This document shows, piece after piece, positions 1-33,189 of a DNA stretch of 33,189 nt; the stretch's first letter is position 1, and each line of letters starts with the position of its first letter. The notes below the pieces were generated by a model, which was not told the origin of the DNA, did no database searches, and saw only the letters and a program-made list of their open reading frames with translations. Both the position numbers and the translations under genes were made by a program. The DNA lies in NCBI GenBank assembly GCA_017449025.1, contig JAFSKJ010000011.1:1-33189 (forward strand). Direction: 5' to 3'. This stretch comes from Prevotella sp. Lineage in GTDB: Bacteria > Bacteroidota > Bacteroidia > Bacteroidales > Bacteroidaceae.

Positions 1-61
1 TGAAATAATCTATACAACTCTCCTCTGTAGGAAACCGATATTCAAATTGACTAAGCAGCAT
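1..61 (-). CDS. IS1595-like transposase, 5' end only (cut by window edge)
   Basis: Only the first 20 codons lie inside the window, read on the minus strand from an ATG at 61-59. The peptide contains FPTEESCIDYF, which resembles the N-terminus of IS1595-family transposases, where a short F-P-x-E-x-S-C helix precedes a zinc-ribbon. A good minus-strand promoter lies just upstream. The ATG at 68-66 runs into a stop after five codons, so 61 is the better start. The rest of the element is outside the window, so intactness cannot be judged. The family call rests on a very short match. Confidence 0.5.
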   Translation of the reverse strand, partial: MLLSQFEYRFPTEESCIDYF

Positions 62-78
62 AACTCATACTTCTTTCT

Positions 79-110
79 GCAAAGTTAGCTACTTTTATTG
101 AGGTATGCAA
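79..110 (-). promoter_or_regulatory. Bacteroidetes-type promoter for the left-edge transposase
   Basis: On the minus strand a TTG (110-108) is separated by 20 nt from TAACTTTGC (87-79). This matches the Bacteroidetes -33/-7 pattern (TTTG, 19-21 nt, TAnnTTTG). The start codon lies about 18 nt downstream. Confidence 0.6.
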
Positions 111-257
111 GCTTTTAGGAACTTATCACCACACGGAGAAATATAATAATGTATATGAGTAACATTTGTAAGACCGTGACCCTCCGAACACGGAAAATCA
201 AAGGCGGAGATTTGAGCGTCCCCGTCAAACGGGGAAGCGGCATAAGCCAAAGGGCAG

Positions 258-296
258 AAAAATCGCCCGGACTCTCTCACAAAAGAAAGTCCGGGC
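258..296 (-). terminator. Intrinsic terminator of the DUF6261-like gene
   Basis: GCCCGGACT (265-273) pairs perfectly with AGTCCGGGC (288-296). Read on the minus strand, the 9-bp stem is followed within two bases by five T's (262-258). It sits about 55 nt past the stop codon of the minus-strand gene ending at 351. Confidence 0.75.
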
Positions 297-350
297 TGGT
301 TTTCGACAATGTCGCGCGTTGGTTGGTCGTGTCCTTATGTTTGTCTAATT

Positions 351-1187
351 TTACTCCGGCGTGACGGGTGTCACCTCGCCGCCTTCATCGTCACCGCCTT
401 GGTCGTCTGGCTTCGGCGTCGGCGTCGGCGAATCACCGCCTTCCTGCTCCTCATCCTCAGACGACCCGCCGCTCATCGCGTGATTGCGGATATACTCGAT
501 GTTCTTGTTCAGCGCACGGATGAGTACGTTGAACCGCTCTGTGTCTGAATCCACCACGGCGTAGGAGTTCAGAATCAGAATCAGCGCACGGTACTCCTCG
601 TCCATGGCGGCCCGCGCCTGCTTCATGGCCTGCGCCTCGGGCGTTGCGGCGTTGCGCTCCGTCATCAGGCGGCGTATCTCGTCGGCAATCGCCTGCAAAC
701 GGGTCATCGGGCCGTTCAGCCCCAGCGCCTCGCCGCACATCCGCAAATGTGCGTTACCAGCCCACTCCTCGGTCATCTGTTGCACCTTCGACCATTCCGC
801 CAGCATGTTCTCCGTCGGGTCGAGCCTATACTTGCGCACGAACTCGTTGAACACCTGCGCCTTATGCATCCGCTCCTGGTCGTAGGCCATCCTCAGCGTC
901 GCCTCCAGCATGCCCTTCACACCGTATATCAGCTGGTCGCCCTCCGTGTCGAGCGCGGCGATGCCCGCCGTCTCCATCCGCTTCATCTGCAGCGCGTAGG
1001 CGTTGTTCAGCTCATTGTACGCCGCCGTGTAGCTTGTCAGCTGCCGACCCAGCTTTGCTGGCGCAGGATTATCCACGTCGAACTCATTGTTCATCTGGTC
1101 GAGCGTGAACTTCATCAGCCCCACATACACGGCGTTCTGCAGTCTGGCCACGCCCAGCTCGTCAACTAATACTGGTATCTGTTCCAT
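351..1187 (-). CDS. DUF6261-like protein with acidic, proline-rich tail
   Basis: A 278-residue, mostly helical protein with no signal peptide and no membrane segment, so probably cytoplasmic. Length and pattern (an N-terminal stretch rich in L, V, N and Y, then long amphipathic helices) resemble the DUF6261 family, common in Bacteroidales and of unknown function. The last 40 or so residues are low complexity, with runs of E, D, G and repeated TP/KP, and look disordered. The ATG at 1187 is preceded by an AAGGAAT stretch, acceptable for Bacteroidetes, which use weak Shine-Dalgarno signals. The gene stands alone between its own terminator and a leader carrying five and a half 41-bp repeats. The coding sequence is clearly more GC-rich than the AT-rich genes at 1848-4761. 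No function can be assigned. Confidence 0.7.
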   Translation of the reverse strand: MEQIPVLVDELGVARLQNAVYVGLMKFTLDQMNNEFDVDNPAPAKLGRQLTSYTAAYNELNNAYALQMKRMETAGIAALDTEGDQLIYGVKGMLEATLRMAYDQERMHKAQVFNEFVRKYRLDPTENMLAEWSKVQQMTEEWAGNAHLRMCGEALGLNGPMTRLQAIADEIRRLMTERNAATPEAQAMKQARAAMDEEYRALILILNSYAVVDSDTERFNVLIRALNKNIEYIRNHAMSGGSSEDEEQEGGDSPTPTPKPDDQGGDDEGGEVTPVTPE

Positions 1188-1239
1188 ATTCCTTAGTTTT
1201 TTAGTTTAACAATCCTCAAATGTTAAAATCCGAATGCCA

Positions 1240-1462
1240 TTGAGGCCCCTCAACGCCTTCTTTTCATCGTCAGGAAGCTTTTGATGCGCCTCAGCGCCTT
1301 CCTTTCTCCGTCGGCAACGATTTGCGCCTCCTCAATACATTCCTGCCGCCGTCAGCACCGTTTTGATGCCCATCAATCTCATCTTTTCGTCGTCGGCAGC
1401 GTCCTGAAGCCCCTCAATCTCTTCTTTTCTTTGTCAGGAACATCTTGATGTCCCTCACTCGG
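1240..1462 (-). repeat. 41-bp degenerate tandem repeat array in the DUF6261 leader
   Basis: Five full units start at 1240, 1281, 1322, 1363 and 1404, with a partial sixth at 1445. The period is exactly 41 bp. Units share a core like TTGATGCCCCTCAA and a second core like CGTCxGCA or CGTCAGGAA. In unit 1 (TTGAGG..CCTCAA) and unit 4 (TTGAT..ATCAA) the first core is a perfect inverted repeat with different bases, so the symmetry seems kept while the sequence drifts. Since 41 is not a multiple of three, the array is not a coding repeat. It lies between a candidate minus-strand promoter (1502-1474) and the start codon at 1187, so it is probably transcribed as leader RNA. Confidence 0.85.
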
Positions 1463-1473
1463 ATTCACAACCT

Positions 1474-1502
1474 CAAAATTACACAATTTTCCGCTGATAC
1501 AA
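1474..1502 (-). promoter_or_regulatory. Candidate promoter of the DUF6261-like gene
   Basis: On the minus strand TAATTTTG (1481-1474) fits the -7 element TAnnTTTG. A TTG (1502-1500) lies 18 nt upstream, slightly short of the usual 19-21 nt. Used as such, it gives a leader of about 280 nt that spans the 41-bp repeats. Confidence 0.45.
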
Positions 1503-1531
1503 TCATCCAAACCGAAAAATCTGCACAAAAT

Positions 1532-1550
1532 AATCACATTTTATGTGATT
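1532..1550. promoter_or_regulatory. 19-bp perfect palindrome between divergent promoters
   Basis: AATCACAT (1532-1539) and ATGTGATT (1543-1550) form a perfect inverted repeat around TTT. The site lies between the minus-strand promoter at 1502-1474 and the plus-strand -7 element at 1588-1596. That is where an operator for a dimeric regulator would act on both genes. The regulator is not identifiable from the sequence. Confidence 0.5.
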
Positions 1551-1587
1551 TTAGCATTTGATTAGGTCTAAATCGAACTTTTTTGTG

Positions 1588-1596
1588 TAATTTTGC
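1588..1596 (+). promoter_or_regulatory. -7 element (TAATTTTGC) of the rightward transcript
   Basis: TAATTTTGC matches the Bacteroidetes -7 consensus TAnnTTTGC. A TTG is present at 1558-1560, but 27 nt away, which is too far, so the -33 element is weak or absent. Transcription from here would run through the foldable region at 1600-1800 into the small membrane protein gene. Confidence 0.45.
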
Positions 1597-1599
1597 ACC

Positions 1600-1800
1600 G
1601 TGTTCTTCGGAACATCGACTTATTGAAACAACGAAGCGTTATGCTTTTCTTGTTATCGGAAACGTGAGAAACTTCCAAAGTCAGCAAGAGAGTGTGACGG
1701 TTCGCGCATATAGCGTGGACTGGTTACTACATCTGCTGACAAAGGTAATTCTCACGACCTCCGATTGAAGAAGTGGTATATCAGTGCCACGCTTCATAAC
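1600..1800 (+). ncRNA. Candidate structured leader RNA (possible pseudoknot)
   Basis: No convincing gene starts here before 1848; the only open frame (1583-1768) begins with a TTG inside the promoter. Several complementary segments are visible. TGTTC-TTCG-GAACA (1601-1614) is a tetraloop hairpin. CGTGAGAA (1663-1670) matches TTCTCACG (1749-1756) perfectly. AGCGTGG (1712-1718) matches CCACGCT (1787-1793) perfectly. GTGG (1773-1776) can also pair with CCAC (1787-1790) in a local hairpin with GAAG/CTTC below it. The second and third pairings interleave, which is the layout of a pseudoknot, and the third and fourth compete. It may be the 5' leader of the following operon or a separate RNA. Existence and function are inference from complementarity. 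Confidence 0.4.
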
Positions 1801-1847
1801 AAATAAAGGCTCTTGTGGCGGCTGGAGGGCAATGGAGATTAATATTC

Positions 1848-2063
1848 ATGGGTAAGTCTGTCAAAATTTTAGTGACCGTTGGGGTCGTGTTTTTTTTCTT
1901 CATCGTATATGGTGCTATTGTTGGTGCAATGAACGATGCTGGTCGTACACCTGGAATCTTAGGATTAATAGCCTTGGGTGCATTGATTGGCGCATTGAGG
2001 GCTATTTGGAAGAAACCTAAAAAGGAAGAGGAGAATAATAGCAATTCTATTCTACAGAAGTAG
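1848..2063 (+). CDS. Small two-helix membrane protein
   Basis: A 71-residue protein with two hydrophobic segments, about residues 4-24 and 37-52, followed by a strongly charged KKPKKEEE tail. The ATG at 1848 is preferred over the in-frame GTG/ATG-like codons further upstream because GGAGAT lies about 9 nt before it and translation then begins right at the first helix. The gene ends 11 nt before the J-domain gene, suggesting one transcript. No family is recognised. The short charged tail after the second helix suggests a cytoplasmic C-terminus. It may accompany the J-domain protein at the inner membrane, but this is inferred from position only. Confidence 0.6.
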   Translation: MGKSVKILVTVGVVFFFFIVYGAIVGAMNDAGRTPGILGLIALGALIGALRAIWKKPKKEEENNSNSILQK

Positions 2064-2074
2064 CATTCATTAAA

Positions 2075-3220
2075 ATGTTCAAAGACTATTATCAGATTTT
2101 AGGCATATCTCCTTCTGCATCAAAACAAGAAATCAGGCGTGCTTATAGGGATATGTCTCTGAAATGGCATCCCGACAGAAACCCTGATAAGGATGTTACA
2201 GAAATGATGCAAGATATCAATGAGGCCTATTCCATATTGTATGATGACATAAGTCGCTCAAGATATGACATAGAATATGAGGCTTTCACGCAACAGAAAG
2301 AAAGTTGCCAATCCAAGCAGTATGAGACGAAGGAAGAATCATGGAACTATGACTATGATGTTAAGGACGAGAATCTCAGAGAGGATATCAATGCCGCCAG
2401 AGCAAAGGCAAAAGATTTGGTAGATGAGTTCTTGAAGAATCTCAAAGAAACATCTAAGGTTGCTGCCAAAGGTGGATGGGATGGAGCTAAAGGATATGTA
2501 TATGCTGCTATTATTATGACAATTGCAGGCATATGCATTCGTGGTTGCATGGAGATACAAGAACAGAATTCATATTCTGATGACGACTGGCAAAGTAAAA
2601 CATCCATAGAGGAGACCGTAGCATTGTGTGAAGAATCCGTTTCTTCAGTTGATGCATTCCAAATACCTGAGACATGGACAAAATATTATGTTGCTCATAA
2701 GTCATTTTCTATATCTGTCCCTCCTACTGTGGAATTACGTCATGAATATGATAGGTATGTGAAGAGTCTACAGTCTATTAGATTATCTTGTAATACTGAT
2801 GACATCGTGTTCGAGCAGAAAGATTTATCGGTAAATTCATCCCAAGCATTATCACGTTATTGTCGTATCATGATACAATATCAGCAAGGTAATGAAGGGG
2901 ACTTCCCTTTAGCAAATGAAACTTTTCCATTAGACAATGATGCGAAAGCCGAATTGCATAATATTGTTGATAATGAATTGGGACTATACCAACTCATTGG
3001 AGAGCCAAGTTATCAGTGGATAAATATTAGGGATATCAGGGCTATTGAGACAACCTATCGTAGGACGGGTTCAAATCAGAACACGACCTCGTGCCGAATG
3101 TACCTCTTGTTCAATGATGACGAAATGGTGAAGATGATTGTTTCGTATCGTGAGCAAGAAAAAGATTTTTGGTTGCCAGACCTCACCAATGTAATCAAAA
3201 CATTTGAATGGAAAGAATAG
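2075..3220 (+). CDS. Membrane-anchored J-domain (DnaJ-like) protein
   Basis: A 381-residue protein. Residues 3-68 form a J-domain with the invariant HPD (32-34) in KWHPDRNPD, the motif that stimulates DnaK ATPase. There is no G/F region, no zinc-finger and no DnaJ C-terminal substrate domain, so it is a class III J-protein. A charged linker leads to one membrane helix at about 141-158. About 220 residues then follow that would be extracytoplasmic if the J-domain is inside; this part begins with a stretch (YYVAHKSFSISVPPTV) like that in the next gene's lipoprotein, reminiscent of PsbP/DUF1795-type folds. The neighbours are a small membrane protein upstream and a lipoprotein 25 nt downstream. 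The DNA is distinctly AT-rich compared with the fructan locus, consistent with acquisition by transfer. The J-domain is certain; the outer-domain family is a guess. Confidence 0.8.
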   Translation: MFKDYYQILGISPSASKQEIRRAYRDMSLKWHPDRNPDKDVTEMMQDINEAYSILYDDISRSRYDIEYEAFTQQKESCQSKQYETKEESWNYDYDVKDENLREDINAARAKAKDLVDEFLKNLKETSKVAAKGGWDGAKGYVYAAIIMTIAGICIRGCMEIQEQNSYSDDDWQSKTSIEETVALCEESVSSVDAFQIPETWTKYYVAHKSFSISVPPTVELRHEYDRYVKSLQSIRLSCNTDDIVFEQKDLSVNSSQALSRYCRIMIQYQQGNEGDFPLANETFPLDNDAKAELHNIVDNELGLYQLIGEPSYQWINIRDIRAIETTYRRTGSNQNTTSCRMYLLFNDDEMVKMIVSYREQEKDFWLPDLTNVIKTFEWKE

Positions 3221-3245
3221 TAAAAGAACAATAAAAGCACAATTT

Positions 3246-4172
3246 ATGAAAAAAGAATCATTATCTACCCTTATCTTTTTGGCATTTGGATTGATGTCAT
3301 GCCAGCAAGGCAGAAATAATAAAGTACAATACAAAGAATACACGAGTCCAGATAACACCTATGTCGTATCTGTGCCGGAAAAAGTACCACAAACTCAATA
3401 TTGTATTGGAAACTATATGAGTTTTGCTGATAAAGACGAAGGTATTATTATCAGTATCCAATTTACTTCATCGAACTATTTGAGTGATGAGGTTACGAAA
3501 ATAAGTAATGAAAAGTATTCTTATTCACAAATAGAGACATCTGACACTTCAGCCTTGTATCAATTTTCACAAGGAATGATTACTGCATATAAGTATTTTC
3601 TCATCAAAAGATGTCCAGATGCGAACTACTTGATTAGTGTTAGTTTGTTGAAAGGTAGCAAGATGGGGGTTAAAGAGATGGGGAGTAAAATATATGCTTC
3701 ATTAAAGCCGTGTAGAGCGAAAGAAACCGAAAATAAAGAGCAAAAAACTTTGTTGAAAGCAGACAAGGTTTATTCCACAAGCTACTATTCCATCAAATAT
3801 CCTAAAGAGTGGAAGATTGTTGAGAATATAAACGAAATGACAGATGCATATATTGGTTCTCAACTAGAAGATTTTGGGTTTACAATTGTCCGATTTGAAA
3901 CAGACTATTCAATCTCAGAAGCTCACACAGAAGGTAATGAGAATGTAATACAGGCTGGTTTTAGAATTCTCAATGATAAGCAAATAACTCTTGCGGGGGT
4001 CAAATGCTATAAAACTCTCCAAGTTGCAACGGTTCAGGGTAAGGAAATCAATCATCTGACATACCTATTCAAAAAGGGGGATATGCTATATAGCATAAAA
4101 TTTGGCAACTTATCAAATAATGAACGAGAAACTCTTGCTGATGAAATAATAGCCTCTTTCCGATTTAAATAG
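3246..4172 (+). CDS. Lipoprotein with PsbP/DUF1795-like repeats
   Basis: A 308-residue protein. The ATG at 3246 is chosen because it starts a standard lipoprotein signal (MKKES..., hydrophobic core, LMSC with the lipidated Cys at residue 19). An earlier in-frame ATG at 3204 would overlap the upstream gene and bury the signal. The mature protein seems to have two related halves, each opening with a short strand pattern (YTSPDNTYVVSVP; YYSIKYPKEWKIV) like the start of PsbP-like or DUF1795 domains and closing with a helix plus a strand such as ASFRFK. The J-domain protein just upstream has a similar outer domain, so the two may share a partner or substrate at the envelope. The gene is AT-rich like its neighbours. 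Function unknown. Confidence 0.65.
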   Translation: MKKESLSTLIFLAFGLMSCQQGRNNKVQYKEYTSPDNTYVVSVPEKVPQTQYCIGNYMSFADKDEGIIISIQFTSSNYLSDEVTKISNEKYSYSQIETSDTSALYQFSQGMITAYKYFLIKRCPDANYLISVSLLKGSKMGVKEMGSKIYASLKPCRAKETENKEQKTLLKADKVYSTSYYSIKYPKEWKIVENINEMTDAYIGSQLEDFGFTIVRFETDYSISEAHTEGNENVIQAGFRILNDKQITLAGVKCYKTLQVATVQGKEINHLTYLFKKGDMLYSIKFGNLSNNERETLADEIIASFRFK

Positions 4173-4260
4173 TATGAGAATTCAAGCATATGGATAATGT
4201 AGATATTTCAGGTCAGACTATCGAATACAGATTCTCGCAACAATTATCTGTACCATAGTT

Positions 4261-4761
4261 GTGTCAATCATTATATGGCGATTAGGATATAAGCATAAAA
4301 AAGATTCAAATCCGTTAGGATGTTTGTTTGGAATGGTTATGCTTGGTGCCTTTTTCTTCCCTATCATAAAGGGTTGTTCTGAAAAGGAAACGGTAAAGAT
4401 TATAATGGTAGAGGAGAATGGAATGCATCACACAATTATAGTAAAAGATGTTTTTCATCCGAAAAATGGCAACGACATCTATGCTAACGATAAAGAAGCC
4501 AATGGAAAGACCATCTTATACAACAACTCTGAATATGACATGATCCTTTATTCTGTGTCTTATTATAGTCATCCACAGCAAGAACGTAAAAGCGATTATT
4601 ACAGTTTTGGAAAGATTGTCAAATCTGGTGAATACATATTGATTCATGAATTTGATAAACCTGATTATTGGTTTGAATCTGCACCATATTCTGTTACAGT
4701 ACGTTCACGACATGGTAGTAGCTCTGGTACATCAAAAAAATATAATAAACTTTGTTCATAG
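4261..4761 (+). CDS. Hypothetical membrane protein, start uncertain
   Basis: Read from GTG 4261 it is 166 residues, with one clear hydrophobic segment (GCLFGMVMLGAFFFPIIKGC, about residues 20-40). The frame stays open back to 4198, and the extra residues form another strong membrane helix (ILATIICTIVVSIIIW). No ATG, GTG or TTG fits that longer form. Short ATG frames at 4174 and 4190 begin in other phases and stop early. Either the true start is an unusual codon or a small indel has separated it from its ATG. The remaining part is a polar domain of about 120 residues, rich in Tyr, Ser and Lys, with no family recognised. It is the last gene of the AT-rich cluster and is followed by terminators. 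Confidence 0.45.
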   Translation: MSIIIWRLGYKHKKDSNPLGCLFGMVMLGAFFFPIIKGCSEKETVKIIMVEENGMHHTIIVKDVFHPKNGNDIYANDKEANGKTILYNNSEYDMILYSVSYYSHPQQERKSDYYSFGKIVKSGEYILIHEFDKPDYWFESAPYSVTVRSRHGSSSGTSKKYNKLCS

Positions 4762-5013
4762 TTTAGAGAATCAAGGCTTCATTGTGGAGCAGAGTGGCGT
4801 GATTCGCTATAAATAGAGATAGTCAAATGCTGTAACAATGCCGCTCATTTGTGGGTAGCTTTTTCATTTTTACCTTAGGCTTATGCCGCTTCCCAATTAA
4901 CAGGAACGCTCAAATATCCCAGGTCAGCTGCTTGATGTCGCTCTTGTGTATTCCTGTCAGACAATAGAATCATGGGAATAGGTTCTCGCTACTCTCTGAC
5001 AACAAAACCTTTT
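4762..5013. other. Intergenic stretch without a gene
   Basis: About 250 bases between the end of the AT-rich cluster and the first strong terminator hairpin. No open frame with coding character and no promoter motif of the TAnnTTTG type was seen on either strand. Confidence 0.5.
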
Positions 5014-5059
5014 GGAGGCCGACGCTGAATCGCTAGCGTCGGCCTCCCGAATCTTTTTT
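5014..5059 (+). terminator. Strong intrinsic terminator (13-bp perfect stem)
   Basis: GGAGGCCGACGCT (5014-5026) and AGCGTCGGCCTCC (5035-5047) pair perfectly around an 8-nt loop, with six T's at 5054-5059. On the other strand four T's flank the stem's far side region, so it may act both ways, but it is stronger for rightward transcripts. Confidence 0.8.
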
Positions 5060-5082
5060 CCGTCTTTATATTCCTCAGACAC

Positions 5083-5126
5083 AAACTTGCCTGGCCTCGA
5101 TGGGAGAGGACAGGCAAGTTTTCCGT
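5083..5126 (+). terminator. Second terminator hairpin, 11-bp stem
   Basis: AAACTTGCCTG (5083-5093) pairs with CAGGCAAGTTT (5111-5121), followed by a T-rich tail. It lies between the previous terminator and the 3' end of the minus-strand gene at 5154. It may mainly stop transcription from the right: on that strand the stem is followed by a shorter T-rich GTTTGTGT. The two adjacent hairpins insulate convergent genes. Confidence 0.65.
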
Positions 5127-5153
5127 TTTTCCCGTTAGTGTTTCCTAATTATA

Positions 5154-5561
5154 TTATAGGGCTTCGATTTCCCAGGTGTTTAGGCCAGTAATCTCCGCGA
5201 TGTCCTCGATGGCAATACCCTTAGCCTTCATGCGGGAGGCCATTCCCTTGCGCTTTCCTCTCCTGAATGCACTTTGAATGACGGCGTTGTAATCCCACCA
5301 AATGTGCTGCCTCCTCTCAAAGTCTTTCAAGTCTTCGTCTGAATCAAGCGCGAATTTTTCGGATGGCAGGAAGTGGTACTCTCTTTCGCTGTAAGTGATG
5401 AGGAACGAAGGTCTTGTGGCATCCTTTTCATAGAATATCGGGCCGAAATAGCTGATGCCGACGTATGTACCCAAGTACATTGCATCGGCCAAATCTTCGC
5501 CATAGACTTTTTGGGCAAACTCCAAGGCTCCTTTCTCGGTCTGCTTGATTTCCTCTGTCAT
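5154..5561 (-). CDS. Hypothetical companion of the PDDEXK_2 transposase
   Basis: A 135-residue soluble protein starting 6 nt after the stop of the upstream minus-strand gene, so almost certainly co-transcribed with it. The last 35 residues (RGKRKGMASRMKAKG... then IAEITGL and IEAL) closely resemble the C-terminal tail of the neighbouring transposase and of many PDDEXK_2 proteins. That tail is a short basic helix followed by a small helix-turn-helix-like motif. The first 100 residues match nothing I recognise and lack a PD-(D/E)xK core. It may be a fusion remnant that captured a transposase tail, or a small accessory or antitoxin-like protein. Its exact role is unknown. Confidence 0.6.
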   Translation of the reverse strand: MTEEIKQTEKGALEFAQKVYGEDLADAMYLGTYVGISYFGPIFYEKDATRPSFLITYSEREYHFLPSEKFALDSDEDLKDFERRQHIWWDYNAVIQSAFRRGKRKGMASRMKAKGIAIEDIAEITGLNTWEIEAL

Positions 5562-5567
5562 GATGGG

Positions 5568-6452
5568 CTATAGTTTTTCGATTTCCTCGGCAGTGAGGCC
5601 GGTGTACTTCTCAATCAGTTCCACCGCCATGCCGTCAGCCTTCATGTTGAGGGCAATTTCACGCTTTTTTTCCTCCCGGCCTTCTTCCTTTCCTCTACGC
5701 TCTGCTGAATTGACAACATTGTTCATATCCCTATAATGTTTTAAACTTTCTTCGTAGATTCTTGCCTCGTCTGCATCGAAGCGGGCTATTTCGGCCAGAT
5801 CGAACACGCGCTGGAAGATGCGCTCCTGCAAGGCGGAGGGGCGTTCGAACAATCGCGAGAGGTTCTTCAGCACGAAGAGCCACTTGTCGTACATGGAAAC
5901 GAGTTCGTCCTCGGTCTTGTTGAACTTCGGCATTTCCAGATAGACGTAGGTCAGTTTGTCGTAGAAGACGTGCTTGTCCTTCGTGTCCATCAGCTTCACC
6001 TCGTGGTGGAAGCAGTCATCGTCGTACTCGTTGCCTGGGAAGACGAAGTTCAAGATGCCTATGGTATAGACATTGTTCAAACGGAAGTCCCAATCATCGC
6101 CGACCTTGCCCTGCTCAATAATTGGGAAGGCAGAATAGAACACGGAACGGTCTTTGAAGAAGTCCTGGCTGGCCTTTTGCATCTCGACTATGAAGCGCTC
6201 GCCGTTCGCCCCCTCGCAATAGACATCGAAAATGGCGCGGCGCTCGCCGTAGGATTCCAATTTCTCCGTGGGCAGGTATCTCAGGTTTTTCACTACTTGC
6301 TTCGGTTCGCCGGGCGACTGCTGGGCAGAGTGGTCGAACAGGGCGTTAAGCAGGCTGATAAGCAAGTCCTTGTTCAGCTCCGTGCCGAAAAGCTTCTTGA
6401 ATCCGAAATCGGTGTAGGGATTCACGTATTTCTGGTGTTTATGTTCTTCCAT
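5568..6452 (-). CDS. Rpn/PDDEXK_2-family transposase-like nuclease
   Basis: A 294-residue protein of the PD-(D/E)xK nuclease transposase family (Rpn-like, PDDEXK_2). The N-terminus has the family signature (YVNPYTDFGFKKLFG, residues 9-23). The nuclease core is visible as D76 in FDVYC and the E-x-Q pair E90/Q92 in FIVEMQ, the variant of ExK typical of this family. The C-terminus has the usual basic stretch and small helix-turn-helix-like tail (IEKYTGLTAEEIEKL). The ATG at 6452 is preferred to one at 6482, since the extra ten residues are not family-like and the 6452 start sits about 27 nt from a -7 element. Related proteins promote RecA-independent recombination. No terminal repeats are evident, so it need not be mobile itself. 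It looks full-length. Confidence 0.85.
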   Translation of the reverse strand: MEEHKHQKYVNPYTDFGFKKLFGTELNKDLLISLLNALFDHSAQQSPGEPKQVVKNLRYLPTEKLESYGERRAIFDVYCEGANGERFIVEMQKASQDFFKDRSVFYSAFPIIEQGKVGDDWDFRLNNVYTIGILNFVFPGNEYDDDCFHHEVKLMDTKDKHVFYDKLTYVYLEMPKFNKTEDELVSMYDKWLFVLKNLSRLFERPSALQERIFQRVFDLAEIARFDADEARIYEESLKHYRDMNNVVNSAERRGKEEGREEKKREIALNMKADGMAVELIEKYTGLTAEEIEKL

Positions 6453-6478
6453 AATTGTTTTGTATTTGAAATGATGGC

Positions 6479-6500
6479 GCAAAGTTACGAATAATTTTGC
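6479..6500. promoter_or_regulatory. Back-to-back -7 elements (divergent promoters)
   Basis: On the minus strand TAACTTTGC (6487-6479) faces the transposase gene. On the plus strand TAATTTTGC (6492-6500) faces the gene starting near 6571. Both fit TAnnTTTGC. A TTTG at 6465-6468 is 23 nt from the plus element, longer than usual; no good -33 is seen for the minus element. Confidence 0.45.
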
Positions 6501-6570
6501 ACATTATCGTAGAATCATCTGTTTTTTCTATATTTTTTATGATTTGTGACTTGCGTTCTGAGGTCGAGCG

Positions 6571-7089
6571 GTGGCCAACCGCCTGACGATGGACGGCGAG
6601 ATGCAGGACACGCACAAGTGCAAGGAGCGGGCGAAGATGGCGGCTGACATCATCGCGGAGAAATACGGGTGGACGAAAGCCGAGGAGAAGGAAACCATCA
6701 GGAAAGCCTTATGTAAAGAACCGGAAATCAGTCTGGCTAATGCCACTTGGATGATAGATGCCGCCAGAACCATCCGTGAAATTGTGAATGGTACGAAAGC
6801 AGAGGTTTATGAGATAGCGGCAGAGTCGGGCGTGGACTATCTGAAAAAAATCGGACTTGACATTGCCGAAGATGTGGCCGAAGATGTGGATAAGGTGGCT
6901 GCAACGACTGCCTGTCTGTTCTTCGGGTACTTTGACGGGGCTACCACTATTTCTGAATCTTGTGGCGGAGGTGGCGGTAATAACGAACTGCCCAAGAAGA
7001 AAGACAATGAGGACGAACTGTTTTTCGCCCTCAGATGTCATCAGATGGCCAAGACTATGCATGCACAAAAGTATAGGCTCAGGAGATAA
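6571..7089 (+). CDS. Hypothetical protein with Gly-rich stretch, possibly 5'-truncated
   Basis: A 172-residue frame from GTG 6571; ATG 6589 (MDGEMQDTHKC) is an equally plausible start. The frame is closed by a stop at 6559-6561, so no longer N-terminus is available. A separate 15-codon frame from ATG 6538 ends just before, which could mean a lost upstream part. The N-terminal half is charged and helical (KCKERAKMAADIIAEKYGW). The middle has a moderately hydrophobic stretch (VAATTACLFFGYFDGA), then CGGGGGNNELPKKKDNEDE, a flexible linker. No known family is recognised. It stands alone downstream of the transposase in a mobile-element-rich area. Confidence 0.5.
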   Translation: MANRLTMDGEMQDTHKCKERAKMAADIIAEKYGWTKAEEKETIRKALCKEPEISLANATWMIDAARTIREIVNGTKAEVYEIAAESGVDYLKKIGLDIAEDVAEDVDKVAATTACLFFGYFDGATTISESCGGGGGNNELPKKKDNEDELFFALRCHQMAKTMHAQKYRLRR

Positions 7090-7262
7090 CAGAACTAATG
7101 TAGCTATCGAATTCAGGATCAGATGTCTTTGGATGTTGGGAGAATAATAATAGGGATTTTTAGAGTATATTTGTTTGGGAATTAAATCATAAAATCAGCC
7201 CCCTAATAATCAGATGGTTACGTTTAAAATGTGCATTAATTTGAGAAATAATTCCAAGAATC

Positions 7263-7294
7263 TTGCCCAATTCAAAAAATAGTTGTATCTTTGC
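7263..7294 (+). promoter_or_regulatory. Promoter of the AlbA_2/HATPase gene
   Basis: TTG (7263-7265), a 20-nt spacer and TATCTTTGC (7286-7294) match the Bacteroidetes promoter consensus closely. Transcription would begin about 7300, leaving a leader of roughly 90 nt. Confidence 0.7.
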
Positions 7295-7307
7295 ACCGTG
7301 AAACTGC

Positions 7308-7370
7308 GCGAAGGTGGGCTACACTTCAGCAAAGAACATATTCTTTGCATTCGGTTTGCACCACCCTTGC
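7308..7370 (+). promoter_or_regulatory. Foldable 5' leader of the AlbA_2/HATPase gene
   Basis: GCGAAGGTGG (7308-7317) can pair with CCACCCTTGC (7361-7370) with one mismatch and one G-U pair. Inside it, GCAAAGAA (7329-7336) and TTCTTTGC (7341-7348) form a perfect 8-bp hairpin with a CATA loop. The nested stems fill the leader between promoter and start codon. Function is unknown; it may affect translation or mRNA stability. Confidence 0.4.
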
Positions 7371-7390
7371 ACCCAAAATTAGAGAATACG

Positions 7391-9049
7391 ATGAGTACAA
7401 TAGAAGAATTGCAGAAACTCCGTGAGCGTGAAGACCACGTAGAGTTCAAGAAGGCAGAGCATAACTACCCGTTCGCAGGAGGCCAGAAGACCGACCCCAA
7501 AGACCGTAGGCATTGTGTATTAGGATATGTTGTCGCCTTGGCTAATGAGAAAGGTGGTCGTTTGGTTCTTGGAATGGCTGATGCCTATCCCCATGAGGTT
7601 GCTGGTAGTGATTTTGCCGAGAACGAGACAGGCAATCTTGAAGACGAGATTTATAAGCGTCTCCATATACGCGTTCGTACCGAAGAACTGTATGACGAGA
7701 AGCAACGTCGTGTCCTTGTCATCAATGTGCCTTCTCGTCCTGTTGGTAAGGCACTTCGTTTCGAGGGTGTTCCCTTGATGCGAGTGGGCGAAAGTCTGCG
7801 TGAAATGGACGATGCTGAATACTTCTCCATCATTTCCGAGCAAGACCCAGATTTCTCATCCCGTGTCTGCAAGGGGCTTACTATTGAAGACCTTGATGCT
7901 GAAGCTGTAGAAAACATGCGCAAACTCATTGCTGACAAGCAGAAAAGGACTGATGCAAATACCATTCCTCTGCCACAATTACTGAAAGACCTGTTGCTGA
8001 TTGATGATGATGGCAATATGAAATATGCGACTCTTTTGTTGTTGGGAAAGTCTGAAGCCATCAATCGTTATCTGCCACAGGCAAATGTTGTGATAGAATA
8101 CAGAACCAGTCAAAGCCAAGTACGCTACAGCGCCCGTCAGGAATACCGTCTGCCGTTGTTCGTCGCTATCGAGAAGATATGGGAATACATCAACCAACCT
8201 GCTTGCAATCCGCTACTACACATCAATGATCTACCTCGCATCCTCGATTGTCTGGCATTCAACAAAGAGACTATTCGTGAGGCCATTATTAACGCTATGA
8301 TTCACCGTAGCCTACAGATGGGGTCTGACATCTTCATCCATCTTTATCCTGATATGGTGGAAATCTCTAACCCTGGCGGATTCCCATACGGCGTAAACAT
8401 CGGCAATATCCTCACCGTCAACAGTTCGCCCCGTAGCCGACTGATGGCCGAAGTGATAGAAAAGACGGGATTGATAGAGCGAAGCGGACAGGGTGTTGAC
8501 ATCATGTTTACCAACTGCATCAAGGAGGGCAAACCGCTTCCTGACTACTCCTATTCTGATGATTATCAGGTGGACTTGCGCTTCTACGGTGAGATTCCTG
8601 ACGATGCCTTTTACCTCTTTGCCCAGGATATTTGCCATACCCCCGAACTCGAAAGTCAGATGAATACTTTCGACTGGCTGACGCTTCACTATATCTGGAA
8701 AGGTAATGCAGAGGCTGTTTATAAGGAGAGTTGCCCGAAATTAATAGAAATGGGGTTGATTGCAGAAGATGTGTATTTTGGATATGTCCTTTCCACCCGC
8801 TATCTGCTTTATAAACCGCATGTGAAATCTGTAGTCGGGCAATATGAAATCAATCATATCCAAATAGTTTATCATGTGATTCGGCGTAACGGCGATGCAT
8901 CCATGAGTGATTTTGTGGCAGCATTCGACGGCATTTTGACACAAAAGCAAGTGCGTAACCTCATCGAAGGTCTTTGCAAAACGCCACTGATTGCTTCACA
9001 TGGTAATGCACGTGCTACGAGATATAGTTGGATAAATAGTAACACTTAA
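7391..9049 (+). CDS. AlbA_2 (Schlafen-like) and HATPase_c_4 DNA-binding protein
   Basis: A 552-residue protein starting at ATG 7391 (MSTIEELQKL); an in-frame TTG at 7283 lies inside the promoter and is rejected. Residues 15-130 form an AlbA_2 (Schlafen AlbA-type) domain, seen in the early E-F-K (HVEFKKAE) and in GYVVALANEKGGRLVLGM. Around residues 290-410 is the HATPase_c_4-type region (REAIINAMIHRS, EISNPGGFP, RSGQGVDIM), which gives these proteins their loose 'RecG-like' label although helicase motifs are absent. The C-terminus looks like winged-helix segments. Such proteins are thought to be transcription regulators, and some relatives occur in defence settings. The next gene, the fructan regulator, starts 11 nt after the stop, so read-through is possible. 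Confidence 0.85.
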   Translation: MSTIEELQKLREREDHVEFKKAEHNYPFAGGQKTDPKDRRHCVLGYVVALANEKGGRLVLGMADAYPHEVAGSDFAENETGNLEDEIYKRLHIRVRTEELYDEKQRRVLVINVPSRPVGKALRFEGVPLMRVGESLREMDDAEYFSIISEQDPDFSSRVCKGLTIEDLDAEAVENMRKLIADKQKRTDANTIPLPQLLKDLLLIDDDGNMKYATLLLLGKSEAINRYLPQANVVIEYRTSQSQVRYSARQEYRLPLFVAIEKIWEYINQPACNPLLHINDLPRILDCLAFNKETIREAIINAMIHRSLQMGSDIFIHLYPDMVEISNPGGFPYGVNIGNILTVNSSPRSRLMAEVIEKTGLIERSGQGVDIMFTNCIKEGKPLPDYSYSDDYQVDLRFYGEIPDDAFYLFAQDICHTPELESQMNTFDWLTLHYIWKGNAEAVYKESCPKLIEMGLIAEDVYFGYVLSTRYLLYKPHVKSVVGQYEINHIQIVYHVIRRNGDASMSDFVAAFDGILTQKQVRNLIEGLCKTPLIASHGNARATRYSWINSNT

Positions 9050-9060
9050 ACCGAACAAAT

Positions 9061-10641
9061 ATGCGACAAAGATTCTTCTATTTATTTGTATTGGCTACGG
9101 TACTTGCCTCTTGCTCTGGAGGCAAGGTGAAGTATCGTATCGGAATATCACAATGTTCGGATGACATTTGGCGCGACAAGCAGAATGCTGAGTTGCGTAT
9201 GGGTGCTTATTTCCATGATAATGTGGAACTGAAGTTTGCTGCGGCCTACGATAGCGACGAGCGGCAGGTGGAGCAGATTGACAGCCTTGTCAACGAAGGC
9301 ATCGACCTGCTCATCGTCGCCCCTAATCAGGTGCAGACCATCTCGCCCGCCATCGACCGGGCTTACGACAAGGGCATCCCCGTCATCGTCTTCGAGCGCA
9401 AGACCAGCTCGCAGAAGTACACCGCCTTCATCAGCGCCGACAACTACGAGATGGGGCGCGTGATGGGAGAGTACATCATCTCACGGCTTCACGGACAGGG
9501 CGCTGTCCTGGAAATTAAAGGCTTAGAAGGCTCGTCGCCAGCTATCGAGCGCCACAACGGCTTCATGGAGGTCCTCAAGAAAGCTCCCGGCATCAAGGTG
9601 GCAGCCTCGCTGCAGGGTGACTGGACAGAGCCCACAGCATACCAGACCACGAAGCAGTGGCTTAACAATAATAAAGAGGTACGCGTAGACTTGGTGTTTG
9701 GAGCCAACGACCGCACGGCGATGGGGGCGAGGAAGGCGATAGACGAGACTTCCCTGCCCTCTTTCCCCACTCCTCTTTATTGCGGCATCGACGGCCTGCC
9801 TGGCGAGAACGGTGGCATTCAGCTGGTTCGCGATTCGCTGCTCGATGCATCGTATATCTACCCCACGCATGGTGATCAGATCATCGACTTAGCCATCCGC
9901 ATCCTCGACGGCAAACCATACGAGAAGGAAACGATGTTGATGTCGGCCCTCGTCACCCGCGACAATGCCAAGGTGCTGTTGATGCAGAGCGAGGAGTTGA
10001 TGCGGCAGGCAGCCCAGTTGGACCAGTTGCACGAAAAGGCCGACAGTTATCTGCACAAGCTTGACGCGCAGCGAGTGGTCAATTGGCTGGCCATTGGCAT
10101 CATCTTGCTGCTGGTGGTAGTGTTCGTGCTCTTCTACCTCTATCATCTTCGGAAAATCAGCATGCAGCGCGAGCGCGTGGTGAACACGTTGTGGAACATG
10201 ACAACCCCGAAAGCCTCCCCAAGCCCCTCCGAAGGAGGGGATGTTCGGATAGATGATGTAACGCAAAACTCCGTCTCAGCTGGTAATCAGACACTCCCTC
10301 CTTTGGAGGGGCTTGGGGAGGCTGATAGCCCTGTTTTCATCACTCGCTTCAAGGAGGTCATAGAGTCACGTTTGGAAGACAGCGATGTGAGTGTGGAAGA
10401 TCTTGCATCCGACATGAACCTCAGCCGCGTACAGCTCTACCGCAAGGTGAAGGCCGTCACCGGCTCATCGCCAGTCGAGCTGTTGCGAACCGCCCGTCTG
10501 AACCGCGCCTACCAGTTGTTGCTCACCACCGACAAGAGTGTCTCCGAAGTAGCCTATGCCGTCGGCTTCACCGCCCCCAGCTACTTCACCAAATGTTTTA
10601 AGGAAGAGTATGGCATGGTGCCGGGCGACGTAAGGAAGTAA
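9061..10641 (+). CDS. Fructan-locus hybrid regulator: sugar-binding domain, TM, AraC; no kinase
   Basis: A 526-residue membrane regulator. It has a lipoprotein-like signal (LASC, Cys18), then a periplasmic sugar-binding domain of the LacI/ribose-binding type (about 24-310: IGISQCSDD, VNEGIDLLIVAPNQ, GIPVIVFER, ISADNYEMGR, FGANDRTAMGA). A coiled linker, one membrane helix (about 342-361) and a C-terminal AraC-type DNA-binding domain (about 430-525) follow. The layout matches the hybrid two-component regulators of Bacteroides fructan loci (BT1754 type), which sense fructose. Here the histidine kinase and receiver, normally about 500 residues between TM and AraC, are missing. In their place is a short linker encoded by an inverted repeat. 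It would therefore act as a membrane-bound one-component activator. It lies directly upstream of susC; fructose sensing is inferred from context. Confidence 0.85.
   Translation: MRQRFFYLFVLATVLASCSGGKVKYRIGISQCSDDIWRDKQNAELRMGAYFHDNVELKFAAAYDSDERQVEQIDSLVNEGIDLLIVAPNQVQTISPAIDRAYDKGIPVIVFERKTSSQKYTAFISADNYEMGRVMGEYIISRLHGQGAVLEIKGLEGSSPAIERHNGFMEVLKKAPGIKVAASLQGDWTEPTAYQTTKQWLNNNKEVRVDLVFGANDRTAMGARKAIDETSLPSFPTPLYCGIDGLPGENGGIQLVRDSLLDASYIYPTHGDQIIDLAIRILDGKPYEKETMLMSALVTRDNAKVLLMQSEELMRQAAQLDQLHEKADSYLHKLDAQRVVNWLAIGIILLLVVVFVLFYLYHLRKISMQRERVVNTLWNMTTPKASPSPSEGGDVRIDDVTQNSVSAGNQTLPPLEGLGEADSPVFITRFKEVIESRLEDSDVSVEDLASDMNLSRVQLYRKVKAVTGSSPVELLRTARLNRAYQLLLTTDKSVSEVAYAVGFTAPSYFTKCFKEEYGMVPGDVRK
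10212..10323. repeat. Inverted REP-like pair inside the regulator gene
   Basis: Arms at 10212-10239 and 10296-10323 match in 27 of 28 positions as inverted repeats, with a 56-nt spacer. Each arm is itself a small hairpin (CCCCTCC-GAA-GGAGGGG on the left). The element is read through in frame as the linker from about residue 384 to 421 (rich in Pro, Ser, Gly), exactly between the membrane helix and the AraC domain. Confidence 0.85.
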
Positions 10642-10660
10642 CAGGCCAATTATAGCATTT

Positions 10661-10719
10661 ATCGTTCATTCCGTGGCAAAATTGTTACATTGCAACATAT
10701 TTTGCACGGGATGAACGAT
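10661..10719. promoter_or_regulatory. Long palindrome upstream of susC (operator or attenuator)
   Basis: The segment 10661-10682 and the segment 10699-10719 are inverted repeats with one mismatch and one bulged G. The ends carry CGTTCA (10663-10668) and TGAACG (10712-10717). It lies between the regulator's stop codon and the susC promoter. The same half sites recur upstream of the second GH32 gene. Five T's follow at 10721-10725, so it might instead, or also, terminate the regulator transcript. Confidence 0.6.
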
Positions 10720-10748
10720 ATTTTTATGTTTCTGCGTCTAATCGTTAC

Positions 10749-10757
10749 TACTTTTGC
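10749..10757 (+). promoter_or_regulatory. -7 element of the susC operon
   Basis: TACTTTTGC fits TAnnTTTGC. There is no clear -33 TTTG at the normal distance, which is usual for promoters that depend on an activator. The long palindrome ends 30 nt upstream, and another ATCGTT half-site-like stretch lies at 10741-10746. The leader to the ATG at 10804 is about 40 nt. Confidence 0.55.
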
Positions 10758-10803
10758 GGCATATTTCTGAAACATTAGTACTAACTAAAAACGCAAAAAG
10801 CAA

Positions 10804-13800
10804 ATGGAAAGAACAAAGAGATTCCTACTCAGCTTCCTGGCTCTGATGCTATGTACTATAATGTACGCGCAGACGGAGATCACGGGAACGGTGGTCGATG
10901 ATTTCGGTGAAGAAGTCATCGGAGCCACGGTGAAAGAGAAGGGCACTAGCAATGGTGCCGTGACCGATTTCGACGGCAACTTCAAGGTGAAAGTGGCCAA
11001 AGGTGCCACGCTGGTCATCACCTACATCGGCTACGACCCGGTGGAGATGCCTGCCGCCAATGGCATGAAGGTGGAACTGAAGGAGAACGCCTCACAGCTG
11101 GCCGAGGTCGTGGTGACAGGTTACCAGACTCAGCGCAAAGCCGACCTGACCGGTTCGGTGGCTGTGGTAAAGACCGACGAACTGAAGACCTCGTCAGACA
11201 CCGACCCCATGCGTGCCCTGCAGGGTAAGGTGCCGGGCATGACTATCACCTCGAACGGCTCGCCCGTAGGTGCCGGTACCGTCCGCATCCGTGGCGGCGG
11301 CTCGTTCAACTCGTCGCAGGATCCTCTGTTCATCATCGACGGCGTACCCACGACCACCAACCTGAACACGCTGAACATGAACGACATCGAGTCGATGCAG
11401 GTCCTGAAGGACGCCGCCTCGGCCTCTATCTACGGTTCGCGCGCTGCTAACGGTGTCATCATCATCACCACCCGCTCGGGCAAGAAGGGCGACAAGGTGA
11501 AGGTGGACTTCTCGGCCAACCTGACCGCTTCGTTCTATAACAAGCAGACCATGATGGACCTGGCCAATACTGCAGATTATGCTACGGCCATGGCTCAGGC
11601 TGCCATGAACGACGGTCTTGACCCTGAGCAGTATGCCAACAACTATGGCCTGACGCTCAAGGCTGCCGCCGGCACCCCCATCCGTGCCTACGATCCCGCC
11701 ACGGGCCAGATGAGGGAATTCACAGTGAATGGCCGCTACGACGGCTACATGAACCCGACGAAGACCATGCGTTTCAGCGACACCGACTGGCTCGACGAGA
11801 TCTCACGCACGGGCTTCGCTCAGAGCTACGACCTCTCCATCTCCAACGCCACCGACAAGTCGTCGGCCTTGGTCAGCTTCGGCTATAAGAAGAACAATGG
11901 TATCTTGAAGTACACCGACTTCGAGAGTTTCTCCGGCCGCATCAATACCAGCTTCAAGGTAAACAAGATGGTGACCATCGGCGAGAATGCCACCATCACC
12001 TATTCTGACCAGGTGGACTGCGCTCCCCTTGAGAACGCCCTGAAGATGGCGCCCACACTGCCCGTCTATGAAGAGGACGGCGAGACATTCTCCGGTCCCG
12101 TGGGTGGCATGAGCGACCGCCAGAACCCCTTGCGCGAACTCTACCACAACCGCGACAACCGCCTGAAGATGTGGCGCATCTTCGGCAACGGCTATATCAA
12201 CATTCAGCCCGTCAAGGGACTGACGCTGCGCTCCAACTTTGGTCTCGACTACTGGTCGGAGTTCATCCACAGCGTGACCTACACCTGGCACTCTGACGTG
12301 GTAAACAACTCAACCCCGTCGGCCAACCTTGGCAACAAGAACTCCATCAAGTGGACCTGGTCGAACACGGCCAACTATAACTTTAACATCGGTGCCGACC
12401 ACAACTTCATCCTGCTGGGTGGTGTCGAGCTCCACCGCGACGTCGAGGAGCGCTCGTCGGCCTACGCACAGATGTTCGCCCTGGAGAACTACAACTACAT
12501 GTGGCCCGATGCCGCCACTGGCACACAGCGCGCCGGCGGTATCCGCGAGGGTTACAACCTGGTGTCGTTCTTCGGTAAGGCTGACTATAACTGGCGCGAC
12601 CTGGTGCTCGCCTCGTTCACCATCCGCCACGACGGTTCTTCACGCTTCGGCGAGAACAACCGCTACGGTACCTTCCCCGCATTCACGCTGGGTTACCGTC
12701 TCTCCGAGAACCTGAAGATGGACTGGATCAACGACTTGAAGGTGCGTGCGTCTTGGGGTGAGACTGGTAACCAGGCCATCTCCAACTACGCCCGCTACGG
12801 TCTTTATGCCGCTACCTACGGCGGTGGCCGCAACGAGTCGACGGCCTACGACCTGGCACTTGCCGGCAGTGGCATCTTCCCCTCTGGTTTCCGCGCCACT
12901 CAGGCCCAGAACAACAACCTGAAGTGGGAGACCACCGAGCAGTACAACTTCGGTCTCGACTTCACACTCTTAGGCAGCAGCATCTATGGTACCTTCGATA
13001 CTTATATCAAGAATGTGAAGGACATGCTCATCAACCCCGCCTACCTCGGCTCGATGGGTGAGGGCGGCGCCTCGTGGCTCAACGGTCCGAGTCTGCGCAA
13101 CTGGGGTATGGAATTTGCACTGGGCTATCGCGGCACTACCGAATTTGGCCTCAAGTACAATGTGAACGGCAACCTCGACTTCTTCCGCCAGCGCGTGACC
13201 TACCTGCCTGAGACGACAACCGGCTCGTATGTCCACACTGCCAAGGAGAACCTGGTGGAGGCTAAGAAGCCTTACGGCTCGATTGTGGGCTACGTCGTCG
13301 ACGGTCTGTTCCAGAACCGCGAGGAGGTGCTGGCCGCAGGTCAGGAGAACGCCCGCATCGGCGGTCTGAAGTATGCTGACCTCGACGGTAACGGCATCAT
13401 CAACGAGCAGGACCAGACCTGGATCTTCAATCCTGTGCCCAATTTCTCATGGGGTCTGAACATCGACCTGGGCTACAAGGACTTCGACTTCTCGATGTTC
13501 TGGCAGGGTGTTGCCGGTCAGGATGTGTACAACGACCAGAAGTTCCAGACCGACTTCTACTCCATCACCGATGCCGGCTCGAACAAGGGTAACCGCATGC
13601 TCGATGCCTGGACGACGGCCAATACCGGCTCCTGCATCCCCGCACTGACCACCAACAACGTGGGCAATGAGAACCGCGCCTCGACCTACTTCGTCGAGAA
13701 CGGCTCCTACGCCAAGCTCCGCCAGGTGCAGATTGGCTACAACCTGCCCGAGAGCCTGCTGAAGAAGGTGAACATGACCTCAGCCCGCGTCTATATTTCC

Positions 13801-13917
13801 GGCCACAACCTGCTCACCCTGAAGAGCAGCTCCCTCACCTGCAGCGATCCTGAGAATCCCCGTTGGATGTATCCTAACAGCACCAGCCTCTCGTTCGGTA
13901 TCCAGACTTCGTTTTAA
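10804..13917 (+). CDS. susC: SusC/RagA-family TonB-dependent fructan transporter
   Basis: A 1,037-residue outer-membrane protein of normal SusC length. In order: signal peptide (about 1-23, ending YAQ), a carboxypeptidase-D-like regulatory domain (about 24-95, TEITGTVVDDFGEEVIGATV), the TonB box region with VVVTGY (about 102-108), the plug domain (PMRALQGKVPGMTI, VRIRGGGSF, DPLFIIDGVP, SIYGSRAANGVIIITT), and the 22-strand barrel ending in SFGIQTSF with a terminal Phe, as expected for outer-membrane proteins. It imports oligosaccharides released at the surface, powered by TonB, with the SusD lipoprotein as lid. susD begins 30 nt downstream. Specificity for fructan follows from the GH32 and fructokinase genes, not from SusC itself. 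Confidence 0.95.
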   Translation: MERTKRFLLSFLALMLCTIMYAQTEITGTVVDDFGEEVIGATVKEKGTSNGAVTDFDGNFKVKVAKGATLVITYIGYDPVEMPAANGMKVELKENASQLAEVVVTGYQTQRKADLTGSVAVVKTDELKTSSDTDPMRALQGKVPGMTITSNGSPVGAGTVRIRGGGSFNSSQDPLFIIDGVPTTTNLNTLNMNDIESMQVLKDAASASIYGSRAANGVIIITTRSGKKGDKVKVDFSANLTASFYNKQTMMDLANTADYATAMAQAAMNDGLDPEQYANNYGLTLKAAAGTPIRAYDPATGQMREFTVNGRYDGYMNPTKTMRFSDTDWLDEISRTGFAQSYDLSISNATDKSSALVSFGYKKNNGILKYTDFESFSGRINTSFKVNKMVTIGENATITYSDQVDCAPLENALKMAPTLPVYEEDGETFSGPVGGMSDRQNPLRELYHNRDNRLKMWRIFGNGYINIQPVKGLTLRSNFGLDYWSEFIHSVTYTWHSDVVNNSTPSANLGNKNSIKWTWSNTANYNFNIGADHNFILLGGVELHRDVEERSSAYAQMFALENYNYMWPDAATGTQRAGGIREGYNLVSFFGKADYNWRDLVLASFTIRHDGSSRFGENNRYGTFPAFTLGYRLSENLKMDWINDLKVRASWGETGNQAISNYARYGLYAATYGGGRNESTAYDLALAGSGIFPSGFRATQAQNNNLKWETTEQYNFGLDFTLLGSSIYGTFDTYIKNVKDMLINPAYLGSMGEGGASWLNGPSLRNWGMEFALGYRGTTEFGLKYNVNGNLDFFRQRVTYLPETTTGSYVHTAKENLVEAKKPYGSIVGYVVDGLFQNREEVLAAGQENARIGGLKYADLDGNGIINEQDQTWIFNPVPNFSWGLNIDLGYKDFDFSMFWQGVAGQDVYNDQKFQTDFYSITDAGSNKGNRMLDAWTTANTGSCIPALTTNNVGNENRASTYFVENGSYAKLRQVQIGYNLPESLLKKVNMTSARVYISGHNLLTLKSSSLTCSDPENPRWMYPNSTSLSFGIQTSF

Positions 13918-13947
13918 TTAATAATGAATCATTAGGAATAAGTAATT

Positions 13948-15705
13948 ATGAACACCAAGATATATAAGAAGGTAGCCGCCGCTTGTCTCGTTTGCTGCGG
14001 TATCACCGCAGCCCTCACAAGCTGCAACGATTTCATCGACGTCGAGCCGCAGGGCGTCATCAGCGAAGACCTCGCCATGAGTCAGCCCGAAGAAATGGTC
14101 ACCTCGGCCTATGCCAAGCTGGGCGACGACTGGTACACCTATCCATTCAACCTCTGGCCCTACGCCGACGTTTCGTCCGACGATGCCATGAAGGGCGGCT
14201 CGGGTACCACCGACACCAACTACCACCCCGTCGAGGTGTGGTCAACGCTTACTGCATCGACACCCGACCACATGGACGAGCTCTGGTATCACTTCTACTG
14301 CAGCATCTCGCGCTGCAACCGCGCACTCGTGTCGCTGGCCGAGTACGGCAAAGACAAGCTGGGCGAGGAGAAGACCAAGATCCGCGAGGGCGAGGTACGC
14401 TTCCTCCGCGCACACTTCTACTTCAAGCTCGTGCAGATGTGGTACCAGGTGCCCTGGGTCGATGAGGAGGTTTACAAGAACCACAGCGAGGAGCAGACAC
14501 CCAACAACCAGTTCACCCACGAGGAACTGATGGACAAGATTGTGGCCGACTTCAAGTTTGCCTACGACGTGTTGCCCGCACAGCAGAGCGAGGGCGGACG
14601 CGCCAACAAGATTGCCGCTGCTGCCTATCTGGCCAAGTGCTACCTCACCATGGCCTGGGGCGACGGCTACGAGGCCAGCACCGGCGTCAGCCATATCAAC
14701 AGCCAGTACATGCAGGAAGTCCTGAAGTACACCAAGGAGGTTGAAAGCTCGCAGTACGGCTATCTGGAGGACTTCGGCGACATCTTCCTGCCCGAGTACA
14801 AGAACTCCAAGGAGAGCATCTTCGCCGTACAGCACTCTGACTATCAGGATGACAATACGCTCTTCGGCCGCGCCAACTGGAGCAACATGCTGAACGGCTG
14901 CTGGGGCATCTGGTCGTGCGGATGGGACTTCCACAAGCCCACGCAGAACCTCGTCAACGCCTTCAAGACCAGAGACGGACTGCCCATGTTCGACGACTAC
15001 AACAATCAGACGGCTTATCCCGTCAACGGCGTACCCACAGCACAGAAATGGGATCCGCGTCTCTTCCACACCGTCGGCATGCCGACCTTCCCCTACAAGT
15101 ATGAGGCCGAGTACACCATGACCACCGACAACTCGCGCACGCCCAACACCTACGGCTACTACGCCTCGATGAAGGAGGTGCCGCAGCGCTCAAAGGGCGA
15201 GACCTTCGACAACCCCTGGCAGGCTTTCGCCATGAACGACTATGTGCTGCGCTACACCGATGTCATGCTGATGCGTGCCGAGGCCTTGGTAGAGACCGGC
15301 GACCTTGAGGGTGCCCGCACCATCGTCAATGCCGTCCGCCAGCGTGCCAAGAACTCTGTTGCCAAGCACATCGCCTACGCCGCCGACCAGTGCGACATCG
15401 CACTCTATCCCTCCGGCAACTTCGCCTCGAAAGAGAAGGCGCGCCAGTGCGTGCAGTGGGAGCGCCGTCTGGAGCTCGCCATGGAGAGCAACCGCTACTT
15501 CGACCTGCGCCGCTGGGGCGTTGCCTCGCAGACGCTGAACAAGTTCTTCGAGAAGGAGAAGGACGTTGTCTACAACGGACAGACCTACGCCCAGTACTAC
15601 AAGGACGCCCACTACACACCGGGCAAGAACGAGTACTTCCCCCTGCCCTACATCCAGCTCTACTACGTGCCCGGCCTCTACACCCAGAACAAGGGCTACA
15701 ATTAA
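13948..15705 (+). CDS. susD: SusD/RagB-family surface glycan-binding lipoprotein
   Basis: A 585-residue lipoprotein with the lipidated Cys at residue 26 (ALTSC), followed by N-D-F-I-D-V-E-P-Q, typical of SusD proteins. The TPR-like helices of the SusD fold and the RagB C-terminal region are recognisable: VRFLRAHFYFKLVQMW near residue 150, DVMLMRAEALVETGDLEGA near 435 and the C-terminal WERRLELAMESNRYFDLRRWG near 515. It captures fructo-oligosaccharides at the surface and closes over SusC. The gene sits 30 nt after susC and 37 nt before the DUF4960 gene, in one operon. Its signal-peptide coding region is nearly identical over about 22 bases to that of the next gene. Confidence 0.95.
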   Translation: MNTKIYKKVAAACLVCCGITAALTSCNDFIDVEPQGVISEDLAMSQPEEMVTSAYAKLGDDWYTYPFNLWPYADVSSDDAMKGGSGTTDTNYHPVEVWSTLTASTPDHMDELWYHFYCSISRCNRALVSLAEYGKDKLGEEKTKIREGEVRFLRAHFYFKLVQMWYQVPWVDEEVYKNHSEEQTPNNQFTHEELMDKIVADFKFAYDVLPAQQSEGGRANKIAAAAYLAKCYLTMAWGDGYEASTGVSHINSQYMQEVLKYTKEVESSQYGYLEDFGDIFLPEYKNSKESIFAVQHSDYQDDNTLFGRANWSNMLNGCWGIWSCGWDFHKPTQNLVNAFKTRDGLPMFDDYNNQTAYPVNGVPTAQKWDPRLFHTVGMPTFPYKYEAEYTMTTDNSRTPNTYGYYASMKEVPQRSKGETFDNPWQAFAMNDYVLRYTDVMLMRAEALVETGDLEGARTIVNAVRQRAKNSVAKHIAYAADQCDIALYPSGNFASKEKARQCVQWERRLELAMESNRYFDLRRWGVASQTLNKFFEKEKDVVYNGQTYAQYYKDAHYTPGKNEYFPLPYIQLYYVPGLYTQNKGYN

Positions 15706-15742
15706 ATTGATAATTGACAACAGATAATTGATAATTAAAGTT

Positions 15743-17257
15743 ATGAAAAAGATATATCAATTCCTCATCGCTTGTTCCGTATGCTGCTATACCACCGCAG
15801 CCCTCACAAGCTGCCAGGACAAGGACATCGAGCGCGAAGCCATGAAGCTGACGGCTCCCGATGCAGCACAGATAACAGGCCAGTTGAACGGCGACGACTA
15901 CACCTGGACATGGCCCGCACAGCAGGCTCAGATGCAGGTGACCATCTACCGCAACGGGACGCTCTCCTCGAGCGAGACCGTCAGCGGCAACAGCTTCACC
16001 CACAAGAGCGTGCCTACCAACGTACCCTTTGAGTATGTCTTCAAGCTCAAGGATGGCGGCAATCTCTCTACGGGCGTCATCAAGAGCTATATGCGCGAAG
16101 GCGCTACCAGCATCAGCGGTGTCTTCATGGCACAGTTAGACAAGGAAAACGGCTACGATGCCGTCGTGGCCTGGGCCAAGCCTGCCGCCGACGTCACCAG
16201 CGTCATCATCACCTATACCAACGGCGCTACCACCAAGACTCAGGAACTGTCCGGAACTTCCGACCAATTCATCATCCCCGACGTGAAGGACGGCGAGACG
16301 TGGACAGTCAGCCTCGTGGCCAAGAATGCCAAGGGCACCTCGCTCCCCACCTCCTACTCGCTGCGTATCGGTAAGACCGCCATCGGCTTCCTCAGCATCT
16401 ACGCTACACCTGAGCAGCTCGTTGAGCAGGGCGACGACGACGAGGCTTCGGCATGGCTCTGGCTGCACGACACCTACCCCACGGCTAAGTTCGTGCCCTT
16501 CACAAGCATCACTTCCACCGACGTGATTGAGCCCTACCGCGTGCTCTTCTGGCTCCGCGACCTCGAGAACGTCAGCGAAAGCGACGTGTGGAACATCCCC
16601 GCCGACGTCCAGGCTGCTACGCCTTTCATTCGCGAGTGGTACAAGGCTGGAGGCAGCATGCTCCTCTGGAGCCACGCCACCGTCTACGCAGGCCACCTCG
16701 GTCGCATCAACCTCGACGACATGAAGGGCAACGACCACGCCTTCGGCTTCGGTGGTGGCGGTATTAACAACGACGTGTGGAAGATGGCCGTCGAGCTGAA
16801 TCCCGACCACAAGTTCAAGAAGGATCACTCCTCGCATCCCATCTACAAGGGACTCGAGGTGGAGACCACGCCCGACACGAAGCTCATCACCTTCAAGGGA
16901 CCCGGCTGGACTGAGGACCACAACTGCCTATACTTCAACCTGCCTAGCCTCTGGACCGGCATCGGCAATCAGGAGGAGGCTTGCTACGCACAGTGTACAC
17001 AGGTCTACGGCATCTATCTCCTCGGCACCTGGGACAGCCAGATATGGTGGGTCAGCCAGATGAACGTCTGGGAGGCTCAGCAGGGCAACACCGACTTCAA
17101 GGGCACACTGCTCTGCATCGGCAACGGCGGCTGCGAGTTCTCCATGAAGAACGCCGACGGCACGCCCGACAAGAGCGCACACCCGCATAACAACATCTAT
17201 CAGGACAACGTGCTCACACTGGCCAAGAATTCTCTGGAATACCTCAAGACGAGATAA
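15743..17257 (+). CDS. DUF4960 surface glycan-binding lipoprotein
   Basis: A 504-residue lipoprotein (LTSC, Cys24). The ATG at 15743 is preferred over 15728 because it begins the standard MKKIY signal. Residues about 40-210 look like two immunoglobulin/fibronectin-type domains (SSSETVSGNSF, TTKTQELSG, TWTVSLVAKNAKG). From about 215 to the end is a DUF4960 domain rich in Trp (ASAWLWLHDTYP, LFWLRDLENV, GGSMLLWSHAT, GIYLLGTWDSQIWWVSQMNVW). In the B. thetaiotaomicron levan locus the gene at this position (BT1761) has this architecture and binds levan at the surface. It lies between susD and the lipoprotein GH32, fitting a surface complex that holds polymer for the enzyme. Confidence 0.85.
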   Translation: MKKIYQFLIACSVCCYTTAALTSCQDKDIEREAMKLTAPDAAQITGQLNGDDYTWTWPAQQAQMQVTIYRNGTLSSSETVSGNSFTHKSVPTNVPFEYVFKLKDGGNLSTGVIKSYMREGATSISGVFMAQLDKENGYDAVVAWAKPAADVTSVIITYTNGATTKTQELSGTSDQFIIPDVKDGETWTVSLVAKNAKGTSLPTSYSLRIGKTAIGFLSIYATPEQLVEQGDDDEASAWLWLHDTYPTAKFVPFTSITSTDVIEPYRVLFWLRDLENVSESDVWNIPADVQAATPFIREWYKAGGSMLLWSHATVYAGHLGRINLDDMKGNDHAFGFGGGGINNDVWKMAVELNPDHKFKKDHSSHPIYKGLEVETTPDTKLITFKGPGWTEDHNCLYFNLPSLWTGIGNQEEACYAQCTQVYGIYLLGTWDSQIWWVSQMNVWEAQQGNTDFKGTLLCIGNGGCEFSMKNADGTPDKSAHPHNNIYQDNVLTLAKNSLEYLKTR

Positions 17258-17285
17258 TCAGTCACATTCATAGTTACAGTTAGTT

Positions 17286-18851
17286 ATGAAGAAATCAAGG
17301 TTTTTCTTAACTGCAGTGATGGCAGCCGTCGTGATGACGGCTACCATTTCTGCTTGTTCAAGCGATGACCCGAAGCAGGATTACAACCCGCTCATCGACG
17401 ACCCCAAGGAGGAGCAGAAGCCCCAAGTGCCCGACGTATCTCCGACGGGCAGAAACGAGCTCTACCGCCCACAAATCCACTATACGCCCGCCCAGAACTG
17501 GGTCAACGACCCCAACGGTCTGGTCTACGCCGACGGCACCTACCACCTCTTTTACCAGTATAACCCCCAAGGCAACCAGTGGGGCAATATGTCGTGGGGC
17601 CACGCCACCTCGACCGACCTCATGCACTGGACGGAGCAGACTGTAGCTCTCACCCGCGATGAGCTGGGCGCCGTCTTCAGCGGTTCCTGCGTCATCGACA
17701 ACGCCAATACTGCCGGCTTCGGAGCAGGGTCCATGGTGGCACTTTACACCTCAGCCGGCGAAACGGGCGACGTGGCAGGCAAGCAGCAACAGAGCATTGC
17801 CTACAGCACCGACGGCGGACGTAATTTCACGCGCTATGCCAACAATCCCGTCATCAAGAACGACGACGACAACCTGCGCGACCCCAAGGTATTCTGGCAT
17901 GAGCCTACCCACAAGTGGGTCATGGCACTCGCCAAGGGCTGGAAGATGGGCATCGAGTTCTACGGCTCCACCGACCTCAAGTCGTGGCAGCACCTCAGCA
18001 CGTTCCACGTTCCCCTGTTTGGCCGCCCAAGCCTGCAGTGGGAGTGCCCCGACCTCATTCAGATTGGCAACGACTGGGTGCTCCTTGTCAGCGTCAACCC
18101 CGGCGGACCCTTCATTGGTTCAGGCATGATGTACTTCGTCGGACAGTTCGACGGCACTACCTTCACCGCCGAAGACCGCCAGTACCCCCTCTGGCTCGAC
18201 TATGGCATGGACAACTATGCCGGCGTCACCTGGAGCGGCACCGGCTCCCGCCGTATCATGATTGGCTGGATGAACAACTGGTCCTACAGCGGCGACGTGC
18301 CCTGCTCGCCCTGGCGCTCGGCCTTCACGCTGCCCCGCGAACTGGGCCTCACCGAGTACAACGGCCAGAAACTGCTGACGAGCACCGTCGTCAAGGAGGT
18401 TGACAAGATTGCCGCCCAGTGGTCAGAGCGCCTGTCGTTTCTGACGACAGGCGAGACAACCTTCCCCGCCAGCGACGCCTACCAGCTGCGCCTCGTCATC
18501 GGTCTCGACAGGAACACTACGGTCACACTGAGCAACTCGAAGGACGAAAAGTTCGTCTTCGACATCAATGCCGCCGCACGCACGCTCACCGCACACCGCA
18601 CAGCAACATCCGGCCGCACCAACTTCAACGGCAGCTTCTCCATACCCTCGATGCAGGCACCGCTCTCCGTCGATGGCAGCCGGGTGACGCTCGACGTCTT
18701 CGTCGACCAGTCCTCTGTCGAACTGTTCACCAAGGAGGGAACGCTGTCGATGACCAACCTCGTGTTCCCCTCGTCTCTCTACAACCAGCTTTCTGTCAGC
18801 GGAGCCGACTGTGAAGTACAGTTCCGCCCCCTGAACAGCATCTGGAAATAA
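17286..18851 (+). CDS. GH32 fructan hydrolase, surface lipoprotein (endo-levanase/inulinase type)
   Basis: A 521-residue GH32 enzyme. The lipoprotein signal ends ISAC (Cys24), followed by SSDDPK, an acidic tract like the Bacteroidetes surface-export signal, then an acidic, Pro-rich linker. The five-bladed propeller starts near residue 58 and has all three catalytic signatures: nucleophile D75 in WVNDPNG, transition-state D199 in LRDPK, and acid/base E253 in WECPD. A C-terminal beta-sandwich (about 375-521) contains DVFVDQSSVELF. By position and predicted surface location it corresponds to the endo-acting enzyme of the Bacteroides levan locus. Whether it prefers beta-2,6 (levan) or beta-2,1 (inulin) links cannot be told from these motifs. 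It is last in the susC operon; no terminator follows directly. Confidence 0.92.
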   Translation: MKKSRFFLTAVMAAVVMTATISACSSDDPKQDYNPLIDDPKEEQKPQVPDVSPTGRNELYRPQIHYTPAQNWVNDPNGLVYADGTYHLFYQYNPQGNQWGNMSWGHATSTDLMHWTEQTVALTRDELGAVFSGSCVIDNANTAGFGAGSMVALYTSAGETGDVAGKQQQSIAYSTDGGRNFTRYANNPVIKNDDDNLRDPKVFWHEPTHKWVMALAKGWKMGIEFYGSTDLKSWQHLSTFHVPLFGRPSLQWECPDLIQIGNDWVLLVSVNPGGPFIGSGMMYFVGQFDGTTFTAEDRQYPLWLDYGMDNYAGVTWSGTGSRRIMIGWMNNWSYSGDVPCSPWRSAFTLPRELGLTEYNGQKLLTSTVVKEVDKIAAQWSERLSFLTTGETTFPASDAYQLRLVIGLDRNTTVTLSNSKDEKFVFDINAAARTLTAHRTATSGRTNFNGSFSIPSMQAPLSVDGSRVTLDVFVDQSSVELFTKEGTLSMTNLVFPSSLYNQLSVSGADCEVQFRPLNSIWK

Positions 18852-19018
18852 CACTTTTTTTCTTGCACTTCCTGCACTTCTTGCACACGGCACTGACAAT
18901 CAGCATATTACGCGGCCGCAAACCTGACGGAACCTGCACTCGAACCTGCACCAGAACCTACACCCGCCGCAGTCTGATGCGCCAGGCTGAATGACTTTCC
19001 GCCTCCCGCCATTTTAAC

Positions 19019-19041
19019 ATTATTCCACGCTGTGGAATAAT
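19019..19041. repeat. Perfect 10-bp hairpin in the composite element
   Basis: ATTATTCCAC (19019-19028) and GTGGAATAAT (19032-19041) surround a 3-nt loop. The sequence resembles the GAATAAT palindrome in the GH2 promoter about 270 bases downstream, which shares GGAATAAT. Confidence 0.75.
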
Positions 19042-19044
19042 TGT

Positions 19045-19078
19045 AACGTGGCGGGTTTTGCCAAAAACCCGCCACGTT
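19045..19078. repeat. 15-bp perfect hairpin in the composite element
   Basis: The arms at 19045-19059 and 19064-19078 are perfectly complementary (AACGTGGCGGGTTTT on the left), with a 4-nt loop. Two T's end the right arm, and no longer T-run follows, so it is a poor terminator by itself but could still block read-through from the GH32 operon. Confidence 0.75.
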
Positions 19079-19292
19079 TTGCCAGAAACGCGGCGGGTTC
19101 TGGTCGTTGTGATGACATACGCCAGGAAATGCCGGGTTCAACAAGTGCAAGAAGTGCAGGTTATTTTTCTCTTACGCTACTATATGTCTTTATCCGCCCG
19201 TTTATTTACCCATATTGCCCCCTCTCCTTCCGCTCCACCCTTTGACGCTTTGCTTGCAACCATTACCATATAACATTTTTCACGGCAATTCC

Positions 19293-19324
19293 TTGGAATA
19301 ATCCGAATTATTCGCTATCTTTGC
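19293..19324 (+). promoter_or_regulatory. GH2 promoter with operator-like palindrome in its spacer
   Basis: TTG (19293-19295), a 20-nt spacer and TATCTTTGC (19316-19324) match the consensus well. GAATAAT (19296-19302) and ATTATTC (19307-19313) form a perfect inverted repeat that fills nearly the whole spacer, a position where a bound dimer would block polymerase. The first ATG is only 3 nt past the -7 element, so the transcript would be leaderless or start at the next in-frame ATG (19334). Confidence 0.7.
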
Positions 19325-19327
19325 CAC

Positions 19328-21766
19328 ATGAAAATGAAGAAGCTTTTATCTATAGTAACAATGATGCTGTGTACTTACAGCGGCATCACCGCACAGACAA
19401 GCCAGCTCTTTGATGACGGCTGGCAGTTTACGCGCAATGGGAAGACCGTCAGCGTCTGCCTGCCCCACGACTGGGACATCTGCGAGGGGCCTGACCCTGC
19501 TACCGGCGCAACGAAAGAAGGGGGCGGCTGGTTTCCGGGCGGCAAGGGCGAGTACCGAAAGACGTTCGCCACACCGAAAGGCGAGTTGGTAAGACTCCAC
19601 TTCGAGGGCGTTTACCAGCGGGCCGAGGTGTTTGTGAACGGCCAGAAGGCCGGTCAGCATGGCTACGGCTACACGCCGTTCACCGTCGACATCACCCCGT
19701 TCCTCTATAAAGACAAGCGACAGAACGAACTTATAGTGAAGGTTGACAACTCCGGGCAGCCCAACTGCCGCTGGTACTCAGGTTCGGGCATCTACCGCCA
19801 CGTGTGGCTGCAGACGTTGCCGGCCTTGCACCTCGACGAACGCGCCACCCGCATCTGGACGCCCCGTGTAGGCCCTGAGCAGGCAGAGGTACACCTTCAG
19901 GTGGGCATTGAGAACACTGGCCAGCAGGTCCGCCAGATTGACGTCATCGAGGTAACGTTCCTCGGGGGCGACTTCAAGCCCACCCCGCAGTCTGCAGAAA
20001 TGCGGAAGAGCTTCCTTGAGCGGCACAGGCAGTGTCCGCCCAACTCACTGGACTCATATAGCGAGGTCTTTACCATCGCCCAGCCGCACCTCTGGTCGCC
20101 GGACAGTCCCTATCTCTATGAGGCCGTTATCAAGCTGAAGGAGAACGGCCGGGTCACCGACGAGCGGCACATCAAGTTCGGCATCCGTTCATTCTCGTTC
20201 ACGGCCAACAAGGGCTTCGTACTCAACGGCAAGCCGCTGCTCATCAACGGCGCCTGCGTGCATCACGACGACGGCGTGCTCGGTGCCATGGCATTCGATG
20301 CCGCCGAGATCCGTAAGGTAAGGCAGATGAAGGAAGCCGGCTTCAACCTTATCCGCACCTCGCACAACCCCACCACCCGCGCCTTCCTCGACGCCTGCGA
20401 CTCCATTGGTATGCTGGTCATCGACGAGGCTTTCGACGGCTGGCGCTCGGCCAAAACACCGTACGACTACTCAACACTCATCGACTCGTGCTACCGCGAG
20501 GACATCCATGCCATGGTGCTGCGCGACCGCAACCACCCCAGCATCGTCTGCTGGAGCATCGGCAACGAGGTCATCGAGCGCAAGGACATCCGCGTCATTA
20601 CCACCGCCCGACAGCTGAAGAGGGCCATACTCGAGGCCGACGACACGCGCCCCGTGACCGAGGCACTCTGTGCGTGGGACAATGACTGGGAAATCTACGA
20701 CCCGCACGCCGAGGTGCTCGACGTGGTGGGCTACAACTACATGATTCACAAGCACGCCAGCGACCATCAGCGCGACCCCAAGCGCGTGATGTGGCAGACG
20801 GAGAGCTATCCGCGCGATGCCTTCCGCAACTGGGCGCTGACGCAGGACCATCCCTACATCGTGGGTGACATTGTGTGGACGGGCCTCGACTATCTGGGCG
20901 AGTCGGGCATCGGCCGCTACTACTACGAGGGTGAACGCCCGGGCGAGCACTACGTCAGCGGCGGACAGCCCGACTGGCACGGAGCCTACTGTGGCGACGT
21001 GGACATCACGGGATGGAGGAAACCGATAAGCCATTATCGGGAGATGCTGTGGAGAAGCCTCACCCACGACCCCTCTCCGAAGGAAGATGGGAGTATATAC
21101 CTTGCCGTACGCGAGCCCGACGGCTATCGCGGCAAGATCCGTGAGACGGCGTGGAGCGTGTGGCCCACTTGGGAGTCGTGGAACTGGCCGGGCTGGGAAG
21201 GCAAGCCCATCGACGTGGAGGTCTATACGAAAGCCCCCGAGGTCAAGCTCTATCTCAACAACCAGCTCATCGGCACCAAGGCCGTCAGTCGCGAAACGGA
21301 GTACAAGGCCGTCTTCACCATTCCCTACGCCCCCGGTACCCTCCGCGCAGAAGTAACCCTCCCTCACAGGGAGGGGCTGGGGGTGGGTCTTGTGGGTCTC
21401 TCCACCGCCGGCGAGCCTGCCCGTCTGCGCCTGACGCCCGACCGCCGTGTCATCACTGCCGACGGCCAGGACCTCTGCTTTATCACCGTCGAAGCAGTTG
21501 ACAGCGAGGGCCGCGTCTGTCCCGATGCCGCCATCCCCTGCGAGGCCATAGTGAAAGGCCAAGGCAGCTTGATCGCCTTCGCCTCTGCCGACCTAAAGGA
21601 CCGCGAACCGTACACATCGCCCCGCGTCACCACCTGGAAGGGCCGTGCCCTGCTTGTAGTACGCAGCTCTGACAAGCGAGGCCGTGCCCAGGTCAGCATC
21701 AGGAGCAGCCTGCCCACCGCCTCATTAACGATACAAGCCATAAGCCAAGACAACAAGTCAAAATGA
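19328..21766 (+). CDS. GH2 beta-galactosidase-like glycosidase
   Basis: An 812-residue exported GH2 enzyme. A signal peptide (about 1-22, ending ITAQ) precedes the jelly-roll domain (DDGWQFTRNGK, VCLPHDWDI, YRHVWLQ), an Ig-like domain and the catalytic barrel. Acid/base E414 sits in WSIGNEV and nucleophile E492 in WQTESYPRD. Two C-terminal Ig-type domains (DUF4982-like, EVKLYLNNQLIGTKAV; then RLRLTPDRRVITADGQDL) follow. The domain set is typical of Bacteroidetes beta-galactosidases, though beta-glucuronidase or related activity is possible. The 677-690 loop is encoded by a REP-like palindrome, and 'LTHDPSPKEDGS' near residue 580 may be a decayed copy. The GH29 gene starts 9 nt downstream. An ATG at 19334 could be the true start given the promoter's closeness. 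Confidence 0.88.
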   Translation: MKMKKLLSIVTMMLCTYSGITAQTSQLFDDGWQFTRNGKTVSVCLPHDWDICEGPDPATGATKEGGGWFPGGKGEYRKTFATPKGELVRLHFEGVYQRAEVFVNGQKAGQHGYGYTPFTVDITPFLYKDKRQNELIVKVDNSGQPNCRWYSGSGIYRHVWLQTLPALHLDERATRIWTPRVGPEQAEVHLQVGIENTGQQVRQIDVIEVTFLGGDFKPTPQSAEMRKSFLERHRQCPPNSLDSYSEVFTIAQPHLWSPDSPYLYEAVIKLKENGRVTDERHIKFGIRSFSFTANKGFVLNGKPLLINGACVHHDDGVLGAMAFDAAEIRKVRQMKEAGFNLIRTSHNPTTRAFLDACDSIGMLVIDEAFDGWRSAKTPYDYSTLIDSCYREDIHAMVLRDRNHPSIVCWSIGNEVIERKDIRVITTARQLKRAILEADDTRPVTEALCAWDNDWEIYDPHAEVLDVVGYNYMIHKHASDHQRDPKRVMWQTESYPRDAFRNWALTQDHPYIVGDIVWTGLDYLGESGIGRYYYEGERPGEHYVSGGQPDWHGAYCGDVDITGWRKPISHYREMLWRSLTHDPSPKEDGSIYLAVREPDGYRGKIRETAWSVWPTWESWNWPGWEGKPIDVEVYTKAPEVKLYLNNQLIGTKAVSRETEYKAVFTIPYAPGTLRAEVTLPHREGLGVGLVGLSTAGEPARLRLTPDRRVITADGQDLCFITVEAVDSEGRVCPDAAIPCEAIVKGQGSLIAFASADLKDREPYTSPRVTTWKGRALLVVRSSDKRGRAQVSIRSSLPTASLTIQAISQDNKSK
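21357..21390. repeat. REP-like palindrome in frame in the GH2 gene
   Basis: CCCTCCCT (21357-21364) and AGGGAGGG (21368-21375) form an 8-bp hairpin with a CAC loop, followed by GCTGGGGGTGGGTCT. It is translated as LPHREGLGVGL, in a loop of a C-terminal Ig-like domain. The GGAGGGGCTxGGG part resembles the arms in the regulator gene. Confidence 0.75.
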
Positions 21767-21775
21767 AAAGAACAC

Positions 21776-23512
21776 ATGAAACTTCCGTTAATCTTTAGCT
21801 TATTGCTGTTCTCGGCCTTATCGTCTAAAGCCGAAGTAGAGCCATGCGGCCCAGTACCCAGCGAGAACCAGCTGCGCTGGCAGGACATGGAGATGTATGC
21901 CTTCATCCACTACTCGCTGAACACCTATACCGACCAGGAATGGGGCTTCGGCAACGAGGACCTGAAGCTGTTCAACCCCTCCGGCCTCGACTGCCGCCAG
22001 TGGGCTCGCGTCTGCAAGCAGGCAGGCATGCGGGGCATCATCTTCACCGCCAAGCACCACTGCGGCTTTTGTATGTGGCCGAGTTCCTATACGGAGTATT
22101 CCGTCAAGAACACACCGTGGAAACAGGGCAAGGGCGACGTGGTGCGCGAGCTGGCCGATGCCTGCCGCGAGGAGGGGCTGAAGTTTGCCGTCTATCTCTC
22201 GCCCTGGGATAGGAATCATCCTGACTACGGCCGCCCGGAATACATTACCTACTTCCGCAACCAGCTGCGCGAGCTGCTGACACAGTACGGCGACATCTTC
22301 GAGGTGTGGTTCGACGGGGCCAACGGCGGCGACGGCTGGTATGGCGGAGCCAACGAGACGCGCCGCATCGACGCCAAGACCTACTACCAGTGGGCCGAGA
22401 CGTTCCGCATGATCCGTGAACTGCAGCCCCGCTGCGTCATCTGGAACGACGGCGGCGACCGCGGCGACCTGCGCTGGGTGGGCAACGAGGCCGGCAGCGT
22501 GGGCGAGACGAACTGGAGCATGCTCAACAAGGAGGGCAACGTCACGGGCGAGATGCTGCGCTTCGGACTGGAGGACGGCGACTCCTGGGTGGCTGCCGAG
22601 ACGAACACGAGCATCCGTCCGGGGTGGTTCTATCATGAGACGGAGAACGAAAACGTCAAGAGCCTGTCGAAACTGATGGACACCTATTATAAATCGGTGG
22701 GGCGCAACTCCTGTCTGCTGCTGAATTTCCCCATAGCCCCCAACGGCCGCATACACCCCACCGACTCACTGCGCGGCATGGCCTTCAAGAAGATGATTGA
22801 CGAGGTGTTCAGACAAAACTTGGCCTCACCCCCGCCCCCTCTCGCGGGGGAGAGGGGAGTAGTCAGTTATACCCTTGACATCAAGGAGGGGGCTGCCTGC
22901 AACCGCTTTGTGGTCGAGGAGGATATCCGCTACGGCCAGCGGGTTAGGAAGTTCTCGTTGGAGGCTAAAGTCGACGGGCAATGGAAGCCGCTGAAGGACG
23001 AACTGGTGGAGAAGGGCGACGGCCTGACTACCATCGGCCACCGCCGCATCGTCTGCTTCCCAACGGTCAAGGCCACCCGCCTGCGCTTCACCGTCCTCGA
23101 CGCCAAGTGCGCCCCCGTCATCAAGCGCATGGCCGTCTATCTGGCGCCCGACATCAGTCAGAATACACCTGACGCCGGTGAGAAGCATGCGTCAGACTAC
23201 TACATCTTCTTCGGAGCCGACAAGATGATGTTCGTCAACCTGGACAAGGAGGAGACCGTCACCGCTTTCCGCTACCTGCCCCCACAGGACTCACGCGCCG
23301 GACTCGTCACCCACTACCGCATATCGGCCACCACCGACTGGAACCACTGGGAGACGCTGGGCGAGGGCGAGTTCTCGAATATTGTCAACAATCCCATCTG
23401 GCAGACCGTGCGCTGCAAGCCTACCCGTGCCAAAGTCATCCGTGTGGAGGGACTGCGGCTGGCCGAGGGTGAGCGCATGGCCTATAGCGATATAGAGGTA
23501 ATAAAAGAGTGA
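21776..23512 (+). CDS. GH29 alpha-L-fucosidase with C-terminal carbohydrate-binding-like domain
   Basis: A 578-residue exported enzyme. A signal peptide (cut after about residue 20, SSKA) precedes a GH29 barrel (about 25-345) with family stretches MYAFIHYSLNTYTDQEWGFG, GIIFTAKHHCGFCMWPS and FAVYLSPWDRNHPDYG. The nucleophile is D180 in EVWFDGANGG. The remainder (about 365-578) is one or two beta-sandwich domains of the F5/8 or CBM32-like kind found in subfamily B enzymes, which cleave alpha-1,3/1,4-linked fucose. The linker at about 350-362 (ASPPPPLAGERG) is encoded by a REP-like palindrome. It starts 9 nt after the GH2 stop; an ATG overlapping that stop gives only an 11-codon frame. Removal of fucose would expose galactosides for GH2. 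Confidence 0.9.
   Translation: MKLPLIFSLLLFSALSSKAEVEPCGPVPSENQLRWQDMEMYAFIHYSLNTYTDQEWGFGNEDLKLFNPSGLDCRQWARVCKQAGMRGIIFTAKHHCGFCMWPSSYTEYSVKNTPWKQGKGDVVRELADACREEGLKFAVYLSPWDRNHPDYGRPEYITYFRNQLRELLTQYGDIFEVWFDGANGGDGWYGGANETRRIDAKTYYQWAETFRMIRELQPRCVIWNDGGDRGDLRWVGNEAGSVGETNWSMLNKEGNVTGEMLRFGLEDGDSWVAAETNTSIRPGWFYHETENENVKSLSKLMDTYYKSVGRNSCLLLNFPIAPNGRIHPTDSLRGMAFKKMIDEVFRQNLASPPPPLAGERGVVSYTLDIKEGAACNRFVVEEDIRYGQRVRKFSLEAKVDGQWKPLKDELVEKGDGLTTIGHRRIVCFPTVKATRLRFTVLDAKCAPVIKRMAVYLAPDISQNTPDAGEKHASDYYIFFGADKMMFVNLDKEETVTAFRYLPPQDSRAGLVTHYRISATTDWNHWETLGEGEFSNIVNNPIWQTVRCKPTRAKVIRVEGLRLAEGERMAYSDIEVIKE
22828..22860. repeat. REP-like palindrome in frame in the GH29 gene
   Basis: CCCCTCTC (22836-22843) pairs with GAGAGGGG (22850-22857), preceded by ACCCCCGC and followed by AGT. 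The hairpin codes for SPPPPLAGERG in the linker between the catalytic and the beta-sandwich parts. Confidence 0.75.
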
Positions 23513-23516
23513 GACC

Positions 23517-24926
23517 ATGAAAAAGCCTATCATCCTATGCTTTCTGATGTTCGTCAGCATGACGACAAGCGCCATGCCGGAGAAGGAAAATCTGAAACCC
23601 CGCCTCGTGGTGTGTACTGACATCGCGCCAGCTGACGTGGAACCCGACGACATGGAGTCGATGGTCAGACTGATGGCATACGCCGATATGTTCGAGATTG
23701 AGGCCATTATTACGTCGGTGGGCTGGAACTGCGACCCCTACCCCGCTGAATGGGCGCAGTATCTGCACCACGTCATCGAGGCTTACGGCAAGGATGTGAC
23801 GAAGCTGATGCGACGGTCGGGGCAGACGGCGTTCATGCCGTTGGAGAGTGAGGGCCGGCAACAGATCGGCTACTGGCCAAGCGTCGAGTACGTCAGGAGC
23901 CGCGCCGTGATGGGCAGTCGGCATGGCGGCATCAAGGCTATTGGCGAGGGTAATGACTCTGAGGGGAGCCGTCTGCTCATCCGTCTGGCCGACGAAGCCG
24001 ACGAGCGCCCCATCTACGTGGCTGCATGGGGAGGGGCCAATACGCTGGCGCAAGCCATCTGGCGGGTTAAGCAGACACGGAGCGCAGACGAAGTCAGAAA
24101 CTTCGTCAGCAAGTTCCGGCTCTTCACCATCACCGACCAGGACATGAAATACGACATGCGCATGAACCTTGCCTACAGTTCGCACCAGTGGCTACGCAAG
24201 GACTTCCCTGACGACTTGCAGTTTGTCTGGGACGAGGGTGCCTGGCAGGAGCAATGCGAGCTCGGCAAGCAGCACTGGCAGCAGCACAAGGACGGCATAC
24301 AGGAACGTGGCGCCTTAGGCCAGGAATATCCCACCTACAAATGGGGCGTCGAGGGCGACACGCCGAGCATGCTCTTCGTCATGCCAAACGGCCTGAACGA
24401 CCCCGAAGACCCGCGTCAGGCCGGATGGGCAGGCTACCACCAGCGCGGACGCTGCGCCGACTCGCTCACCACGGCCTGGGGCTGCTGGAATGAGCACGTA
24501 CGCGCCATCAGCGTTGGCTATAAGCGACGTTTCTATCCCGACGAGTTCAGCGACTTCCTGGCCCGCATGCAATGGGCTGAGAAGGGCGAGGGCAACCGTA
24601 ACCCGCAGGTCATCATCGGCCGCCACAAGGGTCATCAGCCCATTCATATTGACGCAAAGGCTGGCGATACCGTCCGTCTCGATGCCTCCAAGTCGGCAGA
24701 CCCCGACGGCGACAGCCTCACCTTCCTCTGGTGGCAACAGCCGGAGATTGGTAAGGCGAGAGCCGTCATAGAGCAACCCGATCAGCCGACAGCCATAGTC
24801 CACATCCCTGCCGACGCCCGCGACACCACCATCCACATCGTCTGCGAAGTTCACGACAGCGGACCTTTCCACCTCGTCGCATACCGACGGATTATCATAC
24901 GCGTCACAGACAGCTCAAGCAAATGA
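23517..24926 (+). CDS. DUF1593/Sde182-like nucleoside-hydrolase-fold protein
   Basis: A 469-residue exported protein (signal peptide about 1-19, ending SAMP). The N-terminal two thirds match the DUF1593 (Sde182 nucleoside-hydrolase-like) family: RLVVCTDIAPADVEPDDMESMVR (here residues about 28-50) recalls the Asp-rich metal site of nucleoside hydrolases, and further family stretches are AWGGANTLAQAIW and LFTITDQDMKYDMR. The last 100 residues form an Ig-like domain (DAKAGDTVRLDASKSADPDGDSLTFLWW), as in Sde182-type proteins first linked with cellulose binding. The true reaction of the family is unsettled. It starts 4 nt after the GH29 stop, so it is the third member of the GH2-GH29 cassette. A role in removing or binding a sugar decoration is inference. 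Confidence 0.8.
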   Translation: MKKPIILCFLMFVSMTTSAMPEKENLKPRLVVCTDIAPADVEPDDMESMVRLMAYADMFEIEAIITSVGWNCDPYPAEWAQYLHHVIEAYGKDVTKLMRRSGQTAFMPLESEGRQQIGYWPSVEYVRSRAVMGSRHGGIKAIGEGNDSEGSRLLIRLADEADERPIYVAAWGGANTLAQAIWRVKQTRSADEVRNFVSKFRLFTITDQDMKYDMRMNLAYSSHQWLRKDFPDDLQFVWDEGAWQEQCELGKQHWQQHKDGIQERGALGQEYPTYKWGVEGDTPSMLFVMPNGLNDPEDPRQAGWAGYHQRGRCADSLTTAWGCWNEHVRAISVGYKRRFYPDEFSDFLARMQWAEKGEGNRNPQVIIGRHKGHQPIHIDAKAGDTVRLDASKSADPDGDSLTFLWWQQPEIGKARAVIEQPDQPTAIVHIPADARDTTIHIVCEVHDSGPFHLVAYRRIIIRVTDSSSK

Positions 24927-24943
24927 ACCATCCAACCATGTTA

Positions 24944-25010
24944 GCTTTTACCCGGCGGGTAGAGGGGCTGAACCCGGCGGGTAGAGCCCCTCAACCCGGC
25001 GGGTAAAAGC
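24944..25010. repeat. Nested palindrome with three 22-bp-spaced ACCCGGCGGGT units
   Basis: ACCCGGCGGGT occurs at 24950, 24972 and 24994, exactly 22 bp apart. GCTTTTACCCG (24944-24954) pairs with CGGGTAAAAGC (25000-25010), and GAGGGGCT (24962-24969) pairs with AGCCCCTC (24985-24992), giving a long cruciform-capable hairpin. It lies between the DUF1593 gene and the second GH32 gene. Confidence 0.8.
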
Positions 25011-25028
25011 GAAATAAATAGCAATAAT

Positions 25029-25067
25029 CGTTCAATGACATGGAAAAATGTTTCATTGAACGTTTTT
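25029..25067 (+). terminator. Terminator-like hairpin, also carrying CGTTCA/TGAACG half sites
   Basis: CGTTCAATGA (25029-25038) and TCATTGAACG (25053-25062) are a perfect 10-bp inverted repeat with a 14-nt loop, followed by six T's from 25063 (counting within CGTTTTTTC). This is a good terminator for the GH2-GH29-DUF1593 operon. The outer CGTTCA/TGAACG ends are shared with the palindrome before susC, so it may double as, or instead be, a regulator site. Confidence 0.65.
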
Positions 25068-25114
25068 TCTTCGTAAATGTAACGGAAATGATAGCGCGTT
25101 TAAAGGAAAAGCGG

Positions 25115-25123
25115 TATTTTTGC
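25115..25123 (+). promoter_or_regulatory. -7 element of the GH32-permease-fructokinase operon
   Basis: TATTTTTGC fits TAnnTTTGC and lies about 35 nt before the ATG at 25158. No -33 TTTG is found at the usual distance, as at susC, suggesting an activator-dependent promoter. GAAGG lies close before the start codon. Confidence 0.55.
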
Positions 25124-25157
25124 AGCAGAATTTTCAATTAACTAAAAACTGAAGGAA

Positions 25158-26810
25158 ATGAAGAAACTGTTTTTGACATTGATGGCGCTGATGACGCTCA
25201 CCCTCGCCGAGGCACAGGTCAAGCCGATGGTTCTGGGCGAGAAGCACGCCATGCTCCGTGTTGGTGGTTCGAAGTACGTGCTGCTGCCCGTGCAGGAGAC
25301 CGAGGAGATTGCGGCCATCGCCGTGCTCGACTCGCGTAACGAAATGGTGCAGCGCATTAACGTGAAGCTCGCCGTCGACCGTGTAGATTACTGGGTGCCC
25401 TACGAGCTGAAGGGAGCCCGGCTCTTAGACATTGAGTTCCACGGCGACCGCCGACAGAAAGGTGCCGTAGGCGAATTCGTCTGCTGGAAGGAGACCAAGC
25501 TTTCCAACACGTTTGACACGGCTAACCGCGAGCACTTCCGTCCGGTCTACCACCATACGCCGGTCTATGGCTGGATGAACGACCCGAACGGTATGTTCTA
25601 CAAGGACGGCACGTGGCACCTCTATTATCAGTATAACCCCTACGGCTCGCAGTGGGAGAACATGCACTGGGGCCACTCCACGTCGAAGGACCTAATCCAT
25701 TGGGAGGCTCAACCCCTCACTTTCGAGCCCGACTGGCTGGGCAGCATCTTCAGCGGCTCGTGCGTGACCAACGGCAACGAGGTGGTGGCATTCTACACCT
25801 CAGCAGGACACCACCAGACGCAGTCGATGGCTATCTCCAAGGACAACGGCCGCACTTTCAAGAAATACGAGGGCAACCCCGTCATCACCAGCGACAAGCC
25901 TGACTTCCGCGACCCCAACGTCTTCTGGTATGAGCCGACAAAGCGCTGGATCATGATCCTCGCCGTGGGTCAGGAGATGCAGCTCTACTCCTCGGCCGAC
26001 CTGAAGGACTGGAAATATGAGTCGGCCTTCGGTCAGGAATACGGCAACCATAGCGGCGTGTGGGAGTGCCCCGACCTGTTTAAGATAGGCGAGAAGTGGG
26101 TGCTGCTCTGCAACATCAACCCCGGCGGCCCGTTCGGAGGCTCCGCCACGCAGTACTTCGTGGGACAGTTCGACGGACATAAGTTCACCTGCGAGTCGAT
26201 GCCGAAGGTGACCAAGTGGCTCGACTACGGCAAGGACCACTACGCTACCGTATCGTTCTACAACGCCCCCGAGAACCGCCGCGTGGTGCTGGCCTGGATG
26301 TCGAACTGGCAGTATGCCAACCAGGTGCCCACCAAGCAGTTCCGCTCGGCCAACTCCATCCCCCGCGACCTCGGACTGTTCCGCCACGGCGAGGAGACCT
26401 ACGTCAGCGTGGTGCCCTCGAAGGAGATGCTGGCCGCTCGCGGCGCAAAGGTGAAGAAGCCGACGGAGACCTGCGAAATCGTGGTCGACATGAAAGGCCA
26501 GACCGAGATTGTGCTGTCGAACACGAAGGGCGAGCAGGTCGTCATGACCTACGACGCCGCTAAGCAGACCTTCTCTATGGACCGCACGAAGAGTGGCGAC
26601 GTCAGCTTCAGCGAAGCCTTCCCCTGCGTGACCACGGCCCCCACCTACGGCAGCATCCGCCAGCTGCGTATCTTCATCGACCGCTGCAGCATCGAGGTCT
26701 TCGATGCTGAGGGCAAGGTGGCAATGACAAACCTCGTGTTCCCCTCGGAAGCCTACAATATTATTAAGGTGAAGGGCGGCAAGGCAACTATCTACGACAT
26801 CAAATACTAA
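25158..26810 (+). CDS. GH32 fructan hydrolase with DUF4980 domain (exo-type, periplasmic)
   Basis: A 550-residue enzyme with a cleavable signal peptide (about 1-20, ending AEAQ) and no lipobox, so probably periplasmic. Residues 21-120 form a beta-rich domain of the DUF4980 kind that precedes GH32 in many Bacteroidetes. The GH32 propeller has D142 in WMNDPNG, D252 in FRDPN and E303 in WECPD. A C-terminal beta-sandwich (about 420-550) contains IFIDRCSIEVFD. In the Bacteroides model such enzymes are exo-acting and release fructose from imported oligosaccharides. It is about 40% like the surface GH32 by eye in the core motifs but has a different N-terminus. The permease gene begins 6 nt after its stop. 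Confidence 0.92.
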   Translation: MKKLFLTLMALMTLTLAEAQVKPMVLGEKHAMLRVGGSKYVLLPVQETEEIAAIAVLDSRNEMVQRINVKLAVDRVDYWVPYELKGARLLDIEFHGDRRQKGAVGEFVCWKETKLSNTFDTANREHFRPVYHHTPVYGWMNDPNGMFYKDGTWHLYYQYNPYGSQWENMHWGHSTSKDLIHWEAQPLTFEPDWLGSIFSGSCVTNGNEVVAFYTSAGHHQTQSMAISKDNGRTFKKYEGNPVITSDKPDFRDPNVFWYEPTKRWIMILAVGQEMQLYSSADLKDWKYESAFGQEYGNHSGVWECPDLFKIGEKWVLLCNINPGGPFGGSATQYFVGQFDGHKFTCESMPKVTKWLDYGKDHYATVSFYNAPENRRVVLAWMSNWQYANQVPTKQFRSANSIPRDLGLFRHGEETYVSVVPSKEMLAARGAKVKKPTETCEIVVDMKGQTEIVLSNTKGEQVVMTYDAAKQTFSMDRTKSGDVSFSEAFPCVTTAPTYGSIRQLRIFIDRCSIEVFDAEGKVAMTNLVFPSEAYNIIKVKGGKATIYDIKY

Positions 26811-26816
26811 AGCAAT

Positions 26817-27980
26817 ATGGGTAATCAAAACAAATCTATTTACTTAATCCCCGTGATGCTCTGCTTCTTCTGCATGGGCTTCGTGGATTTGGTGGGCATC
26901 GCCTCCAACTATGTGAAGGAAGACCTCGCGCTGAGCGACTCCGTGGCCAACGTGTTCCCCTCGCTCGTGTTCTTCTGGTTCCTCATCTTCAGCGTACCGA
27001 CCGGCATGCTGATGAACAAGATCGGCCGTAAGAAGACCGTCCTGCTCTCACTCGTCGTCACCGTAATATCGCTACTGCTGCCACTGTTCGGCGAGACCTT
27101 CGGCATCATGCTCGTGGCCTTCTCGCTGCTCGGCATCGGCAACGCCCTGATGCAGACGTCGCTCAACCCGCTGGTGTCAACCGTCATGGGCGGCGGCAAC
27201 CTCGCCTCGACGCTCACCTTCGGACAGTTCATCAAGGCCATCGCCTCGTTCTCGGCTCCTTATCTGGCCATGTGGGGCGCAACGAAGGTCATACCTGAGT
27301 TCGGCTACGACTGGCGCGTGCTCTTCGGCATCTTCCTCATCGTGGGCATACTCTCAACCATACTGCTCTTCATCACACCCATCGACGAGCCCCCCATCGA
27401 GGGCAAGCCCTCTACCTTCGTCGAGTGCTTCAAGCTGCTCGGCACGCCCATCGTCCTGCTGTCGTTCCTCGGCATCATGTGCCACGTGGGCATCGACGTG
27501 GGCACCAACACCACGGCTCCGAAAATCCTGATGGAGCGGTTGGGCATGACACTCAACGAGGCAGCCTTCGCCACCTCGCTCTACTTCATCTTCCGTACCA
27601 TCGGCTGCCTGACCGGCTCGTTCTTCCTGCGCGTGCTGAAGATGCGCACCTTCTTCATCATCAGCGTGGTGATGATGGCCCTGTCATTGTGCGGACTGTT
27701 CGTCGGCACCGAGAAGTGGCTGCTCTACGCCGCCATCGCCCTCGTGGGCTACGGCAACTCCAACGTCTTCTCCATGTGCTTCGCCACCGCTCTCGAGTCG
27801 ATGCCCGAGAAGCAGAACGAGGTGTCGGGCCTGATGATCATGGGTCTCTTCGGCGGCACCATCTTCCCCCTGCTGATGGGCTTCATGAGCGACGCTATGG
27901 GCCAGGCCGGTGCCGTGCTGGTCATGGCCGTCGGCGTGATTTACCTGTTCACCTATATCAAACAATTAAAAACCGCATAG
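26817..27980 (+). CDS. MFS monosaccharide permease (FucP/GlcP-like), probable fructose importer
   Basis: A 387-residue polytopic inner-membrane protein with about 12 hydrophobic helices and no signal peptide. Family marks include CMGFVDLVGIASNYV in helix 1 and the MFS motif-A-like GMLMNKIGRKKT between helices 2 and 3. The two six-helix halves are separated by a loop near residues 190-205 (PIDEPPIEGKPS). It resembles the FucP-type sugar:proton symporters of Bacteroidetes loci. In the B. thetaiotaomicron levan locus the homologous position is BT1758, the inner-membrane importer. Placed 6 nt after GH32 and 4 nt before the fructokinase, it probably takes up the fructose released in the periplasm. 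Confidence 0.85.
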   Translation: MGNQNKSIYLIPVMLCFFCMGFVDLVGIASNYVKEDLALSDSVANVFPSLVFFWFLIFSVPTGMLMNKIGRKKTVLLSLVVTVISLLLPLFGETFGIMLVAFSLLGIGNALMQTSLNPLVSTVMGGGNLASTLTFGQFIKAIASFSAPYLAMWGATKVIPEFGYDWRVLFGIFLIVGILSTILLFITPIDEPPIEGKPSTFVECFKLLGTPIVLLSFLGIMCHVGIDVGTNTTAPKILMERLGMTLNEAAFATSLYFIFRTIGCLTGSFFLRVLKMRTFFIISVVMMALSLCGLFVGTEKWLLYAAIALVGYGNSNVFSMCFATALESMPEKQNEVSGLMIMGLFGGTIFPLLMGFMSDAMGQAGAVLVMAVGVIYLFTYIKQLKTA

Positions 27981-27984
27981 AACT

Positions 27985-28869
27985 ATGAATCAGAAACGTT
28001 ATGTAGTAGGACTCGGAGAAGTCCTGTGGGATGTACTTCCCGAAGGTAAGAAACTGGGTGGCGCACCCGCCAACTTCGCCTATCACGCCGGACAGTTCCT
28101 TGGCATGGACAGCACCATCGCCGTCAGCGCACTGGGCGAGGACAAACTGGCCGACGAGACCATCGAGGCCCTGAAGGAGCACGGCCTGAACGACCTGCTG
28201 CCTCGCGTACCTTATCCCACCGGCACGGTGCAGGTGCAGCTCGACGAGCAGGGCATTCCCACGTATGACATCAAGGAAAACGTGGCTTGGGACAACATCC
28301 CCTTCGATGACGACATCGCCGAGATTGCCCGCAACTGCCGCGCCGTTTGCTTCGGCTCATTAGCTCAGCGCAACGTGGTCAGTCGCGAGACCATCCAGAA
28401 GTTTCTTGATGCCACACCCGCCGACTGCCTGAAGATCTTCGACATCAACCTTCGCCAGCAGTTCTATACGCAGGAGATTCTGCGCAAGTCGTTCCAGCGT
28501 TGCAATATCTTGAAGATTAATGATGAGGAACTGGTGCTTATCGGCCGTATGTTTGGCTATCCCGGTCTTGACATCGAGAACAAGTGCTGGCTCATTCTGG
28601 GTAAGTACAACCTCGACATGCTCGTTCTCACCTGTGGCACTAACGGCAGTTACGTATTCACTCCTGGTCACGTATCCTTCCAGGAAACGCCTAAGGTCAA
28701 AGTGGCCGACACTGTAGGAGCTGGAGACTCTTTCACCGGCTCCTTCGTGGGCAGCATCCTCAACGGCAAGTCCGTGCCTGAGGCTCATCGCACCGCCGTT
28801 CAGGTTAGTGCCTATGTCTGCACCCAGAACGGTGCCATGCCGACCTATCCAAAAGAACTACTGAAATAA
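27985..28869 (+). CDS. PfkB-family fructokinase
   Basis: A 294-residue cytoplasmic sugar kinase. The N-terminal GLGEVLWDVLPEGKKLGGAPAN region (residues about 7-28) carries the substrate-binding Gly-Gly. The C-terminal PfkB signature is DTVGAGDSFTGSF, with catalytic base D248. Internal INDEEL (near 175) matches the pattern of fructokinases of this family. It converts fructose and ATP to fructose 6-phosphate, feeding glycolysis, the last step of the fructan pathway in this locus. Length is normal and nothing is missing. It is the third gene of the GH32-permease-kinase operon and is followed by a strong terminator. Confidence 0.92.
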   Translation: MNQKRYVVGLGEVLWDVLPEGKKLGGAPANFAYHAGQFLGMDSTIAVSALGEDKLADETIEALKEHGLNDLLPRVPYPTGTVQVQLDEQGIPTYDIKENVAWDNIPFDDDIAEIARNCRAVCFGSLAQRNVVSRETIQKFLDATPADCLKIFDINLRQQFYTQEILRKSFQRCNILKINDEELVLIGRMFGYPGLDIENKCWLILGKYNLDMLVLTCGTNGSYVFTPGHVSFQETPKVKVADTVGAGDSFTGSFVGSILNGKSVPEAHRTAVQVSAYVCTQNGAMPTYPKELLK

Positions 28870-28887
28870 AGCAATCCTATTTCATTC

Positions 28888-28927
28888 AACGCCAGAACAC
28901 ATACCATGTTTGTTCTGGCGTTTTTTT
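28888..28927 (+). terminator. Strong intrinsic terminator ending the fructan locus
   Basis: AACGCCAGAACA (28888-28899) pairs perfectly with TGTTCTGGCGTT (28911-28922) around an 11-nt loop; the T-run extends through 28927. It follows the fructokinase stop by 18 nt. Confidence 0.92.
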
Positions 28928-29072
28928 AGTGCAATTGTTGTAGCCTATTAAACGTACGCACCTTTTAATGAAGGTTAAATTCGTTAAATCTGCTCCCGTT
29001 TTTGCACATTTCAAATTCGTCAATTCACTTTTCTACCATTTAACGAGGAAGTTGCTGATTATCAACGCTTAA

Positions 29073-29459
29073 TACATTCTCAGTACTGGTAGCGGCCTTG
29101 AAATAGTTCTCTCTCAGATTAAAGAACCTTTTGCAATTAATCACAAGGTTTTCCAGTATTATGATAATAAAAATCTTTTTACTAAAGCTACTCTCTACGT
29201 TCCTGCTGGCACAAAAGCAAAGTACGAATCGACTAATGGCTGGAACAATTTCGCTACAGTTATTGAGATGGGAAGCGGAATACCTTCTACGGCTGGCGAC
29301 CTGAATGGCGACAAAGTAACTGACGTGGGCGACGTCATAGAGATTTTCAATTTCATGGCAGCACCCTCAGAAGATGCGGGGGACTTCGACCTTAATGACG
29401 ACGGCAGCGTGGACGTGGGCGATATTATGATGCTAATAAATAAAATAGCGGGATATTAA
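29073..29459 (+). pseudogene. 3' remnant of a BspA-like LRR protein with dockerin-like tail
   Basis: The frame is open from 29073, with a stop at 29070-29072 and no good start before the internal ATG at 29268. The translated product begins mid-domain: IKEPFAINHKVF, then ATLYVPAGTKAKYE and GWNNFATVIEM, which is the end of a BspA-type leucine-rich-repeat protein. A tandem dockerin-like pair follows (GDLNGDKVTDVGDVIEIF and DLNDDGSVDVGDIMMLI), whose two calcium-loop motifs look intact. No signal peptide and no promoter of the usual type is near. It is best read as a 5'-truncated gene. The alternative is that translation from ATG 29268 makes a 63-residue dockerin peptide. The 140 bases before it hold nothing recognisable. 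Confidence 0.65.
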
Positions 29460-29491
29460 CAGAAAATACAATTACCAAAAACTGAAGAGAA

Positions 29492-30886
29492 ATGAAGAAC
29501 AAGAGGTATTATATAATTGGATTGTGCTTTTGGCTGGTGGGAATAACACTGGCAAAGGCAGACCCTGCAGACCCAAGCGTAAAAAGGCTGATAGAGACAG
29601 TTGACGGGGAGAGAGTTGAAGTCCAGCTGATAGGAGACGAATACGGTTTCTATTGGAAGTCAGTCGTCGACAATCGCTGTTTTGTGGAAGCCGCAGGCCA
29701 TCCGGGCAGGTTTTCCAGAGTGAATCCGGAAAGCATCCTAAGCAAAGCTCGCATACGACGGAGCGCACAAGAGCAAGAGTCCACAAGCCTTAGGAGCACG
29801 TCGGAACAGGGCTATCCATGTGCAAAGAAGAAGCTGACAGGGAAACAACGTATTCCAGCATTGCTCGTAGAGTTTCAAGACGACAGGTTCTCTACGCCTG
29901 ACGTGACGGCAACGTTCAACAAACTACTCAACACGAAGGACTATAATGAAGGAGAAAATGTGGGCAGTGTGAAAGACTACTTTCTAGCACAAAGCAACGG
30001 ACTGCTGGAATTAGACTTCGATATAATTGGGCCTATCAGGATGGCAAACGATGTTGCGTACTACGGAAGAGATGACGATGATGGGCATATAGACATACAC
30101 ATGCCAGACTTGGTTAGCGAGGCTGTGGCCGCCGCCGACCCAAACATAGACTTCTCTATATACGACTGGGACAAGGACGGCACCGTTGACCATGTCTTGG
30201 TAATCTTTGCTGGTCTTAGTCAGTCGTCAGGAGGAACGTCAGACAACATCTGGTCACATAAAGGCGTCACGTCTGCCTTTCGTAATGGCGTCAGGATCTA
30301 TGAATATGCATGTGCGCCAGAACTCCGTGAGTATTACGAGGGAATACGGTTGGCCAGCATCGGAACGATCTGCCATGAGCTGTCCCATAGTTTCGGACTG
30401 CAAGACACTTACGATTATACAACGGGTAACTACGGGACGCACGGCTGGGATCTCATGGGAACAGGCAATCATAACAATAGTGGTTATACACCGGCAGGGT
30501 ATACAGCCTTTGACAAAATGTTCTGCCGATGGCAGCAACCAATAAAATTAGAAGAAGATGCTTTTGTAGACAACATACAGCCAATGGCAGATGGCGGAAA
30601 TTTCTACCTGATACCCAACGACACCTATCCCAACGAATTCTATCTTTTGGAAAATCGTCAATTAAAAGGCTGGGACGCAAAACTGCCTGGTCATGGTATG
30701 CTTATCATGCATGTAGACTATGATGAAACCTTGTTTCATAGAAACATTGTGAACCTAAACAAGGAAGGGAATGATCATGAGCGTTGCGGACTCTTCTTGG
30801 CAGACAATGACCCCACGCTTTCAAGTATGTCAGAAGAGTGGATAAAAAGACTTACAGGGAGACCTCTATCCTTACAAAGAAAATAA
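29492..30886 (+). CDS. M6-family secreted metalloprotease, catalytic part (frameshifted)
   Basis: A 464-residue frame with a signal peptide (about 1-23, ending AKA), a propeptide-like region (about 30-115), and a peptidase M6 (immune inhibitor A-like) domain. The zinc motif HELSH is at residues 295-299, followed by FGLQDTYD, and GMLIMHVDY lies near 405, both typical of the family. The last 12 or so residues (RLTGRPLSLQRK) do not fit. Shifting by one base near the A-run at 30844-30848 gives KDLQGDLYPYKENN, the normal continuation, in frame with the gene that follows. The original gene therefore ran 29492-31946. It follows the dockerin remnant by 32 nt. A secreted protease that may turn over host or neighbour proteins. 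Confidence 0.85.
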   Translation: MKNKRYYIIGLCFWLVGITLAKADPADPSVKRLIETVDGERVEVQLIGDEYGFYWKSVVDNRCFVEAAGHPGRFSRVNPESILSKARIRRSAQEQESTSLRSTSEQGYPCAKKKLTGKQRIPALLVEFQDDRFSTPDVTATFNKLLNTKDYNEGENVGSVKDYFLAQSNGLLELDFDIIGPIRMANDVAYYGRDDDDGHIDIHMPDLVSEAVAAADPNIDFSIYDWDKDGTVDHVLVIFAGLSQSSGGTSDNIWSHKGVTSAFRNGVRIYEYACAPELREYYEGIRLASIGTICHELSHSFGLQDTYDYTTGNYGTHGWDLMGTGNHNNSGYTPAGYTAFDKMFCRWQQPIKLEEDAFVDNIQPMADGGNFYLIPNDTYPNEFYLLENRQLKGWDAKLPGHGMLIMHVDYDETLFHRNIVNLNKEGNDHERCGLFLADNDPTLSSMSEEWIKRLTGRPLSLQRK

Positions 30887-30887
30887 C

Positions 30888-31946
30888 ATGCTAACCAACA
30901 CGTCAATTCCAAGTTCCACATTGTTCCACCCGAATATTGACGGATCTTACCTAATGAGCAAACCTGTTACAAACATAGTTGAGAACACTGATGGCACCAT
31001 GAGCTTCCACTTTGCCAATGACATTGCAAAACAAGATATATTCTGTCTCACTGCCAGTAGTGATACCCTGCGATTTCTGTCGGATACAGATGTCAAACTA
31101 AAAGTTACTATAACCAATCATTCTTATCAACAATACACTCGATACGTAGGTGCCTATGCGTGGATTATAGAGAATGGTGAGAAAATACTACACGAGGCAC
31201 GCGCTTTCAAACAGTTAGACCTGGAACGTGGGCAGCAGGAGGTATGTGAGTTTACGCTTACTGGACTTGATGATAATACAGACTACGAAGTTTGCTTGTA
31301 TTACTATAAAGACAGCTCTACAGGTACATGGACAAAAATAGGTGAACCGTATAATCTAAACATGACAGACAGGAACTTGTTTAAATTGACGGTCCAAGAT
31401 GACGAGAAAATCACAGTTCTGTCTGATAACACGGTTAAGCTTGAGGTAACACTTCATAATGAGTCGTTCATGTCATATACTCGTGCTGTTGGAGCATATA
31501 TATATAAAAAGGTTGATGGCGAATGGAAAATCCAGCAGCCGAGATCATTTGTGTCGAAAGATTTTGATGCTTATTCTGACATGAAATACGATTTTTATCT
31601 AACGGGATTGGAAAAAGATGTAGAATACCGTCTATATTTGTTCTATTATCAGGATGGACAAACGTCTAATTGGACATCAATAGGTGAATCATATAGTATA
31701 ACGATTGACGATAGTATTATTCCTGCAAAGGGCGACCTGAACGGCGACGGCCAAGTGGGATTAGGCGACATCGCGGAAATAATTAACTTCATGTCCGGCT
31801 CCTCCGCTATTCCTAAGGATTTGGTTGACATCAACTGCGACGGAAGCGTGGACGTGGGCGACATCATGGCGCTCATCAACATCATGGCGGCTTCGCAAGC
31901 AAATGCTGCCCGCACCACAACAGCAAAACCGAACGATTATAGATAA
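30888..31946 (+). CDS. C-terminal part of the M6 protease: two Ig-like domains and dockerin-like pair
   Basis: A 352-residue frame beginning one base after the stop of the M6 frame. Its first residues (MLTNTSIPSSTLFHP, then SKPVTNI) match the region that normally follows the M6 catalytic domain, so this is the split-off 3' part and not an independent gene. Two similar domains follow: about 55-160 (FLSDTDVKLKVTITNHS, ending GEPYNLNM) and about 163-270 (VLSDNTVKLEVTLHNES, ending GESYSITI). Each opens with the same strand pattern and ends with a GTWTKIGEPY-like motif. The last 60 residues are a dockerin-like pair (GDLNGDGQVGLGDIAEII; DINCDGSVDVGDIMALI). No signal peptide or promoter is present, so it would be made only by ribosomes crossing the frameshift. 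Confidence 0.8.
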   Translation: MLTNTSIPSSTLFHPNIDGSYLMSKPVTNIVENTDGTMSFHFANDIAKQDIFCLTASSDTLRFLSDTDVKLKVTITNHSYQQYTRYVGAYAWIIENGEKILHEARAFKQLDLERGQQEVCEFTLTGLDDNTDYEVCLYYYKDSSTGTWTKIGEPYNLNMTDRNLFKLTVQDDEKITVLSDNTVKLEVTLHNESFMSYTRAVGAYIYKKVDGEWKIQQPRSFVSKDFDAYSDMKYDFYLTGLEKDVEYRLYLFYYQDGQTSNWTSIGESYSITIDDSIIPAKGDLNGDGQVGLGDIAEIINFMSGSSAIPKDLVDINCDGSVDVGDIMALINIMAASQANAARTTTAKPNDYR

Positions 31947-31979
31947 ATAATATTATTAACATACAAAAAAACAACAACT

Positions 31980-32683
31980 ATGAAAAAGACCAAGACTATT
32001 CTTTTTAGCGCACTGCTGCTTTCTGCAAGTAGTGCAATGGCTGATAGTTACATTACTGCAAGTAATGTGAGCATTATGCCTGATGGAACGGCAGAAATGG
32101 TTCTTACTGCAAATTACACCAACTCTGAGAGTTCAGAGGCAGGTGCTTGGCAATTCACGTTTACTCTTCCTGAGGGTATAAGTGTTGCAACAGACGATAG
32201 TCAGACAACCCCTGCTTGGGCTAATTTGTTTTCTGGCTGGGATAAGACGAATGACAAGTATGTAAGGGAACTATCAACCGAAGTAAATCCTGATGGCTTT
32301 TTCCTTATGGTACAAAAAGTTGCCGGTAGCACAAACACTTATCAGGCCATAGCTTTCCAGACAGATGTCGCAACTAAGAAAACAGTGGAAACACTTAAGA
32401 GCAATAATGGTGTTGTTAGTGGCAAACTGGGCACAATCACTCTAAAGGCAGATGCTTCTTTTGCTGGTCACAAGGGTTTTACCATTAGCGATGTTAAGAT
32501 TGCAGAGGTGTCCAACGAGGTTTTCACTGGCGACATGGTGTCTCTTAAGGTAATTCGACAGGGTGATGTTAATGGCGATGGAAAGTTGGGGTTGCTGACT
32601 ACACATCCATAGTAGACTGGGAGACGGGCAATGTAGGCACTCTTGTGTATGTGCGGCAAGGCCGGAAGGTGGTGGTTAGGTAA
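31980..32683 (+). CDS. Secreted cohesin-like protein with damaged dockerin-like end (frameshifted)
   Basis: The plain frame ends at 32612 and gives 210 residues: a signal peptide (about 1-21, ending AMA), then a cohesin-like beta-sandwich (TAEMVLTANYTNSE, GAWQFTFTLPEGI, SGKLGTITLKADASF). GDVNGDGK follows, the opening of a dockerin-like repeat. That end is broken: LLTTHP is out of register. Restoring one base at the GGAAAG stretch (32580-32584) yields VGVADYTSIV and the frame then runs to a stop at 32681-32683, ending in RQGRKVVVR, a tail common in Prevotella secreted proteins. The second dockerin loop is absent even so. The gene follows the M6 gene by 33 nt. It could bind the dockerin-like tails of its neighbours, but this is inference from domain type. 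Confidence 0.65.
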
Positions 32684-32708
32684 CTGACGGTAGCCACGGA
32701 ATATGAGT

Positions 32709-32748
32709 GCAGGAGGCACGCGCCAGCATGAATGGCGCTGCCTCCTGC
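32709..32748 (-). terminator. Strong two-part hairpin after a minus-strand gene remnant
   Basis: GCAGGAGGCA (32709-32718) pairs with TGCCTCCTGC (32739-32748), and inside it GCGCCA (32720-32725) pairs with TGGCGC (32733-32738). On the minus strand it begins 5 nt after the stop codon at 32756-32754. A clear T-run is lacking on both sides, so it may be a weak terminator or mRNA end. Confidence 0.55.
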
Positions 32749-32753
32749 CTTTG

Positions 32754-32831
32754 TTACAGAGTGTTCACCATGTCGGCGTAGATGTGTTCAGCCGTTCTGC
32801 TGGGCCCCAATGCGAAAAACGACTGACCCGA
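32754..32831 (-). pseudogene. Possible C-terminal gene remnant
   Basis: On the minus strand 25 codons run in one frame to a TAA (32756-32754). They end FFALGPSRTAEHIYADMVNTL, which reads like a real protein C-terminus, and a strong hairpin follows at once. Upstream in that frame stops occur immediately, so only the tail of a gene is left. The protein family is not recognised, and chance cannot be excluded for so short a stretch. Confidence 0.3.
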
Positions 32832-32885
32832 TTATTGTCAATAGAATCATTTTTATTGATTATCATACACAGAATTTTGGAAAAA

Positions 32886-33103
32886 GGGTGTCAGGGTGAC
32901 AGAACGCCCTGTCACAAAGGGTTTGCACCCTGTCTGAGGGTGACAGAGGGTGACAGGAGGGTGACATTAAAGTTAAGGAAATTAACAAAAAAAGGAAATT
33001 TTATGTGTTTTTTTGAAAAAAAGGTTGACACGCTGACACAATGCCTATGTACAGGGCGTTTGCAGCCTTTTTCAAGGGTGACACGGGTGACACAAGGCTG
33101 ACA
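32886..33103. repeat. Iteron-like cluster of GGGTGACA motifs
   Basis: GGGTGACA or a close variant occurs at 32886 (GGGTGTCA), 32894, 32938, 32948, 32959, 33023 (GGTTGACA), 33031 (CGCTGACA), 33076, 33085 and 33096 (GGCTGACA), with an inverted copy at 32910-32915. Within groups the spacing is 8-11 bp, near one helical turn. An AT-rich stretch (32967-33022) separates the two groups. No gene is supported in 32832-33189. Confidence 0.7.
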
Positions 33104-33156
33104 CATTTGCTGGGCGGCGAGAGGAATTTTTCGTGCTGTGCGGTTGAACAGCAGTA

Positions 33157-33173
33157 TGACCGCAACGCGGTCA
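33157..33173. repeat. Small perfect hairpin near the right edge
   Basis: TGACCGC (33157-33163) and GCGGTCA (33167-33173) pair around AAC. The window ends 16 bases later, so its setting is unknown. Confidence 0.5.
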
Positions 33174-33189
33174 CCTCTAAATAACCGGG

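Follow-up and report, generated by a model that had tools for sequence, protein, structure and literature searches.

Introduction

One-component regulators are usually regarded as the ancestors of two-component systems. They have also been described as more ancient (PMC5936718). In Bacteroides thetaiotaomicron, the fructan PUL is served by BT1754 (HTCS_Fru), reported to be the only HTCS of that organism with this type of sensor, and all the HTCSs identified by Ravcheev et al. are described as having sensor, kinase, receiver and AraC domains, with motifs whose spacing averages 21 bp (PMC3878776). Some described regulators depart from this scheme. SusR is presented as a membrane regulator with a periplasmic sensor (PMC3878776), and CadC acts from the membrane by dimerisation through a disordered linker of about 50 residues (PMC5936718). 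BT4236 carries Gln at the phospho-His position, for which a phosphorylation-independent mechanism has been suggested (PMC11253607); this suggestion is the nearest published hint that we found to the case described here, but in that altered-relay HTCS the relay domains are still present. In Segatella copri, no HTCS gene is reported to have been seen next to the inulin PUL (PMC11784079).

Here we analyse a gene from a 33,189-nucleotide stretch of Prevotella DNA, the whole of which is called the window below. Its product, the short regulator, resembles BT1754 in the family and fold of the sensor, in the TM, in the C-terminal AraC domain and in its position beside a fructan PUL, and differs from it in that BT1754 is an HTCS with kinase and receiver (PMC3404733, PMC3878776), of which the short regulator has none. 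The 21-bp spacing of its boxes is that of HTCSs generally, BT1754's own motif standing outside the comparison. With the SusR type, as described in PMC3878776, it shares a periplasmic sensor and a cytoplasmic DNA-binding domain in one membrane protein, but the sensor is another one and the predicted SusR boxes are 67 or 77 bp apart instead of 21. By analogy, it may also be likened to CadC and ToxR for the single TM, the periplasmic sensor, the disordered linker and the proposed action at the membrane (PMC5936718); on the other hand, these proteins have an N-terminal winged-helix domain, which is absent here, where an AraC domain (HTH_18) lies at the C-terminus and the sensor is of the sugar-binding-protein kind. 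Moreover, the genome of the window encodes three Reg_prop proteins (L210:3022-5031, L211:2046-4463, L212:2160-4667) that carry an AraC domain but lack relay domains, and that have in common with the short regulator the order of sensor, hydrophobic stretch (by eye) and AraC domain, but whose sensor is a beta-propeller. XylR of Escherichia coli is soluble and cytoplasmic, whereas a TM helix lies between sensor and AraC domain in the short regulator.

Of the features of an HTCS, the periplasmic sensor, the TM, the AraC-type domain and a direct repeat with a spacing of about 21 bp at the presumed target promoter are all present, and HisKA, HATPase_c and the receiver are found neither by Pfam nor by phmmer. 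Since the three defining domains are absent, the short regulator is not an HTCS by membership, but is derived from one and set before HTCS-type sites; its make-up, with sensor, TM and DNA-binding domain in a single chain and no relay, is that of a membrane-integrated one-component regulator. Searches of open-access literature listed no description of kinase-less relatives; subscription papers were mostly outside this scope, and a prior description is possible.

Domain Organisation of the Short Regulator and Its Locus

The ORF of 526 aa at 9061-10641 (+) starts with ATG and contains no internal stops. Pfam places Peripla_BP_4 at residues 51-285 (1.5e-45) and HTH_18 at residues 448-526 (3.5e-22), each together with related families that overlap it, and finds no HisKA, HATPase_c or Response_reg in the 526-aa protein at E <= 0.001; phmmer, queried with the three relay domains from L058, which is a full-length relative, found no match in the same protein at E <= 1e-4 either. 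The parts of the gene and the genes presumed to be under its control are as follows.

9061-10641, + strand: kinase-less SBP-TM-AraC regulator (ORF; Pfam; full-length genus matches of similar frame length, 61-83% identity)
9103-9114, + strand: lipobox-like LASC, with Cys18 invariant in alignments A1 (17 rows) and A2 (39 rows)
9133-9966, + strand: periplasmic sugar-binding domain of the BT1754/2x7x type, residues 25-302 (phmmer, Foldseek, omega)
9967-10194, + strand: single helix, residues 303-378, from the sensor through the membrane, TM at about 342-360 (AlphaFold2 monomer model, hydrophobicity)
10168-10197, + strand: junction motif RERVVNTLWN, residues 370-379 (motif counts, side-by-side listing)
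10198-10329, + strand: tether of about 44 residues, mostly disordered (pLDDT < 50 at 380-419; omega)
10211-10330, + strand: dispersed palindromic repeat, in frame in the tether (genome search with 10200-10335)
10330-10638, + strand: AraC-type DNA-binding domain, residues 424-526, with HTH_18 at 448-526 (Pfam, omega)
10804-13917, + strand: susC, presumed target (TIGR04056)
13948-18851, + strand: susD, DUF4960/fn3 protein and GH32 of the presumed target operon (Pfam)
25158-28869, + strand: GH32, MFS transporter and PfkB kinase, presumed second target operon (Pfam)

The solved structure closest to the sensor is the periplasmic domain of BT1754, both by sequence, 2x7x_A being the best PDB match (residues 25-340, 270 bits, phmmer), and by fold, 2x7x taking ranks 1 and 2 in the Foldseek search with the monomer model (42% identity). 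Residues R113, R164, N216 and D244, which we take to lie at the sugar site from RbsB numbering, agree with 2x7x in the alignment. We infer that the sensor would bind fructose. The AlphaFold2 monomer model was obtained from an alignment of 39 sequences, namely the window's protein and 38 other short forms, and has a mean pLDDT of 86.7. In this model, the helix of residues 303-378 is unbroken and includes the membrane span, for which residues 342-360 are the most hydrophobic stretch within 290-440, and it is followed by residues 380-419 with pLDDT < 50. Across the short forms, 42-84 residues lie between the TM stretch and the DNA-binding domain. A strict lipobox regex matches 71 of 80 ORFs, and Cys18 may lipid-anchor the periplasmic end, in which case the sensor would be anchored at one end and membrane-spanning at the other.

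To compare the constraint on the different parts, omega was calculated pairwise between the window's gene and ten short orthologues; the values, which are rough because most synonymous distances are near or above 1, were 0.034-0.135 for the sensor (residues 24-330; 7 of 10 pairs computable), 0.033-0.100 for the DNA-binding domain (8 of 10) and 0.40-1.18 for the tether (4 of 10). The sensor and the DNA-binding domain are under purifying selection and the tether much less so, and, with omega well under 1, a loss of function of the short regulator is rejected. As for the repeat in the tether, the query 10200-10335 gave 23 matches in the genome of the window, two of which are the window itself, the rest being at 12-13 other places; the tethers of two relatives (L032 and L049) have proline-glycine-rich stretches similar to the repeat-bearing tether of the window.

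The initial annotation had read the gene as a sensor, a TM and an AraC domain only, without kinase or receiver, with both ends intact and placed directly before a susC operon. The absence of relay domains from the Pfam and phmmer searches and the purifying selection acting on both domains bear out this reading. The stop codon of the regulator is 162 bp away from susC. Further along the window, the stretch 19328-24926 between two GH32 genes contains a GH2, an alpha-L-fucosidase and a Sde182-like gene, which are unexpected in a fructan PUL.

Recurrence of the Short Form and Classes of Relatives

A relative at E <= 1e-40 was found in 103 of the 150 genomes of the genus sample, and many of the relatives, among the matches listed for the genus, are open frames of about 500-570 aa with 61-83% identity over the full length. 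The scan of named genomes was evaluated for the best 80 of 583 loci, which favour short forms because they are ranked by likeness to the window; these 80 are titled Prevotella, Prevotellaceae, Bacteroidaceae or Bacteroidales, many are from ruminant samples, and isolates such as P. ruminicola KHT3 are included. The complete chromosome of P. communis E15-14 carries the short form (L159; checked by Pfam). At the level of the order, a match was obtained in 44 of 393 genomes. Sorted by frame length and counted by hand, the 52 rows listed from outside the genus comprise 38 frames of at least 800 aa, 7 of 671-736, 6 of 519-581 (one with a stop) and one 315-aa piece; in a domain scan of five of the short ones, from three families (f30, f42, f111), all five have sensor and AraC domains and no relay domain. 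No relay domain was detected by Pfam in 10 of 10 short forms scanned.

All 49 candidates were scored in the assembly of the window (about 81% complete), where a single place matches the sensor, and five other genomes (G117, G061, G055, G094, G098) have one match each at E <= 1e-40 with at most 9 candidates scored per genome; in G117 (one contig) and G061 (two contigs), with 9 candidates scored in each, the short form is the only relative at this threshold. In three further genomes (G034, G138, G059; L078-L083), three relatives of different classes occur within one fructan region.

Loci were selected on frame length, with a view to covering the classes, in 68 of the 103 genomes with a match (our own count, window's included), so that the class counts given here are not frequencies. 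They provided 80 classified ORFs with the sensor. Two of these are short fragments, L042:13975 and L082:19321, which stop ahead of any relay and were excluded from the 39 short forms and from the sensor tree. In phmmer searches with the domains of the full relative, all the 39 complete short forms, window's included, were unmatched by ATPase, DHp and receiver; a second class, which we call intermediate, matched the DHp (HisKA) and the receiver, but not the ATPase (26/26); the full forms, of 878-949 aa, matched all three relay domains (13/13). The intermediate regulators (L038-L057, L071-L073, L079, L081, L083) are of 715-800 aa, with one of 613 (L073) cut by the contig end, and Pfam reports HisKA and Response_reg without HATPase_c in the 12 of 12 that were scanned. 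Despite the missing ATPase, none of the 25 aligned intermediates has lost the DHp His or the receiver Asp, and in 6 of them the residue following the DHp His is Gln. Adjoining one intermediate regulator there is a 387-aa ORF (L057:4520-5683) with HATPase_c as its sole Pfam domain type, and two longer ORFs with HATPase matches are near another (L050).

The initial annotation had proposed a survey of homologues and had noted that, if all of them had the kinase, the gene would be a one-off deletion or an assembly collapse. The survey gave a different picture, since the same architecture, lacking all three relay domains, recurs in 39 of 39 complete short forms and is present in the complete chromosome (L159). 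The ATPase-less intermediate class, the promoter boxes common to the classes and the disordered tether go beyond what that annotation had noted. Recurrence across the genus and the complete chromosome rule out both an assembly collapse and a one-off deletion. The short regulator is real and conserved, and it is probably functional.

Putative Operators and Promoters

Upstream of the two presumed target operons, the following elements were recognised.

10662-10718, + strand: putative operator, a 57-bp dyad with TCGTTCA and TGTTACA, starts 21 bp apart, inverted on the - strand as TCGTTCA and TGTTGCA
10749-10756, + strand: -7 element TACTTTTG of the susC promoter (spacing to the operator; consensus)
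25028-25063, + strand: second putative operator, in short-dyad form, the right arm with one mismatch
25115-25122, + strand: -7 element TATTTTTG of the second promoter (25122 being the last base of the composite match)

The consensus of the -7 element is TAnnTTTG, and TACTTTTG comes 30 bp after the 57-bp dyad. Three copies of acccggcgggta are found at window 24949-25012, just upstream of the second operator.

The gaps between regulator and susC were inspected in 53 regions, 27 ORFs without a nearby susC start being left out of the count. The dyad is present in 28 of 33 gaps of short forms, 7 of 12 of intermediate and 6 of 8 of full forms, as against 4 of 1060 mononucleotide shuffles, and the box pair in 28/33, 9/12 and 6/8, respectively, as against 1 of 1060 shuffles. 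Four of the five short regions that miss the dyad are from a second short clade of about 40% identity, described below, and the fifth belongs to a fragment; the intermediates miss it in five, two of them (L083, L079) in the same ~40% clade, and the full forms in L064 and L059. The dyads occur in two geometries, either of 56-57 bp with the -7 element at 30-31 bp, or of 35-36 bp with the -7 element at 51-52 bp, and by our own count 37 of 41 dyad regions fit one of the two, the others being L035, L048, L051 and L076. Thus, the spacing of left box and -7 element is 86-88 bp in both geometries, and it is the right arm that shifts, by 21 bp or two helical turns.

The exact composite of boxes and -7 element occurs at only two sites in the 3.5-Mb assembly of the window (about 81% complete), at 10662 and at 25028, the latter preceding the GH32-MFS-PfkB operon, with 0 matches for the reversed control. 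Among 22 related genomes of our choice, 25 composite matches were found in 17, with 0 in the control; all are on regulator-bearing contigs, a co-location that is trivial for the one-contig genomes G117 and G024. The positive genomes include some with the full form (G024, G137, G004) and with the intermediate form (G127, G131), and the exact composite is absent in 5 of the 22, three with short (G034, G106, G061) and two with intermediate forms (G070, G086). Downstream of the named-record ORFs, the composite was found in 54 of 78 cases and the boxes in 60; the boxes are absent from the other 18, some of which have other genes there, and from all the 81 in-ORF controls. A chance origin of the operator is rejected on the shuffles, the reversed patterns and the in-ORF control. 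Looser patterns behave differently: the loose dyad alone is non-specific, with 3 genome places vs 2 for the reversed control, and the loose box pair (<= 3 mismatches) has 9 matches in the window vs a shuffle mean of 4.8, 4 of 100 shuffles having as many, so that only the exact composite with boxes and -7 element is enriched. Whether or not they have a relay, the regulators seem to recognise one kind of site, and the comparison suggests that the relay is dispensable without any change in the DNA site.

Origin of the Short Form

We read the motif RERVVNTLWN as a fusion of the juxtamembrane helix with what looks like the last part of receiver helix 5, LKNLW in the intermediates. It is present in 78 of the 80 named-record ORFs (at least 55% identity; best 80 of 583) and in 28 of 41 short ORFs, two of which are fragments, and in none of the 26 intermediate and 13 full forms. 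In the second short clade (~40% identity), the DHp helix is still there at its beginning, with NEEQ.LFYT in most members, and further distinct junctions are those of the L074/L077/L037 group, of L075 and of L076. Because the junctions differ, we read them as several separate deletions, the junction readings being our own.

As for the trees, the two built on the sensor were quick and had SH-aLRT support only: the first (78 rows), which carries a long-branch warning, requires 9 changes of the short label, 7 of them forced by starred branches, and the one with outgroups requires 10, 8 of them forced. The tree of the DNA-binding domain (73 rows, few columns), from which seven ORFs without the box motif were left out, requires 5 changes, 3 of them forced. 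Change counts alone give no direction. Once relatives from other families are added, it is the full form that proves widespread beyond the genus, and in the outgroup sensor tree most short and intermediate forms fall within a single starred group, the base of which is occupied by full forms. The main short clade arises from intermediates in the sensor trees and stands apart, with 29 rows, in the tree of the DNA-binding domain, where the short forms of the ~40% clade are nested among intermediates. A single origin of the short form fits poorly to the sensor trees and to the DNA-binding-domain tree, the evidence being weak or mixed. Moreover, the two kinds of tree disagree on L037, L033, L035 and L036, which suggests that domain recombination may have exchanged sensor and output halves; given this disagreement, only several origins are claimed. 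Taken together, trees and junctions point to a repeated, independent loss of the relay in the short form.

A further trace was sought in the receiver-facing acid, the D of the S/CHIP-DK motif (PMC11253607), whose position was derived here from a spacing of 39 residues. Outside the ~40% clade, the acid is mostly missing from the main-clade short forms, with the position acidic in 5 of 29, against 21 of 22 among the intermediates and 13 of 13 among the full forms, and its loss in 24/29 main-clade short vs 1/22 intermediate forms gives a Fisher p of 1.3e-8, uncorrected for kinship. In a wider reading, the position is acidic in 24 of 76 short forms. Because the acid is kept in 9 of the 10 short forms that do not belong to the main clade, we use it as supporting evidence only; loss of receiver contact, as judged from this residue, is not uniform among the short forms.

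Proposed Mechanism and Alternative Explanations

We think it quite likely that the short regulator is a membrane-anchored, ligand-gated one-component activator of the fructan genes, derived from a BT1754-type HTCS by deletion. The deleted part would be the whole stretch that followed the juxtamembrane helix, up to where the receiver domain ended. Fructose released from fructan would bind the sensor in the periplasm and alter the pairing of two chains through the continuous helix, which ends just inside the membrane; the two DNA-binding domains, on their flexible tethers, would thereby be held together and would bind, ahead of the promoter, the pair of boxes with the 21-bp spacing, so as to activate transcription without phosphorylation and without leaving the membrane. 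In HTCSs, the DNA-binding domains are reported to be restrained by the receiver until phosphorylation, and the same source recalls that transcription is activated when fused dimerisation domains bring two AraC domains next to each other (PMC11253607). Removal of the receiver removes this brake, so that control in the short form would lie elsewhere, most simply in the pairing of the chains. We infer, by analogy with CadC, that the continuous helix, the conserved junction and the free tether would fit a closeness of the DNA-binding domains set by the sensor. The dimerisation step is a guess, because a disordered tether cannot transmit a rigid movement and the model is that of a monomer. Against the proposal as a whole speak the uneven loss of the receiver-facing acid, the lack of boxes downstream of 18 of 78 named-record ORFs and the lack of an exact composite in 5 of the 22 chosen genomes.

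A different way to reach the operator would be for proteolysis, within the tether or the TM, to set the DNA-binding domain free from the membrane under the same signal. A long disordered tether would be easy to cut, but its sequence is unconstrained in the pairs computed, the conserved motif sits in the helix at the membrane face with no known cleavage signal seen in it, and CadC, formerly thought to be cleaved, is reported to act uncut (PMC5936718); release by cleavage is, in our opinion, unlikely. A slightly less improbable role is that of a repressor or placeholder, with the apo-protein on the operator and relief by fructose, to which we concede a small chance. Loss of the receiver removes the brake, and the DNA-binding domain may bind unstimulated; BT2391, an HTCS off the consensus motif, is cited as a repressor in the same work (PMC11253607), and the 57-bp dyad could bind two dimers. 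However, the operator lies upstream of the -7 element like the site of an activator, with 30 or 51 bp between its right arm and the element in most regions, and BT1754 is described as required to induce its PUL (PMC3404733).

The short regulator could also be conceived as an accessory subunit that works only as part of a heterodimer, its partner being a full-length regulator or another one, or as phosphorylated in trans, as the three relatives in one region of G034, G138 and G059 might indicate. Nevertheless, it has no phosphoacceptor domain left, and the sensor has a single match in the window's assembly (about 81% complete) and one each in G117, G061, G055, G094 and G098 (<= 9 candidates scored per genome); we consider such a role very improbable, and in the particular case of a partnership with a full-length paralogue the single sensor matches in the window's and other genomes lead us to reject it. 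Finally, nothing but the shorter length speaks for a decaying remnant or an assembly collapse, an explanation that is contradicted by the conservation throughout the genus, by the complete chromosome and by omega well under 1, and to which we give practically no credit.

Significance

Returning to the ligand-gated activator derived by deletion, we lean towards a broader reading, in which the HTCSs of fructan loci repeatedly became one-component regulators, partly via a surviving intermediate that lost the ATPase alone, with operator and promoter geometry remaining fixed. If this is true, sensor-controlled pairing of tethered AraC domains would suffice for the same sites, and the phosphorelay would be an optional layer. 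Close relatives that are alike in sensor, DNA-binding domain and operator occur with the full relay, with half of it or with none, so that the contribution of phosphorylation is testable by swaps of natural proteins at one promoter. Surveys of PULs that require kinase domains will overlook such regulators, and the short regulator offers a compact candidate for a fructose-sensing activator in gut Bacteroidota.
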